64,000 nucleotides of DNA, from contig NZ_JAEFAJ010000012.1 in the NCBI RefSeq assembly GCF_016287535.1, positions 1-64,000 of the forward strand, in the 5' to 3' direction. The DNA is from Ruminococcus sp. Lineage in GTDB: Bacteria > Bacillota > Clostridia > Oscillospirales > Ruminococcaceae. The position numbers and the translations under genes were made by a program. A model generated the notes under the pieces. That model searched no databases. It was not told where the DNA came from and saw only the letters and a list, made by a program, of their open reading frames with translations. This document shows positions 1 to 64,000 of this stretch, one piece after another (within the stretch, counting starts at the first letter, position 1; every line of letters begins with the position of its first letter).

Positions 1-3000
1 GACTTCTTGTCAAGTGTGATAGTATTCTTTGTATCCTCTACTACAAGGTGACCGTCTTCATCAACGTAAGCCTTGCCGTCTGTTACGGTGCTTACATCTG
101 TAACCTTGCCGTCCTTGATAGTAAATGTGAACTTTGTTACTGTTGTGTAGCCGTCGGGAGCGGCAGTTTCTTCGAGACTGTACTTGCCGTCCTTCAAACC
201 TGTAAACTGGTTGCTGTTGCCTGTGAATGTTGTCTTTGTTACCTCACCGAGAGCTGTACCGCCGTCGATCTTTACGCCTGCCAGTGTCTTGCCCTCTTCC
301 TCAACTGCAAGTACGAATGTTGCCTTGCCTGCTGATTCCGGAATAGGCTCTGCACCGAGAGACTTCTTATCGATAACGATACCGGACTGTGCGTCCTCTA
401 CAACAAGGTGACCGTCTTCGTCAACGTAAGCCTTGCCGTCTGTTACAGTGCTTACATTCTTGACCTTGCCGTTCTCTACTGTGAATGTGAACTTAGTTAC
501 TGTTGTATAGCCTTCGGGAGCTGCAGTTTCTTCAAGACTGTACTTGCCGTCCTTCAGACCCTCGAATTTTGTATTGTTGCCCTTGAACTCAGTCTTTGTG
601 ACTGCGCCGAGAGCTGTGCCGCCGTTTACCTTTACGCCTTCAAGTGTCTTGCCCTCTTCCTCAACTGCGAGTACGAAGGAAGCCTTGCCTGCTGATTCCG
701 GTATAGGTGCTGCACCGAGAGACTTCTTGTCAAGTGTGATTGTGGACTTGTTATCCTCTACAACAAGGTGTCCGTCTTCGTCAACGTAAGCCTTGCCGTC
801 TGTTACAGTGCTTACATTCTTGACCTTGCCGTTCTCTACTGTGAATGTGAACTTTGTTACTGTTGTGAAGCCGTCAGGAGCAACAGTCTCTTCGAGACTG
901 TACTTGCCGTCCTTCAGACCTGTGAACTTAGCGCTGTTGCCCTCGAATGTAACAGACTTGTCGTCAGCTGTAAGTGTCTGAGCCTTTGAGCCTTCACCTA
1001 CAACTACGCCCTCAAGGTTCTTGCCCTCGTCTTCGGCTGCAAGAACGAATGTTGCCTTGCCTGCCGATTCCGGAATTGGCTCTGCGCCAAGCGCCTTCTT
1101 GTCGAGAGTTACAACAGTCTGTCTGTCCTCGACTACAAGGTGACCCTTATCGTCAACATAAGCCTTTCCGTCTGTAACAGTGCTTACGTCTGTTACCTTG
1201 CCGTCCTTGACTGTGAATGTGAACTTTGTAACTGTAGTATAACCGTCGGGAGCTACTGTCTCTTCGAGGCTGTACTTGCCGTCCTTGAGATATTCAAGCT
1301 TAGCGTTGTTGCCGTCGATCTTAACTGACTTTGTGCCCTTTGCTGTAGCGTCACCGCCGTTTACCTTTACTCCTTCAAGAGTATTGTCCTCGTCCTCAGC
1401 TGTGAGTACGAATGTTGCCTTGCCGGCTGACTCCGGAACAGGCTCTGCGCCCAGTGCCAGCTTGTCGAGACTGATGATAGGAGCGTCCTTGACTGTGATC
1501 TTCTTTCCGTCCTCGGACTTCTCCGTAACGCCGTCAGTAACTGTGCTTACATCAGTTACCAGACCGTTCTTTATTGTGAATGTGAACTCGGAAATAGTCG
1601 AGTATCCTGCGGGAGCTGTGTCCTCCTTCAGTGAATACTTACCGTCTCTGAGGTATTCGAGCTTAGTGCTGCTGCCTGCAAATGTAGCAGACTTAACATC
1701 GCCGAGTGCTGAACCGCCGTTGATCTTGACGCCGCTGAGTGAACCGTCAGTATCCTTGGCTGTGAGTGTGAACTCTGCCTCGCCGTCTGTTATCATCTTG
1801 CCGCCGAGGTCTGTCTTGTCTATTGAGATCGTAGGAGCGTCCTCAACTACTATATGACCGTCCTCGTCGATGTATGTTCTGCCTGTTGTTACAGCAGATA
1901 CATTTGTTACCTTGCCGCCCTTTACAGTAAATGTAAAGTCGCTCACTACTGAATAGCCGAGAGGAGCTGTATCTTCTCTGAGAGTATAGGTACCGTCCTT
2001 CAGACCTGTGAATGTAACTGTATTTCCGTCGAAGGGCTCTGTTGATGTTACAGTGCCGAGAGCTTCTCCGCCGTTTATGCTTACGCCGCTGAGATCAAGA
2101 TCCTCGTCCTCTGCGGTAAGTGTGAACTTAACCTTTCCTGCGGACTCTGGTATCTCAGTCGCTCCGAGTGCCTTCTTGTCGAGAATGATAGTATTCTGCT
2201 TTGTGTTAAGGAGGCTCTCGCTCGTTCTTGTGCTGACTACGTTCTTGTCAGCGTCTGTCTCAACGATAACGCCGTCCTTTATAACAAAGGTCTTTGCAGC
2301 TTCCTTTTCGTAGCCCTGAGGAGCCTTTGTTTCTTCGAGGACATACTCACCGTCGTAAAGTCCCTCGAAGGTCTTGGGATTTGCGTCCTTTGAGTTCCAC
2401 TCTGCCGACTCGCCTTCGCCGAGAGCGTCGCCTGTCTTCTTGGCAGGGATAGTCTTTCCTGAGCCCTTCTTGAATGTGAGCTTCATATCAGCACCTGCTG
2501 TTGTGCCTGCAGGAGTTTTGTTGCCCTCAGTGTCAAAGAACTTGGAGATCTCGATCTTGGAGATATCGTCGAGTATTATGAGCTGCTTGCCGTCATCGGA
2601 AAGCTTGTACTTGCCTGTTGTCTTTGCATCTGTAACAGTGACCTTGCCGTCCTTAACAGTGAATCCAAACTCGGATTCTACCTTTGTGTATCCGTTTGGT
2701 GAAGCTGTTTCCTTGAGGATATAATCGTCATTGTCAAGACCGATGATATCTATGGAGCCGCCTGTGAACTCACAAGCCTTTCCGTCGTTTGTGAGCTTCA
2801 GTACCTTTTCGTGTGATACCTCAGGAACGAGTTCTGTCTCATCAACGTCTACAGTGAAGATGTTTCCGTCCTCAAATTCGATCGTATAAGTACCGCTGCT
2901 GATTCCCTTGATCTCAAGAGAGGTTCCGGAAACGGTTCCCTTATATTCATATGTGTTCTTGGAAGATGAAGAAGCTGCCTTTCCGTCAACAGTTACATTC

Positions 3001-5954
3001 TTGAATGTATTGCCGCGGACAGTATACTTCTGACCTGCCTTGAGTTCCTTTATGGTAACTCCGCTTGTATTGTTGAGTGCGTCATGTGACTTGCTTACCT
3101 TTGATGAAAGGTCAACACTGTCATCGCCTGTTGTGAGGACTCCGAGAGCAGAACCGTCCTTCTTTGTGAGAACGAACTCCGCATTGTCAACGATAACCGA
3201 GCCCATATCGCCCTTGCTTATCTTGACTGTGTCCTTATTGTTTACAAATTCGATAACGTCCTTGTCGGCAGAAAGGATACCGTCTGTTCTCTTTACTGTA
3301 AACGTCTTTACAGTATCCTTTACGTAGCCTGCGGGAGCCGTGAGCTCCTCAACCGTATATGTACCCTCGGCAAGACCTGTGAATACGACCTCTGAGCCGA
3401 TTGAATACCATTCAAATGATTTGCCGTCGGAAGCAAGATTCTCTATCTCGTTTCCCTTGAACTTGTATGGATAGAAGCTGCTTCCGGACTTGCTGCTCCA
3501 GCCCTTTCCGTCTGAAGTGAAGTACTGTGAGTCATGAGCCTTTACATTCTTCATGCTCTCACCGGAAGTGCCCTTGAGTCTGAGGTAAGCGCCCTGAACT
3601 GCCTTACCGTTTCCGTCTACCTTCTTGACTGAAACCGCGTAAGCCTCATCGGTCATGCTGATCTCCGTGCTCTTGTCGCCTGTTGACTTTGCAACAGCGC
3701 CTGTATCTGCTGTTACAACAGAAGCCTTGCCGTCGTCGATCCTGATATCAGTTGCCTTTATGGGCTGGAAGCCTGCCGGAGCGACCTCGGTAAGTGTATA
3801 AAGTCCGTTTGGAAGTCCCTCGAACTCTATTGCCTTGTCTGTGCTTGTCCATGTGATGTATGAATCGCTGTACTTTACTTTGCTGTCAGCGTTGCTGTCC
3901 TGATCGGACTTGACGCCGCTGTTGAGCTTGGCGCCTTCAGTATCCTTTGCGGTGAGCTTGAACTCAGCGCCTGCAAGGAATTCCTTTGCGTGAGCTGTAG
4001 TGACATTTCCGTCCTCGCCCTCGCTGGCGTTTACAACATCGCTGTACTTCAGGAATTTTACCTTTGAAGCAGCGGTGCCGCCTGTATTGAGGATACCGAT
4101 AACTCTGTTTCCTCCTGAAACTCCGTTGTCGGTATAGGATACCTTGTATCCGTCGGGAACATCATCTTCTATAGCGTAATAGAAATATGTGTGGCCGTCG
4201 GGATCGTTCTTGTCAAGGTCATCCCATGTAGCAGTCCAGTCGTTGTCGCTGCTGAGAGTCTTGGTCTCGTATTCCTTATAGCCGAGAGCCGGACCGCTGA
4301 TATCTGAAATGAAACCGCCGTCTACTGTTATTTCATATTTTGTGTCGTTACCTTTTTTAAATGTATAGGTACCGTCGGGAAGCTTTGAAAGCACTTCATC
4401 TGTATCCGCAGTGAAAATAACGGTTTCTTCTCCGAAGCCGAAACGTGAAGTAACAGTCTGTGCGCTCAGGTCGGAATTGACGCTTTTAAGTGCCGAGCCT
4501 TCCTGATATGTAAGCGGAGAAGTTGTTTTTCCCGCTTCATTTACAGTTTCAATGAAATCGATGTACTTGTTTAAAGTAGATGCTTCATCCGTTACATAAC
4601 GGAGTCCTGCCTTTTTGGAACGGTAAAGAATGACATCTATCTCGTCATCCTCGTGCTTGTCCTCGCCGTCGCTCCATGTCTTCTTTGCTGAAACCTTTAT
4701 CTTCTGGTTTTCGCTTACAGGGTTCATGAAAGGAGCCATATGAGTCTGATTGGTAAGGGTTATCTTATCTGCGATGATAGTACCGCTCATATTGTTGGGT
4801 ACCACTTCGCAGTCAGGAGCGAGAACGCATCCCCACGGTTCGAGCTTTTCACCGTAATTGTAGAGGATCTTTGTTCCCTCGGAATTTGCGTTGAAGAAGT
4901 TGTAGATAATATTGGTTCCGCTGAGAGCGCTCTCTTCGGAATTAACGAGTTTGTATGTCGGATCGTAAGCCGACTCGTAAGTCCATTCCGGAGTCCATAC
5001 AAGCTCGGACTTGCCCTGAAGGTCAATATTTACTAAAAGGGTCTGGTTTCCGAAGAACTGACCGTCCTTGAAGTTAATGCCTTCGACCTTTATGCGGCTG
5101 TAATCCGCAAGCTTGTCAGCGGTAAAGTTGAGCACGTTGGTACCTTCCTCGTTGAGAGTAAGCGTACCTATGTATGGTGCCTGGTTTTCCGGATCGTCTG
5201 AATAATCAGGGTTTTCGACGAACTTCAGGTCCGCATATGAATCACTGAACTGAGAATAGTTTTCGGATCTCTTCTCGTAATTTACCTTTTCAGCCTCGAA
5301 ATCGATAAGGTTCTTGCCCGTATGAGCCAGATAGCAGCTGTCCTTGAACTCGCCGCCCGGCTGGAGCTTAACGAAAAAGTCGTCAGACTGCGGAAGATCG
5401 ACTCTGACATATGCGTAACCGCTTGCGTTAAGAGGATATTCAAACGTACTTTTGTCGTTTACGATGTAGCCTACGCCGAATATATACTCGCCCTTGCTGA
5501 CGTAAAGCTCGCAGTTCTCAGGGAAGAAGAAATCGCTCATCTTGCCGAGCGAGAATTCCTTTGAACCCTCCTGCTTGGCTTTTTCTTCGTATCCGCCGCC
5601 CTCTTTGAACGTGAACGAATCTCTTACTACGTTAAGGATCCTTCCTGTGCCTTCGGTATTGAGCTGTCCGTGATTTGATCCGACTATGTAGTTTGGTGTA
5701 GCGATGTTTCCGTTGATGTGTGAGCTGTCGTTGGTAGTTTCAATGGTATCAAATGCGAACAAATGGAAATCGCCGGCTATACCCAGCGGGTTATTCCTGA
5801 ACCACTGCGTCTCTTCGTAAGGAGTGTTGATGACAGGAAGCCCGTCAGCGGCGGCGTTAGCCTGCATACCAACAAATGACGGCACAACATATGTCATTGC
5901 CAGAACTCCGGAAGTAACGCTGCTTATCAGGCGTTTACCCAAAGATTTCTTCAT
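1..5954 (-). CDS. Giant SpaA/Cna-B repeat surface protein, choice-of-anchor A type (3' end outside window)
   Basis: An uninterrupted minus-strand frame runs from an ATG at 5954, behind GGAAGG, to the window edge, giving about 1984 codons with no stop seen. Residues 1-35 form a Sec signal peptide (MKKSLGKRL start, hydrophobic core, cut near QANA). A choice-of-anchor A domain follows (GDFHLFAFDT, HINGNIATPNY). Next come a Cna-B domain (KKTWSDGED) and at least ten SpaA prealbumin-like modules, each ending in a G-x-Y-x-L-x-E-x-x-A-P-x-G-Y type motif. The last modules repeat every 360 bp (120 residues). SpaA/Cna-B modules usually form Lys-Asn or Lys-Asp isopeptide bonds helped by the conserved Glu. 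The expected role is a long, stiff wall-anchored adhesin or stalk. The C terminus, where a sorting signal would be, lies outside the window. Confidence 0.9.
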   Translation of the reverse strand, partial: MKKSLGKRLISSVTSGVLAMTYVVPSFVGMQANAAADGLPVINTPYEETQWFRNNPLGIAGDFHLFAFDTIETTNDSSHINGNIATPNYIVGSNHGQLNTEGTGRILNVVRDSFTFKEGGGYEEKAKQEGSKEFSLGKMSDFFFPENCELYVSKGEYIFGVGYIVNDKSTFEYPLNASGYAYVRVDLPQSDDFFVKLQPGGEFKDSCYLAHTGKNLIDFEAEKVNYEKRSENYSQFSDSYADLKFVENPDYSDDPENQAPYIGTLTLNEEGTNVLNFTADKLADYSRIKVEGINFKDGQFFGNQTLLVNIDLQGKSELVWTPEWTYESAYDPTYKLVNSEESALSGTNIIYNFFNANSEGTKILYNYGEKLEPWGCVLAPDCEVVPNNMSGTIIADKITLTNQTHMAPFMNPVSENQKIKVSAKKTWSDGEDKHEDDEIDVILYRSKKAGLRYVTDEASTLNKYIDFIETVNEAGKTTSPLTYQEGSALKSVNSDLSAQTVTSRFGFGEETVIFTADTDEVLSKLPDGTYTFKKGNDTKYEITVDGGFISDISGPALGYKEYETKTLSSDNDWTATWDDLDKNDPDGHTYFYYAIEDDVPDGYKVSYTDNGVSGGNRVIGILNTGGTAASKVKFLKYSDVVNASEGEDGNVTTAHAKEFLAGAEFKLTAKDTEGAKLNSGVKSDQDSNADSKVKYSDSYITWTSTDKAIEFEGLPNGLYTLTEVAPAGFQPIKATDIRIDDGKASVVTADTGAVAKSTGDKSTEISMTDEAYAVSVKKVDGNGKAVQGAYLRLKGTSGESMKNVKAHDSQYFTSDGKGWSSKSGSSFYPYKFKGNEIENLASDGKSFEWYSIGSEVVFTGLAEGTYTVEELTAPAGYVKDTVKTFTVKRTDGILSADKDVIEFVNNKDTVKISKGDMGSVIVDNAEFVLTKKDGSALGVLTTGDDSVDLSSKVSKSHDALNNTSGVTIKELKAGQKYTVRGNTFKNVTVDGKAASSSSKNTYEYKGTVSGTSLEIKGISSGTYTIEFEDGNIFTVDVDETELVPEVSHEKVLKLTNDGKACEFTGGSIDIIGLDNDDYILKETASPNGYTKVESEFGFTVKDGKVTVTDAKTTGKYKLSDDGKQLIILDDISKIEISKFFDTEGNKTPAGTTAGADMKLTFKKGSGKTIPAKKTGDALGEGESAEWNSKDANPKTFEGLYDGEYVLEETKAPQGYEKEAAKTFVIKDGVIVETDADKNVVSTRTSESLLNTKQNTIILDKKALGATEIPESAGKVKFTLTAEDEDLDLSGVSINGGEALGTVTSTEPFDGNTVTFTGLKDGTYTLREDTAPLGYSVVSDFTFTVKGGKVTNVSAVTTGRTYIDEDGHIVVEDAPTISIDKTDLGGKMITDGEAEFTLTAKDTDGSLSGVKINGGSALGDVKSATFAGSSTKLEYLRDGKYSLKEDTAPAGYSTISEFTFTIKNGLVTDVSTVTDGVTEKSEDGKKITVKDAPIISLDKLALGAEPVPESAGKATFVLTAEDEDNTLEGVKVNGGDATAKGTKSVKIDGNNAKLEYLKDGKYSLEETVAPDGYTTVTKFTFTVKDGKVTDVSTVTDGKAYVDDKGHLVVEDRQTVVTLDKKALGAEPIPESAGKATFVLAAEDEGKNLEGVVVGEGSKAQTLTADDKSVTFEGNSAKFTGLKDGKYSLEETVAPDGFTTVTKFTFTVENGKVKNVSTVTDGKAYVDEDGHLVVEDNKSTITLDKKSLGAAPIPESAGKASFVLAVEEEGKTLEGVKVNGGTALGAVTKTEFKGNNTKFEGLKDGKYSLEETAAPEGYTTVTKFTFTVENGKVKNVSTVTDGKAYVDEDGHLVVEDAQSGIVIDKKSLGAEPIPESAGKATFVLAVEEEGKTLAGVKIDGGTALGEVTKTTFTGNSNQFTGLKDGKYSLEETAAPDGYTTVTKFTFTIKDGKVTDVSTVTDGKAYVDEDGHLVVEDTKNTITLDKK

Positions 5955-6054
5955 TATCGATCCATCCTTCCTTTTTTTATTTTTCTACAATTCCCCGTAA
6001 TGTACCGTTCCGCCTGTGCGCAGGATGATATGTTTACAGTATTTTGCACTTTAT

Positions 6055-6083
6055 ATTATAACACGCTCATATACAAATTGCAA
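6055..6083 (-). promoter_or_regulatory. Promoter of the giant surface protein
   Basis: Minus strand: -35 TTGCAA (6078-6083), 17-bp spacer, -10 TATAAT (6055-6060). A small CCTG-TGCG-CAGG hairpin lies in the roughly 95-nt leader. Confidence 0.6.
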
Positions 6084-6375
6084 TATTTTAACTTTAACTA
6101 ATATTTAAAAATATTTAAGTCGCTTTTGTGCATTTTGTAAGAGATTTCCGCTTTTTTTTGAACTTCAACAGCAAGTTAAACAATGCGCCGCAACTGCCGG
6201 TCAACTGGCAGTACCAATTTCGGTTGACTCTCACAAAGACTTCGGCTAAAAACCATTCACGACCGGATTCTACACTTCGTATTATCAGATTTTTGTATGG
6301 ATATATATAAATCGCATTTATCAATTATGAATGTTTTGAAATGGGTTTGTGTATCAAATTTCGGCAAATATGCTA

Positions 6376-6404
6376 TTTACAATCTACCTAAAACATGATA
6401 TCAT
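6376..6404 (+). promoter_or_regulatory. Promoter of the ECF S-component gene
   Basis: TTTACA (6376-6381), 17-bp spacer, TATCAT (6399-6404). Confidence 0.6.
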
Positions 6405-6420
6405 AATGATTGTATTATAT

Positions 6421-6433
6421 CCCCGAAACGGGG
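6421..6433 (+). promoter_or_regulatory. Small hairpin just before the ribosome site
   Basis: CCCCG-AAA-CGGGG lies ten bases before AAGGAGG (6443-6449). It may influence translation of the transporter gene. I cannot match it to a known riboswitch. Confidence 0.35.
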
Positions 6434-6458
6434 AGTAGTAACAAGGAGGAAATTAAAT

Positions 6459-7661
6459 ATGAAAGCGAATTCCAAAATTCGTTCGATGGTGCTTCTGGGC
6501 CTTCTGACTGCTGTTGTAGCGCTCTTTTCGCTCACGCCAATAGGCTCTATACCTATCGGACCATTGTCCATCACCCTTAATATCATACCCATTGCCATCG
6601 CTGCCATCGCCCTCGGACCTGTAGGCGGACTTATCATGGGAACGGTATTCGGACTCTTCAGTTTCATGCAGTGCTTCGGCATCGGAGTCCTCAGCGGAAT
6701 GGGTGCCGCAACACTTGAAATAAGCCCCCTGCTCACATTCGTACAGCGAGTTATACCGCGTGCGCTTGACGGTCTGCTGGTCGGACTTATCTTCTCTTCA
6801 CTTTCAAAAATCAATTCAAAAAAAGCTCTTTCCATTATTTCCGGCATCGTTTCCGGTATAGTTCTTATCGGACTTTTCCTTTCAGTCATGCTGCTCATAT
6901 GCCATGACGAAAACGGCAAATACAAGATGTCGGAAGGTATGTATAACTTCATGACATCGGGACTTCCCGTCGCTCTCACGCTCACCGGAGTATTCGCTGT
7001 CGGCTTCGCTGTGATGTTCTGGTTCGTCAGAAAGAAGGATCTCTCGAAGGTGCAGCAGTCATGCGGAATCGCAGGCTTCTCCGCCGCGATACTCAATACC
7101 ATCTTCTTTATGGGAGCTTTGGTACTGCTCTTCAACCACACTTCATTCGGTCTTGACAGCAAGTACACCTTCAGGGTGAACAACGGTATCGTCACAGAGG
7201 TATCCGAGGACAAAGCCCACCCGGTTGAAATATCTACCGACGGCAAGGGCGTAGTCATTGACAACGCGCTCATCTTCTCACTTGACGATCCTGCTTCAGT
7301 ATCATCAGCAGTTCCTACCGCTGACAAGGTAAAATACAAGTTCATAGCAAACGGTAAGAACGCAAAATTCTCGGAGGTATTCTGCAATGGCGAAAAGCTC
7401 AGCGGAAAAAAGTATTCTTTCAGCACTCCGAAGGTCAACTTCAAAGGCATCAGCGACGGAAAATATACGATTAAGGTTTACAAGGAATTCAACTACATCG
7501 ACAAGCTCAGAAGCGGTAAGAGCATACTGCTCTTCATAATCACAGCTGTCGGAATCAACGCACTGTTCGAAATGGTTATATCAACAATATTCACAACACT
7601 TATCGGCACTGCTCTCTTCAAGGCAAAGCTGATAAAGACACCGGAAAATCTCAAGGATTAA
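6459..7661 (+). CDS. ECF transporter S component with a large extra loop domain
   Basis: The 400-residue membrane protein resembles vitamin-binding S components of energy-coupling factor transporters (pantothenate/folate-type group). The N-terminal helices carry the typical pattern TPIGSIPIGP, then an IPIAIAAIALGPVGG helix. Family members usually have about 180-220 residues and six helices. Here a hydrophilic, beta-rich segment of about 120 residues (roughly 228-350) separates the fifth-helix region from a last hydrophobic stretch (SGKSILLFII onward). A shorter polar loop lies near 148-168. The substrate cannot be told from sequence, and no energising ATPases are nearby, so it probably uses shared EcfAAT encoded elsewhere. 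The start has AAGGAGG nine bases upstream. Confidence 0.75.
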   Translation: MKANSKIRSMVLLGLLTAVVALFSLTPIGSIPIGPLSITLNIIPIAIAAIALGPVGGLIMGTVFGLFSFMQCFGIGVLSGMGAATLEISPLLTFVQRVIPRALDGLLVGLIFSSLSKINSKKALSIISGIVSGIVLIGLFLSVMLLICHDENGKYKMSEGMYNFMTSGLPVALTLTGVFAVGFAVMFWFVRKKDLSKVQQSCGIAGFSAAILNTIFFMGALVLLFNHTSFGLDSKYTFRVNNGIVTEVSEDKAHPVEISTDGKGVVIDNALIFSLDDPASVSSAVPTADKVKYKFIANGKNAKFSEVFCNGEKLSGKKYSFSTPKVNFKGISDGKYTIKVYKEFNYIDKLRSGKSILLFIITAVGINALFEMVISTIFTTLIGTALFKAKLIKTPENLKD

Positions 7662-7666
7662 TGCGC

Positions 7667-7701
7667 AAAAGCCTTTTCCCCAATCGGAAAAGGCTTTTTT
7701 T
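7667..7701 (+). terminator. Intrinsic terminator after the S-component gene
   Basis: Inverted repeat AAAAGCCTTTTCC / GGAAAAGGCTTTT followed by further T residues. Confidence 0.9.
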
Positions 7702-7900
7702 CTGACCCGGCAGCGGCACGGACGCTCTGTTTACGCCGTTTTGCAGGAGTCCTGCATACTACCAGATACGCCTTTGATTTCATAACAGAATCATAGGAAA
7801 TTTATCTTACAAAATCACATTTTGTTCATTACAGATAGTATAATAGCTCTAATTTATAAAAAAATATAATTGGATTGATACTTTTTTATCACTTTTTTAG

Positions 7901-7922
7901 AAATCGCTTTTTATAGCGATTT
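7901..7922. promoter_or_regulatory. Palindrome upstream of the biosynthetic promoter
   Basis: AAATCGCT / AGCGATTT with a six-base centre ends six bases before the -35 box at 7929. The position suits a regulator-binding site, but no regulator is identified. Confidence 0.4.
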
Positions 7923-7928
7923 ATCCTA

Positions 7929-7957
7929 TTGACACTGCGCCTGATAGGTGTTAAGAT
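7929..7957 (+). promoter_or_regulatory. Promoter of the 13-gene biosynthetic operon
   Basis: TTGACA (7929-7934), 17-bp spacer, TAAGAT (7952-7957). The start codon lies 32 bases further on, behind GCGAGGAGC. The rest of the 7702-7989 gap holds nothing else I can name. Confidence 0.8.
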
Positions 7958-7989
7958 GTATTTATAAACAAAAGCGAGGAGCAAGTTAA

Positions 7990-8907
7990 ATGTGCAAAAA
8001 AGCATTCCTTTTCCACGGAATCGGATCAAAGCCTGAAAAGATCATAGCAAATCTCACTCCGGAGTTAAAGGAAAAATACGAGTCATACCTGCAGGAAGCG
8101 CTGATACACTGCGGACTTCCGGCAGATACAGGCAACCTCTCAGGTCATGAGGCAAGGGCTGCCGAATGGCTCGTTCCTTTTATATGCGACAGGGTCGTAT
8201 ATGAGTACCTTACAGGAAAAGGAATAATACCTGATATCGGCGCAGGCTACAGTTCAGGTATAGTCAGCGCAAGTGCCTGCTTCGGTTCAATAAAACATAC
8301 CGACGCTCATGATATCGTTATGACTCATCTCTCCATGTTCCGGAAGCTCGAAGAGAATAACGTGAAGCTCAATATGGGTATCGTCGTGGGCTTCCCCTAC
8401 GACGAACTGAAAGAACTTCTCAGCCGCAGTTTCAGTCCCGATGACCTTGTTATCGGAAGCGGAAATTCCGGCTTTCATGTTATGATAAGCGGCAAGGCAG
8501 ATGCTGTTGAAAAAGCGATCGGGGTATGTACCGACGAGGGTGCACTCAAAGCCTTCACCATGAACACCGGCACCGCTTTCCATCATCCGATCATGGAAAA
8601 ATATTCCGCCGAATACTTAGAACTCTGCAGGGATCTGGACTACAAAAAACCGGAGCATCCCCTGATGTCCGTATTCGATCAGACTGTGCTGAGTACAGCC
8701 GATGATATACGCAGGGAAAACCTTTACAATGTCTGCACTCCCATGCGCTGGGATCTGGCACTGAAAAAGCTGGAGGAGCTCGGCGTAAGAGAGTTTTTCG
8801 ATATAAGCGCTAACGGCGCTATCAAAAAGTTTTCAAGAGTAAGCAGAAAATGCAGTATATATACCCTTGAGGATATACTCAGCGGTAACTGCCCCGCTCT
8901 TGCATAA
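7990..8907 (+). CDS. FabD-like acyltransferase lacking the malonyl-binding Arg
   Basis: 305 residues with the malonyl-CoA:ACP transacylase fold. The nucleophile elbow is GYSSG with Ser88, and the catalytic His is 198 (TAFHHPIM). Two usual active-site residues differ. The Arg that holds the malonyl carboxylate, 25 residues after the Ser in FabD, is His113. The early GQGSQ motif reads GIGSK, losing the oxyanion Gln. In trans-AT polyketide systems, loss of this Arg goes with acetyl transfer or acyl-hydrolase proofreading, so ordinary malonyl loading is doubtful here (inference). It is the first gene of the operon, followed after 67 bp by a carrier protein. Confidence 0.8.
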   Translation: MCKKAFLFHGIGSKPEKIIANLTPELKEKYESYLQEALIHCGLPADTGNLSGHEARAAEWLVPFICDRVVYEYLTGKGIIPDIGAGYSSGIVSASACFGSIKHTDAHDIVMTHLSMFRKLEENNVKLNMGIVVGFPYDELKELLSRSFSPDDLVIGSGNSGFHVMISGKADAVEKAIGVCTDEGALKAFTMNTGTAFHHPIMEKYSAEYLELCRDLDYKKPEHPLMSVFDQTVLSTADDIRRENLYNVCTPMRWDLALKKLEELGVREFFDISANGAIKKFSRVSRKCSIYTLEDILSGNCPALA

Positions 8908-8974
8908 TGCCGTCAGAGCCGTATACAACGGCTTTGAAATAAAAAAATATTAAAATTTTGGAGGTTGCTTTTTT

Positions 8975-9277
8975 ATGAGGGAAATAACAGAGGAGATCAG
9001 GGAAGAAATCAAGGACATGATCTTTGACTATTACGCCGATGAGTGCGAGATCGACAGGTCAGAGATCACTATGGAATCAAACCCGAATGAGGACTTCGGA
9101 AGCGATTCACTTATGTTCGTTGAGCTTATCGAAATGACAGCTGACAAGTACGATCTTGACATCAAGCTTCAGAGCATCGGTAAGTATATGCTCAAGACTC
9201 CTATGAACACTATGGCAGACGTTGTTGATATGTTCTGTAAGATATATCAGTACGGCAACGATGTTGTTAATCAGTGA
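8975..9277 (+). CDS. Acyl carrier protein 1
   Basis: 100 residues, acidic and helical. The phosphopantetheine site is GSDSLMFVE with Ser45 in the D-S-L motif. It has a strong GGAGG site after an A/T-rich 67-bp gap, which may allow higher expression than its neighbours. Its stop overlaps the GTG start of the crotonase behind it. It probably carries the growing chain, while the second carrier (16966) may serve starter loading; that division is inference. No phosphopantetheinyl transferase is encoded nearby. Confidence 0.88.
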   Translation: MREITEEIREEIKDMIFDYYADECEIDRSEITMESNPNEDFGSDSLMFVELIEMTADKYDLDIKLQSIGKYMLKTPMNTMADVVDMFCKIYQYGNDVVNQ

Positions 9278-10005
9278 GGCAGCAAACGGTGTATTCTAAT
9301 TTATCAGAGCTTCATGCCGAAGATAATATCGCCGTTCTCACAATAAACAACGGTCCGAAGAATCTGCTCTCAGAACCCGAATTCATAGACCGCAGAGAGC
9401 TCCTTAGCTGGCTGGATAAGAATCCGCAGACAGGAGCTCTTGTCATTAAAGGAGAGGGCAGACATTTCTCACACGGCGCTGACGTTTCACTGTTCGGTAC
9501 TTCCGAAATCCCGGTACTCTCGGAAAAGCTTGAAAAAGCCCGTGAGCTTCTCAGGACCATCGAGGAGCTTCCCATCGTTACGGCAGCTGCCATCAACGGG
9601 GGCTGCTTCGGCGGTGGACTTGAAGTCGCTCTCAGCTGTCAGTTCCGAATCGCTTCGCCGAAGGCTCTCCTCGGACTTACCGAGATAATGCACGGCGTTG
9701 TTCCGGGTATGGGCGGTATGGAACGACTTTACAGACTGCTCGGCAGGGAAAAGGCTCTTCAGATGATATTGCAGGGCGAAATGATAAGCGCTTCGGACGC
9801 TCTCTCAATGGGACTTGTTACAAAAATAACAGAGCAGAAGGACGCCTTCGAGGAGACCATGAGCTTCGTGAAAGAGCTCATCTCAGGCAAGTCCATGGCT
9901 CAGATAAACGGTATAACAGGCACGTTGAACCGTGCTTCACACGGTGAAAACGATCCTTCAAAGGGCTGCTTTGAAGCTGCTCTTGCGGAGGCATTAAAGA
10001 AATGA
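9274..10005 (+). CDS. Enoyl-CoA hydratase/isomerase family protein (crotonase 1)
   Basis: 243 residues, full crotonase length. Both oxyanion-hole segments are present (GRHFSHGADV; NGGCFGGGLE). Both catalytic Glu positions of classical enoyl-CoA hydratase are kept, one in GGGLEVA and one in GLTEIMHG. It is therefore likely to add or remove water on a 3-hydroxyacyl thioester, rather than being an HMG-cassette decarboxylase. Translation starts at GTG 9274, overlapping the carrier-protein stop by four bases, and ends with a four-base overlap into the thioesterase, so translation is coupled. Confidence 0.85.
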   Translation: MRQQTVYSNLSELHAEDNIAVLTINNGPKNLLSEPEFIDRRELLSWLDKNPQTGALVIKGEGRHFSHGADVSLFGTSEIPVLSEKLEKARELLRTIEELPIVTAAAINGGCFGGGLEVALSCQFRIASPKALLGLTEIMHGVVPGMGGMERLYRLLGREKALQMILQGEMISASDALSMGLVTKITEQKDAFEETMSFVKELISGKSMAQINGITGTLNRASHGENDPSKGCFEAALAEALKK

Positions 10006-10415
10006 ACAAAAGTACATATCACCTTACTGTGCGCGGCTGCGAGCTTGACTCGTTCGGCCACGTCAATAATGCCGTATACCTTCAGTACGCTGAAACGGCA
10101 GTATGGAACTTCTTCAGACAGAGCGATCATCTTGACGAGCTGTTTGAAAGCGGACTGTTCCCCGTAATACTTGAAAGCACTCAGCGGTATATACATGAAC
10201 TGAGGCTTTTCGACGAAGTGAGGATAGAATCCGAATTCCATACATCAGGCGGCATCATAAATTATAAACATAATATATTCAACGAGGGAACAGGTCAGAT
10301 AGCCTGCAGGATAAGCGGAAAGATCGCATTTGTGGATAAAGACCGCATGATATGCAGCGTCCCCGATGAATTGATGGAATATCTGGAGAATAACAAAGAT
10401 GATAATAAAAACTGA
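10002..10415 (+). CDS. Hotdog-fold acyl thioesterase (YbgC/FadM/4-hydroxybenzoyl-CoA type)
   Basis: 137 residues. The N-terminal signature D-S-F-G-H-V-N-N-A-V-Y-L-Q-Y includes the catalytic Asp16 of this thioesterase clan. It could release a free acid from CoA or carrier protein. A second, unrelated thioesterase closes the operon (17219), so one may release product and the other clear stalled carriers (inference). The start overlaps the previous gene by four bases; the end overlaps the next by 17 bases. Confidence 0.85.
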   Translation: MNKSTYHLTVRGCELDSFGHVNNAVYLQYAETAVWNFFRQSDHLDELFESGLFPVILESTQRYIHELRLFDEVRIESEFHTSGGIINYKHNIFNEGTGQIACRISGKIAFVDKDRMICSVPDELMEYLENNKDDNKN

Positions 10416-10818
10416 CGAATTCGTCACAGAGGTGAGCGGTATCGCTTCACTCGACGAACTCACTGAAGCAGAGCTGGGCACTCCCTGTTTGCTGATAGTA
10501 CACGTCAACGGCAGCATCTATGCCGGCAATTTCAATAAAACTTCTGAGTTTTTTGTAAACGCTCCTTTTGTTACCGCTCTTGCGGACAATGAGCCCGACA
10601 GCAGTATATCAGGATTTTTTGATATGGTAATACCCGCAGAGAATACCGGTGAATTTACTGCAAAGCTCTTCAAGGACAAGACAAGATTTCAGGCAGAGCA
10701 GATCAATACCTGCTTCATAGCTGCAAGAAAGGGCAGTCAGTCTGATATACTCGACTGTGAATCAAAAGCGTTCTACCGCCTTCTTGCAGACAAGACAGGA
10801 GGCAGCTCAGATGAATGA
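10399..10818 (+). CDS. Short degenerate crotonase-like protein, probably without hydratase activity
   Basis: 139 residues. The C-terminal half looks like the end of a crotonase: FFDMVIPAEN resembles the common G-L-V-x-x-V-V-P-A-E stretch, and ESKAFYRLLA resembles the E-x-x-A-F-x-x-L tail. The N-terminal half lacks both oxyanion-hole motifs and both catalytic Glu positions. It may be a structural partner of one of the flanking full-length crotonases, or a decayed duplicate. The frame is intact and overlaps both neighbours (17 bp and 8 bp), which argues for a maintained gene. The family assignment is tentative. Confidence 0.6.
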   Translation: MIIKTDEFVTEVSGIASLDELTEAELGTPCLLIVHVNGSIYAGNFNKTSEFFVNAPFVTALADNEPDSSISGFFDMVIPAENTGEFTAKLFKDKTRFQAEQINTCFIAARKGSQSDILDCESKAFYRLLADKTGGSSDE

Positions 10819-11521
10819 TACTATCAATATCACGCTCACAGAAGAAAACGGCGTCCTCAGTTTCGTTATGGACGCTCCCAGCAACAATATCATGTCATCG
10901 GCATTCCTCGACAAGTACGAAGCCGTTATGGAGGAGGTCGCTGAAAGAGCGGCGGACGGCGGTATAAAGGGCATGATAATCAGAGGCGGCGGACGCCATT
11001 TCAGCGTAGGCGCCGACGTGGACGCTCTTTTTGAGCGTTCTCAGAAAGAGAGCTACACCGACGAGGACGGTATCCTTCCTGCCTCTCACGTAAAACAGAA
11101 ATCGCGCTTCACCTTCCTGCGCAGTCTTCCCTTCCCTGTTGTCAGCGTGGTAACAGGTTTCTGCATCGGCTCCGGCAGCGAGATAGCTGTCAACAGCCAC
11201 TACAGGGTTATCGAGAAGAACGCAAGGATAGGTCAGCCCGAATCGACCTTCGGCATACTCCCGGCACTTGGCGGCGTCGCACGAAATATCGAGATATGCG
11301 GCACTAAAAACGCATACGAACTGGTAATGTCGGGCGAGCTTATCCCCGCCGAAAAAGCCTACGCGATCGGATATGCTGATATATTCGCAGAAAAGAAACA
11401 GGGAGTTCCGGAAGCTCTCGCTCTCATTGAATACATCTCAGCAAACTATGATACCTTCTCGCCTGCACGCTTCAGGGAATACATAACTGCCTACAAGCAG
11501 AGCAGGGAGGCTAACGCATGA
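10811..11521 (+). CDS. Enoyl-CoA hydratase/isomerase family protein (crotonase 2)
   Basis: 236 residues. I chose ATG 10811 because AGGAGG (10797-10802) sits eight bases before it; an upstream in-frame start would overlap the previous gene heavily. The oxyanion segments are GRHFSVGADV and GFCIGSGSE. Both Glu positions are present (GSGSEIA; GQPESTFG). It is clearly diverged from crotonase 1, so it probably acts at a different step or chain length. It overlaps the dehydrogenase start by four bases. Confidence 0.85.
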   Translation: MNDTINITLTEENGVLSFVMDAPSNNIMSSAFLDKYEAVMEEVAERAADGGIKGMIIRGGGRHFSVGADVDALFERSQKESYTDEDGILPASHVKQKSRFTFLRSLPFPVVSVVTGFCIGSGSEIAVNSHYRVIEKNARIGQPESTFGILPALGGVARNIEICGTKNAYELVMSGELIPAEKAYAIGYADIFAEKKQGVPEALALIEYISANYDTFSPARFREYITAYKQSREANA

Positions 11522-12639
11522 ACATTGGCATTATCGGCTACGGAAAAATGGGAAAGGATATCTTCTCCCTTTTTTTTGACAGGCTTCCGGACGCACATTT
11601 CACAGTTCTTGACCTGACGGGCGCTGAGGAGAATACAGACGCTCTGCTGAAAACTCTCGGCAAGAGCCTGAAGAGAAAAAAGCTGACCGAAGAACAGTAT
11701 GAGTTCAAAAAAAGCTCCTTTCTCTTCACAGACAGTATCTCTGATATGAAGGACTGCGATATAATAATAGAGGCTGTATTCGAGGATCTGAAGGTCAAAC
11801 AGGACATATTCCGTCAGCTTGCGGGAACAGTTTCCGAAAGCTGTCTCCTTCTGACGAATACATCTTCACTGAAAATATCAGACGTTTTCGACGGCGTTCC
11901 ACACAGGGAACGCTGCTTCGGTCTGCACTTCTTCTATCCCGTAAAGCTCTCAGGCTTTGTGGAGCTCAACGTGATCCCGGATTCCTCTGAGGAAAACATT
12001 GCCAAGGCAAAGGCTCTCGTAACCGCGGGAGGTAAGAAACCCATCATATTTGAAGGCAGCTACCACATATACCTCAATCAGCTCCTTTCATGCATGATAG
12101 GTCACGCGATCATAATGAAAGAACGCTTGGACGTTTCCGTAAATGAAATGAACAACGCCCTGGCTCCGTTTTTCTCGATCGCAGCGCCGTTCGATATACT
12201 TGACAGCGTCGGACTCGGACTTATGGGCAGGGATCCCGAAAGTTTCCGTATCACACGCAGCCGTCCGCTCCATATAAAGAACTACGAGACAATGAAGTCA
12301 TGGACCGAAAACGGCTGCCCTCAGGCTCCTCTGACATTTCTCGGCTATATGGCTGAAAAAGAGACTGATACCGGAAATGTATGCGAAAACGCTGAACTGG
12401 ATATGACCGCATTCCTGCTCAATGAAACAGTGAATGCTCTTGAAGAATACAGCGGAGACAAAAATACACTCTTTGAGGCGATCTGCGATACACTCGGTCT
12501 CGCGGAAGCGCCCTCGTTCTACTACAAGAAATTCGGCACAGAAATGATCTTCTCCGCACTGGACAAATATGCAGAAGCTACCGGCTTCGCAGCTTACAAC
12601 CACAAGGATAAATCTGTATGGGACAGATACTTCAAATAA
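11518..12639 (+). CDS. 3-hydroxyacyl-CoA dehydrogenase family protein
   Basis: 373 residues. The N-terminal NAD-binding Rossmann fold has GYGKMG at residues 7-12. The family motifs NTSSL and GLHFFYP follow, with catalytic His137 inside the latter. The C-terminal half covers the usual helical dimerisation domain and an extra tail. It would interconvert 3-oxoacyl and 3-hydroxyacyl thioesters. The operon contains no FabG-like ketoreductase, so this enzyme is the obvious candidate for beta-keto reduction after the ketosynthase. That would be an unusual use of a beta-oxidation-type enzyme (inference). Confidence 0.85.
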   Translation: MNIGIIGYGKMGKDIFSLFFDRLPDAHFTVLDLTGAEENTDALLKTLGKSLKRKKLTEEQYEFKKSSFLFTDSISDMKDCDIIIEAVFEDLKVKQDIFRQLAGTVSESCLLLTNTSSLKISDVFDGVPHRERCFGLHFFYPVKLSGFVELNVIPDSSEENIAKAKALVTAGGKKPIIFEGSYHIYLNQLLSCMIGHAIIMKERLDVSVNEMNNALAPFFSIAAPFDILDSVGLGLMGRDPESFRITRSRPLHIKNYETMKSWTENGCPQAPLTFLGYMAEKETDTGNVCENAELDMTAFLLNETVNALEEYSGDKNTLFEAICDTLGLAEAPSFYYKKFGTEMIFSALDKYAEATGFAAYNHKDKSVWDRYFK

Positions 12640-12664
12640 TTTTCCGATGAAAGGAAGAAATAAT

Positions 12665-13876
12665 ATGAAGAAAGTAGTTATCACAGGTCTTGGCTCGATC
12701 ACTGCCATAGGTCTGAACACCAACGATTACTGGAATGCTCTCACCAACGGAGAATGCGGTATGGCTAAAATAACTCGCATCTCCTTAAAAGATCACGATA
12801 CGACCGTTGCCGCTCAGGTAAGCGACGATTTTGAAGCGCTCGTTTCAAAACACTGGAAAAAACGTCAGCTCAATATAACCACAAAAAGTACAAGAATGTG
12901 TCTCGCAGCTGCAGGGGAAGCAATCGACGACTGCGGCGCAGACTTCACTGCACTCGATACAACAAGGATAGGAATAATCTTCGGTATAGCCGACAACTCA
13001 TACAACGACAGCGAAAAAGAGGGACGAACAAATATCATACTCAAGCGTATGCCAAGCGAGATCCCCGCAATGCTTGCTCTTAAATACGGCATTAAGGGAC
13101 CTTCATTCAATATCAGCACAGCCTGCGCTTCATCCGCTTATGCAGCGACCCTCGGAAAACAGCTCATACAGTCGGGCGCTTACGATATGATAATCACAGG
13201 CGGTATGTCAAATGTGGTATCACATATCATACTCAACGGCTTCAACCAGCTCCTTGCTATGTCGGTAAATCCCGACCCTGCTACAGCTTCACGCCCGTTC
13301 ACCAAGAACCGTGACGGCTTCATCATGGGCGAAGGAAGCGGCGTAATCATACTCGAATCCGAGGAACACGCAAAGGCAAGAGGCGCCAAGATATACTGCG
13401 AGCTTGCAGGTGCAAGCATGACCTGTGAGGCATACAACCTGACAGCGCCCAAGACAGACGGCGAAGGTATGGCTGAGGCTATCAGTCTCGCTATCAGGGA
13501 CGCAGGCATCTCGCCTGACGAGGTGGACTACATCAATGCTCACGGTACGTCCACAAGTCTCAACGATCTCTATGAAACAATGGCTGTAAAGAAGATATTC
13601 GGCAAAAAAGCCTATGATATCCCGATGTCATCCATCAAGGCCGCTATCGGACATACCCTTACAGCCTGCGGCGCTCTTGAGGGAATCGCCTGTGTAAAGG
13701 CTATCGAGTCAGGTATCCTCCCGCCGACTATCCACTACGATGAGCCGGATCCGGAGCTTGATCTCAACTATATCCCGAACAAGGCTTTAAAGAAAGATGT
13801 AAATGTTGCCATATCAAATTCATTCGGTTTCGGCGGACATAACTCAACTCTTGTCTTCAGGAAATATCAGGGCTGA
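12665..13876 (+). CDS. Beta-ketoacyl-ACP synthase (FabF-like)
   Basis: 403 residues from ATG 12665, preceded by AAGGAAG. The complete Cys-His-His triad is Cys154 in STACASS, His293 in NAHGTSTS and His330 in AIGHTLTACG, with Lys325 also kept. The C-terminal GFGGHN loop is present. It should catalyse decarboxylative Claisen condensation and is the only condensing enzyme in the operon, so it either works iteratively or performs a single extension. Intact Cys154 rules out a decarboxylase-only synthase of the Cys-to-Ser type. Confidence 0.92.
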   Translation: MKKVVITGLGSITAIGLNTNDYWNALTNGECGMAKITRISLKDHDTTVAAQVSDDFEALVSKHWKKRQLNITTKSTRMCLAAAGEAIDDCGADFTALDTTRIGIIFGIADNSYNDSEKEGRTNIILKRMPSEIPAMLALKYGIKGPSFNISTACASSAYAATLGKQLIQSGAYDMIITGGMSNVVSHIILNGFNQLLAMSVNPDPATASRPFTKNRDGFIMGEGSGVIILESEEHAKARGAKIYCELAGASMTCEAYNLTAPKTDGEGMAEAISLAIRDAGISPDEVDYINAHGTSTSLNDLYETMAVKKIFGKKAYDIPMSSIKAAIGHTLTACGALEGIACVKAIESGILPPTIHYDEPDPELDLNYIPNKALKKDVNVAISNSFGFGGHNSTLVFRKYQG

Positions 13877-13902
13877 GAAACAGCCGGGAAAGGGAACATG
13901 AA

Positions 13903-14259
13903 ATGCCTATAACACAAATGAAGACTAATTACAGATTCAGCTCGCCTGCTCTTCGCACAGCCTTCATCGACGAAGCTGCAAGCGAGCTTTCAGAGATACT
14001 CCGAAAGCCGTTGCCGGCAATAATGGTAATGCTCGACGAGTGCTCAATGTACATGAACAGCTCGGAAGACACAGTTTTCTTTGCAGAGTTCAGATATATA
14101 CTCCCTCAGGAGTATGCTGACAACAAGGCAGCCTTTCTGAAAGAGCTCGCCGACAGAATGCTCAGCATTATACAGAAGCACACCCATGCAGATCCCTACC
14201 GCGTTTATATGCAGTTCACAGAGATGACACGTGAGGGCGCATGGAAATATACAGGCTGA
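13903..14259 (+). CDS. MIF-like tautomerase
   Basis: 118 residues. It matches the macrophage migration inhibitory factor branch of the tautomerase superfamily along its whole length. Met is followed by Pro, which becomes the catalytic N-terminal base after Met removal. The Lys equivalent of MIF Lys32 is in RKPLP, and PYRVYMQF aligns with PDRVYINY, with Asn replaced by Gln. A GAWKY tail matches the MIF end. Such enzymes interconvert keto and enol forms of alpha- or beta-dicarbonyl compounds. In this operon it could tautomerise an enolised ketide intermediate or product (inference). Confidence 0.75.
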   Translation: MPITQMKTNYRFSSPALRTAFIDEAASELSEILRKPLPAIMVMLDECSMYMNSSEDTVFFAEFRYILPQEYADNKAAFLKELADRMLSIIQKHTHADPYRVYMQFTEMTREGAWKYTG

Positions 14260-14283
14260 AACATGAGAAAGGAATAGATAAAT

Positions 14284-15405
14284 ATGAAATGGGCAATCAG
14301 AGATTTGCTTAACCCTGTAGTAACACGTTCTCTCCTCTACGGAGCAGATCCTTTTGACCTTGAGGCTATCCTCAAGAAGATCGACAATATAAAGGTCAGA
14401 AGCGGAAAGCAGATACAGGAAGTATGGATAAACGAGTGGCACGCCAAGATAGACCGCTATTCAGAGCTCCGCGACAAGGCTGAAAAGGAAGGAAACAGGA
14501 TCTCTGCAAGAGAGTATGCAAAAATGGTGACACAGTGCCACTACGCCTGCTTTATGATAAACATCGAGGATCTGGAACACAAGACCGAGATATACAACGG
14601 ACTTGAAGAAAGCTACAAGCGTTATATAAAGCTCTGTAAGAACAAGGTAGAATATGCCGAGATAGACACAAAGGAAGGAAAGCTCCCTGCTTATATACAC
14701 TATCCGGACTCAGGCAGAAAAACAAATTATCCCGTAGCAGTTACCTACTCCGGTATCGGCAGCTGCAAGGAGGAGCTCGAAATGCTGGCTGCTCCCCTCA
14801 ACGAAAGAGGTATAGCAGTTATCACTCCCGATATGCCCGGTGCGGGAGGAGCTATAATCCACAGGAACATCAAGTGCGGCGGAAAGCAGTTGGAGGCTGC
14901 TTTCAACGGCATAATCAGATTCGTTAAGAGCCATAAGAAGCTCGACGAGAAGAATATGGCTAATTTCGGACTCTGCATGGGCGGCGGCTACGCCTTCCGC
15001 GCAACTGTAAAGAATCCCAAGGCAAAGGTTTGCGTAAGTCTCTTCCCACTCCTCATGCACTTCGCAAATCTGGACAGCATCCCTGTATGGATGAAGCGCG
15101 GCAAGTGGAGCTCATATCAGTACGCTGATGATTACCTTGAAGGTATGAAGATTCTGGAGGAGGGTACTCACAAGGCAGACTTCCTCATGGTATACAGCAG
15201 CGACGACAACTGGATGTCTCCCGAAGCTTCACAGAGGCTGCTCAGCAAGGCAGCCGGCTATAAGGAGAGCATACATATCCAGGATAAGCCCGCATATGTT
15301 TCCGAGGAAACTATCATGCACGCTATGCCCGTCGGTGAACAGTACCACTGGGTAAAGCATATTGCAGCAGACTTCATAGCCGCAAGACTTAACGGGGGAA
15401 AATAA
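14284..15405 (+). CDS. Alpha/beta hydrolase with Cys nucleophile (FrsA/dienelactone-hydrolase-like)
   Basis: 373 residues. A helical N-terminal cap of about 145 residues comes before the hydrolase core. The nucleophile elbow is GLCMGGG with Cys231 in place of the usual Ser. The likely Asp is in SSDDNW (307/308) and the His is 355 (EQYHW). Ser-based FrsA/pseudooxynicotine hydrolases have a similar cap. A Cys nucleophile is typical of dienelactone hydrolase. It might open a lactone, cleave a C-C bond in a diketone, or act as an acyltransferase. The function cannot be fixed from sequence. Confidence 0.7.
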   Translation: MKWAIRDLLNPVVTRSLLYGADPFDLEAILKKIDNIKVRSGKQIQEVWINEWHAKIDRYSELRDKAEKEGNRISAREYAKMVTQCHYACFMINIEDLEHKTEIYNGLEESYKRYIKLCKNKVEYAEIDTKEGKLPAYIHYPDSGRKTNYPVAVTYSGIGSCKEELEMLAAPLNERGIAVITPDMPGAGGAIIHRNIKCGGKQLEAAFNGIIRFVKSHKKLDEKNMANFGLCMGGGYAFRATVKNPKAKVCVSLFPLLMHFANLDSIPVWMKRGKWSSYQYADDYLEGMKILEEGTHKADFLMVYSSDDNWMSPEASQRLLSKAAGYKESIHIQDKPAYVSEETIMHAMPVGEQYHWVKHIAADFIAARLNGGK

Positions 15406-15406
15406 A

Positions 15407-16969
15407 ATGTCAGAGAAATTTTTCGATTTCTACAGCAGATACGCTCAGGAAACGCCTGAAAAGGTCCTCCTTAGAATTGACGAGAAAGAGCTTACATACG
15501 CACAGTTCATGGAAAAGACAGCTGTTTTCGGCTCTGCAATGAAGAAGCTCGGTATCGGCGAGGACGACAAGGTCGGCATATGTATGCCAAACAGCATCGA
15601 GTGGTTCATCGTTTACTGGTCGGCAGTAAGAATAGGCGCACAGCCTGTTCCCATGGATCCGCAGAGCGGCTCCTTCGAGCTCTCAAAACTCATACCTGCC
15701 ACCACATCAAAGATACTGTTCATCACTGAAAAATACAGAAACAACGATATAATCGCTGCGGTCAGCGCACTTGTTCCGTCACAGATAACACTTGACAAGG
15801 TAATATGCTTCGCTGACGACAGCGTTATCCCACAGGACAGCTGCTACACCTCCGCTGACAGGTTCACTGCGGAATACGGCAGCAGCGAATGTGAGATATA
15901 CGAGCCGGACTATCTTCACACCATGTCCCTTGCCTGCACTTCAGGCAGCACCGGCACACCAAAGATACTTTCAGTACCCTCAGGCGGATTTCTCTCCTCA
16001 CAGAAGGATATGGGCGACTACCTTGAGTTCAGGGCTGATGATGTAATGATGCTTGGCATGACACTCTATCATCAGGGCGGCTTCGGCATGGGACAGCAGA
16101 TGGTGCTCAAGGGCGGTACAGTTATGTACCAGCCCCAGTTCAATCCGATCACTTTTCTCGAAACTGTTCAGAAATACAGGATAAATGTTATACAGCTCAC
16201 TTCCACGCTTGCAAAGGTGCTTCTCTCAACTCCCGACTTTGACAAGTACGACCTTTCAAGCGTCCGTATCTGTTATTTCGCAGGAGAGGTACTCCCGAAA
16301 GAGATAGCTGATATCTTCGTTGAAAAGCTCCATATCCGCGTTATCAATGTCATCGGCTCTTCCGAGACCTGCACTATGGTGGTATGGGATTCCGCAAGAG
16401 ACGCAGGCACTGACCCCAGCGACTTCCGCAAGCTCAGCTTCACCGACGTCCGCGTTATCGACGAGAAACACAACGAGGTTCCTGAGGGTGAAGTCGGAGA
16501 ACTCTGCGTATACACAGACGGAGTTATCACGGACTATTTCGGCAATCCTCAGCTCTCGGCAGAGAAGATACTCACAGATGAGCAGGGACGCCGCTGGTTC
16601 TGTACAGGAGACCTTGTAAACAAGCTGCCCGGCGGTATAGTACGTTTCGCAGGAAGAAGCAAGCGCATAATCAAGCGCGGCGGCAATCTCGTTCACGCCG
16701 AGGAAGTAGAGGCTTGTCTCCTTACTCACCCGAAGATAGCGGCTGCGGCAGTTACCGACGAGCCCCACCCTGTTATCGGACAGCAGATAGTAGCCTATAT
16801 CCAGCCCAAGGGCGATGAAAGGATAACACGCGGCGAGCTGGCACGTTATTTTGACGGAAAGCTCTCAGCCTACAAGGTGCCGGACAAGATAGTTCTTGTT
16901 GAGGAGATTCCGAAGGATATCGGCAAGATACAGTTCAAATACCTCAGAAAAAAGGAGTACAAACAATGA
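15407..16969 (+). CDS. AMP-dependent acyl-CoA/acyl-ACP ligase
   Basis: 520 residues, class I adenylate-forming enzyme. The P-loop TSGSTGTPK is at 178-186. A5-type GSSET, the hinge region CTGDLV...FAGRSKR and C-terminal GKIQF with the catalytic Lys are all present. It activates a carboxylic acid as acyl-AMP and transfers it to CoA or to a carrier-protein thiol. The following gene, with a four-base overlap, is a carrier protein, so direct loading of that carrier is likely. The substrate (fatty, aryl or amino acid) cannot be read from the pocket with confidence. Confidence 0.9.
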   Translation: MSEKFFDFYSRYAQETPEKVLLRIDEKELTYAQFMEKTAVFGSAMKKLGIGEDDKVGICMPNSIEWFIVYWSAVRIGAQPVPMDPQSGSFELSKLIPATTSKILFITEKYRNNDIIAAVSALVPSQITLDKVICFADDSVIPQDSCYTSADRFTAEYGSSECEIYEPDYLHTMSLACTSGSTGTPKILSVPSGGFLSSQKDMGDYLEFRADDVMMLGMTLYHQGGFGMGQQMVLKGGTVMYQPQFNPITFLETVQKYRINVIQLTSTLAKVLLSTPDFDKYDLSSVRICYFAGEVLPKEIADIFVEKLHIRVINVIGSSETCTMVVWDSARDAGTDPSDFRKLSFTDVRVIDEKHNEVPEGEVGELCVYTDGVITDYFGNPQLSAEKILTDEQGRRWFCTGDLVNKLPGGIVRFAGRSKRIIKRGGNLVHAEEVEACLLTHPKIAAAAVTDEPHPVIGQQIVAYIQPKGDERITRGELARYFDGKLSAYKVPDKIVLVEEIPKDIGKIQFKYLRKKEYKQ

Positions 16970-17217
16970 ATAACCTTGATTTTGAAAAATTCACACAGGC
17001 TATCTCCGATTACGTCGGAGTTGACGCTTCTGAAATAACAAGAGACACCGACGTTTACGACGATCTTTACCTTGACTCGCTTGGACTTTTCGGTCTGGGC
17101 TCAGAGATAACCGAATCCTTCAGGATCAACATTCCCCTTTCACTGGTAGCTTCTATCAGCAAGGTAGGCGAGATATTCGACCTCCTTAATGAAAAGGGCA
17201 CACCTGTTGAGGAGTAA
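16966..17217 (+). CDS. Acyl carrier protein 2
   Basis: 83 residues with the LYLDSLGLF phosphopantetheine site (Ser38). It is only weakly similar to carrier 1, as expected for carriers that meet different partners. Coupled translation with the ligase suggests it receives the activated starter acid. Confidence 0.87.
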   Translation: MNNLDFEKFTQAISDYVGVDASEITRDTDVYDDLYLDSLGLFGLGSEITESFRINIPLSLVASISKVGEIFDLLNEKGTPVEE

Positions 17218-17218
17218 T

Positions 17219-17917
17219 ATGGTTCTTTTCTTTCTTTCCCATGCAGGCGGCTCCGCAAAGAGCTACGCCTCATTCAAACGCTTCCTGCCGAAAGAACTGA
17301 CTGTAGTCCCTATGGAGCTCTCAGGACGCTTTACACGTATGTCAGAGCCTCTCCTCAACACAATACCCGACTGCGTTGCTGACCTCACAGAGAAGCATTC
17401 AGAGCTTCTCAGAGGCGAGTATGCGCTCTTCGGTCACAGCATGGGTACTGTACTTGCTACAGAGCTTGTAAAGCAGGCAAAGGAAAAGGGACTTGCGATG
17501 CCTTGTCATGTATTCCTTTCAGGAAAGAATCCTCCCGACGAGGATGTGCACTGCTTTGAACATATCGAGGACGCATCAGACGATGAGATAATATCGTTCT
17601 TCACGGATAATTCCCTTTCGTCAGCTGCTCCTGTCCCCGATCAGGCTCTCGTGAAGATGCTCAACCGCATACTCTGCACTGATGTCCGCATGGCGGAGCG
17701 CTACAGAGCCACACCTGAGGACGTAAAGTTTCCCTGCGATATCACAGTGCTTTACGGTACAGAGGATCCGCTTATGCAGAGGGTTGATATGCACAGCTGG
17801 AACAGGTTCACAGACGGGAAATGCAGCGTATACCCGTTTAGCGGGGATCATTTCTACTATCAGCAGCACAAGGAGGAAGTCTGCTCTGTTATAAAGGAAA
17901 AATTGGGCATAGACTAA
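17219..17917 (+). CDS. Type II thioesterase
   Basis: 232 residues from ATG 17219, one base after the stop of carrier 2 and behind GAGGAG. It is an alpha/beta hydrolase with N-terminal SHAGGSA, nucleophile elbow FGHSMGT (Ser74), acid in GTEDP and His in GDHFYY. This is the classical editing thioesterase of polyketide and non-ribosomal peptide clusters, removing wrong or stalled acyl groups from carrier proteins. Its presence is one of the stronger arguments that this operon makes a secondary metabolite rather than membrane lipid. Confidence 0.88.
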   Translation: MVLFFLSHAGGSAKSYASFKRFLPKELTVVPMELSGRFTRMSEPLLNTIPDCVADLTEKHSELLRGEYALFGHSMGTVLATELVKQAKEKGLAMPCHVFLSGKNPPDEDVHCFEHIEDASDDEIISFFTDNSLSSAAPVPDQALVKMLNRILCTDVRMAERYRATPEDVKFPCDITVLYGTEDPLMQRVDMHSWNRFTDGKCSVYPFSGDHFYYQQHKEEVCSVIKEKLGID

Positions 17918-17924
17918 ACAGTCA

Positions 17925-17949
17925 AGGGCGCACATCTGTGCGCCCTTTT
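17925..17949 (+). terminator. Terminator of the biosynthetic operon
   Basis: AGGGCGCACA-TC-TGTGCGCCCT followed by TTT, between convergent operons. Confidence 0.9.
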
Positions 17950-17973
17950 GATATATCAGATCAACGATATCAT

Positions 17974-19158
17974 TTACTGACTTACAGCTTTTTTTACATT
18001 GGTGCCTATAGACGCGCTGTTGTATTTTACTCTGCGCACAAGGAGCGTGAGCAGTACAACAGCTGCGGCAAAAGCAAGCTGTATCAGATAGCACTGTACT
18101 ATCTTACCGAAGCTGTACGGTGTTACATCAGCTATCATTTCATTTGCGCTTACATACCAGTAAGCAGGAAGGAACCTTGCAACGGATAGAACGCCGCTGC
18201 TGAGCACCTCCCTTGGTATGAACACACCGCAGAAGAAGCTCATGCCAAGTCCGAGGATCTGGGTCAGCAGGCTCACGATATTGTCTTTGGGTTCAAAGCT
18301 TGAAATAAATACCGCTATCGCAGTTATTACAACAGAGAATATGAAGCTGTTGAGCACAGCAAGCCATGCTCTGCCGGTATATATCTCCTCGTTGAGCACA
18401 GCGCCGACTATCATAAGTATAATCCATATCGCAAAGACGAATACAAAGCTTCCTGCGAATATCTGCAGCGTATAAGAGGAATTTTTTATGCTGGAGCAAT
18501 TCGTGCGGTAGCGTATATCCTTCTTGTTCATAGTCACAAGTACAGACGTTATAACGCTTATTATAACGGATATGAGTATATAAGGCATATACTGAAAGTA
18601 TCCGGCAAAATCAACGCTGAAATGCGAAGCTCCGCCCTTGTCTGTCCTGAGCATATCCACATCGGTCTGCTGTGAGAGCAGCTCCTCCGTGCGGGATATT
18701 GCCTCAGTCATGTCCCTGCCAATAGCAAGGTACAGCTTTACAGAACTTGTGTACTCGTCAAGGTACTGTCCCATATACACCGTGGAAAAACGGTCTCCTA
18801 TGCAATAGGTGTCGAACAGTCCGGCTGTTTCCCCTGCCGTCAGCTTTTCCGCGTAGCCCTTGTTTATATTGAGCACATAATCAGCGCGTTTATAGTACAA
18901 AGAGTCGATGATAACGTCCCTGTCGTTCTCTATATCAACTATATCATTGCTTTTTCCTATGAACTCCGCAAGAGCGCGGCTGGCGTAGCTTTCGTCCTCA
19001 TCGAATATACATATTTTCAGTCTGCTCGCCTCGAATCTGTTGTCCTTTGTCGAAGCCTTTGTGACCATTACCGAGACAGCAACAAACACAATTATGTATA
19101 CCATCGCTGAGGGCAGCCTTTTTATAATGACCTTCATCATTGCCTTAAATACTTGCAT
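17974..19158 (-). CDS. ABC-2 type transporter permease (second)
   Basis: 394 residues from ATG 19158, which has GAGGAGG upstream, rather than an earlier in-frame ATG inside the preceding gene. One N-terminal helix (IYIIVFVAVSVMV), a large extracytoplasmic domain and five or six C-terminal helices give the YhgE/DrrB-like ABC-2 layout. The start lies 14 bp inside the preceding permease gene. It is the last gene of the three-gene exporter operon and converges on the biosynthetic operon. Confidence 0.85.
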   Translation of the reverse strand: MQVFKAMMKVIIKRLPSAMVYIIVFVAVSVMVTKASTKDNRFEASRLKICIFDEDESYASRALAEFIGKSNDIVDIENDRDVIIDSLYYKRADYVLNINKGYAEKLTAGETAGLFDTYCIGDRFSTVYMGQYLDEYTSSVKLYLAIGRDMTEAISRTEELLSQQTDVDMLRTDKGGASHFSVDFAGYFQYMPYILISVIISVITSVLVTMNKKDIRYRTNCSSIKNSSYTLQIFAGSFVFVFAIWIILMIVGAVLNEEIYTGRAWLAVLNSFIFSVVITAIAVFISSFEPKDNIVSLLTQILGLGMSFFCGVFIPREVLSSGVLSVARFLPAYWYVSANEMIADVTPYSFGKIVQCYLIQLAFAAAVVLLTLLVRRVKYNSASIGTNVKKAVSQ

Positions 19159-20284
19159 ATTTCTTCCTCCTCGAAAAAACGAAACCAAGAAATACGAATA
19201 TAAATGTTGTCACTGCCATAGTTATCAGCTTTGTTACAAAGCGGTCGTAATCCTCATAGATATTCAGGCAGTAGAAGCAGTCGGAGATAACTGCCGCAGG
19301 GTTGATATTATTGAACCACGGCATCTTTTCAACTATAACAGCCTTCATGTCCCCCATCATGAGACCGCTGCAGAAGCAAAGCAGCAACGCAAAGGCAGTG
19401 AGTATTGCTGTCTTTGTCTTTTCTCCCACACGGGCTATGGAGCCTACGAAGAAACCGAAGGAAACACCGAGTATTCCGCCCATTATTGCGGCAGGATATA
19501 CTAAGTACAGCCTGTCTCCAAAGTCCACCTTCAGTACAAAAGCAAGGAATGAGACGCAGAGTATCATACAGAAGGTCTGCATTATGCAGCTGCCTGTGAA
19601 ACAGGCAAGTATGCTTACTGATTTTCTGGCGGGAGAGCAGTTGTTCCTTGCGCCCAGCGCCGAAAGATCAGCCTGATTCTGTATAGTGATGTGCATTCCG
19701 ATATTGCAGCCGAAAAGCGCTACCATTGCGATAAGGTTATAGAAATACTGGATATACATATCGGGATTTCCCTGTGTGAGAGGTATCTCCCTGCAAGACG
19801 AAACAGTCTCTCCCGTAAGAGCTTCTATGACCTCCTGTGCCTTTTCCGGAGCTGTATTTATCGCGTCCATAGCTATTTTTTCGCGGACCGTATACTGCTC
19901 CAGAAATGACTTGAGCATAGTCTCGCGGAGGCCCTTTTCCTTTACCGTAAGGCTCAGCTTACCGTCCGAGACTATTATGCCCTCGACGTCGCCGTTATCC
20001 AGCATTTTCTCGGCGCCGTCCATATCCGTGAAGCTGACCTTCAGGAACGGTTCGTCTGACTTTCCGATATTCTCCATTACCTGTCTGAATGCGGTATTAT
20101 CCGTGTTCTCCACCACTGCAACGGGTATCGCGCTGAACTTTTCCGTTTTCTCATATATACTTCCGAAAGCTATCTTGAAACAGATACCGAGGGCTATCGG
20201 GAAGATTATGAGCCAGACGGTTATTTCCTTTACACGAAGGCTGTTTTTCAGCTCATATTTCAGTATATGAAAGAACATAGTCAA
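19145..20284 (-). CDS. ABC-2 type transporter permease (first)
   Basis: 379 residues with the same layout as the next permease: N-terminal helix near 20-37, long outer domain, then helices from about 190 onward. The two permeases probably form a heterodimer with the ATPase. It starts four bases before the ATPase gene ends (ATGA overlap). Confidence 0.85.
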   Translation of the reverse strand: MTMFFHILKYELKNSLRVKEITVWLIIFPIALGICFKIAFGSIYEKTEKFSAIPVAVVENTDNTAFRQVMENIGKSDEPFLKVSFTDMDGAEKMLDNGDVEGIIVSDGKLSLTVKEKGLRETMLKSFLEQYTVREKIAMDAINTAPEKAQEVIEALTGETVSSCREIPLTQGNPDMYIQYFYNLIAMVALFGCNIGMHITIQNQADLSALGARNNCSPARKSVSILACFTGSCIMQTFCMILCVSFLAFVLKVDFGDRLYLVYPAAIMGGILGVSFGFFVGSIARVGEKTKTAILTAFALLLCFCSGLMMGDMKAVIVEKMPWFNNINPAAVISDCFYCLNIYEDYDRFVTKLITMAVTTFIFVFLGFVFSRRKKYASI

Positions 20285-21231
20285 TCCTCCTTGTCCCTGA
20301 GTGCGGTACCTGTAATTTCAAGGAATACGTCGTTCAGTGTAGGCAGCTCTGTGTATACTCTTCCGAAGCCGAGCTCGTTCTTCTGCAGCACGTCCAGCAC
20401 TCTTATCAGATTATGCTTTCCTCCCGAACAGCAGACAATGAGCTTTTCGTCCTCACGCTTTGTATCGTATACATGAGGCAGTCCTGATATCTCCTTCAGC
20501 ACACTGTCCGGAAGCTCCAGTATATCTATTGTAATTGTCTCGGTATTCTTTATCATGCGTTTAAGTTCATCCTTTGTGCCCTCAGCTACCTTTCTTCCCT
20601 TGTCCATGATAGCTATGCGGGTGCATATATGCTCCACCTCTTCCATGTAGTGAGAGGTATATATAACTGTAGCGCCGTTTTTATTGAGGTCAAGTATACC
20701 TTCGAGGATACGGTTCCTGCTCTGCGGGTCTACAGCCACTGTAGGCTCGTCAAGGATGATCAGCTTAGGCTTGTGAGCGATACCGCAGGCAATGTTCAGT
20801 CTGCGGAGAAGTCCGCCAGAGAGCTTTCTGGGATAAAATCTGCGGAAATCCTCAAGTCCCACGAACTTTATCGCTTCCTCAACGTACTCCCTGCGCTTTT
20901 CCTTGTCTTTTATATAAAGACCGCAGAAATAGTCAATGTTCTCATAGACGGTAAGCTCTTCAAATACCGCCACATTCTGCATTATAACTCCTATCTCCTT
21001 TTTGATGTCATAGCTTACAGGTGTCATCTTTTTTCCGAACAGCTCGATATCGCCCTTGTCAAAAGCAAGCAGCGAAAGCAGACAGTTTATAGTCGTAGTC
21101 TTTCCCGAACCGTTAGGACCGAGAAGTCCGAATACCTCTCCCTCCTTTATTTCAAGGCTGAAGTGATCCAGTGCGATGAGGTCGCCGTAGCGTTTAACGA
21201 GGTCCTTTATCTTAACAACTGTATTTTCCAT
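20281..21231 (-). CDS. ABC exporter ATP-binding protein (DrrA type)
   Basis: 316 residues from ATG 21231 with GGGAGG upstream. Walker A is GPNGSGKTT, the signature is LSGGLLRRL and Walker B is LIILDEP. The C-terminal extension of about 80 residues is typical of DrrA-like exporters of drugs, lipids or antibiotics. Its promoter has a good -10 (21265-21270) but a poor -35, and a palindrome lies further upstream, which suggests activation by a regulator. It is the plausible export route for the product of 7990-17917, based on position only. Confidence 0.9.
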   Translation of the reverse strand: MENTVVKIKDLVKRYGDLIALDHFSLEIKEGEVFGLLGPNGSGKTTTINCLLSLLAFDKGDIELFGKKMTPVSYDIKKEIGVIMQNVAVFEELTVYENIDYFCGLYIKDKEKRREYVEEAIKFVGLEDFRRFYPRKLSGGLLRRLNIACGIAHKPKLIILDEPTVAVDPQSRNRILEGILDLNKNGATVIYTSHYMEEVEHICTRIAIMDKGRKVAEGTKDELKRMIKNTETITIDILELPDSVLKEISGLPHVYDTKREDEKLIVCCSGGKHNLIRVLDVLQKNELGFGRVYTELPTLNDVFLEITGTALRDKED

Positions 21232-21313
21232 AGTATTTCCTCCCTTATGATTTTCACTGTCATTATTATACCTCACCTGAAAGCATTTTTGTAGTGTCCC
21301 CAGTCAGTTTCTG

Positions 21314-21352
21314 ATATGACAAATGTCATATTCCATACCTGCAAATGTCATA
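21314..21352. promoter_or_regulatory. Palindromic operator upstream of the ABC exporter
   Basis: ATATGACA-AA-TGTCATAT (21314-21331) is a perfect 8-bp inverted repeat. The element CAAATGTCATA recurs exactly 22 bp away (21320-21330 and 21342-21352), so both lie on the same DNA face. The exporter -10 is at 21265-21270, placing the site upstream of -35, as for an activator. Confidence 0.6.
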
Positions 21353-21385
21353 AAAGAGCCCGGAAGCGTTTTGCGCCTCCGGGCT
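21351..21385 (-). terminator. Terminator of the lipoprotein gene
   Basis: On the minus strand AGCCCGGAGGCGC / GCTTCCGGGCT is followed by CTTTTAT. It sits directly behind the operator of the exporter. Confidence 0.8.
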
Positions 21386-21389
21386 GCGG

Positions 21390-22565
21390 TCATTCTTCAT
21401 TATTTATATCAGTCTCGCAGACGCTGTTTTCAAAGCAGTCCGAAAGAGCTTCTTCAAGCTCTCCGAGGGTCCTGTATCCCTCAAACACTGTATCTCCCAC
21501 CTTGAAGGCATCGCCGTATATTGAGGTGTAAAACTCCGAATAGCTTGGAAATACAGCACATTCCGCCGGAAACGGAGTGCTTTTGTCATTATCCGGCGAC
21601 ACGGTGTTCATAAAGTACGTAAAATAATAGTACCTGATACTCTCATTTTTCTCCTGCTTTTTATCGTTTTTTCTGCCGCTGTCAGCTTTTTCCGCAGTTA
21701 CCTCATAGATAAGGCAGAAAGCGTTCCTGCCCCACTTTGCTTCTCCCTCCGCAGGCGTGTAGAGATCCGCTCCGAGAAGCTGTATATCAGTACATTTCCA
21801 GTCATCGCGTTTATCCGCGAGCTTTCCGAACTCCTCCTGCGCATAGCTGTCCATTCTTTTATAGGAATCGCTGCCTATGTCGCTCAGTCTGGTGACATAA
21901 TGCTGCAGTCCGCTTACGGTATACTCCTTTTCAAAGCACACAGGGATATACGCCTGATTGAAGCATTTATCCCTTATCTCTTCCTCGCTGCCGCTGCCGA
22001 AGCTGACCCTGACTTTGTCGCCGTTCCTTAGTCCGCTGCATCGCTCTGCGCTAAACGGAACGTCCCTTACAGGCAGTCCTTCATAGTCAAGCTCGATCAC
22101 GCCTTCAGGCTCTGTGCCGCGGAATCCGACGGAAAGATATTCAAACGGGTCGAAGGGCTTTGCCACCTCAAGACCACTGACGGTTATATCCTTATCGCTG
22201 ACACTGAGTCTTATTTTATACTTTTCCTCCAGCTGCCGAACTCCGTCCCTGCTCCATTCAAAGGTTATGACATCACCGTTGGAGAGCATGGAATCCCTGT
22301 CAGGAGCACCGTTCAGGTACTTCCCTAAGTCGTCGGCTGCACGTTCCGCAGCTTCCGCGCTGTTCTTTTCCGTTACGCCGAAATATTCAGAATTATCAGC
22401 CACCATCTTCGCGTAATCTATGTCACAGTCCGCTGAAGCGGCTGTATCCAGTCCGCTGAAGCGCACTTCAAGATAATCGTTCGGGTCTATGTCAGCTCTT
22501 CCGCAGCTGACAAGCAAAGCCGCCGCAGACAGGAGTGCCGGTAGTTTTATGAAAATCCCTTTCAA
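21390..22565 (-). CDS. Predicted lipoprotein with duplicated small beta-domain
   Basis: 391 residues if it starts at TTG 22565, eight bases after GGAGG. That start gives a compact signal peptide with lipobox LVSC (Cys21). Longer in-frame starts would bury the signal. Two related segments follow (around DPNDYLEVRFSGL and DPFEYLSVGFRG), each with a conserved NGD turn, a domain type seen in many uncharacterised Firmicutes lipoproteins. The rest is unrecognised. It is likely anchored outside the membrane. It is divergent from the esterase, and no operon partner is seen. Confidence 0.7.
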   Translation of the reverse strand: MKGIFIKLPALLSAAALLVSCGRADIDPNDYLEVRFSGLDTAASADCDIDYAKMVADNSEYFGVTEKNSAEAAERAADDLGKYLNGAPDRDSMLSNGDVITFEWSRDGVRQLEEKYKIRLSVSDKDITVSGLEVAKPFDPFEYLSVGFRGTEPEGVIELDYEGLPVRDVPFSAERCSGLRNGDKVRVSFGSGSEEEIRDKCFNQAYIPVCFEKEYTVSGLQHYVTRLSDIGSDSYKRMDSYAQEEFGKLADKRDDWKCTDIQLLGADLYTPAEGEAKWGRNAFCLIYEVTAEKADSGRKNDKKQEKNESIRYYYFTYFMNTVSPDNDKSTPFPAECAVFPSYSEFYTSIYGDAFKVGDTVFEGYRTLGELEEALSDCFENSVCETDINNEE

Positions 22566-22626
22566 AACAGATTCCTCCGTAAAAGTACGAAATGACCGCA
22601 GCACCATGCCTGCGGTCCGGAATATT

Positions 22627-22655
22627 ATTATACCACAAGCCGCGGAGTACGTCAA
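22627..22655 (-). promoter_or_regulatory. Promoter of the lipoprotein gene
   Basis: TTGACG (22650-22655), 17 bp, TATAAT (22627-22632). Its -35 lies only nine bases from that of the divergent esterase promoter. Confidence 0.75.
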
Positions 22656-22664
22656 CACGTCTTC

Positions 22665-22693
22665 TTGACACAGAAAAAAAAGCCTGATATAAT
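22665..22693 (+). promoter_or_regulatory. Promoter of the esterase gene
   Basis: Perfect consensus: TTGACA (22665-22670), 17 bp, TATAAT (22688-22693). Confidence 0.85.
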
Positions 22694-22759
22694 AAGCGTA
22701 TATCCGATAACCTCAGTCAGACGGCTGTTCCCAAGTTCGTGCAGGAAAGAAGTGATATC

Positions 22760-23635
22760 ATGTCTCTTAACAGTTTTATTTTCAGAAAAATGTGTACCAA
22801 AAGCGATACTGCCCGTGACAGCGGACTCACCACTCCGCCGGAGATACAGCGCTTTGACAATATCAGTTACGGCAGCGACCCGAAATGGAATATCCTTGAC
22901 GTTTACCGCCCAAAAGCGGCGGCTGCCAGCAAGCTCCCGGTAATAGTAAGCTTTCACGGCGGCGGCTGGGTCTACGGCGACAAGGAGGTATACCAGTTCT
23001 ACTGCATGGAGCTTGCAAGGCACGGCTTCGCCGTTGTGAACTACACCTACCGGCTCGCTCCCAAGTACCGCTATCCCGCACCGTTCGAGGACACAAACGA
23101 TGTCTTTTGCTGGTTAATGGACAACGCGGAAAAATACGGCTTTGACACTGAAAATATATTTGCCGTGGGAGACTCCGCAGGCGCTACCGGGATAGCCCTT
23201 TATGCCTGCATACTCACCTCTGCGGACTACGCCGCAAAGTTCAGCTTCACCCCGCCGGCTGGCCTTGAAATAAAGGGACTTGCCCTGAACTGCGGTATAT
23301 ATGACACCGAGCATTTCTGCACCGTAAAAACTCTCAGGGACTATCTGCCAAAACACAGCGCCGCGGAAGTCCTCTCCGACCTCACTGTAATAAAGCACGT
23401 AACGAAGGACTTCCCACCGAGCTATATAATGACGGCGAACTGCGACGATCTCCGCAGCGAATCTCCGCTGCTGAAAAAGGCGCTCGATGAAAAGGGCGTA
23501 CACTGTGTATACAAGGAGTACGGTAACGAGAGCTGCAAGCTGTATCACGTGTTCCACTGCAACATAAAGACAGCCGAAGCCGCACAGGCAAACAAGAACG
23601 AGTGCGATTTCTTCAGAGGGCTGATGAATAAATAA
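22760..23635 (+). CDS. Alpha/beta hydrolase, hormone-sensitive-lipase-type esterase
   Basis: 291 residues. The oxyanion motif HGGGW and nucleophile elbow GDSAGA are both present. Asp lies in CDDLRSE and a C-terminal His in HVFHC. No signal peptide is seen, so the enzyme is cytosolic and probably removes acetyl or short acyl groups from imported sugars or other small esters. I chose ATG 22760 because AGGAAAG lies upstream; an earlier ATG has no ribosome site. It stands alone with its own promoter and terminator. Confidence 0.85.
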   Translation: MSLNSFIFRKMCTKSDTARDSGLTTPPEIQRFDNISYGSDPKWNILDVYRPKAAAASKLPVIVSFHGGGWVYGDKEVYQFYCMELARHGFAVVNYTYRLAPKYRYPAPFEDTNDVFCWLMDNAEKYGFDTENIFAVGDSAGATGIALYACILTSADYAAKFSFTPPAGLEIKGLALNCGIYDTEHFCTVKTLRDYLPKHSAAEVLSDLTVIKHVTKDFPPSYIMTANCDDLRSESPLLKKALDEKGVHCVYKEYGNESCKLYHVFHCNIKTAEAAQANKNECDFFRGLMNK

Positions 23636-23650
23636 CGGATAAATGCGAAA

Positions 23651-23680
23651 AACGGGGGCGATGTAAACATCGCCCCCGTT
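23651..23680 (-). terminator. Terminator between convergent esterase and response regulator
   Basis: AACGGGGGCGATG / CATCGCCCCCGTT with TTTTT following on the minus strand. It probably serves both genes. Confidence 0.85.
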
Positions 23681-23701
23681 CTGATATGCTTTAAAAATGT
23701 C

Positions 23702-24517
23702 TCAGAACTTATATCCGAGAGACTTTATCCTTTCAGCTGAGTCGCTTATCTCAGCCCATGAATAGTCTATCATGTACTCGCCGTGATACGAGCTGAAAGC
23801 GGCTGTATCTCCTGCGAAGAGATCGTACAGATCACAGTCCACAGCCTCCTTGTTAACAAGTATCTGACGGTTCTGCTTGATTATCACATTGTGGAAGCCG
23901 GCATTCTCTATATCCTTGATAAGATCTGAAACGTACTGCGATACCTTCTTCGATGTAGGTCTGTCGAAGTCCTCCACCTCAAGGACATCTGCCGCTATCT
24001 CCTTGCTTGTGACCGGATAGCCGCACTGGTCTATAAGGTACGCGAATATTTCCTTGGAAATAGTTCTTGAAAATTTTAGCGGGACATCGTCCTTCCCGAA
24101 GACGCGGAAGTTTCCGAAGGTACGTATCTTCAGCTTGTCGCTGCTCTTGTCCTCTGGCTGCGGGGAATATCTGAAGTTGTTGAACTCGTTGCGGATATCC
24201 TCCTCTGTGTAGGGCTTCATGATATAGCCGCTTGGGCGCATCTGTATAGCCGCAAAGGCGTATTCCGAATAGCTGGTCACAAAAACTATATTGCACATTG
24301 GCGAATGCTTTTTCAGTTCGATAGCGACCTGTATGCCCGACATCTGACCGATGCGTATATCGAGGAAAGCTGCGTCGAAGGGCTCCTTATCCTCATACTC
24401 CATGAACTGTGAGGGTCTGCGGAAGGAAACTATCTCTGCCTCCGGGCAGACCTTGTGCAGTGTATCTACAAGAAGCTGTAATGCAAATCTTTCGTCGTCA
24501 ATTGCCAGAATTTTCAT
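23702..24517 (-). CDS. Response regulator with SARP-type DNA-binding domain
   Basis: 271 residues from ATG 24517 behind GGAG. Residues 1-120 form a receiver domain (DDE at the start, phospho-acceptor Asp in AFLDIR, conserved Thr and Lys in VTSYSE and MKPY). After a short linker an OmpR-like winged helix of the SARP kind begins (LKIRTFGNFRV), followed by a short BTAD-like tail. SARP proteins bind heptamer direct repeats spaced 11 bp near the -10 box. Exactly such repeats precede the CotH gene at 34829-34857. It is co-transcribed with the kinase upstream (20-bp overlap). Confidence 0.85.
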   Translation of the reverse strand: MKILAIDDERFALQLLVDTLHKVCPEAEIVSFRRPSQFMEYEDKEPFDAAFLDIRIGQMSGIQVAIELKKHSPMCNIVFVTSYSEYAFAAIQMRPSGYIMKPYTEEDIRNEFNNFRYSPQPEDKSSDKLKIRTFGNFRVFGKDDVPLKFSRTISKEIFAYLIDQCGYPVTSKEIAADVLEVEDFDRPTSKKVSQYVSDLIKDIENAGFHNVIIKQNRQILVNKEAVDCDLYDLFAGDTAAFSSYHGEYMIDYSWAEISDSAERIKSLGYKF

Positions 24518-25814
24518 AGTGATTCTCCTTTGGGATAAGAATAGTACACTCAGTTCCCTCATTGGGAGCGCTCTTAATTATCAGCTCGCCTCCGCACTCA
24601 TCAAACAGACGCTTGCGGACGTTTGATATACCTATATGTCCTTCATCAAGGTCATTCAGGGACTCAACTTCAAATCCGCCGCCGTCGTCCTTTATTATGA
24701 CCTTATGGCATACCTCTGTTTCCTCGGTGGATATGCACACCGTACCGCAGCCGCTTTCGGAGCGGTTTATACCGTGCTTTACAGCGTTCTCAACAAGGGG
24801 CTGCACGGAAAGTACAGGCACCATGAAATCGCTGTCCTTTACATCGAATATTATATCGAGATCGTCGCCGAACCTTATCTTTTCAAGTGAAAGATAGACC
24901 TTTGTATGTTCAAGCTCCTCCTTAATGGGAACAAGATTCTTGTTTGTCATGGCTTCAAGGTTCTTCCTGAGGAACTTTGAGAAGTCTATCAGAGCTCTTT
25001 TTGCCTGTGAAGCGTCCTTATCGCAGAGATAGGTTATGGAGGTGAGCGAATTGTACATGAAATGTGGCTGTATCTGCGAGAGCATGAGCATACGCTTGCT
25101 TCGTTCCAGCTCCAGCTCGCTTGTACGGAGCTTTATCTTCATCTCGCTCTGATATATGGCAACAAGGTAGAAGTAATAGATTATAACGTCAAGGGCGACT
25201 ATCTCGTCCATAACGTCAACTACTATGTAGGCTGCTTCAAGGTAACATTCCGCAAGAGTCAGGAAAACTATGAATATCACGGTAACGCCCTTGCTCATTT
25301 CCTTTTCTTTTATAAAGAGTATTGAATACCGCATAAGCAGCAGCAGATATATCATACCCACGAAATAGGGCAGCAGCATGAGAGGACCGTCCTCATATCC
25401 AAGATACTTGTTATAGCTGAAGATAATGCCCGGCTTTCCGAGATTTACAGACTCTGCGATCATACAGATCAGCTCAGGCAGGAAGAATACATATTTCTTT
25501 TTCAACGGCACGATGAGCAGCAGCTCTATATACGCAATAAGCGGAAAAAGCACGTGCTCCATGGCAGAACGTATATACATCAGCGTCATGGCGCCATCGC
25601 CGTTATAGTTGCGCGTATCATCGTAAAGCGTCCACCTGAAAAGGTCATCCGCCGCCTTATTCATAACGATGACTGAGAGTATCACAACGATAACGATAAT
25701 ATGATCCGTACCCTGAGGGCGTTCCTTGCGGTTCTCGACAAGCATTATTATTATTCCAAGTATAAGCGCAAATGATAAAAAGTAACTCTTGATAAGTTCT
25801 GAAACTATTTCCAC
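24498..25814 (-). CDS. LytS/YpdA-family sensor histidine kinase
   Basis: 438 residues from GTG 25814, six bases after GGAGGGG. Six or seven membrane helices fill the first 220 residues, then a short coiled coil. The His_kinase domain has the phospho-acceptor His in QPHFMYN, and the ATPase domain has N-box VENAVKHG and G-box DDGGGF. It has no extracytoplasmic ligand domain, so it probably senses within the membrane. It pairs with the SARP-type regulator directly downstream. Confidence 0.88.
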   Translation of the reverse strand: MEIVSELIKSYFLSFALILGIIIMLVENRKERPQGTDHIIVIVVILSVIVMNKAADDLFRWTLYDDTRNYNGDGAMTLMYIRSAMEHVLFPLIAYIELLLIVPLKKKYVFFLPELICMIAESVNLGKPGIIFSYNKYLGYEDGPLMLLPYFVGMIYLLLLMRYSILFIKEKEMSKGVTVIFIVFLTLAECYLEAAYIVVDVMDEIVALDVIIYYFYLVAIYQSEMKIKLRTSELELERSKRMLMLSQIQPHFMYNSLTSITYLCDKDASQAKRALIDFSKFLRKNLEAMTNKNLVPIKEELEHTKVYLSLEKIRFGDDLDIIFDVKDSDFMVPVLSVQPLVENAVKHGINRSESGCGTVCISTEETEVCHKVIIKDDGGGFEVESLNDLDEGHIGISNVRKRLFDECGGELIIKSAPNEGTECTILIPKENHYENSGN

Positions 25815-25854
25815 GGAATGCCCCTCCAAAGAAATGATCTGAATATATAAGAAC

Positions 25855-25883
25855 ATTATATCACATTCTGCACTGTTTGTAAA
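25855..25883 (-). promoter_or_regulatory. Promoter of the LytS/SARP operon
   Basis: TTTACA (25878-25883), 17 bp, TATAAT (25855-25860) with a TG extension. Confidence 0.8.
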
Positions 25884-26049
25884 GAAAAATGAGACCAATT
25901 TTTGTGTGGATTTTCAAATTTTTTTGATCCTCAAAGCTGTTCATTCTGCACAAAAGGCTTAAAATTGATGAAAATCGGTAGTTTTCGGCAGAAAAAATAT
26001 GTAAATTTTTTGTTGAACCGTGTGGAACAGTATGTGATAGAATAGTGAC

Positions 26050-26297
26050 AGGATATGAGATTAATATATCGTGAATGTAGATAAGGAGCTCAGACGCTGC
26101 AGTCGTAGGAACTGGGGGGAAACAGTGATGGTGCGGTCGCCGACCGCCCGAAACGGGCTGTAGTGTCTCCTTCTCTACTTTTTGCAGATCCTCGCCGTCC
26201 GCAGAAAGCCGGCGTAAAAAAGAGATAATCTTCAGATGTCATATGTTTCATTGCTCAATACTTTTTTGCGCAGCCGTCATGGCTGCGTATTTTTTGC
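26050..26297 (+). ncRNA. Candidate structured RNA, unknown family
   Basis: There is no ORF. An extended -10 (TGATAGAAT, 26035-26043) precedes it and an intrinsic terminator (CGCAGCC-GTCAT-GGCTGCG then TATTTTTT, 26269-26297) ends it. A closing helix is built from GTAG 26077-26080 with CTAC 26175-26178, AAGGAG 26083-26088 with CTCCTT 26167-26172, and ACGCTGCAG 26094-26102 with CTGTAGTGT 26158-26166. Inside are three hairpins: ACTG/CAGT with a GGGGGAAA loop (26111-26126), GCGGTC/GACCGC (26133-26147) and CCCG-AAA-CGGG (26147-26157). The G-rich loop could pair with CCGCCC. No known riboswitch consensus fits. Confidence 0.55.
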
Positions 26298-26398
26298 CTT
26301 TTTAAAGCTTGCGCTCAGCCTTAAAGGATTGTTCATTTTTGACTTCTGCAAAATAGTATTCTCATTATGTCCTATAGTGTCATAACCCCTGAAATCCC

Positions 26399-26427
26399 TT
26401 GACACCGTACTTTTGAAATGATAAAAT
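26399..26427 (+). promoter_or_regulatory. Promoter of the GH74 gene
   Basis: TTGACA (26399-26404), 17 bp, TAAAAT (26422-26427). Confidence 0.8.
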
Positions 26428-26501
26428 CAAGTTGAAAAACAGGCACGGATAAGATAACGGGAATGGATATTAAAATACACAAACAGAAAGGAAAAATTGC
26501 A

Positions 26502-29324
26502 ATGAAAACAATGAAAAAGGCTCTGGCAGGTCTTTGCGCCCTCTCGATCTGCGCCGGCTGCAATTCCGTATCAGGCACAACGGATATCAGCAGGGGTACT
26601 GCGTCAGCAGCTTCAGCAAGCATTGCCGACAAAATGGAATGGGGCACCCTCAAAATAGGCGGAGGCGGCTTTGTTTCCGGAATCGTTACAGGCAAAAAGG
26701 CTATGTATGCACGTACAGACGTAGGCGGCGCTTACAGATTCAACTATGATACCGACAGCTGGGAGCAGCTCCTCGGTTTTATCAATGAGGACGACCGCGG
26801 TCTCCTCAGCGTGGACGCAATGGCTATAGACCCCACAGATGATAATACCGTTTATTTCCTCTGCGGCTGCGCTTACTTTTCGGCAGAAAAGACTGTCATA
26901 TTCAAGACCACCGACGGCGGTAAGACCTTCGAGGAATACGACGTTACCGATATGATACAGGTCCACGGCAACGGCAACGGCAGACAGACAGGCGAGTCTA
27001 TAGCTGTAGATCCCGACGATCCAAAGACAATATACTGTGGCGGCGACGTATACGCCGGCGATTCCTGCCTTATCAAGTCCACCGACGGCGGTAAGACATG
27101 GAAGGAAGTCAAAGGCTACGGCGATCTCGGTCTCTTCAAGTACGAGATAAAGTGGCCCACATGGGGCTCGAATATGCGCAAGGCTCTTACAGGCGATGAA
27201 TATTACGCTCAGAACGGCATCGCCTGCATATACATCTACGGCGGAAAGGTATACGTAGGAGCTTCCGCAAAAGGCAAGAACAGCGTGGTCGTTGCAGACG
27301 TAAAGGACGACAAGTTCACCGATATCAGCGACAAGCTCGATTCCGCCAACTATCCCGGAAGGATCACCGGCGACGGCAATGGCAATATCTTCTTCGCTTT
27401 CCAGGGAGCTGTTCAGGTCGGCAATGGTGGCACCTCAGGCAGCATAAAGAAGCTCAACGCCAAAACAGGCGATATAACCGATATCTCCCCTCTTGCTCAC
27501 CTCTACAATCCCGGCAAGGACGCTATGGAGGCAGCAGCTCAGGGCGGTTACAGCGGCATAAGCGTTGATCCGGCAAATCCTGATCATATGGTATCATCTA
27601 CCTGCGGACTTTTCGCAAACGCTCAGCTCTGGGAACCTTGGACAGATGAGCACGGTCCCTGCTGGGGCGACAAGTTCTTCCGTTCAGAGGACGGCGGTAA
27701 AACATGGAGAGAGATATCTCCCGGATATTCTCCCAACTGGGGACAGGATCCACTTGCTGACTACCTCTCCACAGGCGGCTATGACTGGATATACGACAAG
27801 GCTATACACTGGGTGGGCTCTTATGTTATCGACCCTGTAAATCCCGACAGGACATTCTCCACATCGGGCAACGGCGTATTTGCCTGTGATAATACATGGA
27901 GCGATCTCCCGCAGTTCCACTTCCAGCCGGACGGTATCGAGGAAGTTGTTTCCCTTGATTTCGTAAGCACGGCAGACGGACTCGATCTCTCGGCGATCGG
28001 CGACTACGACGGCTTCGTTCACACCTCTGTAGACGGTATACCGCCGCAGTATCAGCCGAATATGGGCTCGACCTCCGCTATCGCGGTATGCCCTCAGAAT
28101 ACGGACGTATGGGCAAGAACTGCCAACGGCGACGGCAACAATACCGGCAGCGGCTACTATACCACTGACCGCGGAAAGACATGGAAGTCCTTCAAGCCTG
28201 CCTGCACAGGCGGAAAACTCTCTATAACAGAGCTTTCAAAGGGCAAGTACAGAATAATAAATACAAGCACTACCGGCGGAGTTTCCTATACAGACGACTT
28301 CGGCGCCACATGGAAGACCAGCGAAGGCATCAAGGCTTCCAAGGGAGTATATACGCTTGTCGATCCTGAAGATCCAAAGATAGTATACGCATCAGGCGCT
28401 CAGCACAACGACTACTGGTCATCAGATATGACCAAGTCAGAGCCTACCTATGACGAGTCGCATTACTCATACTTCATAAGCGAGGACTACGGCGCAACAT
28501 TTACCGAGACACGTATCTGCCCGTACAACTGGGAGCTTACATGGAAATTCGAGCACACAGGCGACCTTGCATACCTCGGAAAAGGCACTGTGGCTCTTGC
28601 AGGCGCAAATAAGGGCGTTTACATCATCTCCGACAAGGGCAAGACCGTGGAACACCTTGACAATGTTGTATACGCGAAGTGCATAGGCTACGGCGCTCCC
28701 GAAAACGCAGGCGGCGTAAATACGCTCTTCATCTACGGAAAGCCCGCTGAGGACGACAAGGAAGGCATATACCGCTCCACCGACGCAGGAAAGACATGGG
28801 TATGTATCAATACAGACCACCTCTACGGCGGTACCGGAAACGGCAACTACCTTGTTGGTGACATGGACGAATTCGGCAAGGTATATATGTCAACAGTCGG
28901 CTGCGGAATTGTTTACGGACAGCTCTCCGACGGCAAGCCAAAGACCACAACCACTACCACATCAAAGACGACTACCACCACTACTACCACAAAAACCACA
29001 ACGACCACTACTGTAACATCAGCTTCCACTACTTCACAGTCGTCAACAACTTCATCAACAAGCTCCGTATTCAACTACGACGCTGATTATAAGGCAGGAG
29101 ATGTGAACTGTGACGGTACTGTTGACCTTTCCGACGCTGTACTCATCATGCAGGCTCTTGCGAACCCTGACAAGTACGGCGAGAACGGCAAGGATCAAAA
29201 GCGTATAACCTCACAGGGCATAAAGAACGCGGACGTTACAGGGAATGACGGAATGACCACAGGCGACGCAGCAGCTATCCAGAGATACCTGCTCCATCTC
29301 ATTTCAGAGCTTCCCGAAAAATAA
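26502..29324 (+). CDS. GH74 xyloglucanase with type I dockerin
   Basis: 940 residues from ATG 26502 (AAAGGA upstream, followed at once by the signal peptide). The catalytic module, about 45-800, has the GH74 signature WGTLKIGGGGFVSG, repeated beta-propeller blades with DGGKTW/DAGKTW turns, and two likely acid residues: Asp73 in RTDVGGAYR and Asp501 or 503 in GDYDGF. GH74 enzymes cut the beta-1,4-glucan backbone of xyloglucan. A linker of Thr and Ser (about 807-860) leads to a dockerin with two Ca-binding repeats (GDVNCDGTVDLSD; ADVTGNDGMTTGD). The protein is secreted and probably docks to a scaffoldin. The signal ends in CAGC, which loosely resembles a lipobox, but a dockerin protein is not expected to be membrane-anchored. 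Confidence 0.92.
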   Translation: MKTMKKALAGLCALSICAGCNSVSGTTDISRGTASAASASIADKMEWGTLKIGGGGFVSGIVTGKKAMYARTDVGGAYRFNYDTDSWEQLLGFINEDDRGLLSVDAMAIDPTDDNTVYFLCGCAYFSAEKTVIFKTTDGGKTFEEYDVTDMIQVHGNGNGRQTGESIAVDPDDPKTIYCGGDVYAGDSCLIKSTDGGKTWKEVKGYGDLGLFKYEIKWPTWGSNMRKALTGDEYYAQNGIACIYIYGGKVYVGASAKGKNSVVVADVKDDKFTDISDKLDSANYPGRITGDGNGNIFFAFQGAVQVGNGGTSGSIKKLNAKTGDITDISPLAHLYNPGKDAMEAAAQGGYSGISVDPANPDHMVSSTCGLFANAQLWEPWTDEHGPCWGDKFFRSEDGGKTWREISPGYSPNWGQDPLADYLSTGGYDWIYDKAIHWVGSYVIDPVNPDRTFSTSGNGVFACDNTWSDLPQFHFQPDGIEEVVSLDFVSTADGLDLSAIGDYDGFVHTSVDGIPPQYQPNMGSTSAIAVCPQNTDVWARTANGDGNNTGSGYYTTDRGKTWKSFKPACTGGKLSITELSKGKYRIINTSTTGGVSYTDDFGATWKTSEGIKASKGVYTLVDPEDPKIVYASGAQHNDYWSSDMTKSEPTYDESHYSYFISEDYGATFTETRICPYNWELTWKFEHTGDLAYLGKGTVALAGANKGVYIISDKGKTVEHLDNVVYAKCIGYGAPENAGGVNTLFIYGKPAEDDKEGIYRSTDAGKTWVCINTDHLYGGTGNGNYLVGDMDEFGKVYMSTVGCGIVYGQLSDGKPKTTTTTTSKTTTTTTTTKTTTTTTVTSASTTSQSSTTSSTSSVFNYDADYKAGDVNCDGTVDLSDAVLIMQALANPDKYGENGKDQKRITSQGIKNADVTGNDGMTTGDAAAIQRYLLHLISELPEK

Positions 29325-29355
29325 AGATATCCCTCTCTCCATTGACAAATAATGA

Positions 29356-29400
29356 AGCCGCAGCACTTCCGGTATACTACCGGAGGTGCTGCGGCTTTTT
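29356..29400 (+). terminator. Terminator of the GH74 gene
   Basis: Long stem AGCCGCAGCACTTCCGGTA / CCGGAGGTGCTGCGGCT followed by TTTT. Confidence 0.92.
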
Positions 29401-29401
29401 A

Positions 29402-29430
29402 TTGACAAAAAAGCCGTGATGTTTTATAAT
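29402..29430 (+). promoter_or_regulatory. Promoter of the NarL-type two-component operon
   Basis: Perfect consensus TTGACA (29402-29407), 17 bp, TATAAT (29425-29430), starting two bases after the GH74 terminator. Confidence 0.9.
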
Positions 29431-29489
29431 TGTTGTGTACTCAATAACAGCCGATTTACGTGACGGCTGATTTCTGAAAGAAAGTCGGT

Positions 29490-30572
29490 GTGAGATTGAA
29501 CAGACTGATCGATAAGCTTGCGATACTTACAATATGCACAATCAGCCTCCTGCTGACAAGCAGTTTCACAGCTCCGGTCATTACCGTACTTACGGCAATA
29601 GCCGTATCCTCTGCTGCGCAGCTCTTCACAGGAACTCCTGCCGCATCCGCTATAATTGCCGCAGGCTCTCTGCTGTGCGGCTTTTTCCCGATGTTTTTCT
29701 GCACCATACCGCTTATGCTCTATGACGCTCTGTGGGAAAAGAAATGGTGGCTCGTTCTCCCTGCGGCATCTGTCATACTGAAGCTCGGCTCGCTGTCAGC
29801 AAGACAGCTGATAATAACCGCCGCGGCAGCCGCTGTAGCATATATAATATATACCCGTATCTCAGGACTTGAAAAGACCGTGGAAAAGCTCACACAGCTC
29901 CGTGATGAGGTCGCCGGCAAGAACCGTCAGCTCTCAGAGCAAAATATTCGGCTTGCCCATGCTCAGGACAGCGAGATACGCCTTGCCACCATGAAGGAGC
30001 GTAACCGTATCGCCCGTGAGATTCACGACAATGTCGGACATATGCTGACCCGTTCCATTCTGCAGTCCGGTGCTCTTATAGTTATAAACAAGGACGAACA
30101 GCTGCGCGAACCTCTTGAAAGCCTGCGCTCCACTCTTGACAGCGCTATGACCAGTATCCGTGAGAGCGTTCACGATCTCCACGATGACTCCATCGACCTG
30201 AAAAAAGTCATTGAGGACAGCATAAGCAGCGTTGACAGCAGGTTCACTGTTGACCTTGACTGCGATGTAAGCGCCGCCATGCCCGGCAGCGTAAAGCTCT
30301 GCATAATAGGCATAGTCAAGGAGGGGCTCTCAAACGCTGTAAAGCATTCAAACGGCGACAGGATAAGTATCATAGTCCGCGAGCACCCTGCCTTTTATCA
30401 GCTTATGCTCGAAGATAACGGCAGCTGCACGGAAATAAACGAAAGCGGCATAGGTCTGAAGAATATGACAGACCGTGCAGAGGCTCTGAACGGAAGGATA
30501 ACCTTTACTCCATCGCCTCAGGGCTTCAGGATATTCCTCTCCCTGCCAAAGAACGATAACGCAGTAACATAA
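29490..30572 (+). CDS. NarL/DesK-type sensor histidine kinase
   Basis: 360 residues from GTG 29490. Four or five membrane helices in the first 125 residues lead into a coiled coil and a HisKA_3 domain (ERNRIAREIHDNVGH, phospho-acceptor His in EIHD). A HATPase domain follows (KEGLSNAVKHS; DNGSC; GIGLKNM). The input domain is membrane-embedded, as in kinases that sense membrane state or antibiotics. It is followed after 16 bp by its partner regulator. Confidence 0.88.
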   Translation: MRLNRLIDKLAILTICTISLLLTSSFTAPVITVLTAIAVSSAAQLFTGTPAASAIIAAGSLLCGFFPMFFCTIPLMLYDALWEKKWWLVLPAASVILKLGSLSARQLIITAAAAAVAYIIYTRISGLEKTVEKLTQLRDEVAGKNRQLSEQNIRLAHAQDSEIRLATMKERNRIAREIHDNVGHMLTRSILQSGALIVINKDEQLREPLESLRSTLDSAMTSIRESVHDLHDDSIDLKKVIEDSISSVDSRFTVDLDCDVSAAMPGSVKLCIIGIVKEGLSNAVKHSNGDRISIIVREHPAFYQLMLEDNGSCTEINESGIGLKNMTDRAEALNGRITFTPSPQGFRIFLSLPKNDNAVT

Positions 30573-30588
30573 TATGACGGAGGTTTAT

Positions 30589-31215
30589 ATGAACATCATT
30601 GTTATAGACGACGACAAGCTCGTAGCTCTGTCGCTGAAAACCATTCTTGAAAGCTCAGGCACAGTTACCGTTGCCGCCATGGGTTCAAGCGGAAATGAAG
30701 CCATAGAGCTGTACCGCAGCCATACTCCGGATGTAATGCTCATGGATATTCGCATGGACGGCATGACCGGTCTTGAAGCGGGAGAAGCTATACTGAAGGA
30801 GTTCCCCGACGCGCGTATCCTTTACCTTACTACCTTCTCAGACGATGAATACATTGTAAAAGCACTGAATATGGGTGCTAAGGGGTATATACTGAAACAG
30901 GACTTTGACAGTATAGTTCCCGCTCTTGAAGCCGTCATGCGCGGTCAAAGCGTTTTCGGCGAGAAGGTGATAACAAAGCTCCCGGAGCTTATGGTGCCTA
31001 AGGGACAGTACGATTTCAGCGCTCACGGCATAAGCGACAAGGAGCGTGAAATAATGGAGCTCGTCGCAAAGGGGCTCAGCAACAAGGAAATAGCAGGACA
31101 GCTCTTTCTCGGTGAGGGAACTGTAAGAAATTATATAAGCAGTCTGCTTGACAAGCTATGCCTGCGCGACAGGACTCAGCTCGCGGTATACTACTATACC
31201 GAGGTAAGAGGCTGA
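30589..31215 (+). CDS. NarL/FixJ-family response regulator
   Basis: 208 residues from ATG 30589 behind GGAGG. The receiver domain has DDD near residue 8 and phospho-acceptor Asp in VMLMDIRMDG. A LuxR-type helix-turn-helix follows (DKEREIMELVAKGLSNKEIA). Regulators of this class often bind short inverted repeats upstream of exporter operons. The palindrome at 21314-21331 is a possible target, by inference only. Confidence 0.9.
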   Translation: MNIIVIDDDKLVALSLKTILESSGTVTVAAMGSSGNEAIELYRSHTPDVMLMDIRMDGMTGLEAGEAILKEFPDARILYLTTFSDDEYIVKALNMGAKGYILKQDFDSIVPALEAVMRGQSVFGEKVITKLPELMVPKGQYDFSAHGISDKEREIMELVAKGLSNKEIAGQLFLGEGTVRNYISSLLDKLCLRDRTQLAVYYYTEVRG

Positions 31216-31233
31216 AATACATATAAAAATTAA

Positions 31234-31269
31234 AACAGCGAAGAGTGGTGTTCCTCTTCGCTGTTTTTT
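31234..31269 (+). terminator. Terminator of the NarL-type operon
   Basis: AACAGCGAAGAG / CTCTTCGCTGTT then TTTTT. Confidence 0.9.
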
Positions 31270-31342
31270 TGAAGGTGGTTATTTAAAGGAAGATTTCTAA
31301 TGAACCGTGAATGTCTTCTTAACATGGCTTCCCTCAGGTCAG

Positions 31343-34300
31343 TTATGACCTGTCGGGAAGTGTCTTTATAAGACCGAGCAGATGCTTCTGGATAGCAGCC
31401 GCGTCACCTGTTGTAACGCCGTCGTTATTGCCTGAGCAGTCTGCGTTTGCAAGGCCCTGCTTGGTGATATGGCGGCTGTCGCTGCCATTCTCACCGTACT
31501 TGTTGGGATTAGCAAGGCTCTGCATGATAAGAACTGCGTCTGAGAGGTCGACCTGACCGTCGCAGTTTACGTCACCGTACTTGGTAACGCCTGTACCGGG
31601 ATTTGTACCGGAGGAAGTGGTAGTGGTGGTAGTGGTAGTTGTTGTGGTAGTAGTTGTCTTTGATGTGGTAGTTGTTGTTCTGATCTCGCTGGGATCGCCT
31701 GCTGCGTAAACAGCCTTGATAGTAACGCCCTCGCTTACAGGAACTGTTATCTCATCTGATGTGGTATTGGAAACTGTTGCTCCTGATACCTCCCAGTGAT
31801 CGAATCTGTAGCCTTCCTTAGCTGTAGCCTTTACAGTTACAGGGTAGTCTGTGAAGTACTTGCCGCTCCATGTGCTCATGGAATCGTCAAACTTGATGGT
31901 GTTGAGCTTAAGTGTTCCCTTGCTGCCGTCGTTGCTTACGGATACGCTTGCAAGACTGCCTGTGAGACCCATAAAGTTCTTCATCTGGCTTGTAACGTTG
32001 CTGTATCTTGTGTTGTAGAATGTTTCGAGGAGCTGATAATCCTGATCGAATGTAGACTCATTGTGAATGTTCTTGGATGACGGGAAGCGCTTGTATGTAT
32101 CAAGGATCTGCTGCTTGAAGCCCTTGTAGTAGTTTATAGCAGCTGTAGTCTTGTTTGTGTCAAAGTTGTAGTTTGCCATATCCATGAAGCTGAGCTCGAA
32201 CTGCTTCTTGAATTCTGCGTTCTTCATGAGATTTGTGAAAGCTCCGCTGATGGAGCCGCCGCCTCCCATGAAGCCGCCCCAGCCTCCCATACCGCCGCCG
32301 CCGAACTGGCTGAAGCTGTTGTATGTAGGACCTACTTCATTTACCTTGTCTGCAAGGTTTGCGGAATACTCTGTATCAAAGAGAACCATACGCCACTTGC
32401 CGTCTGCATAAGGATTAGACTCGTCTACTGTATCTGCGCGCCATACACCTGTGTTGTTGTTTGGCCAGTCGTGGTTAGCCCAGTATATCTGAGCTGCAAA
32501 GTAGTCGATAAAGCTCTGGATATCAAGCTTCTGAGCTATCTGCTGGTATGCAGCGTCGCTTGTCATATCTGCACTTGCGATCTGGCTGAGAAGGCTGTTC
32601 CAGTCGGAGAGATCCTGATCCTTACCGTCTTCAAGAGTACCGTTCTTGATGAAAGCAACGTCGTTCTTCTTGATACCGTAGTGTGACTTGAAGTAGTCTG
32701 AGTTATACTTCTCCATGAGCTGATAAATGCCCCAGAATTCGCCGTCGATGAAGAGTATGCACTCGCTTGTAGCCTGAGTGGTCATATCTCTGTCGCCAAC
32801 AAGAGACTGGTTTACTGAGTCACGGAAGAAGCCTGCCATATTGTCGTTTCCGCCGTTTCTTATAGTGAAGCCGTCGAATGTGTCGATGACCTTGTTATTC
32901 TTTTCCTTTGTGGACTTGCCTTCAAAGAGATCGTACTCGACCTCGCCCTTGCCGTAGTCCATACGTGCGAAGATGTTGAAGCTCTTCTGAGCCCATGCAC
33001 GTGAAGCAGCACCCTTTGTTCTGATGCCTACGTCCTGTGATACAACGCTCTCGCCGTTATCGAAGATCTCGATATTTGCGGGACGCTCCCATGCTTCGCC
33101 CTTCTGATTGTAGTTAGCCTGAGCCATGAATGCCATGTCGCCCATGTTGAAGCCGCCCATTCCGCCGCCGCCGAATCCGCCACCAGCTGCTGCGCCGCCC
33201 TGAGCTGCGTCACCGCCTGCCTGCTGACCGCCAAAGCCGCCCCACTGCTGAGCACCGCCCTGAGCTGCGTCACCGCCTGCCTGCTGACCGCCGAAGCCGC
33301 CCCACTGCTGGGCACCGCCCTGAGCTGCGTCACCACCTGCCTGCTGACCGCCGAAGCCGCCCCACTGCTGGGCACCGCCCTGAGCTGCGTCACCGCCTGC
33401 TGCGCCGCCGAACTGACTAAAGTCGAAACCGCCTGCGCCGCCCTGCTGACCGCCGAAGCCGCCCCACTGCTGAGCGCCGCCCTGCTGAACGTCCTCGTCA
33501 GCGTTTACTGCGGGACCGCCTGCGCCGCCGAGCTGAACGTCGCCCCAGTTGCCCTGAGCTGCATTGCCGTTCTGACCGCCCATGTTCCAGTTGCCCATAT
33601 TGAAGCCGCCCTGAGCTGCGTCACCATTCTGACCGCCCATATTGAAGTTGCCCATGTTGAAGCCGCCTGCGCCGCCGTTAGCGTCGCCGCCCATGTTCCA
33701 GTTACCGCCGCCGAAGTTCATGCCGCCGAAGCCGCCCATGCCTCCGCCGCCTTCTTCGTATACCTTACCTGTTACATAGATACCTTTTTCGTAATCGAAG
33801 AGGTTGTCGGGATCGGTAACGAGTGAGATGACCTTCATGTTCCTGTATTTGTCAACATTGGCTGAGCCTACGAAATAAGTCTTTGTAACTACAGCACTTG
33901 TTCTGCCCTGAGAGTCAACGGCTACCGCACGTACAACGGCTGCCTTGAGCACGCCCTCATCTGGAGCGAGGATATCGGTATAAGCCGAGATGTCAGTTCT
34001 TGCGCTGAGCTTGTTGGGCTGGCTGGTCATATCCTGTACTGTGATAGGACCTGTGTATCTCTCGGAAGCAGATGTGGGATCGCTTCCGTCCAGTGTATAG
34101 TAAACTGTTGTGCCCTGTGGAGCTTCAAGAGTGAGGGAGAAGCTGTTGTTGTAGAAGCCGCTCTCTGCGGAGAATCCGGGGGTCCTTACTGCGTTTGAGC
34201 CTTCAGGAGCGCTGTTTGCAGCGTCGGGAGTAGTTGAGAGAACATAGAACTCTCCGCTGCCGTCGGGATACTGACCGTAGGAGGTATCCTTAGCCATATC

Positions 34301-34732
34301 CTCAAAGGTCACCTGTGAAGCTACGTTTCCGGAAGCGTCGGTAAGAATGAGGGTCTCGCCGCTTGTTGAAAGTCCGAAAGGAGCTATTGCGCTGTTTGTC
34401 TCACCTGCTGTGCCGTCGCAGAAAACTACCTTTCTTCCGCCTGCCTGAATGGTAGTGCCTGCGGGGAATGTGAAGCGGTAAGGTGTTTCAGCCTTGTCGC
34501 TTATACCCCAGCCGCTGATATCTACTGCGCTGCTGGAGCTGTTGTAGAGCTCTATCCAGTCGTAAGTGCCGCCGTCAGGAGCTGTGTAGGTAGAATTCTT
34601 CGGACATACTTCATTGATAGTCACCGAGCTTGCTGCGGATACCTGAGCAGCCGGGAATGTACTTGCGGTTCCGAGGAGCATTGCAAGGCTCATTATACCT
34701 GAAACCGTTCTTCTTGCTGATTTCTTGAACAT
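31343..34732 (-). CDS. Secreted CotH-kinase-like protein with Gly/Gln-rich insertion and type I dockerin
   Basis: 1129 residues from ATG 34732 behind GGAGGG. Order: signal peptide (cut after VSAA, about residue 38); lamin-tail domain (TINEVCPKNSTY, GGTYDWIELYN); chitobiase-type Ig domain (TTVYYTLDGSDPT); first part of CotH; a Gly/Gln/Ala/Trp/Phe-rich insertion about 335-540 with 20-residue tandem repeats; main CotH kinase part (FFRDSVNQSL, LFIDGEFWGIYQLMEKYN, WRMVLFDTEY); InlB-like B-repeat (GYRFDHWEVSG); poly-Thr linker; dockerin (GDVNCDGQVDLSD, GNNDGVTTGD). CotH proteins are atypical kinases, and dockerin-bearing ones occur in cellulosome producers. The dockerin nearly matches that of the GH74 enzyme. 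Confidence 0.9.
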   Translation of the reverse strand: MFKKSARRTVSGIMSLAMLLGTASTFPAAQVSAASSVTINEVCPKNSTYTAPDGGTYDWIELYNSSSSAVDISGWGISDKAETPYRFTFPAGTTIQAGGRKVVFCDGTAGETNSAIAPFGLSTSGETLILTDASGNVASQVTFEDMAKDTSYGQYPDGSGEFYVLSTTPDAANSAPEGSNAVRTPGFSAESGFYNNSFSLTLEAPQGTTVYYTLDGSDPTSASERYTGPITVQDMTSQPNKLSARTDISAYTDILAPDEGVLKAAVVRAVAVDSQGRTSAVVTKTYFVGSANVDKYRNMKVISLVTDPDNLFDYEKGIYVTGKVYEEGGGGMGGFGGMNFGGGNWNMGGDANGGAGGFNMGNFNMGGQNGDAAQGGFNMGNWNMGGQNGNAAQGNWGDVQLGGAGGPAVNADEDVQQGGAQQWGGFGGQQGGAGGFDFSQFGGAAGGDAAQGGAQQWGGFGGQQAGGDAAQGGAQQWGGFGGQQAGGDAAQGGAQQWGGFGGQQAGGDAAQGGAAAGGGFGGGGMGGFNMGDMAFMAQANYNQKGEAWERPANIEIFDNGESVVSQDVGIRTKGAASRAWAQKSFNIFARMDYGKGEVEYDLFEGKSTKEKNNKVIDTFDGFTIRNGGNDNMAGFFRDSVNQSLVGDRDMTTQATSECILFIDGEFWGIYQLMEKYNSDYFKSHYGIKKNDVAFIKNGTLEDGKDQDLSDWNSLLSQIASADMTSDAAYQQIAQKLDIQSFIDYFAAQIYWANHDWPNNNTGVWRADTVDESNPYADGKWRMVLFDTEYSANLADKVNEVGPTYNSFSQFGGGGMGGWGGFMGGGGSISGAFTNLMKNAEFKKQFELSFMDMANYNFDTNKTTAAINYYKGFKQQILDTYKRFPSSKNIHNESTFDQDYQLLETFYNTRYSNVTSQMKNFMGLTGSLASVSVSNDGSKGTLKLNTIKFDDSMSTWSGKYFTDYPVTVKATAKEGYRFDHWEVSGATVSNTTSDEITVPVSEGVTIKAVYAAGDPSEIRTTTTTSKTTTTTTTTTTTTTTSSGTNPGTGVTKYGDVNCDGQVDLSDAVLIMQSLANPNKYGENGSDSRHITKQGLANADCSGNNDGVTTGDAAAIQKHLLGLIKTLPDRS
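33196..33420 (-). repeat. 60-bp tandem repeat inside the CotH gene
   Basis: A 60-bp unit (20 residues, core QQWGGFGGQQAGGDAAQGGA) recurs in exact register at least three times, with a degenerate fourth copy and related Gly-Asn-Met repeats further along (33560-33740). Copies differ by only one to three bases. Confidence 0.85.
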
Positions 34733-34813
34733 AATAATTCCCTCCATTATGATTTTTCATGTTATTCTGATTCAGGGTTCACAGAACCCTCTTTCATTTT
34801 TCACCTTGTGTAC

Positions 34814-34857
34814 ATGATACAAAAGCAATCTTAAAATAATCTTAAACTTGTCTTAAA
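34814..34857 (-). promoter_or_regulatory. CotH promoter with three 11-bp-spaced heptamer repeats
   Basis: On the minus strand TTTAAGA occurs three times with starts exactly 11 bp apart (plus-strand TCTTAAA at 34829, 34840 and 34851). Nine bases after the nearest copy is a -10 TATCAT (34814-34819), and no good -35 exists. This geometry is typical of activation by OmpR/SARP-type winged-helix regulators. Confidence 0.65.
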
Positions 34858-35071
34858 CATAAAAAATCCGGATTTTCGGGCTAAAAAGCCGGCTTTTTCA
34901 AGCTATTCCGTGATTTCAGTGTATCATCTTTCACAAACGGTGTCAACGAAGAGAGCAAAAAATGCACATTTTCAGCAAAGATAGCAAGAATTGAACGATT
35001 TGCCATTGTATTTCCCGTCTTTTATTTAACTTTTTTCACCTGCGGCGGATATAAAAATAACATATCAGCAC

Positions 35072-35100
35072 TTGACTGATGACAAAATTCATTGTATTAT
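35072..35100 (+). promoter_or_regulatory. Promoter of the ECF sigma operon
   Basis: TTGACT (35072-35077), 17 bp, TATTAT (35095-35100). Confidence 0.7.
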
Positions 35101-35196
35101 GTATATATATTTATTTTTAAAATATTATGAGAGAATCTCCGTTCTCATACGTCTAATATGTGAGAAGGGAGCATCTCTTCTGAAAGGGGGACGCTC

Positions 35197-35751
35197 ATGG
35201 ATCAGGGTGCAACACTCTACCGCAGTTATATCGGCGGAGATGACGAAGCCATGGTGGAACTGATACGTGTCTACAAGGACGGCCTGATGCTTTATCTGAA
35301 GGGTATAACCAATGACCTGGGTCTTGCCGAAGAGTTCATGGAAGACACCTTTTTCAAGCTCGCAGCCAAAAGGCCCAAGTATTCGGGGAAAAGCTCTTTC
35401 AAAACATGGCTGTACGCCATAGGCCGCAACGCTGCGCTCGACAGTCTCCGCAAACGGAAATTCATTTCCGACACCCCTGTGGAAGAACGCTACGATATTT
35501 CCGATGAGCGTGATCTCGAACAGGAATATCTGCGTGAGGAACAGAAGATCGCCCTTCATCACGCCATGGAAACTCTCAATTCGGATTACAGACAGGTACT
35601 TTATCTCACCTTTTTTGAGGAAATGAGCAATGCCGAAACTGCTGCGGTAATGAAAAAAAGCAGACGGCAGATCGAGAATCTCCTGTACAGAGCCAAGCTT
35701 GCTCTGAAAACTACGCTGGAAAAGGAGGGCTTTGAGTATGAAGGACTATAA
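35197..35751 (+). CDS. ECF-type RNA polymerase sigma factor
   Basis: 184 residues. Region 2 covers about 22-90 (ending FKTWLYAIGRNAALDSLRKR) and region 4 about 125-175 (LNSDYRQVLYLTFFEEMSNAETA plus a helix-turn-helix). Region 3 is absent, as in extracytoplasmic-function sigma factors. AGGGGG precedes ATG 35197. The next gene overlaps by 14 bp and encodes a single-pass membrane protein, so the pair probably works as sigma/anti-sigma. Possible targets include cell-surface and fibre-degradation genes (inference). Confidence 0.9.
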   Translation: MDQGATLYRSYIGGDDEAMVELIRVYKDGLMLYLKGITNDLGLAEEFMEDTFFKLAAKRPKYSGKSSFKTWLYAIGRNAALDSLRKRKFISDTPVEERYDISDERDLEQEYLREEQKIALHHAMETLNSDYRQVLYLTFFEEMSNAETAAVMKKSRRQIENLLYRAKLALKTTLEKEGFEYEGL

Positions 35752-37204
35752 AGACATAGCAAACAGTGTTTTCCGGCGCAGAGAGGAATACGAAAAGGAA
35801 AGATCAAGGAAAAAGGCTGTATTCATAAAGCGCACGTCCATCGCCCTCAGCTGCTGCATAATGCTCACCGTGTGCTTCGGTATATGGCGCATGGATCTGC
35901 TGAAGTCATTTTTCAATTCCGGCGTCAGGGACCAGATCAATATGACAGAACCTCCCACAACAGTTAATACCGACATTGCTGTCACCACCGGAAGCAACAC
36001 GTCCGCGGTGCAGGCTTCAACAGCTTCGACATCGTCCGCCGCTCCTGTAACTTCAGTAACATCTGCTTCAGCCACAGCGGCAGGCACTTCGTCTGCAACG
36101 TCATTCCATGCTGCAAACACTACTTCGTCAGGTTTAAGGACTACTGCTCCGCATACTGCACTGACACAGCTCACTGCTTCTTCCGCTCTGACCTCCGGGA
36201 CCACAGCGTCAACAACTCCCGACGTGGTCGCTACACATACAGGCTCGCCCAGAACGACTACCACAAGACATACCGACCGTTCCACAACCGCAAGGACAAC
36301 GCAGCGCACTACGACCACACCGGCTGCCACGCGGACTACCGCACGGACAACTTCCACGCGGGCCACATCAAGTACCGGAGCATTCAGGACAACGACCACA
36401 ACAACAAGAACTACCAGGTATACAACAAACACATATTATGTTACAACGCATACTACGACAACGATAAGGACTACCAACACCGGCGTTTATCATACAACTA
36501 CAACAGCGTCTCCTCATACCACCTATGTGTCGAGCACTGTGCCTCCTCAGACCGAAACGCTGACCGGCTTCCGCTACAGGGGCTCATTATACAGGATCTC
36601 GGACAGATATGACAGCCGCCCCTATTACTCAGGCGACCCTGTCCTCTACAGCGGAAATATGAAGCTCAACGGCGATGACATATCCTACAGCGTCTATGTG
36701 TTCGACGGCATTACCGAGGAGTTTATATGCTCAGTATCGACAGAGCCGGGCACTCAGAGGTATATCTGCGCGAATACCCGGTTCATTCCCGCAGATGCCA
36801 AAAGATGCCTGAACGCAATGGGCATCTGCGACTATATGGAGCTGACAAGCATATACAGCTCAGAAAAGCGGTTATACCGTTCAGCCGGAGAAAACGAAAA
36901 GACCGAGCTGATAAGCATATTGAAGGAGCTTGAAGGACCGCTGACATCATATTCGCAGTCCGACAACTATCTGCGCAAACAGGCAGCCGAGGCAGGAGGT
37001 TCATATCCGGATACTGACCTTTCACAGTACAGCGTCGCGTTCATGTTCGGGATGCCTGAACTAATCGCTCCGAACAAGTATTTCAGCAGCGGATATATCG
37101 CTTTCACCGACTCCGGAGAAATGATCTTTGAGCTGCTCGATTACAAATACACCTTCGACATCGGAGAGGAAGCAGCCGAAAGGATAATAAACAGCTTCAG
37201 CTAA
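35738..37204 (+). CDS. Membrane-bound putative anti-sigma protein with Thr/Ser-rich stalk
   Basis: 488 residues from ATG 35738, eight bases after GGAGGG. A 30-residue basic cytoplasmic tail precedes one membrane helix (near 32-50). About 230 residues of Thr/Ser/Ala-rich, mucin-like stalk follow (long runs of T with R), then a folded outer domain of about 200 residues (from LTGFRYRGSLYRISDR) that I do not recognise. Position and topology fit an anti-sigma factor like RsgI of Clostridium thermocellum, which senses polysaccharide outside the cell. No RsgI-type N-terminal motif or carbohydrate-binding module is obvious, so the role is inferred. Confidence 0.7.
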   Translation: MKDYKDIANSVFRRREEYEKERSRKKAVFIKRTSIALSCCIMLTVCFGIWRMDLLKSFFNSGVRDQINMTEPPTTVNTDIAVTTGSNTSAVQASTASTSSAAPVTSVTSASATAAGTSSATSFHAANTTSSGLRTTAPHTALTQLTASSALTSGTTASTTPDVVATHTGSPRTTTTRHTDRSTTARTTQRTTTTPAATRTTARTTSTRATSSTGAFRTTTTTTRTTRYTTNTYYVTTHTTTTIRTTNTGVYHTTTTASPHTTYVSSTVPPQTETLTGFRYRGSLYRISDRYDSRPYYSGDPVLYSGNMKLNGDDISYSVYVFDGITEEFICSVSTEPGTQRYICANTRFIPADAKRCLNAMGICDYMELTSIYSSEKRLYRSAGENEKTELISILKELEGPLTSYSQSDNYLRKQAAEAGGSYPDTDLSQYSVAFMFGMPELIAPNKYFSSGYIAFTDSGEMIFELLDYKYTFDIGEEAAERIINSFS

Positions 37205-37209
37205 CATTT

Positions 37210-37256
37210 AAAAATCCCCGTTCTGACCGCAATAATTGGGCAGTTCGGGGATTTTT
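37210..37256 (+). terminator. Terminator of the sigma/anti-sigma operon
   Basis: AAAAATCCCCG / CGGGGATTTTT around a partly paired loop. Confidence 0.88.
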
Positions 37257-37301
37257 CCGGTCAAGTTCTTCATTTTGTCCACCTAATATTTATTTTATCG
37301 G

Positions 37302-37330
37302 TTGTTATCAATTCACATATTATTTATAAT
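37302..37330 (+). promoter_or_regulatory. Promoter of the large RNA candidate
   Basis: TTGTTA (37302-37307), 17 bp, TATAAT (37325-37330). A 7-bp hairpin AAGCAAT/ATTGCTT (37338-37356) begins right at the predicted transcript start. Confidence 0.75.
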
Positions 37331-37336
37331 AAAGAT

Positions 37337-38203
37337 AAAGCAATAAGGGATTGCTTACATCGCATCCGCGATCAGAGCGGGCAAGCGCAAGGGATATTTA
37401 AATTTGGAGTGATAAAATTGAATAATGTCACATATGACAGACTTCTCCGCAGCTTCAGGGCGCTTGCCCGGCTGCCTGCGGCAAGTCTGTATTCAAGCAG
37501 ATCAACTCTTGAGGGCGGAAGTGGGAATGTTCGGCTTTGCGGAACTGTTACCCCCTCCCATTAACACAGATCCCGTAAAAACGGCCGGTGTTTCCACACT
37601 CCTTTGAGAGCTGTATTTTTATTGCCGCAAACTCCGCTTTTTCAGCGGCAGTTACCTGCTCTCACGCAGCTCCTGTGTGAGATTATACAAGTTTACCCTC
37701 AGAAGCTTTCACGCACGCTTTCAGGAATGGGAGCGTAAGGCTTCATTCACGGCGAGGCATTTGCACAAAGGCAGGCGGCCCCTCTCCCGTCTGTCTTTGT
37801 CCTCGGCGTAAAAAATGTTACAGAGACACAGTTAAACCGCAGCCGTTATCCTGCGGCTGAATATATAAGCGGCTTATTCCGTGATTCGCCGCGTATTTTC
37901 CTGCCAGTTCCGAAACGGCAGGAGCAAACACAAGTCAACAGACCCGGCGGCGGGGAGCCTCTGCACAATAACTCCCATTGCCTGCAAACGGGTTTGCTGT
38001 TCCGCAGAACCTGACAGGATAGCTCAGGGCCGGGCGGAAAATACAGTATCACTAAGAGATCGTGCCAGACACTTTACAAAGACTATAGGCGGTCTTTGTG
38101 ATATATTGCTGTTAATTCCTTTTCTGCTATCCTTCCATTTTGTAAGAGGGCAAATCAGAACAGTCTTATCTCCATAGGCGGAGGTAGGGCTGTTGCTCTT
38201 TTT
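37337..38203 (+). ncRNA. Candidate large structured non-coding RNA (about 0.87 kb), unknown family
   Basis: No convincing protein gene lies here, although the G+C content is close to that of coding DNA. The stretch has its own promoter and a 15-bp terminator. Helices visible: AAGCAAT/ATTGCTT 37338-37356; long-range GGGCAAGCGC 37379-37388 with GCGCTTGCCC 37460-37469; TGCCGC/GCGGCA 37623-37650; CTCACGCAG/CTGTGTGAG 37661-37681; CCGCAG/CTGCGG near 37833-37857; CCTGCC/GGCAGG 37900-37922; GCAAA/TTTGC 37984-37997; CAAAGAC/GTCTTTG 38087-38108. I found no RNase P or tmRNA core motifs. Size and ornateness recall the OLE, GOLLD and ROOL classes, but I cannot assign it. A 48-codon frame at 37418-37564 (TTG start, GGAG) could be embedded. 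Confidence 0.6.
38159..38203 (+). terminator. Strong terminator ending the large RNA
   Basis: A 15-bp continuous stem (AACAGTCTTATCTCC with GGAGGTAGGGCTGTT, three G-T pairs) and loop ATAGGC, then GCTCTTTTT. The T-run exists only in the plus direction, so it serves the plus transcript and not the convergent gene. Confidence 0.88.
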
Positions 38204-38603
38204 ACAGGCATATTTTCACTATATCGTCGATAGGTATGCGTAAACCGCCGCAGAATACCAGCTGCCGCGTCGCCTCCTCTATGAATCTTACGTTTCCGGA
38301 CACCTCAGCGTAGCTTCCGCCGCTCTTGTGCCTGTCGGGAACGAAATACGTCACCCTGCAGTAAGGCTCTGAGGCGATACGTGCGCCGATGAGCCTTATT
38401 TTTTCGTTCAGCTCAGCCGCGTCGTCATCGCAAAGCTCCGCTTTGCTGTCAGTGCGGCGCGAAGATTCGTCCAGAGCGTCCTCATAACCGGCAAGAGCTG
38501 CAAACGCCGCAAACTGCGCCGCACGATGACGACGCGGCATCTGCGGTCTGTTCCTCGAAACATGATGAGGCATATTGATTATATCGTTATACTGCTCCGG
38601 CAT
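38202..38603 (-). CDS. YolD-like protein
   Basis: 133 residues. It resembles YolD-like proteins: an N-terminal RRHRAAQFAAFAAL segment, then a beta-rich domain ending in the conserved pattern IPIDDIVKI. These small proteins are usually encoded with Y-family polymerases of the UvrX/YqjW type and belong to the SOS response. It lies 37 bp behind the polymerase gene in the same direction and is probably co-transcribed. Confidence 0.8.
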   Translation of the reverse strand: MPEQYNDIINMPHHVSRNRPQMPRRHRAAQFAAFAALAGYEDALDESSRRTDSKAELCDDDAAELNEKIRLIGARIASEPYCRVTYFVPDRHKSGGSYAEVSGNVRFIEEATRQLVFCGGLRIPIDDIVKICL

Positions 38604-38640
38604 GGCGAAGCCTCCTTTCCGAACCAGCCCGACTGCTTTC

Positions 38641-40143
38641 TCAGGCTCTGTGTCCGCCTATCTGCTGATTGCGCGAACGGGCGGTAGCTCCCTCGCATAG
38701 ATTTGTTCCGCGAAGCACAGCGTTTTTGCCGTAGCGCTCCTTCATTCTCAGCATTGCAAGCTGCAGGCTGTTCTCACGCTGAAGCTCCTCTTTCTCCGCA
38801 GTGCGGCGGCGTTCTTCCTCCTCAAAATCGGTAAAGAAGTCCAGCTGCTGCAGCTCCTCGCGGACAGCTCCGGCAGGCACTACTCTGCCGGCACATATGG
38901 TTATCCTGCGTATAAGCAGCATACTGTCCGTGATACGGTCGAAGAGCTCCGCAGCCGCCTGAGTTATCAGTCTTGACGAGGACACTGGAGCAGCAAGATT
39001 TACCGTACCATGAGCGTGTACGGGCACAGGTCTGCCGTAATAGTCGTCTGTCACCTTTCCGGCATAGTGCTCAGATATATCTTCCCTGCGGAGATTTTCC
39101 ACGTCATAACCTATGGTAAGAGTTATCTGATCGGTAACAAGCCCCTTTCTCACAAGGTCAAGAGACAGCGTATCAGCCATTTCCCATGTGATGAGACGGG
39201 CAGTATGATTCGGCGTAGCCCCCTGCAGGACCTGTCCCGAACTTATGCTGCTGTTTTCCGGTCGGTAGCTCTTGATATCCGCTATTGTGCAGGGCTCCCA
39301 GCCCCAGGCATGGTCTATGAGCAGCTCTGCATTCACTCCGAACATTTTGTAAAGCGTCTTTTCGCCGAACTCCGACGCAGACATACGGGCTATATCTCCC
39401 ATTGTGAAAACGCCGCAGCGCTCCAGTTTTTTTGCGTAGCCACGTCCGACACGCCAGAAATCAGTGAGAGGGCGGTGCTCCCACATGAGACGGCGGTAGG
39501 ACATTTCGTCCAGCTCCGCGATACGCACTCCGTTCCTGTCGGCAGGCATTTTCTTGGCGACTATATCCATAGCTATCTTGCACAGATACAGGTTCGTGCC
39601 TATGCCTGCCGTAGCGGTTATACCGGTATTTTCCAGCACATCGTTTATCATGCTGACAGCAAGCTCACGTGCGGTCACTCCATAGGTATCAAGGTAGGAC
39701 GTAACATCTATGAACACCTCGTCTATGGAATATACGTGGATATCCTCCGGAGCAACATATTTCAGGTATATCTGGTATATTCTCGTACTGTATTCGATAT
39801 ATCGCGCCATTCTCGGCGCCGCAACGACATAGGACAGCTTCAGTGACGGATCCGCTGTCAGCTCGCTTCCCTTGCAGGACTCCCCCCTGAACTGCCTGCC
39901 GGGAGCTCTGTATCTGCGCTCCGCATTTACCTCGGCAGTCTTTGCTATCACCTCAAAAAGCCGCGGTCTCCCAGGTATGCCGTAAGATTTCAGGGACGGC
40001 GACACCGCAAGGCATATAGTTTTTTCTGTGCGGCTCGCATCTGCGACCACAAGGTTAGTATCAAGAGGGTCAGCTCCCATATCCACACATTCCACAGAAG
40101 CGTAAAATGACTTCAGATCAATTGCGATATACTTTTTTTCCAT
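38641..40143 (-). CDS. Y-family DNA polymerase (UvrX/UmuC type)
   Basis: 500 residues from ATG 40143, six bases after AGGGGG. It starts KKYIAIDLKSFYASVE, the metal-binding palm motif of Y-family polymerases. The second acidic motif is YSIDEVFIDVT. A helix-hairpin-helix region (RRLMWEHRPLTDFWRVGRG area) and a little-finger domain follow. It would perform translesion synthesis. It has a strong promoter overlapped just downstream by a LexA-type box, so SOS control is likely. Confidence 0.9.
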   Translation of the reverse strand: MEKKYIAIDLKSFYASVECVDMGADPLDTNLVVADASRTEKTICLAVSPSLKSYGIPGRPRLFEVIAKTAEVNAERRYRAPGRQFRGESCKGSELTADPSLKLSYVVAAPRMARYIEYSTRIYQIYLKYVAPEDIHVYSIDEVFIDVTSYLDTYGVTARELAVSMINDVLENTGITATAGIGTNLYLCKIAMDIVAKKMPADRNGVRIAELDEMSYRRLMWEHRPLTDFWRVGRGYAKKLERCGVFTMGDIARMSASEFGEKTLYKMFGVNAELLIDHAWGWEPCTIADIKSYRPENSSISSGQVLQGATPNHTARLITWEMADTLSLDLVRKGLVTDQITLTIGYDVENLRREDISEHYAGKVTDDYYGRPVPVHAHGTVNLAAPVSSSRLITQAAAELFDRITDSMLLIRRITICAGRVVPAGAVREELQQLDFFTDFEEEERRRTAEKEELQRENSLQLAMLRMKERYGKNAVLRGTNLCEGATARSRNQQIGGHRA

Positions 40144-40158
40144 AAGCGTCCCCCTATC

Positions 40159-40206
40159 GAATGTATGTTCTGTTTTTATTATACTACTGCTCAGCATGAA
40201 TGTCAA
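40159..40206 (-). promoter_or_regulatory. SOS-type promoter: consensus promoter plus LexA-like box
   Basis: TTGACA (40201-40206), 17 bp, TATAAT (40178-40183). At 40159-40170 GAACATACATTC (minus strand) matches the Firmicutes LexA pattern GAAC-N4-GTTC with one mismatch and covers the transcript start. Confidence 0.75.
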
Positions 40207-40369
40207 TACCCTGCAGAAAAGAAAATATGTTTCTTTTTCTGATGTGTTCAGAATGCATCATTTTGCCTTTATTACCGCCTGTAGCGTATCATGCGTCAGC
40301 ACGTGAACGATTGGATATTATTTACAAAAAAAGCCCGATTAGTGCTTTTAATAACTTGCATAAGATTAA

Positions 40370-40398
40370 TTGACAGTTCCCATGGCAGATGTTATAAT
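40370..40398 (+). promoter_or_regulatory. Promoter of the U32-like gene
   Basis: Perfect consensus TTGACA (40370-40375), 17 bp, TATAAT (40393-40398). It leaves a leader of about 145 nt. Confidence 0.88.
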
Positions 40399-40405
40399 TT
40401 TAATA

Positions 40406-40549
40406 TAGGACTGAATATGATCGAATATATCAAAAGATCGTTATCACACGTAAAAAAAGAAATATACCAGAAAACGCCGCGATTGCTTATACACAGAACT
40501 GACATCATACAGTGTATAGTCCTGACTAATTTTAGGGAGATGTGTAAAC
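40406..40549 (+). promoter_or_regulatory. Structured 5' leader of the U32-like gene
   Basis: AGGACT near the transcript start can pair with AGTCCT about 105 nt later. Inside, TATACAC pairs with GTGTATA around a 17-nt loop. AGGGAG then serves as ribosome site. No known riboswitch family fits. Confidence 0.35.
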
Positions 40550-42154
40550 ATGAATCAGGATTCGATATCCTTCGACCTTGGCTGTAACTTTGATTACAAG
40601 CTCTTCGATTTCATCGATCAGTATGACAAGAAACACGCCATAACAAGCTTTTTCGGAAAGCTCAAGCACGACGGTCTTCCGGGAGGCCGTACAGCTTCGA
40701 TCATTCCCGATTTTACAATGGATCAGCTTGCTGACTATGTAAAGGAATGTCAGAAGCGCGATATAACCTTCAATTATCTTATCAACCCTCTTTCAATGGA
40801 TCAGAACGAACTTGATCCTGTTATGGGAAAAAAGATACGTACATTCATCCACACCATGTACGATATGGGCATAAAAGCATTCACCCTCAATTCTCCTATA
40901 CTCATCAAGTACGTAAAGAGAGAATTCAAGGACGCTTTCGTAACTCTCGGCCTTTATGCTTATCCTACAACTATACAGCATATTGAATACTGGCGCAACT
41001 GGGGCGTTGACGAGATCACTCTCGATCACGGCTTCAACAGGAGATTCGATCTTCTCAGGCAGCTCCTCACACAGTATAAGGATACAGACCTTCACCTCCG
41101 TGTCATCGCCAACAACCTCTGTCTCAGGGAATGTCCCTTCCGCCTTGCGCACGGCTGCTTCGTAGGTCATTCCGATCCTGATAAGTATTCAATGGACTAT
41201 TCTCTTATAAACTGCGCTTACAAGAAGGTAACTCACCCCGCAGCTATACTTACAGCTGAATTTATCCGTCCTGAGGACGTTCACTACTACAGGGAGCTCG
41301 CTGAAGAGACAGGTAACAAGCACTTCTCTATCAAGCTCATCGACAGAACAAGAACGACCGACTTCCTCCACAATGTAATCAAGGGCTACATGGAAGAGTC
41401 ATACGACGGAAATCTCCTTGATATCGTAAACTGGCCTCGTGCAAAGACTATCGTAACACGTCCGGATCAGGCAGGTGCTGAGGGTGCTCCCGCAGGCGCT
41501 CCTGCAGGTGCTCTTGTTGGTGCAGGCGGTCCTCCAGCCGGTATGCCCGCAGGCGGTCCTCCTCCGTGGGTAATGGAGGGCAGACCTCCAAGACCCGGCG
41601 AGCCTGAGGAATGGGCAAAGTCACACGGTATCACAGCGCCTCCCGCCGGTATGCCTCCATTCGGTGCAGGCGGTCCCCCAGCCGGTATGCCCGCAGGCGG
41701 TCCTCCTCCGTGGGTAATGGAGGGCAGACCTCCAAGACCCGGCGAGCCTGAGGAATGGGCAAAGTCACACGGTATCACAGCACCTCCCGCCGGTATGTCC
41801 CCGTTCGGTGCAGGCGGTCCTCCTCCCGGAGTTCCGGCTATGAGATGGATGGAATACCTCAAGCCTGAGGCAATGATGAATTACGGAAGAACTATGCACC
41901 TTCCAAAGTTATTCGTTGACAACAAGAAGCTTGACGGCTTCCTTGAACACTTCATCAATAACAACAACTGCGCAAATTCACTCTGCGTGAACGATATCCT
42001 CGAAGACGGCGAGACAGCTCCCAATGCCTGCGCACACTGCAGCACATGGGCAAAGAAGGTCATCTCCTACGACGAGGCTGAAGTAGCGCAGTGGAAGGAG
42101 CTTTGTGCAAGCGTTCTTCAGAACATAGAAGACGGCGCTATATTCAAAGACTGA
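40550..42154 (+). CDS. Peptidase U32-like protein with Pro/Gly-rich tandem-repeat insertion
   Basis: 534 residues. The N-terminal 300 residues form a TIM-barrel-like domain of the U32/collagenase-like type, with a Cys cluster NNLCLRECPFRLAHGC like the iron-sulfur ligands of U32/UbiU-type proteins, and NCAYKK further on. Residues about 308-430 are an insertion rich in Pro, Gly and Ala with a 48-residue unit repeated twice and begun a third time. The C-terminal part returns to a folded region with more Cys (NNCANSLC; NACAHCSTW). Likely an Fe-S-dependent enzyme of unknown substrate. It is monocistronic with a strong promoter and a terminator. Confidence 0.7.
   Translation: MNQDSISFDLGCNFDYKLFDFIDQYDKKHAITSFFGKLKHDGLPGGRTASIIPDFTMDQLADYVKECQKRDITFNYLINPLSMDQNELDPVMGKKIRTFIHTMYDMGIKAFTLNSPILIKYVKREFKDAFVTLGLYAYPTTIQHIEYWRNWGVDEITLDHGFNRRFDLLRQLLTQYKDTDLHLRVIANNLCLRECPFRLAHGCFVGHSDPDKYSMDYSLINCAYKKVTHPAAILTAEFIRPEDVHYYRELAEETGNKHFSIKLIDRTRTTDFLHNVIKGYMEESYDGNLLDIVNWPRAKTIVTRPDQAGAEGAPAGAPAGALVGAGGPPAGMPAGGPPPWVMEGRPPRPGEPEEWAKSHGITAPPAGMPPFGAGGPPAGMPAGGPPPWVMEGRPPRPGEPEEWAKSHGITAPPAGMSPFGAGGPPPGVPAMRWMEYLKPEAMMNYGRTMHLPKLFVDNKKLDGFLEHFINNNNCANSLCVNDILEDGETAPNACAHCSTWAKKVISYDEAEVAQWKELCASVLQNIEDGAIFKD
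41519..41830 (+). repeat. 144-bp tandem repeat inside the U32-like gene
   Basis: Units start at 41519, 41663 and 41807 (the third is partial). The first two differ at only about five of 144 bases. The core encodes PPPWVMEGRPPRPGEPEEWA followed by KSHGITAPPAGM. Confidence 0.9.
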
Positions 42155-42170
42155 TATTGTACATACGGAT

Positions 42171-42207
42171 AAAAGCTGTACCGCATTTCCCTGCGGTGCA
42201 GCTTTTT
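42171..42207 (+). terminator. Terminator of the U32-like gene
   Basis: AAAGCTGTACCGCA / TGCGGTGCAGCTTT followed by TT. Confidence 0.88.
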
Positions 42208-42249
42208 ATTTATACACTCCGGCAGCGGCAGCATACCTGATGAGCGTCC

Positions 42250-42278
42250 TTGATTTTTCACGGATTATATGTTAAAAT
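42250..42278 (+). promoter_or_regulatory. Promoter of the OmpR-type two-component operon
   Basis: TTGATT (42250-42255), 17 bp, TAAAAT (42273-42278). Confidence 0.7.
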
Positions 42279-42308
42279 AAAAAAAACTCCTATGACCGAG
42301 GTGACACT

Positions 42309-42908
42309 ATGAATACGCTGCTTCTCGTTGAGGACGACGAGACACTCAACGCCAATATAAAGCTTGCTCTTGAGACCGAAGGCTACAGCGTCATCGCTGT
42401 ACGCACCGTCGCTGCTGCTGAAGCCGCAGTCCCCGACGCCGACCTTATCATACTTGATGTTACCCTGCCCGACGGCAACGGTATAGATCTGTGCAGACGG
42501 CTGCGGAAAAGCATTCAGACTCCTGTGATATTCCTTACCTCCTGCGACGATGAAGCAGACATCATACGCGGACTGGACAGCGGCGGTGATGATTATATCA
42601 CCAAGCCTTTCCGCCTGAAAGAGCTTTTTTCGCGTATACGCGCAAATCTGCGCCGCATACCCGATATCCCCGAAATGGAGCTCACCGCTGTTGAGCAGAA
42701 GCTTCTCAGCTACCTCATGCTCAACCGCGAACATTATCTTACCCGTGAACAGATACTCGAATACCTCTGGGACTCAAAGGGGATATTTGTGAACGACAAT
42801 ACCCTTTCCGTCAATATAAGCCGCCTGCGTGACAAGCTGAGCAGATCGGCAGGCTGCGGCAGGATAGTGACCAAGAGAGGAATGGGCTATAAATGGACAG
42901 ATTCATAA
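42309..42908 (+). CDS. OmpR-family response regulator
   Basis: 199 residues. The receiver has EDDE at the start, phospho-acceptor Asp in LIILDVTLPDG, and conserved TS and KPF. A winged helix follows (LTREQILEYLW, VNDNTLSVNISRLRDKL, VTKRGMGYKW). The region between receiver and recognition helices is shorter than the usual 225-residue layout, as in regulators of peptide-antibiotic exporters. The kinase gene overlaps by 16 bp and an ABC transporter follows. Confidence 0.9.
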   Translation: MNTLLLVEDDETLNANIKLALETEGYSVIAVRTVAAAEAAVPDADLIILDVTLPDGNGIDLCRRLRKSIQTPVIFLTSCDDEADIIRGLDSGGDDYITKPFRLKELFSRIRANLRRIPDIPEMELTAVEQKLLSYLMLNREHYLTREQILEYLWDSKGIFVNDNTLSVNISRLRDKLSRSAGCGRIVTKRGMGYKWTDS

Positions 42909-44113
42909 ATAACCGTGCCCCGCGCAGACTGGTGCTCATATTCATCATCATGCTCGGTATTTCAGCAGCTGCCGCTTATATAGCATCAGGAAAATGCGCG
43001 GATATTATCGTTACTGCGCAGATTGAATCAGAGCTCTCAGCTGTGGGCGGCGGCTCATTCACCGGCTCTCCCGACGAAAGCGCTGTCAGCGCCGGCGAAG
43101 ATATACTCAGAAAATACAGTATAAGAAAAAATATGCCGCCTGAACTCATGCACAGCTATCCCCATGTAAGACACACTGCCTTTAACGCATTATTCGGACT
43201 TATGACAGCTGTATCCGCAATATGGCTGATAATATCCATGCGTGAGGCGATGTCGCTATTCAGGGATCTCGAAAAGCTTCGCAGCGACTGCATCGAAGCG
43301 GCTTATGACACCCACGCGTCAATAAAGATGTACGGCGAAGAGCTGGGCACAGTTCACAGAGTCTGCGAAAGCGCGGAGATACTCGTTGACCGCATGAGAA
43401 ATACAAGCAGCAGACTTACCAATGAACAGGAGTTTCTGCGCACCTTCCTCACCGACCTCTCTCATCAGATAAAAACATCCCTCGCAGTGGTGCGCCTTAA
43501 CACGGATATGCTCAGCGAGCTGAACGACCTTTCCGTTGAGCGCAGGGAAAAGCTCTCGGACGAGATACAGCTCAATCTCGACGGTATGGAGCATCTTGTT
43601 ATCGAGGCTATAAAGCTGGCAAAGCTCAACGCTGATGCCGTTGAGTACGATATGAAGCCCTACAGCGTATCCGAGCTGTTCGTTAACGCTGTAAAAAAGC
43701 TGTCGCCCCTGCTCAGACAAAAGGACATTGTGATAAACACCGCACTGCCTGACGATATAAAGCTGACCTGCGACAAGGGCTGGCTCTGCGAGGCTATAGA
43801 GAATATAATAAAGAACTCCGCCGACCATTCGGAATGTACGGAGATATCTGCCGAGCTGACTCAGAACCCGGTCCTTACGACCCTTTCCATAACAGATAAC
43901 GGAAAGGGTATACCTCAGGATGAGATACCTAAGCTGTTCGACCGTTTTTCATCAAAATCCCAGGACAGGACCATGTACAGCTCAGGACTTGGTATGTCCA
44001 TAGCGCAGAAAATAGTCCGCGCCAACAACGGAGAGATATTCGTCTATTCCGAACCCGGAAAGGGTACACGTTTCGAGTTCGTATTTCTTACTCTCTCAAA
44101 AAACAAGCTGTAA
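42893..44113 (+). CDS. Sensor histidine kinase
   Basis: 406 residues. Two membrane helices (near 14-33 and 98-115) flank a 65-residue outer loop. HisKA has the phospho-acceptor His in LSHQIKTSLAV (Lys replaces the usual Pro in the H-box). HATPase motifs are NIIKNSADHS, DNGKGIP and SSGLGMSIAQ. It is encoded with the OmpR-type regulator and just upstream of a MacB-like exporter, so detection of an antimicrobial peptide or envelope damage is plausible. Confidence 0.9.
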   Translation: MDRFINNRAPRRLVLIFIIMLGISAAAAYIASGKCADIIVTAQIESELSAVGGGSFTGSPDESAVSAGEDILRKYSIRKNMPPELMHSYPHVRHTAFNALFGLMTAVSAIWLIISMREAMSLFRDLEKLRSDCIEAAYDTHASIKMYGEELGTVHRVCESAEILVDRMRNTSSRLTNEQEFLRTFLTDLSHQIKTSLAVVRLNTDMLSELNDLSVERREKLSDEIQLNLDGMEHLVIEAIKLAKLNADAVEYDMKPYSVSELFVNAVKKLSPLLRQKDIVINTALPDDIKLTCDKGWLCEAIENIIKNSADHSECTEISAELTQNPVLTTLSITDNGKGIPQDEIPKLFDRFSSKSQDRTMYSSGLGMSIAQKIVRANNGEIFVYSEPGKGTRFEFVFLTLSKNKL

Positions 44114-44140
44114 ATATTTTCAGCTCCCGGTCCGCATTAA

Positions 44141-44180
44141 GGCCTGTATTGTAAAAACACAATACAGGCTTTGCTTTTTT
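44141..44180 (+). terminator. Terminator between kinase and ABC transporter
   Basis: GCCTGTATTGT / ACAATACAGGC, then TTTGCTTTTTT. It separates the regulatory pair from the transporter unit. Confidence 0.88.
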
Positions 44181-44196
44181 CAAAAAAAATTTGTTT

Positions 44197-44229
44197 TGTA
44201 ATTTTACTGTAAGATTAATGGGTTAGAAT
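44197..44229 (+). promoter_or_regulatory. Putative regulated promoter of the ABC transporter
   Basis: TGTAA occurs at 44197 and 44208, exactly 11 bp apart, upstream of a -10 TAGAAT (44224-44229) that lacks a good -35. This suits binding by the OmpR-type regulator encoded upstream. Confidence 0.4.
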
Positions 44230-44259
44230 ATAGTAAACTAAGGAACGGAGGTCTGTTTT

Positions 44260-44934
44260 ATGGACAATAATATAATCATCAAAACCGAAAAACTCGTCAA
44301 GCAGTACGGAGAAGGCGAAAATATGATATACGCCCTCAATAATGTCGACCTTGAAGTACACAGCGGAGAATTCGTTGCAGTCACCGGTGAGAGCGGAAGC
44401 GGCAAAACTACCCTGCTCAACTGTCTCGGCTCTCTCGACACCCCGACAAGCGGCAGGATAATATCCTGCGACAAGGAGATAACGAATCTCGATGACAAGG
44501 GGCTTTCCGCTTACAGGCGCAAGAATATCGGCTTTATCTTCCAGTCCTACAACCTCATACCCGTACTGAATGTTGAGGAGAATATCGTACTTCCCCTGAA
44601 TCTTGACAATACCAATCCGGATATGGAGTTCCTGAATGAGCTCCTTGAGCTCACAGGTCTTGACAAGAAGCGTCAGAACTTCCCTCACGAGCTCTCAGGC
44701 GGTCAGCAGCAGCGTGTTGCCTTTGCACGCGCACTCATACACAAGCCAAAGATAATACTCGCCGATGAGCCTACAGGCAATCTTGACAGCAAGAACAGCC
44801 GCGAGATAATCTCCATACTCAAAAGCTCCATTAAAAAGTACGCCCAGACTCTCGTACTCATAACCCACGACGGCAGCATTGCTTCACAGGCTGACCGTAT
44901 CCTCCGCATATCTGACGGCGTGCTTTCCGAATAA
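44260..44934 (+). CDS. ABC transporter ATP-binding protein (MacB/LolD type)
   Basis: 224 residues. Walker A is GESGSGKTT, the Q-loop is in FIFQSYNL, the signature is LSGGQQQR and Walker B is IILADEPTGNLDS. This is the small ATPase that pairs with FtsX-type permeases. GGAGG precedes the start and the permease follows after 12 bp. Confidence 0.93.
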   Translation: MDNNIIIKTEKLVKQYGEGENMIYALNNVDLEVHSGEFVAVTGESGSGKTTLLNCLGSLDTPTSGRIISCDKEITNLDDKGLSAYRRKNIGFIFQSYNLIPVLNVEENIVLPLNLDNTNPDMEFLNELLELTGLDKKRQNFPHELSGGQQQRVAFARALIHKPKIILADEPTGNLDSKNSREIISILKSSIKKYAQTLVLITHDGSIASQADRILRISDGVLSE

Positions 44935-44946
44935 GGAGGTGCGGAC

Positions 44947-47733
44947 ATGAAACATATCATATCTCTTTCGCTGAAATACATACGCCGGCAGAAGCTCCGC
45001 ACATTCCTTACATTTATGTGTGTCATGCTCTCGGCGTTCATTCTCGCTACTGTCTGCACCTACGGCAGCAGCGGTTATACCACCCTTTACAATGAGACCC
45101 TGAAGGAAGACGGTACATGGGAGCTGGAAATAAACTCATGGATACAAAGGGCAGCAGACCCGGAAAAGGCTCTTGATATAGCCATACACCATGCCGTCAC
45201 AGCGGATTACTTCACATACAGTTCGGACATCGCCTCATACTCAGGTTCTTATAACGACAACTCCGGCAGGATATCGCTGTTCGAGGTGTCTGACGGCAGC
45301 AGTACACACTTGGTCAGGGCTGTAACCGCTGTAAAGGAGGACGGAAATCAGAAGCTGGTAAGGTACTACAGAAACGTGGACATTCCCGATAGCGACATTA
45401 CAAAGGACGGCGTTTATGTTCCGGAGTTCCTCAAAGAAATGGGCTATTCCACAGGCGATACCGTCACTCTGACCATACGTCCCATGACAGCGGGTTACGA
45501 CGAGGATTCAGAGGCAATGAAGACTCTCCGTGCAAATCTTCTTGAAAAATACGGCACACAATACACCTCCAGTGACCCGGAATTTCAAAATCTCTCAAAG
45601 GAAACGCAGAAAAAGGCGACCAGAGCCTCTATCGCTTCACTTCTGGAAAAGCAGAACATAGGGCTTCAGGATTCTCCCTACACTGATAAGCAGTACGGCA
45701 CCGCAAAGAAGGTCACCTTCACTATCGCAGGTTTCAACCGTTATTCAAAGAGTGACAATTTCGTGCTCACGAACGGAAAGGGCTTCAATATCTCACTGGA
45801 GGATCTTATCGACACTAAGACAGAGGGAGTGGAAACCCACGGTAATTCATCGGTATATCTGCGGCTGACAGACACCTGCGATTACGATGATGCACTGAAA
45901 ATGCTTTTCACAGACCTCGGTCATAACTATGAGAATGATTTCTATAACAGCTCTGAATACGGCTACCGGACAAACGATCTTCTTCTCGGTCTTGAGATGA
46001 AGAGCCCTTACGCCATGTACAAGGAATTCGGAAGTATAGCTGCGCCTGCGCTGGTAGTGCTCCTTATAGCATGGTTCATATCGCGTTTCGTTATCGACTG
46101 CACCTTTGAAATGGCTGTGCATGAAAGAAGCAGCCACTTCGCGGCACTGCGTATCATAGGAGCTTCAAAGGGACAGATAGCGGCACTGGTATTCATAGAA
46201 GCGATATTCTACTGCTTTACGGCTGTGCCCCTCGGAATAGGGTTGGCTATATTCCTTTGCCGCGGCTCAATAAACGCCCTGTACAAGTCAGGCATTGATG
46301 TCTTCGAGTTCTCGGCAAAGCCGGTATTCATCGCTATCGGAGCCTTCCTGACCATAATCGCTATATTCATATCCGCCTATACCTCGGCTATGTGGGCTGC
46401 AAGAAAGCTGTCTCCGGCAGAGGCTCTGAACTTCGGCAAGCCAAGGAGCAATAAAAAGAGGAAAAAGCACAGTAAGAAGTCAAAGCTCAACCTCAGCGCG
46501 AAAAAATTCATAAGGCGTTACACTAAGAAAAATATCAAATCCGCAAAGAGCCGCTTCGTTATCTCAACAATAACTATGGCTCTCGGTGTACTGATGTTCA
46601 CATTCTCGGCTATCGCTCTCATATTTGCTTACGGCGAGATCAAGGAAGGTCTGATAGTATCAGAGCTTTATGACGAGACCTACGATTTCTATATAGACGG
46701 CTATTACAGCGGCGATCCCAAAAACATTACCGGAGATATCGACAAGTATTTCGGAGATAAGGAAATATTCTCCGAGTGCAGTGTTACAGGCTATTACCTA
46801 TGCCCCTTCTCCGACAGGGACGGCTCTGTCAGGATCGTGAAGGAAAAACTGTTGCGAAGTCAGACTATTTACGGAATCGGCGCTGTCCATATTATCAATG
46901 AAAAAATATACAACAAATACGAGCTTGACGTCATTTCGGGAATGAGCTATCAGGAATTCGTAAGCAAAAAGGCTGCACTGTTCAACAACAGCATTTACGG
47001 CAGCTACGAAGAAAGGGATACTGACGACGACGGCAAGCTTATCGAGAAATACGAGACATCCTACTATGACCTGAAGGACGGCTACAAGCTCACAACTACC
47101 TACGGCGACAGGATAAAGGTAATAGGAAAGATATCCAGCAGATCTACAATAAACGGTCTTATCGTACCTCTGGAAAACTCTGCCGAGTTTAATATGACTT
47201 ACAGCATAGGACTGACCGTGAACGGCAGTAAGCACTACAGGGAGGCAGTTAAGCTCTTCAATGAATTCGTGGAAAAAAACAATCTGGAAATGGCTGAGAA
47301 TCTGTACTCAATGAATACAGGTCTGCACGAATTCATTTTCGCCATAGTAAAGATAGTGCTCATATTCCTTGTATCAATATGGCTCGTAGGAATACTCTCC
47401 ATGATAAATTCCGTAAACACAAGCGTGCTCAACAGGAGCCGTGAGCTGATGATGCTCAGGAGCGTCGGCATGACAAAGAAGCAGCTCCGCAGGAGCATTA
47501 TGCTGGAAACTCTCATATTCTCGGCTACCGCCGCCATTTCCGGCACTCTGATAGGAGTAATAGCAGCAAGACTTGTAGGGGGCAGGTTCAATATGCATGA
47601 GCTGACCGCATATGTATTACCTGTGGTCATAATATCACTGACATTGAATATAGTAATAGCTCTGCTCGCATCTATACCTGCAATACGCAGTCTCGGAAAG
47701 GTAGAATCAATAGCTCAGGCTTCAAATGAATAA
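44947..47733 (+). CDS. FtsX/MacB-family ABC transporter permease (two-domain)
   Basis: 928 residues. The N-terminal helix is followed by a large extracytoplasmic domain (about 45-350), three helices of a first FtsX domain (AAPALVVLLIAWF onward), a basic linker (KKRKKHSKKSK), then a second copy with another outer domain (about 565-790) and three final helices. This resembles MacB/Bce-like permeases that move lipoproteins or antimicrobial peptides or provide resistance to them. AAGGAGG precedes the ATG. The partner ATPase is directly upstream. Confidence 0.9.
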   Translation: MKHIISLSLKYIRRQKLRTFLTFMCVMLSAFILATVCTYGSSGYTTLYNETLKEDGTWELEINSWIQRAADPEKALDIAIHHAVTADYFTYSSDIASYSGSYNDNSGRISLFEVSDGSSTHLVRAVTAVKEDGNQKLVRYYRNVDIPDSDITKDGVYVPEFLKEMGYSTGDTVTLTIRPMTAGYDEDSEAMKTLRANLLEKYGTQYTSSDPEFQNLSKETQKKATRASIASLLEKQNIGLQDSPYTDKQYGTAKKVTFTIAGFNRYSKSDNFVLTNGKGFNISLEDLIDTKTEGVETHGNSSVYLRLTDTCDYDDALKMLFTDLGHNYENDFYNSSEYGYRTNDLLLGLEMKSPYAMYKEFGSIAAPALVVLLIAWFISRFVIDCTFEMAVHERSSHFAALRIIGASKGQIAALVFIEAIFYCFTAVPLGIGLAIFLCRGSINALYKSGIDVFEFSAKPVFIAIGAFLTIIAIFISAYTSAMWAARKLSPAEALNFGKPRSNKKRKKHSKKSKLNLSAKKFIRRYTKKNIKSAKSRFVISTITMALGVLMFTFSAIALIFAYGEIKEGLIVSELYDETYDFYIDGYYSGDPKNITGDIDKYFGDKEIFSECSVTGYYLCPFSDRDGSVRIVKEKLLRSQTIYGIGAVHIINEKIYNKYELDVISGMSYQEFVSKKAALFNNSIYGSYEERDTDDDGKLIEKYETSYYDLKDGYKLTTTYGDRIKVIGKISSRSTINGLIVPLENSAEFNMTYSIGLTVNGSKHYREAVKLFNEFVEKNNLEMAENLYSMNTGLHEFIFAIVKIVLIFLVSIWLVGILSMINSVNTSVLNRSRELMMLRSVGMTKKQLRRSIMLETLIFSATAAISGTLIGVIAARLVGGRFNMHELTAYVLPVVIISLTLNIVIALLASIPAIRSLGKVESIAQASNE

Positions 47734-47735
47734 CA

Positions 47736-47767
47736 AAAAAGCGCAGCTCATAAGAGCTGCGCTTTTT
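47736..47767 (+). terminator. Terminator of the ABC transporter operon
   Basis: AAAAAGCGCAGCTC-ATAA-GAGCTGCGCTTTTT. Confidence 0.92.
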
Positions 47768-47784
47768 CTTGCAAGCAAAGGAAA

Positions 47785-47869
47785 GCAATATAGTTTATGG
47801 GGGGATAGGTTGGTTTATGTTTGTTATAACCGGTCGGTTTAAGAAAAACGTAAATAAAAACTATATTGC
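47785..47869. repeat. 12-bp perfect inverted repeat enclosing a 61-bp segment
   Basis: GCAATATAGTTT (47785-47796) and AAACTATATTGC (47858-47869) are perfect complements. Inside, AACCG-GT-CGGTT forms a second short hairpin. It could be a small RNA or a miniature inverted-repeat element. The remainder up to 48037 is A/T-rich with nothing I can name. Confidence 0.5.
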
Positions 47870-48037
47870 CACCTTCTAAGCTGCCTGTTCAAGCAACCGA
47901 CTAAATTTTAACATGGTGTTCAAAAAATAGCAATAGTTTATTCTTGAAATGCATTTTTTCAGCGTGAAGTGCATAATTTGTTAACAATTTGTTCATATTA
48001 ACTTTCTTTTAATGCAAATAATCTAACGCACCGGTCG

Positions 48038-48529
48038 TCACAGATAAAGGATATACATTACCTCTCTCAGCTCTCTGCCGCCGATGCTGTCCGACATGAC
48101 CTCACTGGTTGCTGTAAAGCCGTGCTTCTCGTAAAAAAGCCTCGCGCGGACATTTTCCTCCAGCACCCACAATATGATGCTGCGGAAGCCCTCCCATTCC
48201 AGCTCCTCCATGCATTTTTCCAGCAGACCGGCTCCGATGCCCCTGCCGATATACTCAGGCAGCAGATATATGGAAACTATCTCTCCGCTCTCCGGGAATT
48301 TCTTCCAACGGGAGGTGCAGAAGCTCGCAGTGCCCACTATCCTGTCACCCTCAAAGGCTCCTATATCCGTCCTGCCGTTTGCGTTTATGCCATTGACCCA
48401 CCTGCCCTCAGGTATGCTGTCAAGGTAGTCCTGCGGTATTATACCTTTGTATGCGTAACGCCAGCTCTGCTCATAGATATCGCTCACCGCCGCGTAGTCA
48501 TCGTTTTCCGTAATAAGTCTTATTATCAC
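48038..48529 (-). CDS. GNAT-family N-acetyltransferase
   Basis: 163 residues starting at GTG 48529 behind AAGGTGAT. The acetyl-CoA loop is YIGRGIGAGLLE (the family R/Q-x-x-G-x-G/A motif), and LFYEKHGF is the usual beta-bulge end. N-terminal SDIYEQSWRYAYKG fits amine-group acetyltransferases of the YhbS/PhnO-like broad class. The substrate is unknown. It is monocistronic. Confidence 0.85.
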   Translation of the reverse strand: MIIRLITENDDYAAVSDIYEQSWRYAYKGIIPQDYLDSIPEGRWVNGINANGRTDIGAFEGDRIVGTASFCTSRWKKFPESGEIVSIYLLPEYIGRGIGAGLLEKCMEELEWEGFRSIILWVLEENVRARLFYEKHGFTATSEVMSDSIGGRELREVMYILYL

Positions 48530-48562
48530 GGGATCACCTTCCGTCTCAGAATAATGTTCCTC

Positions 48563-48591
48563 ATTATATCACATAAAACATGGCAAGTCAA
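48563..48591 (-). promoter_or_regulatory. Promoter of the GNAT gene
   Basis: TTGACT (48586-48591), 17 bp, TATAAT (48563-48568). Confidence 0.8.
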
Positions 48592-48601
48592 CACCTTATA
48601 C

Positions 48602-48630
48602 TTGATTTTTTAATATATTTATGATAGTAT
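48602..48630 (+). promoter_or_regulatory. Promoter of the zinc-ribbon gene
   Basis: TTGATT (48602-48607), 17 bp, TAGTAT (48625-48630). Confidence 0.65.
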
Positions 48631-48663
48631 GATGTTAAGGACTATGCGAAAGGAGCGGTGAAC

Positions 48664-49089
48664 ATGGGAACGTCCTACAGATACAGATGCGAGGAATGCG
48701 GGTACGAAGAGGAATTCTTCGTCGGCGGCAGCTATATGTCAAGGACATACACAAGACGGGTCGAAGAAGCGGAAGAAGAACTCAGAAGCGCCGCTCTCTA
48801 TGGAAAATTCGGAGAAACTATCCAGCACATGATGAGATATGAGCGTGAAAAGGTCTATATCAACTGCGATACCGAGCTCTATCAGTGCATGGACTGCCGC
48901 AACTTTTCGGTACAGATGGCAAAGGAGCTCTCACTTAATAACAGCGACTTCACGCTTTCCGTGGAATTCAGGCATGAATGTCCTTCCTGCCGCTCCACGC
49001 TTCTGCGCAAAAGCCGCGGTTCAATAACCTTCTGCCCCGGCTGCAAGAGGTTCACGGCACAGCTCGTAAGCATGGGAAAATTTGAATAA
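48664..49089 (+). CDS. Zinc-ribbon protein of unknown function
   Basis: 141 residues from ATG 48664, nine bases after AAAGGAG. Four C-x-x-C pairs are visible: CEEC at the start, CMDC in the middle, CPSC and CPGC near the end. This suggests two zinc ribbons flanking a helical segment. No enzyme motif is seen. It is monocistronic with its own promoter and terminator. Confidence 0.75.
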   Translation: MGTSYRYRCEECGYEEEFFVGGSYMSRTYTRRVEEAEEELRSAALYGKFGETIQHMMRYEREKVYINCDTELYQCMDCRNFSVQMAKELSLNNSDFTLSVEFRHECPSCRSTLLRKSRGSITFCPGCKRFTAQLVSMGKFE

Positions 49090-49104
49090 CCGGGTTATCA
49101 GCAT

Positions 49105-49146
49105 AAAAAAGCCATAAGGAAGCTGCTGCTTCTTTATGGCTTTTTT
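49105..49146. terminator. Bidirectional terminator
   Basis: AAAAAAGCCATAAGGAAGC-TGCT-GCTTCTTTATGGCTTTTTT, with T-runs in both directions between convergent zinc-ribbon and sortase genes. It overlaps the sortase 3' end. Confidence 0.9.
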
Positions 49147-49970
49147 CGTTTGTCTCCTTTCTGCTTCCTGCCGCTGTTTACCATAAGCAGTATGAGCAGT
49201 ACAAACAGTATCGGCGCTGCAATGGCAGGCGCTACGATAAACGGCGACACTATAAAAACATCGTTCGCAATGTATATCTTGTACTCTTCCTTTGTCTCAA
49301 CCCTTTCACCCCTGACAAGCAGTCTGTGTGAGTTGATACCGTATGGAGTACAGGTAAACAGAGTACAGTAATCCTTGCCGGGTTCAATGCTCAGATCATC
49401 TATCTCATAAGGCTTGACGATCTTTACCTGATCCACCTGATATGTAAATACGTCTGACATAACGGTAATATAGAATATATCGCCGGGCTCCAGCTTGTCA
49501 AGGTCTGTGAACAGCCTTGCACTGGGAAGTCCGCGGTGTCCCGACATTACCGAGTGAGTACCTTCTCCGCCTACCGGCAGGCTGGTTCCCGGAAGGTGTC
49601 CGGCTGCTACCTGCAGTACGTTGTCGTTTACACTGTGATAGACCGGCAGCTCTACCTTTATCTTTTCTATTGTAAGATATCCCATGATACCTGTACCCGT
49701 AATATCAAGTGTATTGTAGTATCCCGGTATCTTTTCCGGCTCAAGTATCGGGTTCTCCTCGGTGAGAAGTTTTCTGTTGTATTCCTTTGCCGCTTCTATC
49801 ATCTTGTCATGCTCTTCACTGCTCATGGAGGCGGTTATCTCGTTATACGCCTGTATCGCTTTTGACTGGTGCATAGCGTTTATATGCTCGCTGACAGTCG
49901 GATACAAAAGCAGGAATACTCCTATGAACAGTGCCGCAAACGGCAGCGACCTGATAATGATACGCTTCAT
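49134..49970 (-). CDS. srtC: Class C (pilin-polymerising) sortase, locus 1
   Basis: 278 residues from ATG 49970 behind AAGGAG. An N-terminal membrane helix, conserved SGHRGLPSA with the catalytic His, TLFTCTPYGINSHRLLVRG with catalytic Cys and Arg, and a C-terminal hydrophobic helix with a basic tail are the class C plan. It should link pilin subunits through sorting signals to pilin Lys residues. It is the last gene of the minus-strand pilus operon and lies downstream of a 12-bp hairpin. Confidence 0.93.
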   Translation of the reverse strand: MKRIIIRSLPFAALFIGVFLLLYPTVSEHINAMHQSKAIQAYNEITASMSSEEHDKMIEAAKEYNRKLLTEENPILEPEKIPGYYNTLDITGTGIMGYLTIEKIKVELPVYHSVNDNVLQVAAGHLPGTSLPVGGEGTHSVMSGHRGLPSARLFTDLDKLEPGDIFYITVMSDVFTYQVDQVKIVKPYEIDDLSIEPGKDYCTLFTCTPYGINSHRLLVRGERVETKEEYKIYIANDVFIVSPFIVAPAIAAPILFVLLILLMVNSGRKQKGDKRKKP

Positions 49971-49991
49971 CAAAAGCTCCTTGCATTAAAC

Positions 49992-50026
49992 TTCGTGCAG
50001 CGGAGGTGTGTCCCCCGCTGCACGAA
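49992..50026 (-). promoter_or_regulatory. Intercistronic hairpin between pilin and sortase
   Basis: TTCGTGCAGCGG / CCGCTGCACGAA, 12 bp, without a following T-run. It may protect the pilin mRNA end or lower read-through into the sortase gene. Confidence 0.6.
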
Positions 50027-50066
50027 TAATTCAGATATTTGCTGTGTTTTACAGTTTTTCTCAGTC

Positions 50067-51794
50067 TTACTTAACGCTCATTCTCTTCTTTGTTACGAGG
50101 AGAACTACTGAACCCGCTACCAGCAGACTGCCTATGATATAGAACAGCTTTGTACCGATACCACCGGTCGAAGGAAGAGTAGTACCGACATTATTTACAA
50201 CATCAAATTCAACTGCCGCAGAGCTTGCAGCTTCATTTACAGCAATTGGTGCGCCGTCCTTTGTTGCTGACCATTGAGGTGCGCTGAATACTGTATTGGT
50301 GTCATCAATAACAATTGTTATAGGCTCAACTGTGTTATAGCCATCAGGAGTTTTGATCTCGGTGATAGTATATGTACCTGCGCCCAGACCGCCGAATTCC
50401 AGTGTACCGTCAGCCTTTACATAAGCCTCTTTACAGATGTTGGTCTTAACTGTGGAAGAAGTAACATTTGTCACCTTGTTATACTTCTTTGAGCTGTCAT
50501 CAATATCATCTGCAGCCGGTGAAGAAGAAACTAAAGCAAATGTACCGTTTTTCAGTCTGTAATATGTTCCTGAAGCTGCTTCCTCAAATGCCTCTTCGTT
50601 TATAAGCACTACCTTGTCAGATACGCCGCTGATCTGGAATTTTGCACCGGTAAGCACTGCCTTGGGAGTTGTTGTTGAAGCTCCGTCGCGCTTTGTAAGC
50701 TTGATATTTGCGGTATAGGTCTTTGTCTGCTGATCAGGAGTTGTTCCGAAAGAATCGCCCGGATTGCCGCCTTCAGGCTTTTTAGGCTCATCAGAATTTG
50801 TAGGAGATTCACCCACAGCAGCAACATTCGGATTGTTTGAATATGTAAGGTTTGCAGTATTAACATTTCCGGTCGTTCCGCGGTTAGCGTTCTCGTTAAG
50901 TGTAGCGGAATATGTAACTGTTATAGTCTCTCCTGAATGTGTTTTCCAGTTGCCGTAGAAATCCTTGAAGACTATCTGGAATGAATGTCCGTCTGTATCA
51001 GCAGCATCAGTCTGTACCACATAATGAGTACCTGCCGTTAAGGTAGTTGCACCTATGGTAACAGCAACGTCATTATTGAATGTAAGACCTGCGGCCAAGT
51101 CATCGTTGACAACGAAGAAATACTTTGAATAGCCTGTCATATCAGGAACTGCAGATGTTAATGTGTAGCTGACAGCATCTCCTATGCACACATCATTTGC
51201 CTTGCCTGAATCCTTGGGATTAGGATTAGATATTACCTTTGTAAGAGATGGTGAAGGTCTCTTGGGAGTTACGTCTGTAGGTCCTGCAACTTTAAGCAGA
51301 TATCTTGATGTTATTGCTCCTGTGGGTACGCTTGCCTCTTCAATGAGGTAATAACCTGCTTCTGTTGCAGGGATAGTATATACTCCACCGCTCAGTCCGC
51401 CTGATGCCACGGAAGCTGTTGTTCCCTTATTTGCGTAAGCAAGTTTTGCAAACTGAGCAAGCTTTTCACTGTTGCCGCTGAGGTCAGGGAGTTTTGCCGC
51501 TATTGAAGCTGCATCGGTAACTGTTGCAAAATCTGATCCCAAAAGCGTATCACCCTTTAAGTCAAGGAGCATCTGAGCACCGTCAAAGCCTGTAGCCCAT
51601 GTAACATTTGAAAGTACAGTACCGCTCAGAGTACCTGCAAATATTTTATAAGCGTTGTATGTATATCCATCAGTTTCATTGTTTACTGTGATATCATAAT
51701 CTGCCGCAAACGCTGTAAATCCGGTAGCTGCCATAGGGGTTACTGCTAACAATCCTGCAGTCAGTATAGCTAAAGTTTTCTTATTGGTTTTCAT
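50067..51794 (-). CDS. Major pilin (SpaH/FimA type), LPSTG-anchored
   Basis: 575 residues from ATG 51794 behind GGAGG. The signal peptide is cut near FTAFAA. The N-terminal pilin domain ends in VTPKRP, whose Lys is a likely polymerisation site. A second isopeptide domain carries NENANRGTT and NTANLTYSN strands. A SpaA/Cna-B domain has E-box YTITEIKTPDGY. The C terminus has LPSTGG, a membrane helix and KKR. This order matches the backbone subunit of sortase-built pili. It is followed by the class C sortase. Confidence 0.92.
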   Translation of the reverse strand: MKTNKKTLAILTAGLLAVTPMAATGFTAFAADYDITVNNETDGYTYNAYKIFAGTLSGTVLSNVTWATGFDGAQMLLDLKGDTLLGSDFATVTDAASIAAKLPDLSGNSEKLAQFAKLAYANKGTTASVASGGLSGGVYTIPATEAGYYLIEEASVPTGAITSRYLLKVAGPTDVTPKRPSPSLTKVISNPNPKDSGKANDVCIGDAVSYTLTSAVPDMTGYSKYFFVVNDDLAAGLTFNNDVAVTIGATTLTAGTHYVVQTDAADTDGHSFQIVFKDFYGNWKTHSGETITVTYSATLNENANRGTTGNVNTANLTYSNNPNVAAVGESPTNSDEPKKPEGGNPGDSFGTTPDQQTKTYTANIKLTKRDGASTTTPKAVLTGAKFQISGVSDKVVLINEEAFEEAASGTYYRLKNGTFALVSSSPAADDIDDSSKKYNKVTNVTSSTVKTNICKEAYVKADGTLEFGGLGAGTYTITEIKTPDGYNTVEPITIVIDDTNTVFSAPQWSATKDGAPIAVNEAASSAAVEFDVVNNVGTTLPSTGGIGTKLFYIIGSLLVAGSVVLLVTKKRMSVK

Positions 51795-51861
51795 ATAATT
51801 TACCTCCGTTTTCAATAAATTTATTCGTGTTGATCCGCCGTTTCATTCTCAGGAAGCCATT

Positions 51862-54800
51862 TCAAATTCGCCTCCTTTTGCGCCTGTACAAGGCGGATCC
51901 GCTTATTATTCCTATCGCTGTCAGCAGAGTTCCGAAGAAATATATCCTTCCTCTGCCTCCGCCGCCTGTTTCGGGCAGCCTGTAGCGAATACTCCTGTTA
52001 TTTACGATTATCGGATTATCCTCATCGTTGGTCTCTACCATATTTCCGCTGTAGCTTACGATAAATCCTTCATCACTTGACTTCCAGATATTTTCCGTAC
52101 TGTCGTAGCCCACCGTATTTGAACTGTCACCGATCCACTGTTCTTCGATGTAGTAACGGTAGCGGTAGCCGGAAGCTTCCTGGATATCATCTGCTCCGTC
52201 GCCTTTTGTCCAGTGATACTTCCAGTTGTCAGCCTCACTCAGCGTTACCGGTCTGGAGAAAGATGTGTCTTCCGTAAAAGCTGAAGTAAGGTTTAACGGA
52301 TTTGTTGCGGAATCGGAATCGAGAACCAGTCCGTACTGAGAATAATTTGAAGTGTATGTACCGCCCGAAAGGGTATATCCAGCTTTATCAAGGTCTGTGT
52401 TTTCAATCGCTTCATACAACCTTGAGCTCCACACCTCAAAATCCTCTGTTCCCGTCGTGTTATAGTATATAACTATGTCCTTCGATGTATCTACATCAGT
52501 CGGGAGATCAAATACAGCATCTATCGTTCCCCATTGATTGCCTTTTGTATCGACAGAACCAAGAAGAATATACTGAGACTTGTTATTAGTATCGGTATAT
52601 GTCAGAGTTGCTCTGATAGTATGTGGTGTAGTAGAGTCGTTGCCGTTGTGATGACCTGCTACCTGAGCAATATGGTGATATTTCTGACCGGGTGTAAGAT
52701 TAAGATTTTTAAGGTTTTTAGAAACACCCTGCCAGTCATCAGTTCTGCCTGATACTACAACAGCATAATTGGACTGATAATTCTTTTGCGATAGACTTGT
52801 GCTGCCAAAAGGTCCCCAGCCATTGCTGCTGTAATTCTGCATTGTATTATATTCATACACCGCAGTTCCGTTAGCAGCTGCTGTATATTCACCGCTTCCG
52901 ACAGTTAACTTTCCTGTCGTTTCTTCAACATTGATCGCATGATTGCCTTCGATAGCAGCGAATTCGTCCATTCTGAATTGACCTGGACCGATAAAAGGCT
53001 GACCGGGCGGATCAAAGGATTCAACTATAATATACATTCCGTAAGGGTTGATATCCGGCGGCAGAGTGACCGTTCCCATAAGATGAGTCCATTCGCCTGA
53101 ATAAACCTTTGTCTGCTCTATAACACTATAGCTGGCATCGCCGTTTTCAAGTCCGTCGTACAGTGTGAATTTGAAAATAACATATTTTTTAGTCACACCG
53201 CCAACCGTTTCCTCAACACCCACATCTTCATCGTATCTTACATAGGTACTGAATGTATAAGTATGATTTACCTTGAATATCTGAGGATCAAGATCGTACC
53301 TTGCACCCTGATTTGAAGCCGTTCTGTCTGTATTACCCGGACCTCTTATAAGCATTCCGTCGCCCTTTGCATAAGCGTTGTAGGAACTCGTCAGTATCTC
53401 TGAACCACCGTTTGGTATCCAGCCGTCAGTCCATTGTGAAAACGAGTGGTGCAGGAGCAGCAGAGAGTCTTCTGCCTCGTCGGTATATATCTTGATATCG
53501 ACTTCATTTGCAATAACCGACGGATCGGTCTCAGGTGCGAGATTTGATATTTCAAACGTCCTGTCGCTTATCTGGTCTACTTCCACCGTATTCGGAACGC
53601 ATTTCGGATACGCAGAATCCATTGGATAATACTCAACGCCGTTTGGCGCAGTGAATGCAAATTCTACGCTGCCTCCGGCATATATCTTATCCTCGTCCGA
53701 GCCGACTTCATATGTCGAAAGCAGATTGCCCGCCGCGTCACGAAGATTTATCCTCAGGCTTGTAGCCTGACTCGGTGCATACGGGGCGCGTTCTCTTTTA
53801 AGTACCAGTCGTATATTCGTTTTGTCTGCGGTTGCGGTATTTATCCAGTTCTTCTGAACGTGGATATCAACATTTGTGACGTCCTTGTTGGTTATTGTAG
53901 GATTGCCGTACTGGTCTGTTCCGTATGAAGCCACATAGCCATCCGGCACGTTGAGCTCCTCAACAGAATAGGTATAGAAATGATCACCGTATCTTGTCGG
54001 AAGCATTACCGGCGAGCTCCATGACCAGCCCGGCGAGCTCAGAGTAAACGTCATCTTTCCGCCTATCTCCACCGGCTGCGGTTCTCCGCCGTTATCAGAA
54101 CGGAACAGCTTGAACTTTACCGGATGACCGGTCGGACCCGCAACAACAGTTCCCGACGGATTCAGCCACGTCTTTGTTACGTTAAGTGTAGTTTCTTCCT
54201 GACGTACAATGTTAGTGAAGTTGTAGCTGTCCGTAACATTCAGCGCCGCAGGTGTACCGCTGACTGCACTGCCGCTTTCTATCGGCCGCGCCGCAGCATT
54301 GACCAGTACACTTGAATATATATTCGGATCTATACCGTTTTCGACAACGTAATATTTTCTTGTCTCATCGGCTAAATAGAAATCCTTTCGTTCTCCGTCC
54401 TTCAGCCGGAACGGATTAGGCTCTCCGAGATCAGCAAGCACATAGGTTCCTGAATCCACAGGATCTTCGACATATACCGCAAACTGATATGTCGGACAGT
54501 TCGCATCATCTGTCCTGTCATAATCATTTGAATAATGATTGCGGAAATCAACGTCCTTTATAACAGTCAGAGGTCTTACTGTGGGGAGGTTCATATCTAT
54601 GGCAAGGTTTGAATAACAGCCGCCTCGTTCGAGATAGAACATCTCGATAGTATGAGCCTTGTTGTCCCTTGCGTCACAGCTCTTGCCTTCAATGCCTGCA
54701 AATTTGCTTGCCAGAGTCTCTACCTTCCACTTTGATTCCGATGCGCCGTCGGTATTCACACCGTTGTCAGGCTTCGGGATATCAGCGTATACAGGCAGCC

Positions 54801-56346
54801 CCGGATTGCTGCTCCTTAAATTGTTATATGCGGTCTCGGCAACGCTGCCGAGTGCGTTATCCTGCGTCCACACAAGACCGTTGGTAAAATCTATCATACC
54901 AGCGGCAGGCTCGTGGATACCGCCTATATCAAGAACAAGAACATCATCAACGAATACCCACATATCGTCATCACCGCTGTACTTTAATACTATCGGTTCC
55001 GTCGGAGCACCGAGATTTTTGAACCTGGCGTCCATTTTCATTCCGAAATGGTGATTGAAGCCGTTACCGTTGAAGTTAGGGTCTCTTCTTGTCAGATCGT
55101 ACTGATCGAAGGGGAAGAATCCTATCTTGAACTCACCGCCGTTAGCTCCGTCATATTCAACATCAGTGAGGTTGTTATAGTCCTTGTCTCTGTGATGATC
55201 CCTGTTTATGATATGATATGTACTTTCATAAACAGTAAAATCATGGGTATCCTCATTATAATAAGCGTAATTGTTATTGCTGTTATAAACAAGGTGCCCG
55301 TTAATATCCTGCAGAAAATGATTTACACCGGTATAGACTGTCTTATAAGCGCTCGGTGTTTCACTAAAAAGATAATCTAGGCTGTGTGCCGCGGTATTGT
55401 TCATCACGGGATAACCGGCAGCCGACAGCTGATTCTTTACTATTCCCTGTATTGGTCTGTTGCCCGACAGCTGAGAGGAATACAGGCTATTTGTGTTATA
55501 ATCACCTGAGTAGTTGTTCTTGCTTATCAGCTCTGTTTGTGTACGTGTGTAAACATTATAATAATAATCACCATAATGATAATCATCGTCATTGTCGGCA
55601 TTTGTACCAATAAAATCAGGCGTACCATAAGAGAAGAACATGATATCATCTGTGGGATTTCTTCCATTGTTAACACCGGCATACTTTATATGATTATGCA
55701 CCCATTTATGACTGTCGCTGTCCCATGAGATATCATAGTTGTTCAGCTTTGATTCAAGCTCGTTCTCGGTATCATGATAATCAAACAGCGTGATATTGAT
55801 ACCTCGTGCGATATTATCTATGGTAGATACTCCTGAAGGTGATTCAAGCTCTGTGGGATCATTCGCAAGAGAAGCCCTCATCGCCTTTCCTAACCTGAAC
55901 TCTGCCGCCGCTGCCGGATCAAGCTGTTCAAGGAGCATTTCCTCATCTTCCTCCTCAGGAAGATCTATGGAAACGATATTGCTCTCCTCATTATCCGACT
56001 TATCACTGCTTCCGGGAAGCTCCTCGCCGGTATAGCAGAGCGTTGTGTGCAAATGCTCTTCATTACCGCATACAAGGACCTTCTCATAGCACTCCTCGGT
56101 ATGAGTATGCTCCTCGTTCTCATCAAGTCCGCATACAAGACGGTATTCATAACATTCATCGGTATGCTCATGCTCCGCTATGGCGCACAGTGGTTCATTC
56201 ACCATTGTGATGACAGTATCGTGAAGTTCCCAGAGGACTCCCGATGAAACAAATACTGATAAAACAAGCAGCAGCGAGACCATTCGCCGTCGCTTAACGC
56301 TGTTTTTATGAATTATCTCATAAAAACTGTCGAAATAGTTTTTCAT
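51862..56346 (-). CDS. Large pilus tip/adhesin with fibro-slime (PA14-like) domain, LPETG-anchored
   Basis: 1494 residues. An N-terminal basic stretch and membrane helix (about 18-42) are followed by repeated H-T-x-E-C-Y ... L-V-C-G motifs (about 58-105) and an acidic linker. A fibro-slime/PA14-like domain at about 420-500 has the signature DDDMWVFVDDVLVLDIGGIH and IDFTNG. Cna-B modules (VTKTWLNPSG; VQKNWINTATAD) and two CBM-like beta-sandwich segments come next. The tail is YRLPETGG, a helix and RRKRRR. It probably binds a glycan or host surface at the pilus tip. Confidence 0.88.
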   Translation of the reverse strand: MKNYFDSFYEIIHKNSVKRRRMVSLLLVLSVFVSSGVLWELHDTVITMVNEPLCAIAEHEHTDECYEYRLVCGLDENEEHTHTEECYEKVLVCGNEEHLHTTLCYTGEELPGSSDKSDNEESNIVSIDLPEEEDEEMLLEQLDPAAAAEFRLGKAMRASLANDPTELESPSGVSTIDNIARGINITLFDYHDTENELESKLNNYDISWDSDSHKWVHNHIKYAGVNNGRNPTDDIMFFSYGTPDFIGTNADNDDDYHYGDYYYNVYTRTQTELISKNNYSGDYNTNSLYSSQLSGNRPIQGIVKNQLSAAGYPVMNNTAAHSLDYLFSETPSAYKTVYTGVNHFLQDINGHLVYNSNNNYAYYNEDTHDFTVYESTYHIINRDHHRDKDYNNLTDVEYDGANGGEFKIGFFPFDQYDLTRRDPNFNGNGFNHHFGMKMDARFKNLGAPTEPIVLKYSGDDDMWVFVDDVLVLDIGGIHEPAAGMIDFTNGLVWTQDNALGSVAETAYNNLRSSNPGLPVYADIPKPDNGVNTDGASESKWKVETLASKFAGIEGKSCDARDNKAHTIEMFYLERGGCYSNLAIDMNLPTVRPLTVIKDVDFRNHYSNDYDRTDDANCPTYQFAVYVEDPVDSGTYVLADLGEPNPFRLKDGERKDFYLADETRKYYVVENGIDPNIYSSVLVNAAARPIESGSAVSGTPAALNVTDSYNFTNIVRQEETTLNVTKTWLNPSGTVVAGPTGHPVKFKLFRSDNGGEPQPVEIGGKMTFTLSSPGWSWSSPVMLPTRYGDHFYTYSVEELNVPDGYVASYGTDQYGNPTITNKDVTNVDIHVQKNWINTATADKTNIRLVLKRERAPYAPSQATSLRINLRDAAGNLLSTYEVGSDEDKIYAGGSVEFAFTAPNGVEYYPMDSAYPKCVPNTVEVDQISDRTFEISNLAPETDPSVIANEVDIKIYTDEAEDSLLLLHHSFSQWTDGWIPNGGSEILTSSYNAYAKGDGMLIRGPGNTDRTASNQGARYDLDPQIFKVNHTYTFSTYVRYDEDVGVEETVGGVTKKYVIFKFTLYDGLENGDASYSVIEQTKVYSGEWTHLMGTVTLPPDINPYGMYIIVESFDPPGQPFIGPGQFRMDEFAAIEGNHAINVEETTGKLTVGSGEYTAAANGTAVYEYNTMQNYSSNGWGPFGSTSLSQKNYQSNYAVVVSGRTDDWQGVSKNLKNLNLTPGQKYHHIAQVAGHHNGNDSTTPHTIRATLTYTDTNNKSQYILLGSVDTKGNQWGTIDAVFDLPTDVDTSKDIVIYYNTTGTEDFEVWSSRLYEAIENTDLDKAGYTLSGGTYTSNYSQYGLVLDSDSATNPLNLTSAFTEDTSFSRPVTLSEADNWKYHWTKGDGADDIQEASGYRYRYYIEEQWIGDSSNTVGYDSTENIWKSSDEGFIVSYSGNMVETNDEDNPIIVNNRSIRYRLPETGGGGRGRIYFFGTLLTAIGIISGSALYRRKRRRI

Positions 56347-56372
56347 CTATTTCACCGTTCCCCTTTCTGGCA

Positions 56373-56945
56373 TTATTTTTTGGACCATATCCTGAAAAGC
56401 ACCCTGCCGACTATCTGATCCTTTCCTACGCAGCCTATCGCTGAACTTCTGCTGTCCACAGAAGAACCGCGCTGGTCGCCGAGTATGAATATCCTGTCCT
56501 CAGGCACCTCATACGGGAATTCTATCTCACATCTTCCCAGCTCCTTTTCCTCTACATAAGGCTCGTCAAGAAGCTCTCCGTTGACATAGACGTTCCCGTC
56601 GCCGTCCATGTCTATCATGTCCCCTGAAAGACCTATAACGCGCTTCAGCAGCGATTTGTTCTGCCATGAAACGCAGCAAAGCTCTCCGTGTTTTACCTTG
56701 TCCGACTTGACAAGGACGAGGATATCCCCCTCCTTCAAGGTCGGCTCCATGCTGCTTCCGGCTACCTGTACCACCGGAAATAACAGAGTTGATACAAGCA
56801 CTGCCACAGCCGCCACAACTATAAGGATAGATATTGTGCTGAACAGCGTGCTTCTGAATTTTTTCCTGTATTTTATGTTTTTGAGCTCCGTTTCTACCTG
56901 CTCAACAGACGGCAGGGTTTCCGGAGCCTTTTTCTTAGCTGACAT
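56373..56945 (-). CDS. lepB: Signal peptidase I, pilus locus 1
   Basis: 190 residues. One membrane helix (about 35-57) precedes the catalytic Ser in GSSMEPTL and catalytic Lys in LLKRVIG. The later boxes are LGDQRGSSVDSRSSAIG. Dedicated signal peptidases are common in pilus loci and mature the pilins. It overlaps the upstream coiled-coil gene by 11 bp. Confidence 0.93.
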   Translation of the reverse strand: MSAKKKAPETLPSVEQVETELKNIKYRKKFRSTLFSTISILIVVAAVAVLVSTLLFPVVQVAGSSMEPTLKEGDILVLVKSDKVKHGELCCVSWQNKSLLKRVIGLSGDMIDMDGDGNVYVNGELLDEPYVEEKELGRCEIEFPYEVPEDRIFILGDQRGSSVDSRSSAIGCVGKDQIVGRVLFRIWSKK

Positions 56946-57312
56946 AATCCACTATTTCCTTATTAATCATTTTTTCCGCAAGTCCCGATTCTGCTTCGGA
57001 AATGATCCTGCGTGCCTTTTCCTCGGCGTCCCTGATTATAGCTTCCGCCTTCTTTTCAGCTTCAGCGGAAGCAGCGCCGTGAAGCTGGCTGATATAGTCG
57101 TCCGCTGTCTGCTGAGCTGCTTCAAACAGTCCGTTCAGCTTTGCAGCCACATCCGCGAGGGAACCCGCATTGCTTATTTTAAGTTCCTTTTCCTTCAGTT
57201 TTTCACGGAGCTCCTCATTTTCCTTTATGAGCTCCTCCTGTTTTTTCTGGTATTCATAGATTATATATATCAGGTCACTTCTTTTCAAGTGCTTGAATTC
57301 CTTATCAGTCAT
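56935..57312 (-). CDS. Coiled-coil protein at head of pilus operon
   Basis: 125 residues, highly charged. A short helical head (KEFKHLKRSDLIYIIYEY) precedes a long predicted coiled coil (EELIKENEELREKLKEKE and EAEKKAEAIIRDAEEKA). There is no signal peptide or membrane segment, so it is cytoplasmic, possibly membrane-peripheral and DivIVA-like. It may organise the pilus-secretion site; the function is not recognised. Confidence 0.7.
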   Translation of the reverse strand: MTDKEFKHLKRSDLIYIIYEYQKKQEELIKENEELREKLKEKELKISNAGSLADVAAKLNGLFEAAQQTADDYISQLHGAASAEAEKKAEAIIRDAEEKARRIISEAESGLAEKMINKEIVDYVS

Positions 57313-57365
57313 AATATTTCTCCATAAAAAGCTGATTTTTTTCTCTGTTTCTATCAGGTATTTAC

Positions 57366-57398
57366 ATTATACCACTAGTTATGAAACGGCGCAACCGT
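57366..57398 (-). promoter_or_regulatory. Promoter and operator-like palindrome of pilus locus 1
   Basis: TATAAT (57366-57371), 17 bp, poor -35 TTGCGC (57389-57394). A near-perfect inverted repeat around GAAACGG / CCGTTTTC covers the -35 region (about 57383-57402), a good position for a regulator. Confidence 0.55.
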
Positions 57399-57672
57399 TT
57401 TCACAGTTTATTAACATAATATTTTATTTTTTGTGGTAAACCACCAATACAGAAGAGGCATTTTGTGCGATTTAAACACAGCGAGGCTCAACCATTTATC
57501 TATACGCTCGGAATATTATGTATAAATTTATACTACAAGGACAACTTTAACACATTGTTAATCACCTGTTTCAAATTTGGAAATCTTTTGTTGCTTTTGT
57601 CAAAAGAATGACCTCTGTATTGTGAGCAACGCCAAAATTCCGCATCATTTCACGAATTTTCACATTTTAAGA

Positions 57673-57702
57673 TTGACTTGACGTACACATAAGAAGTATA
57701 AT
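57673..57702 (+). promoter_or_regulatory. Promoter of pilus locus 2
   Basis: TTGACT (57673-57678), 18 bp, TATAAT (57697-57702). The leader to the first start codon is about 140 nt. Confidence 0.7.
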
Positions 57703-57849
57703 ATACACATGAGGGCTGTGTCCTTGTGATATCAGGTACCTCAGCAGACAAAATAAATCAGTGTGCAGTTGCACAGATGATTTAAATTTATTGTATTAAT
57801 TTTTAGTAATATTACACTTTGTATATTCCGAAAGGCTGCGTATCAGATC

Positions 57850-58410
57850 ATGGACGAAAAAAGCACTAATGAACAGACTAAAAAGCCCTCCGGCAATAAA
57901 AAAGCATTTGCAAAGGCGCTGCTCAGTACGCTGTGTTCTCTCGTCACCGCGGCTGCCGTTATAGTTCTTGTATGCAATTTTATTTTTCCCGTGTTCAAGG
58001 TAACGGGAAACAGCATGGAACCAACACTGTCAGCCGGACAGGTGGTTCTCTGCCATAAGACCTCAGATATAAAAAAAGGCGACGTGATCGCCTTCTACCA
58101 TAATAAAAAGGTCCTTATAAAGCGCGTTATCGGTACTTCGGACGACGTTGTGAACATTCTCGCAGACGGTACAGTCGAACTGAACGGAAGCAGGCTCGAT
58201 GAACCATACGTCAGCCGCAAGGACATTGGAGAATGCGACACAGCTTTCCCTTTTACAGTTCCCGCCGACAGGTACTTCGTCATGGGCGACGCGCGTGATA
58301 CATCCGTGGACAGCCGCTCTTCCTCCGTCGGCTGTGTTGCCGAGGAAAACATTATTGGAAAGGTTTATATTAAGGTGCTGCCATTCGGCTCATCCGGTAA
58401 GGTAAAATGA
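57850..58410 (+). CDS. lepB: Signal peptidase I, pilus locus 2
   Basis: 186 residues. A membrane helix at about 30-50, Ser in GNSMEPTL, Lys in LIKRVIG, and MGDARDTSVDSRSSSVG. It is a clear paralogue of the locus 1 peptidase. The sortase start overlaps its stop by four bases. Confidence 0.93.
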   Translation: MDEKSTNEQTKKPSGNKKAFAKALLSTLCSLVTAAAVIVLVCNFIFPVFKVTGNSMEPTLSAGQVVLCHKTSDIKKGDVIAFYHNKKVLIKRVIGTSDDVVNILADGTVELNGSRLDEPYVSRKDIGECDTAFPFTVPADRYFVMGDARDTSVDSRSSSVGCVAEENIIGKVYIKVLPFGSSGKVK

Positions 58411-59291
58411 AGAATAAGCGCAGTTTTATCATCAACGCCGCACTTGTTGCCGCACTCGTGGCAGGGCTTTGCATAATGGCATATCCCTCATTCAGCAACT
58501 GGTGGAATGCCGGTAAACAGTCCCGTGCTATCGCCATATACGACCAGACAGTAAGCAGCATGGACAGCGCAGACAAGGAAAGGCAGCTCGAAAGAGCAAA
58601 AAAATACAACCGTGAGCTCGCAAAGCTCAGTTCGCCGCTCAGCGATTATAAGGATATAAGAGGCTACGAAAGTTCTCTCGATATAACAGGCACCGGTATA
58701 ATGGGGTATATTGAAATACCAAAGATCAATACCTATCTCCCCATATACCACGGCACAAGTCCGGAGGTGCTGAATGTAGCCGTAGGACATATAGAGGGTA
58801 CCTCCCTCCCGATAGGCGGAAAGGGCAGCCATTCGGTAATATCCGCACACCGCGGTCTGCCGTCGGCAAAGCTCTTCACTGATATAGATCAGCTTACGGA
58901 AAACGATACCTTCCGCATAACTGTTCTTGATGAGATACTGGACTATGAGGTCGACGAGATAGCTACTGTCCTCCCCTACGAAATGGACAGACTCGCACCT
59001 GTACCTGGCATGGACTGCGTTACTCTCATGACCTGCACTCCATACGGTATAAACACTCACAGGCTGCTTGTACGAGCGCACAGGATAGATACAGAGCTTC
59101 CGCACGTTGTAAAAGTTCCTGCTGACGCAGTCCCTGTTGATGAAATAGCGGTACTGCCGTTCATAGTGATACCCGTACTCATATGCCTTATACTTTTCTG
59201 GATATTCAGCGGCAGACAGGATAAAAACAATAAAATAAAAAAAGAGGTGATCTCATGCCGTTCCCCAAAAACAGATCCACGAGATTTATAG
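58407..59291 (+). CDS. srtC: Class C sortase, locus 2
   Basis: 294 residues with the same plan as the locus 1 sortase: N-terminal helix, SAHRGLPSA with His, TLMTCTPYGINTHRLLVR with Cys and Arg, and a C-terminal membrane helix with a basic tail. It is a close paralogue, so the two divergent loci probably arose by duplication. It overlaps the pilin gene by 37 bp. Confidence 0.93.
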   Translation: MKNKRSFIINAALVAALVAGLCIMAYPSFSNWWNAGKQSRAIAIYDQTVSSMDSADKERQLERAKKYNRELAKLSSPLSDYKDIRGYESSLDITGTGIMGYIEIPKINTYLPIYHGTSPEVLNVAVGHIEGTSLPIGGKGSHSVISAHRGLPSAKLFTDIDQLTENDTFRITVLDEILDYEVDEIATVLPYEMDRLAPVPGMDCVTLMTCTPYGINTHRLLVRAHRIDTELPHVVKVPADAVPVDEIAVLPFIVIPVLICLILFWIFSGRQDKNNKIKKEVISCRSPKTDPRDL

Positions 59292-60280
59292 TATTTCTGC
59301 TTTCAGTGCTTCTATGCATATCATTCTGCGCCCCGTTCACAGGCAGCTGCGAGAACAGCAGCGACCGTTCCATAACACTTATATGCCGTAAGGATGAGAC
59401 CATTCTTACAGGTATGCAATGGAAACTGTACAGAATAGGAGAGCGTTCGGGAAACAGCTTCACTCTTACAGGAGATTTTGCCGGCTATCCCATAGACATG
59501 AGCAGCATAACCGAAGAAAACGTGGAACAGACAGCAAAGACCATAGAAAGCTACGCTGTTGCAGACGGTATCACACCAGTAAACAGTGGCATGACCGATG
59601 AAAACGGTGAACTGACATTCGGCGGTCTGACCAAGGGACTGTACCTTGCTGTCGGCAAAACACTGAAGGTCGGAAACACATACTATGTTCCCTCTTCCCT
59701 GCTGCTTGAGGCAGGCGAAAAAGATGTATCCTTCAGCTATAACGCCTATCCAAAGTTCTTCTATGCTACTCTTGGAAATACTATCGGTTCGTACACTGTC
59801 AGAAAGGTATGGGTAAACGATTCAGACGACAACGCAGCTCATCCGACCTATGTAACGGTTGACCTGTACTGCAACGGCGAGCTTCACGATACAGTGACCC
59901 TGAACGAAGATAATAACTGGGAATACCGCTGGAAGGAGCTTGATCCCACAAATAACTGGCACGTTGCCGAGCGTGATATTCCTGTGGATTATACAGTAAT
60001 AATCGACTTCAACAGCACCCAGTACCTGATAAAGAACAGCTACAGGTCAACAGGCACGACCTCTTCCACAACTACAACGTCATCAATAACAGTTATAACA
60101 ACAACTACAACAACTGCCATAAATCAGACAACGATCACAAAACCTCCCACAACAACATCGGCACTGCCGCCCCTTGCACAGACCGGACAGCTGTGGTGGC
60201 CGGTAATACCTCTAAGCGCCGGCGGACTTATTCTTATATCACTGGGTACTCTTATAAAAACCAAAAAAGATGATAAATAA
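59255..60280 (+). CDS. Small Cna-B pilin/adhesin with LAQTG signal
   Basis: 341 residues from ATG 59255 behind AGAGGTGAT. The signal peptide ends near FTGSC. A SpaA-like domain (LTGMQWKLYRIGE ... LTKGLYLAVG) precedes a Cna-B domain (TVRKVWVNDSDDN ... WHVAERD). A Thr-rich stalk of about 45 residues follows, then the variant sorting signal LAQTG, a membrane helix and KTKKDDK. It is the only pilin of locus 2, so it may form a short fibre or be attached by the sortase to another subunit. Confidence 0.87.
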   Translation: MPFPKNRSTRFIVFLLSVLLCISFCAPFTGSCENSSDRSITLICRKDETILTGMQWKLYRIGERSGNSFTLTGDFAGYPIDMSSITEENVEQTAKTIESYAVADGITPVNSGMTDENGELTFGGLTKGLYLAVGKTLKVGNTYYVPSSLLLEAGEKDVSFSYNAYPKFFYATLGNTIGSYTVRKVWVNDSDDNAAHPTYVTVDLYCNGELHDTVTLNEDNNWEYRWKELDPTNNWHVAERDIPVDYTVIIDFNSTQYLIKNSYRSTGTTSSTTTTSSITVITTTTTTAINQTTITKPPTTTSALPPLAQTGQLWWPVIPLSAGGLILISLGTLIKTKKDDK

Positions 60281-60285
60281 CAAAT

Positions 60286-60322
60286 AAAAAGCACCTTTGG
60301 AGTTTTTTCCAAAGGTGCTTTT
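60286..60322. terminator. Bidirectional terminator after pilus locus 2
   Basis: AAAAGCACCTTTGGA / TCCAAAGGTGCTTTT, T-rich on both sides, between convergent genes. Confidence 0.92.
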
Positions 60323-60323
60323 G

Positions 60324-60980
60324 TCACTTATTCCCGTTTTTAATACTGCCTCTAACAGCTACTCTGCCCTGTCCGCTAAGTGTGCAGGTAAAAAGCGTTA
60401 TATCCCATTCATCAGTCTTTCCATAGAACATTCCCTCCGAATCGCTGCCGTCCAGCACTCTTATATCCTCAACTTTATAGCTAAAGACAGTTCCGGAAGT
60501 ATCCGTGAAAAATAAATCATCGCCGTTGTTAAGCTTTGAGATGAGCCCGAAATGGCTGTTGTAATTATGAGCTGCTATAATAAGGTCTTTCCCGGCAGCA
60601 GTACCGCTGAAACGGCAGGGCGAATAATTAAGCGCGTCATAGCTCCAATTGTCGATAACGGGCAGTTCCAGACCAAGGGCAGGCATAGAGATATATCCGC
60701 AGTATTCTCTGCCGTCAACCGTGATGGGTGAGGGCATTTTCTCAGTATCATCGCTTTGTTCCTTATATGGAGCAAAAAGATCATCTGCAGGATTTGTCAG
60801 TATTTCCGCTGGCTTTTCAGCAGTAGTCTCAGGGATAAGCTGTATCAGCTCCGACATGACAACCTGAGAATTCTTATATGCCTTTTTGTCCTTTACAACA
60901 TTGTACGCGCAGAGGGAAAAAGCTGCAAGTATCATCAGCAAACCGCTGCATATAAGTATTTTTTTAGTTATATTCCTCAT
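60324..60980 (-). CDS. Sortase, not class C (class D/E-like)
   Basis: 218 residues from ATG 60980. An N-terminal helix, then ISMPALGLELPVI, catalytic His in IAAHNYNSHFG, catalytic Cys in TLFTCTLSGQGRVAVRG with Arg. It lacks the C-terminal membrane helix and lid of class C enzymes. It could be the housekeeping-like anchor for the pili or handle the LAQTG signal. It has its own consensus promoter. Confidence 0.85.
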   Translation of the reverse strand: MRNITKKILICSGLLMILAAFSLCAYNVVKDKKAYKNSQVVMSELIQLIPETTAEKPAEILTNPADDLFAPYKEQSDDTEKMPSPITVDGREYCGYISMPALGLELPVIDNWSYDALNYSPCRFSGTAAGKDLIIAAHNYNSHFGLISKLNNGDDLFFTDTSGTVFSYKVEDIRVLDGSDSEGMFYGKTDEWDITLFTCTLSGQGRVAVRGSIKNGNK

Positions 60981-61020
60981 GTTGTTAATTCCGATCAATA
61001 GTATTTAAGTTTACAAGGCG

Positions 61021-61049
61021 ATTATATCACCCAAACGTCAATTTGTCAA
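61021..61049 (-). promoter_or_regulatory. Promoter of the third sortase gene
   Basis: Perfect consensus TTGACA (61044-61049), 17 bp, TATAAT (61021-61026). Confidence 0.88.
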
Positions 61050-61081
61050 TATCACAGTCCATACAAACAGGCAGTATAAAA

Positions 61082-61108
61082 TAAAAAACGCCTGCTGTTG
61101 CAGACGTT
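61082..61108 (-). terminator. Terminator behind the tRNA-Asn fragment
   Basis: Minus strand AACGTCTGC-AACA-GCAGGCGTT followed by TTTTTA. Confidence 0.88.
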
Positions 61109-61112
61109 CTTT

Positions 61113-61172
61113 TGGCTCCCCCTGCCCGGCTCGAACGGGCGACAACTCGGTTAACAGCCGAGTGCTCTACCA
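61113..61172 (-). pseudogene. 3' fragment of tRNA-Asn(GTT), probable attachment-site remnant
   Basis: On the minus strand the D-arm end (GGTAGAGC), anticodon arm CTCGGCTGTTAACCGAG, T-arm GCCCGTTCGAGCCGGGC and acceptor GGGGGAGCCA are perfect. The 5' acceptor strand and first D-arm half are missing: the bases before GGTAGAGC do not contain the needed CTCCCC...TAGCTCAG. A natural terminator follows the CCA. This is what remains at the far end of an element integrated into a tRNA 3' part. Confidence 0.75.
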
Positions 61173-61330
61173 GTGTAAGTGATTTATACCAAAAGTGTCA
61201 AATCTTCACTTAATTCTGAATATTTGATTAATGCAATTATATCATAAAAAAAGCATAATTTCAAGACCATTTTTTAGATTAGAATCAAAATTTAGAACAA
61301 TGATGTTTACAACAAAAGATAAAACACACT
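61173..61330. other. AT-rich stretch right of the tRNA fragment
   Basis: 158 bp, strongly A/T-rich, no gene. It is the presumed outer edge of the integrated element and the 3' flank of the hybrid kinase. Confidence 0.4.
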
Positions 61331-64000
61331 TCATATCAATAGTTCAATAAGTGTCTTTCTGATCTGTCCGATATCATACGGTTTTGCAAGATGGCCGTTC
61401 ATCCCAACAGACAAAGCAAGTTTTTTATCTTCCTCAAACGCATTTGCAGTTACAGCAACTATAGGAATATCAGCTTTTCCCTCATCCTTTAGCGAACGTA
61501 TTCTTTTTGCCGCTTCATAGCCATCTATAACAGGCATTTGTATATCCATAAGAACAATAGAATAATGCCCTGCATCAGCTTCTTTGATCTTTCTGACAGC
61601 ACTTTCTCCGTTTTCGGCAATATCAACTGTCAAGCCCATTTCTTCAAGAATTGCTTTTGCGATCATCTGATTCAATTCATTATCCTCTGCAATAAGAACC
61701 GTTTTTCCTTTAATATCATGAATACTGACTGTATCACCCTTATTCTTGTCTGTGCCATCATCTTCTGATACTTTATCAACTATCCTGCAAGGCAGATAAA
61801 CTATAAATTCACTTCCGCTCCCTTCCTCGGAGTTTACAGAAATAGTTCCTCCCATCATATCTACTATTTTCTTGGTGATAGCCATGCCAAGTCCCGTTCC
61901 CTGAATACCGCTGACTGTACTGGTCTGTTCACGGGTAAAGGCATCGAATATCATATTGCGGAACTCTTCACTCATACCGATACCGTTATCCTTTATACGA
62001 AATTCAAACCATGCTGTTTTATTATCCGTGAGCTGTTTCTCTATAACTTTCAGGCTTATCATTCCGCCTGTGGGAGTGAACTTTACTGCATTAGAAAGTA
62101 TATTCAGCAATACCTGCTGAAGTCTGAGCTTATCGACAAAGATATCATCATGTATGATGTCATTTGTGTCGATATTGAAATTAAGCTGTTTAGATGAAAT
62201 ATTGGCATGAACAATGGTACATATATCATTTATAACATCTGTCAGGTGTGCTTCAGATGCATTTATCAACACCTTGCCGCTTTCTATGCGGCTCATATCC
62301 AGTACATCGTTTATCAGAGACAACAAATGCTGACTTGAAACACTTATCTTGCCAAGATAATCCCGCACCTTCTCCTTGTTGTCTATATGCGAATCCGCAA
62401 GCGCTGTAAATCCTATAATAGCGTTCATAGGAGTACGTATATCATGTGACATATTATTGAGAAATACAGTCTTTGCACGGTTTGCGTGTTCTGCCGCCGA
62501 CAGCGCATCGGAAAGTGCGTCCTTGTTCTCATCAAGCTCTTTATTCGCCTGTTCAAGTTCAAGTCTTGACTTTTCTATAATAGCAAGTTCTTTTCTCGAA
62601 CGCTTTATATCACGGACAAGCAGAAACATAACAAGCCCCGTTATTACACCGGCTATTGCAACGAACACAGCTGCATTATCCCTTAAAGCCTCTGTTAAAC
62701 CATAATTATACAGCTCATCTGTATATCTGTATGCCCTATTATTAGCATATTCACTGCCAACAACTGCAATCCCCCTATTGATCAGTTTAAGCAGCTCCTC
62801 GTTTCCTATCTTTACACCGATACAGCGATCATCATTTCTGCTTATATTACGGTGTGAAAGATTGCGGAATCTGCTGTTTTTCAGAATATCTGTAGCCCTC
62901 ATGCCATCCAGTGTAGTAGCCCCTGCTTTGCCTGAGAGCACAGCTTCAAGACATTCTTCAATAGAATCACAGCTGATGATTTTTGCATCAGGATAATTTG
63001 TGATGATATAGTAGTACTGTATCGTGTTGTTTCGGTTTACCGCAAAACTGCTTACTGTATCGTTATCATATCCGTTATTGTAAACGAGTTCTGTCGTGGT
63101 AGAAATTACAGGACTTGACTGGTATATCCCATTTTCTTCGGAATAGTAAAGACCTCCGCCAACAGGAAAAGCTGCATCTATCATATCCGTTTGCACAGCA
63201 GCTATCATATCATCATAGTTTTTATATCCTGTATAGGTCACATTGATCTTATTAAGCCCAAGGTCATTAAATATTTCAGGGATAAGATCCTTTATTAAAC
63301 CTGTAACGCTGCCGCTCTTTCCCGTGTCACTGTATGGGAGACAGTTTTCCAGATATCCAATCCTTATCTCACTGTGAGTATCTATCCATTCTTTCTCAGC
63401 AGCTGAAAAAGCTCTTGACGAAACGCTTACAGGAAAGTATTTGTGATTCAGATAATTAAGATAATCAGGCTCATCAGCCGCAAGCATATTCTGTGTTGTA
63501 TCAAGCTCAGAAAGGATGTCACTGCGGTATCTGCTTACACACAAATAATAGTTTGAGTCTCCGAATGGAAAAAGAACCTCGGCGTGGTCTCTGCCGTAAG
63601 CGCCGTCACCTTCAGCCGCCAGTATATCAACATTCTTTGAATCAAATTCGGAAAAAAGCTCCTCATAATCAGAAAATGCCATTACCTCTGCTTTTATGGC
63701 ATGACTGTCAAGATATTCTCTCAGCGTATCTACCATTGCACTGTCCAGCACACCTATCTTTTTTCCGTTAAATGTCTGAGGATCAGCAGTAATGTCAGTA
63801 TCTGTCTCATGCTTCACAAAGTTATACGTTTCACTTCCCATAGGAAGATCAGGATATCCTATAAGCTCTTTCCGTTCTTCCTTATATGCAAGTCCCGCAA
63901 CAACATCTACTTCACCGGCAAGAAGCATATCATATACATCCCCGAAGCTACCATAGACGTATTCATATTCCCAGCCAGTGTACTCTGAGAGTTTAAGGTA
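61331..64000 (-). CDS. Hybrid sensor histidine kinase with two solute-binding domains (5' end outside window)
   Basis: The frame is open to the window edge (YLKLSEYTGWEYEY ... at 64000), so the N terminus is missing; about 889 residues are seen. Order: most of one periplasmic-binding-type domain (SBP_bac_3), a second complete one (from EIRIGYLENCLPY), a membrane helix (AVFVAIAGVITGLVMFLLV), coiled coil, HisKA (FLNNMSHDIRTPMNAIIGF), HATPase (DNGIGMS; GTGLGMAI) and a receiver domain with Asp in IVLMDIQMPV. This is the BvgS/EvgS-like plan, sensing small solutes. Base composition is AT-richer than the genes left of the tRNA fragment. No output regulator is in view. Confidence 0.92.
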   Translation of the reverse strand, partial: YLKLSEYTGWEYEYVYGSFGDVYDMLLAGEVDVVAGLAYKEERKELIGYPDLPMGSETYNFVKHETDTDITADPQTFNGKKIGVLDSAMVDTLREYLDSHAIKAEVMAFSDYEELFSEFDSKNVDILAAEGDGAYGRDHAEVLFPFGDSNYYLCVSRYRSDILSELDTTQNMLAADEPDYLNYLNHKYFPVSVSSRAFSAAEKEWIDTHSEIRIGYLENCLPYSDTGKSGSVTGLIKDLIPEIFNDLGLNKINVTYTGYKNYDDMIAAVQTDMIDAAFPVGGGLYYSEENGIYQSSPVISTTTELVYNNGYDNDTVSSFAVNRNNTIQYYYIITNYPDAKIISCDSIEECLEAVLSGKAGATTLDGMRATDILKNSRFRNLSHRNISRNDDRCIGVKIGNEELLKLINRGIAVVGSEYANNRAYRYTDELYNYGLTEALRDNAAVFVAIAGVITGLVMFLLVRDIKRSRKELAIIEKSRLELEQANKELDENKDALSDALSAAEHANRAKTVFLNNMSHDIRTPMNAIIGFTALADSHIDNKEKVRDYLGKISVSSQHLLSLINDVLDMSRIESGKVLINASEAHLTDVINDICTIVHANISSKQLNFNIDTNDIIHDDIFVDKLRLQQVLLNILSNAVKFTPTGGMISLKVIEKQLTDNKTAWFEFRIKDNGIGMSEEFRNMIFDAFTREQTSTVSGIQGTGLGMAITKKIVDMMGGTISVNSEEGSGSEFIVYLPCRIVDKVSEDDGTDKNKGDTVSIHDIKGKTVLIAEDNELNQMIAKAILEEMGLTVDIAENGESAVRKIKEADAGHYSIVLMDIQMPVIDGYEAAKRIRSLKDEGKADIPIVAVTANAFEEDKKLALSVGMNGHLAKPYDIGQIRKTLIELLI

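Follow-up and report, generated by a model that had tools for sequence, protein, structure and literature searches.

In type II aryl polyene clusters, a ketosynthase (KS) with a chain-length partner is encoded together with an SDR ketoreductase and a hot-dog dehydratase, while type II fatty acid synthesis (FAS II) uses FabG, FabZ/FabA and an enoyl reductase. Among cellulolytic anaerobes, Clostridium thermocellum possesses the cex (faf) cluster for celluxanthenes (= flavoaffinins), cellulose-linked pigments of the aryl polyene type (PMC12144888, PMC11839114). This cluster comprises one large iterative type I polyketide synthase (PKS; CexF), two KASIII proteins and a PPTase, and a pigment-less mutant resembled the wild type in growth and cellulose use (PMC12144888). 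Cellulolytic ruminococci are called yellow or orange in passages of reviews. A yellow pigment is named as particular to R. flavefaciens in PMC8865330, where rabbit isolates lacking pigment are grouped close to R. albus, and isolates of R. albus and R. flavefaciens were yellow on cellulose (PMC11055587). R. flavefaciens DSM 25089, given as strain 17 in an excerpt of PMC6456569, has neither a cex-like cluster nor celluxanthenes (PMC12144888, 2025), and a search of the open-licence literature found no report of genes behind the yellow colour of R. flavefaciens.

The locus analyzed here lies in a window of 64,000 nt, i.e. the whole stretch of Ruminococcus sp. DNA under study, and comprises 13 genes (in the following, the unit) with the following features:

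7929..7957, + strand: promoter TTGACA-17-TAAGAT with TG before the -10 (promoter scan)
7990..8907, + strand: gene 1, acyltransferase, FabD-like (PF00698 33.1 bits, cut-off 32.7)
8975..9277, + strand: gene 2, carrier protein 1 (PF00550; Ser45 in 57/57 rows)
9274..10005, + strand: gene 3, crotonase a with both catalytic Glu residues (PF00378 125 bits; E117/E137 in 41/41 rows)
10002..10415, + strand: gene 4, hot-dog thioesterase, YbgC/FadM-like (PF13279; TIGR00051 under cut-off; D16 in 57/57 rows)
10399..10818, + strand: gene 5, short and fast-evolving, putative crotonase-fold partner that lacks the catalytic Glu motifs
10811..11521, + strand: gene 6, crotonase b with both catalytic Glu residues (PF00378 87 bits; E124/E144 in 58/58 rows)
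11518..12639, + strand: gene 7, L-3-hydroxyacyl-CoA dehydrogenase family, C-terminal half diverged (PF02737 129 bits)
12665..13876, + strand: gene 8, FabF-type ketosynthase, Cys-His-His intact (TIGR03150, NF005589)
13903..14259, + strand: gene 9, MIF-family tautomerase (family profile; N-terminal Pro in 61/61 rows)
14284..15405, + strand: gene 10, AntI/DHPON-hydrolase-like alpha/beta hydrolase (Cys231 nucleophile in 62/62 rows)
15407..16969, + strand: gene 11, acyl-adenylating ligase (PF00501 203 bits; Lys507 in 59/60 rows, 1 gap)
16966..17217, + strand: gene 12, carrier protein 2 (PF00550; Ser38 in 58/58 rows; 4-nt overlap with ligase stop)
17219..17917, + strand: gene 13, type II thioesterase with intact Ser-Asp-His triad (PF00975 107 bits; triad in 58/58 rows)
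17926..17949, + strand: terminator-like hairpin GGGCGCACA/TGTGCGCCC with a 9-bp G+C stem, then TTTT

In an ORF check, all 13 ORFs at 7990-17917 were present, complete and on the plus strand, at the positions assigned to them by an initial annotation of this DNA. For three genes, the likely starts, judged on upstream sequence, are internal to the listed ORFs (crotonase b, 10811; synthase, 12665; type II thioesterase, 17219). Pfam and NCBIfam searches confirmed the families acyltransferase, carrier (two), crotonase (two), 4HBT thioesterase, 3HCDH dehydrogenase, FabF-type synthase, alpha/beta hydrolase, AMP ligase and type II thioesterase. The co-directional 13-gene set of the initial annotation was thereby borne out, including its two carriers (genes 2 and 12, invariant Ser), two full crotonases (genes 3 and 6, Glu pairs kept), two thioesterases (genes 4 and 13) and a ligase overlapping carrier 2. 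As a structured-RNA control, Rfam gave no match at gathering score in 5000-20000.

We tentatively read the unit, at a little below an even chance, as an iterative type II-like polyketide line of cellulolytic ruminococci, the product of which would most likely be a conjugated polyene, a yellow-orange pigment on cellulose. The link to cellulolytic ruminococci and to a pigment was absent from the earlier reading. With type II aryl polyene and xanthomonadin clusters, the unit shares a discrete synthase, carriers, ligase-type starter loading, a thioesterase and the expected polyene, but it has one KS without chain-length partner and uses a 3HCDH dehydrogenase and crotonases instead of the SDR ketoreductase and hot-dog dehydratase; its hot-dog protein matches 4HBT thioesterases. 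With cex it has the families AMP ligase, stand-alone ACP and alpha/beta hydrolase in common, likened to CexD/B/E at the family level. Unlike cex, it contains no large type I PKS, its largest protein being the 520-aa ligase, and none of the 13 proteins reached the cut-off of a KASIII or PPTase family; the sole KASIII matches fell below cut-off and lay inside the FabF-type KS. Family searches likewise detected none of the FAS II enzymes FabG, FabZ/FabA and enoyl reductase among the 13 proteins. The gene set is thus unlike aryl polyene or FAS II operons, as stated initially, and also unlike cex. Judged by titles and abstract starts, no characterized cluster with this gene set or order was found in the open-licence literature, nor did the same gene order in a characterized pathway, a counter-finding named in the initial annotation, turn up in searches, and the unit is apparently undescribed. 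In the parts of a rumen antiSMASH survey considered here, Ruminococcus is mentioned only for sactipeptides and lantipeptides (PMC8241843); the unit may have been flagged under another class.

The synthase (gene 8) reached 426.6 bits with TIGR03150, under its cut-off of 493.75, and 425.5 bits with NF005589 (KAS II subfamily), above its cut-off of 387. C154, H293, K325 and H330 were kept in 60/60 rows, in line with the earlier claim of a single FabF-like synthase with intact triad. It is 37% identical to the other KS of the same genome, which is located elsewhere and presumably is the FAS ketosynthase; in 8 of 11 genomes, the unit synthase and one other were the only ketosynthase matches. A function in fatty-acid or membrane-lipid modification, leading to unusual acyl chains and not to a free metabolite, would agree with a FabF-like synthase near the FabF equivalog and with two carriers and thioesterases. 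We nevertheless consider it very unlikely, since the presumed FAS ketosynthase is encoded elsewhere, an occurrence in 48 of 120 congeners is unusual for core lipids, and no lipid role of MIF or AntI-like proteins is known to us.

For the acyltransferase-like protein (gene 1), family and catalytic residues were confirmed (Ser88 and His198 in 54/54 rows). In the malonyltransferase FabD, an Arg binds the malonyl carboxylate. His113 of gene 1 aligns with this malonyl Arg of a FabD among its PDB relatives, and the column holds N in 38, H in 12 and other residues in 4 of the 54 rows. Since the malonyl Arg is absent, gene 1 is probably not the malonyl loader. Among solved structures, the ligase (gene 11) comes closest to adenylation domains of NRPSs and to a 2,3-dihydroxybenzoate ligase. 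The thioester pathway proposed initially is supported in part, namely in its dedicated character, its single intact synthase and the ligase adjoining carrier 2; its course from an activated starter to tautomerisation and release is a proposal.

Gene 7 had been taken for a hydroxyacyl-CoA dehydrogenase, and the family match agrees with H137, E149 and N187 in 59/59 rows; Ser117 was found in 56 of these and Thr in 3. For gene 5, described before as a degenerate crotonase, neither family models nor a profile search against the PDB gave a credible sequence match, and the GGG-x-E type catalytic/oxyanion motif is absent from 30 aligned rows, but its predicted structure is most like crotonases with moderate scores, and it may be a crotonase-fold partner. 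L-3-hydroxyacyl dehydrogenase and crotonase types are a stereochemically matched pair, which would explain why FabG and FabZ are replaced together, as the unit's gene families suggest. Because the unit lacks an enoyl reductase, double bonds would accumulate, so that a conjugated polyene would be the expected product. The 3HCDH of haliangicin biosynthesis is assigned to methoxymalonyl supply in PMC4768178 and thus is no earlier example of such an enzyme reducing keto groups while a chain is built. The ligase, the dehydrogenase, the crotonases and the thioesterases also belong to types known from beta-oxidation and could serve aromatic growth-factor metabolism, in which phenylpropanoate or plant phenylpropanoids would be activated and processed in a beta-oxidation-like manner; a 3-phenylpropanoate requirement is stated in a passage of PMC9785684. 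This appears unlikely, because gene 8 encodes a FabF-type KS with the Cys-His-His residues and not a thiolase, because two carriers are present alongside a type II thioesterase and an acyltransferase, and because the unit contains neither an acyl-CoA dehydrogenase nor ETF.

Gene 9 alone matched MIF weakly (E 0.06), but its family profile matched L-dopachrome isomerase at E 6.9e-10, and with the invariant N-terminal Pro the MIF tautomerase proposed before is supported; compared with MIF/dopachrome tautomerases, it is distant and sits in a PKS-like operon. Gene 10 resembles AntI, Ayg1 and DHPON hydrolases as an alpha/beta hydrolase with an N-terminal helical part. AntI and DHPON hydrolase have a Ser nucleophile, whereas gene 10, described before as a Cys-nucleophile hydrolase, carries the invariant Cys231 at the aligned position. 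Its relatives AntI and Ayg1 shorten polyketides (per entry titles), by a C-C cleavage mechanism. A dedicated polyketide pathway to a small non-pigment metabolite (antibiotic, signal, cyclised lactone or aromatic), to which the hydrolase and the two crotonases would give its form, is therefore a serious, if rather doubtful, alternative: a MIF tautomerase together with two full crotonases and two thioesterases points beyond a simple polyene, and specialised metabolites typically show a patchy, mosaic distribution, but no aromatase/cyclase family was found among the 13 proteins, and the tie to GH48-bearing lineages described below agrees no less well with a product related to cellulose.

The gene order was kept in 45 of 62 named loci, with the hydrolase moved in 2 and partial units in 15; gene 5 was undetected in 6 of the 45. 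Order and content recur in relatives with a per-protein identity of 30-75% (e.g. locus L020) while flanking genes are not conserved, a recurrence beyond chance, and active-site residues are almost all invariant across the aligned rows. Genes scattered singly in the primary lipid metabolism of relatives, the other counter-finding named initially, were not found, and the 13 genes instead occur together as a unit. Within the family, the unit occurs in 10 of 297 genomes, all 10 among the 35 with cellulase GH48 (p 1.5e-10, kinship ignored). Within the genus, GH48 is not tracked: hits were obtained in 44/48 carriers vs 63/72 non-carriers (two draws of 120 taken as same), the 4 carriers without GH48 hit being 69-79% complete. 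The unit is dispensable for cellulolysis, because it is present in 26 of 65 high-quality genus genomes and GH48 in all 65. Named isolates with the unit include ATCC 19208, FD-1 and 007c. At E 1e-20, the hydrolase profile matched only the window's own genome among 394 of the order; among 391 of the class it matched this genome and, weakly, one other (G711) with no further unit gene in 19.5 kb around the match; the MIF profile at E 1e-6 matched only the window's own genome among 319 of the phylum. Exact peptide patterns of the hydrolase had no match in viral contigs, and 48 plasmid records gave only hydrolases of <60% identity, so neither viral spread nor plasmid carriage was retained.

In the polyketide line with a polyene pigment as product, which we favour, the families and residues suggest the following course. 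The ligase would activate a starter acid, probably an aryl one such as phenylacetate or perhaps phenylpropanoate, and load this carboxylic acid on carrier 2, and the FabF-type synthase would extend this starter with malonyl on carrier 1. The keto group would be reduced by the dehydrogenase to the L(S)-3-hydroxy form, crotonase a would remove water, and crotonase b with the short gene 5 partner might isomerise or cyclise. The MIF tautomerase and the cysteine hydrolase would finish the end group, and the two thioesterases would release or proof-read. Against a pigment speak the presence of the unit in a genome that is probably R. albus 7, a species white by its name, and the many cellulolytic congeners without the unit. 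The gene types of the unit were not found by term search in the main text of a transcriptome paper on R. albus 7 (PMC4300822). Further PKS-type genes in FD-1, ND2009 and ATCC 19208 could also make a pigment. A carotenoid route was rejected: the phytoene/squalene synthase family matched in 0/11 genomes, positive controls in 7/14.

The unit is a concrete candidate for the genetically unexplained yellow pigment of R. flavefaciens, the cex route having been excluded in DSM 25089 by the clostridial-pigment paper. If true, cellulose-linked pigments would have evolved convergently, and keto reduction and dehydration in a polyketide line would be carried out by beta-oxidation-type enzymes. The more specific proposal of an independent ruminococcal, cellulose-associated polyene pigment, made on a type II line with such enzymes in building direction (including a shortened crotonase partner) from the R. 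albus growth factor 3-phenylpropanoate/phenylacetate as starter, is a long shot. It would, if true, explain why R. albus needs this acid on cellulose and not on sugars, and perhaps tie the phenylpropanoate growth-factor puzzle to a product.

Of the strong promoter and terminator claimed initially, the promoter 7929-7957 was found, and the hairpin with TTTT is present but has too few T for the threshold of the terminator scan and is hence absent from its list. A single promoter-type site means little, because 25 such sites were observed in the region vs 16.2 expected in shuffles. Of 52 loci, 28 (a raw count, uncorrected for chance) have a match to a strict promoter pattern within the 110 nt that precede gene 1.

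The initial annotation had proposed a thioester operon of thirteen genes, and the operon is real: the ORF listing contains a run of co-directional ORFs across 7990-17917 of the window (plus strand), and with corrected starts neighboring genes overlap or are separated by no more than 67 nt. The genome comprises 2.93 Mb in 51 contigs, and the window is its contig 1. Genes were assigned by family scan.

Features of the operon and its downstream neighbors in the window
7929-7957, promoter upstream of the operon
Gene 1, acyltransferase
Gene 2, carrier 1
Gene 3, crotonase a
Gene 4, 4HBT thioesterase
Gene 5, 139-aa protein without family match
Gene 6, crotonase b
Gene 7, 3-hydroxyacyl-CoA dehydrogenase
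Gene 8, FabF-type synthase
Gene 9, MIF tautomerase (weak match)
Gene 10, alpha/beta hydrolase
Gene 11, AMP ligase
Gene 12, carrier 2
Gene 13, type II thioesterase
17926-17949, hairpin with TTTT downstream of the operon
17974-21276, minus strand, two ABC-2 permeases with a DrrA-like ATPase, encoded next to the operon on its downstream side in convergent orientation

The operon had also been called undescribed-looking and, as far as literature searches reach, no earlier description was found. It is best filed as type II-like polyketide machinery of a new variant form. The FabF-type synthase would provide a beta-keto acyl chain. L-3-hydroxyacyl dehydrogenase and crotonase have in common the S stereochemistry of beta-oxidation, so that a joint replacement of FabG and FabZ is possible. 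No enoyl reductase was detected by family scans among the 13 proteins, and judged from the gene set a polyene would be the simplest product.

The operon is conserved as one block but sporadic. An orthologue of the hydrolase was present in 10/297 genomes of a sample drawn from the family, and in 9/9 carriers besides the window's own genome all other 12 genes were matched around it, gene 5 in part only weakly (down to E 4e-4). Named genomes yielded 62 loci, all with titles naming Ruminococcus, Oscillospiraceae, Clostridiales or Bacillota and, where the title gives a source, mostly from ruminant or other herbivore gut. All 13 genes follow the window's order in 39 of these loci, in 6 more the other 12 genes are in order but tblastn did not detect gene 5, in 2 the hydrolase has been relocated ahead of the synthase, and 15 are partial, mostly on short contigs. 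Searches outside the family (order, class and phylum genomes, viral contigs and plasmid records) yielded no convincing match to the operon.

Among the partial loci, gene 4 was not recognisable in L078. Two loci of the MAG RGIG9739 lack inner genes, with no run of N present: L048 (6606-11122) is a compact form in which just five genes, those for the acyltransferase, gene 5, crotonase b, the synthase and the hydrolase, are present up to near the contig end, while L031 (4310-11122) is without gene 5 and crotonase b. Both gene sets could complement each other, though a contamination of 6 is listed for the matching genome G1047.

An ECF gene upstream was present in 22/62 loci and each of the ABC exporter genes downstream in 21/62. 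Since these flanks occur in about a third of the loci, the operon was limited to genes 1-13, and for the permeases and the ATPase a role as its exporter is possible, not fixed. Upstream of gene 1, the -35/-10 spacer is conserved in many R. flavefaciens loci (e.g. L025, L026, L083), with the sequence AATAGGTG ahead of the -10, and may represent a regulator site.

Nearest relatives were compared for all window genes except gene 5. Genes 2-8 were nearest to L041/L042 (FD-1), gene 1 to L048 and L050, and genes 9-13 to L025 or L030, except gene 12 (L029); over its first 60 residues, gene 7 was nearer to L025. The operon thus looks mosaic, with the switch between synthase and tautomerase, and an exchange between its chain-building half and its finishing half seems to have taken place.

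GH48 cellulases are a marker for the degradation of crystalline cellulose. GH48 was present in 35/297 family genomes, and 10/10 operon carriers fall within those 35 (p 1.5e-10 counted by genomes; p 8e-6 counted by genera, 5/5 within 14/126; both not corrected for kinship). Inside the window's genus this link vanishes, with GH48 in 107/120 genomes (65/65 high-quality ones) and the operon in 48/120 (26/65).

The leading candidate product, as yet unproven, is the ruminococcal yellow pigment. Among genomes of the genus that includes R. albus KH2T6, the hydrolase was found in 4/29, one of them being G1158 (4.5 Mb, 5 contigs, one of 3,685,408 bases), which we take to be R. albus 7 and which has 13/13 genes in order (locus L089). 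Presence of the operon in this 'white' species counts mildly against a role in pigment formation. PMC8865330 names yellow pigment as a trait special to R. flavefaciens, and it places unpigmented rabbit isolates nearer to R. albus. According to PMC11055587, R. albus and R. flavefaciens isolates were both yellow-pigmented on cellulose, and yellow R. albus isolates speak for the operon as the pigment maker. R. flavefaciens DSM 25089 has neither a cluster like cex, the celluxanthene cluster of Clostridium thermocellum, nor celluxanthenes (PMC12144888).

Other possible pigment genes were counted in 11 genomes (10 named and the window's own). Phytoene synthase was found in 0/11. Two ketosynthase matches in total, the operon's and one other, were obtained in 8/11, and 3, 6 and 7 in ATCC 19208, ND2009 and FD-1, respectively, counts that include some pieces of one gene. 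In these three genomes (G1032 with L083, G1039 with L032 and G1034 with L042), ketosynthase matches are located in further large ORFs of up to 2499 aa outside the operon.

Further proteins encoded in the window
26463-29324, BNR-repeat protein that ends in a type I dockerin at its C-terminus, like cellulosomal enzymes
31343-34747, minus strand, large protein with CotH-kinase and LTD domains
51862-56346, minus strand, 1494-aa protein with CBM_4_9 domains

The type I dockerin on the BNR-repeat protein supports a cellulosome-type host.
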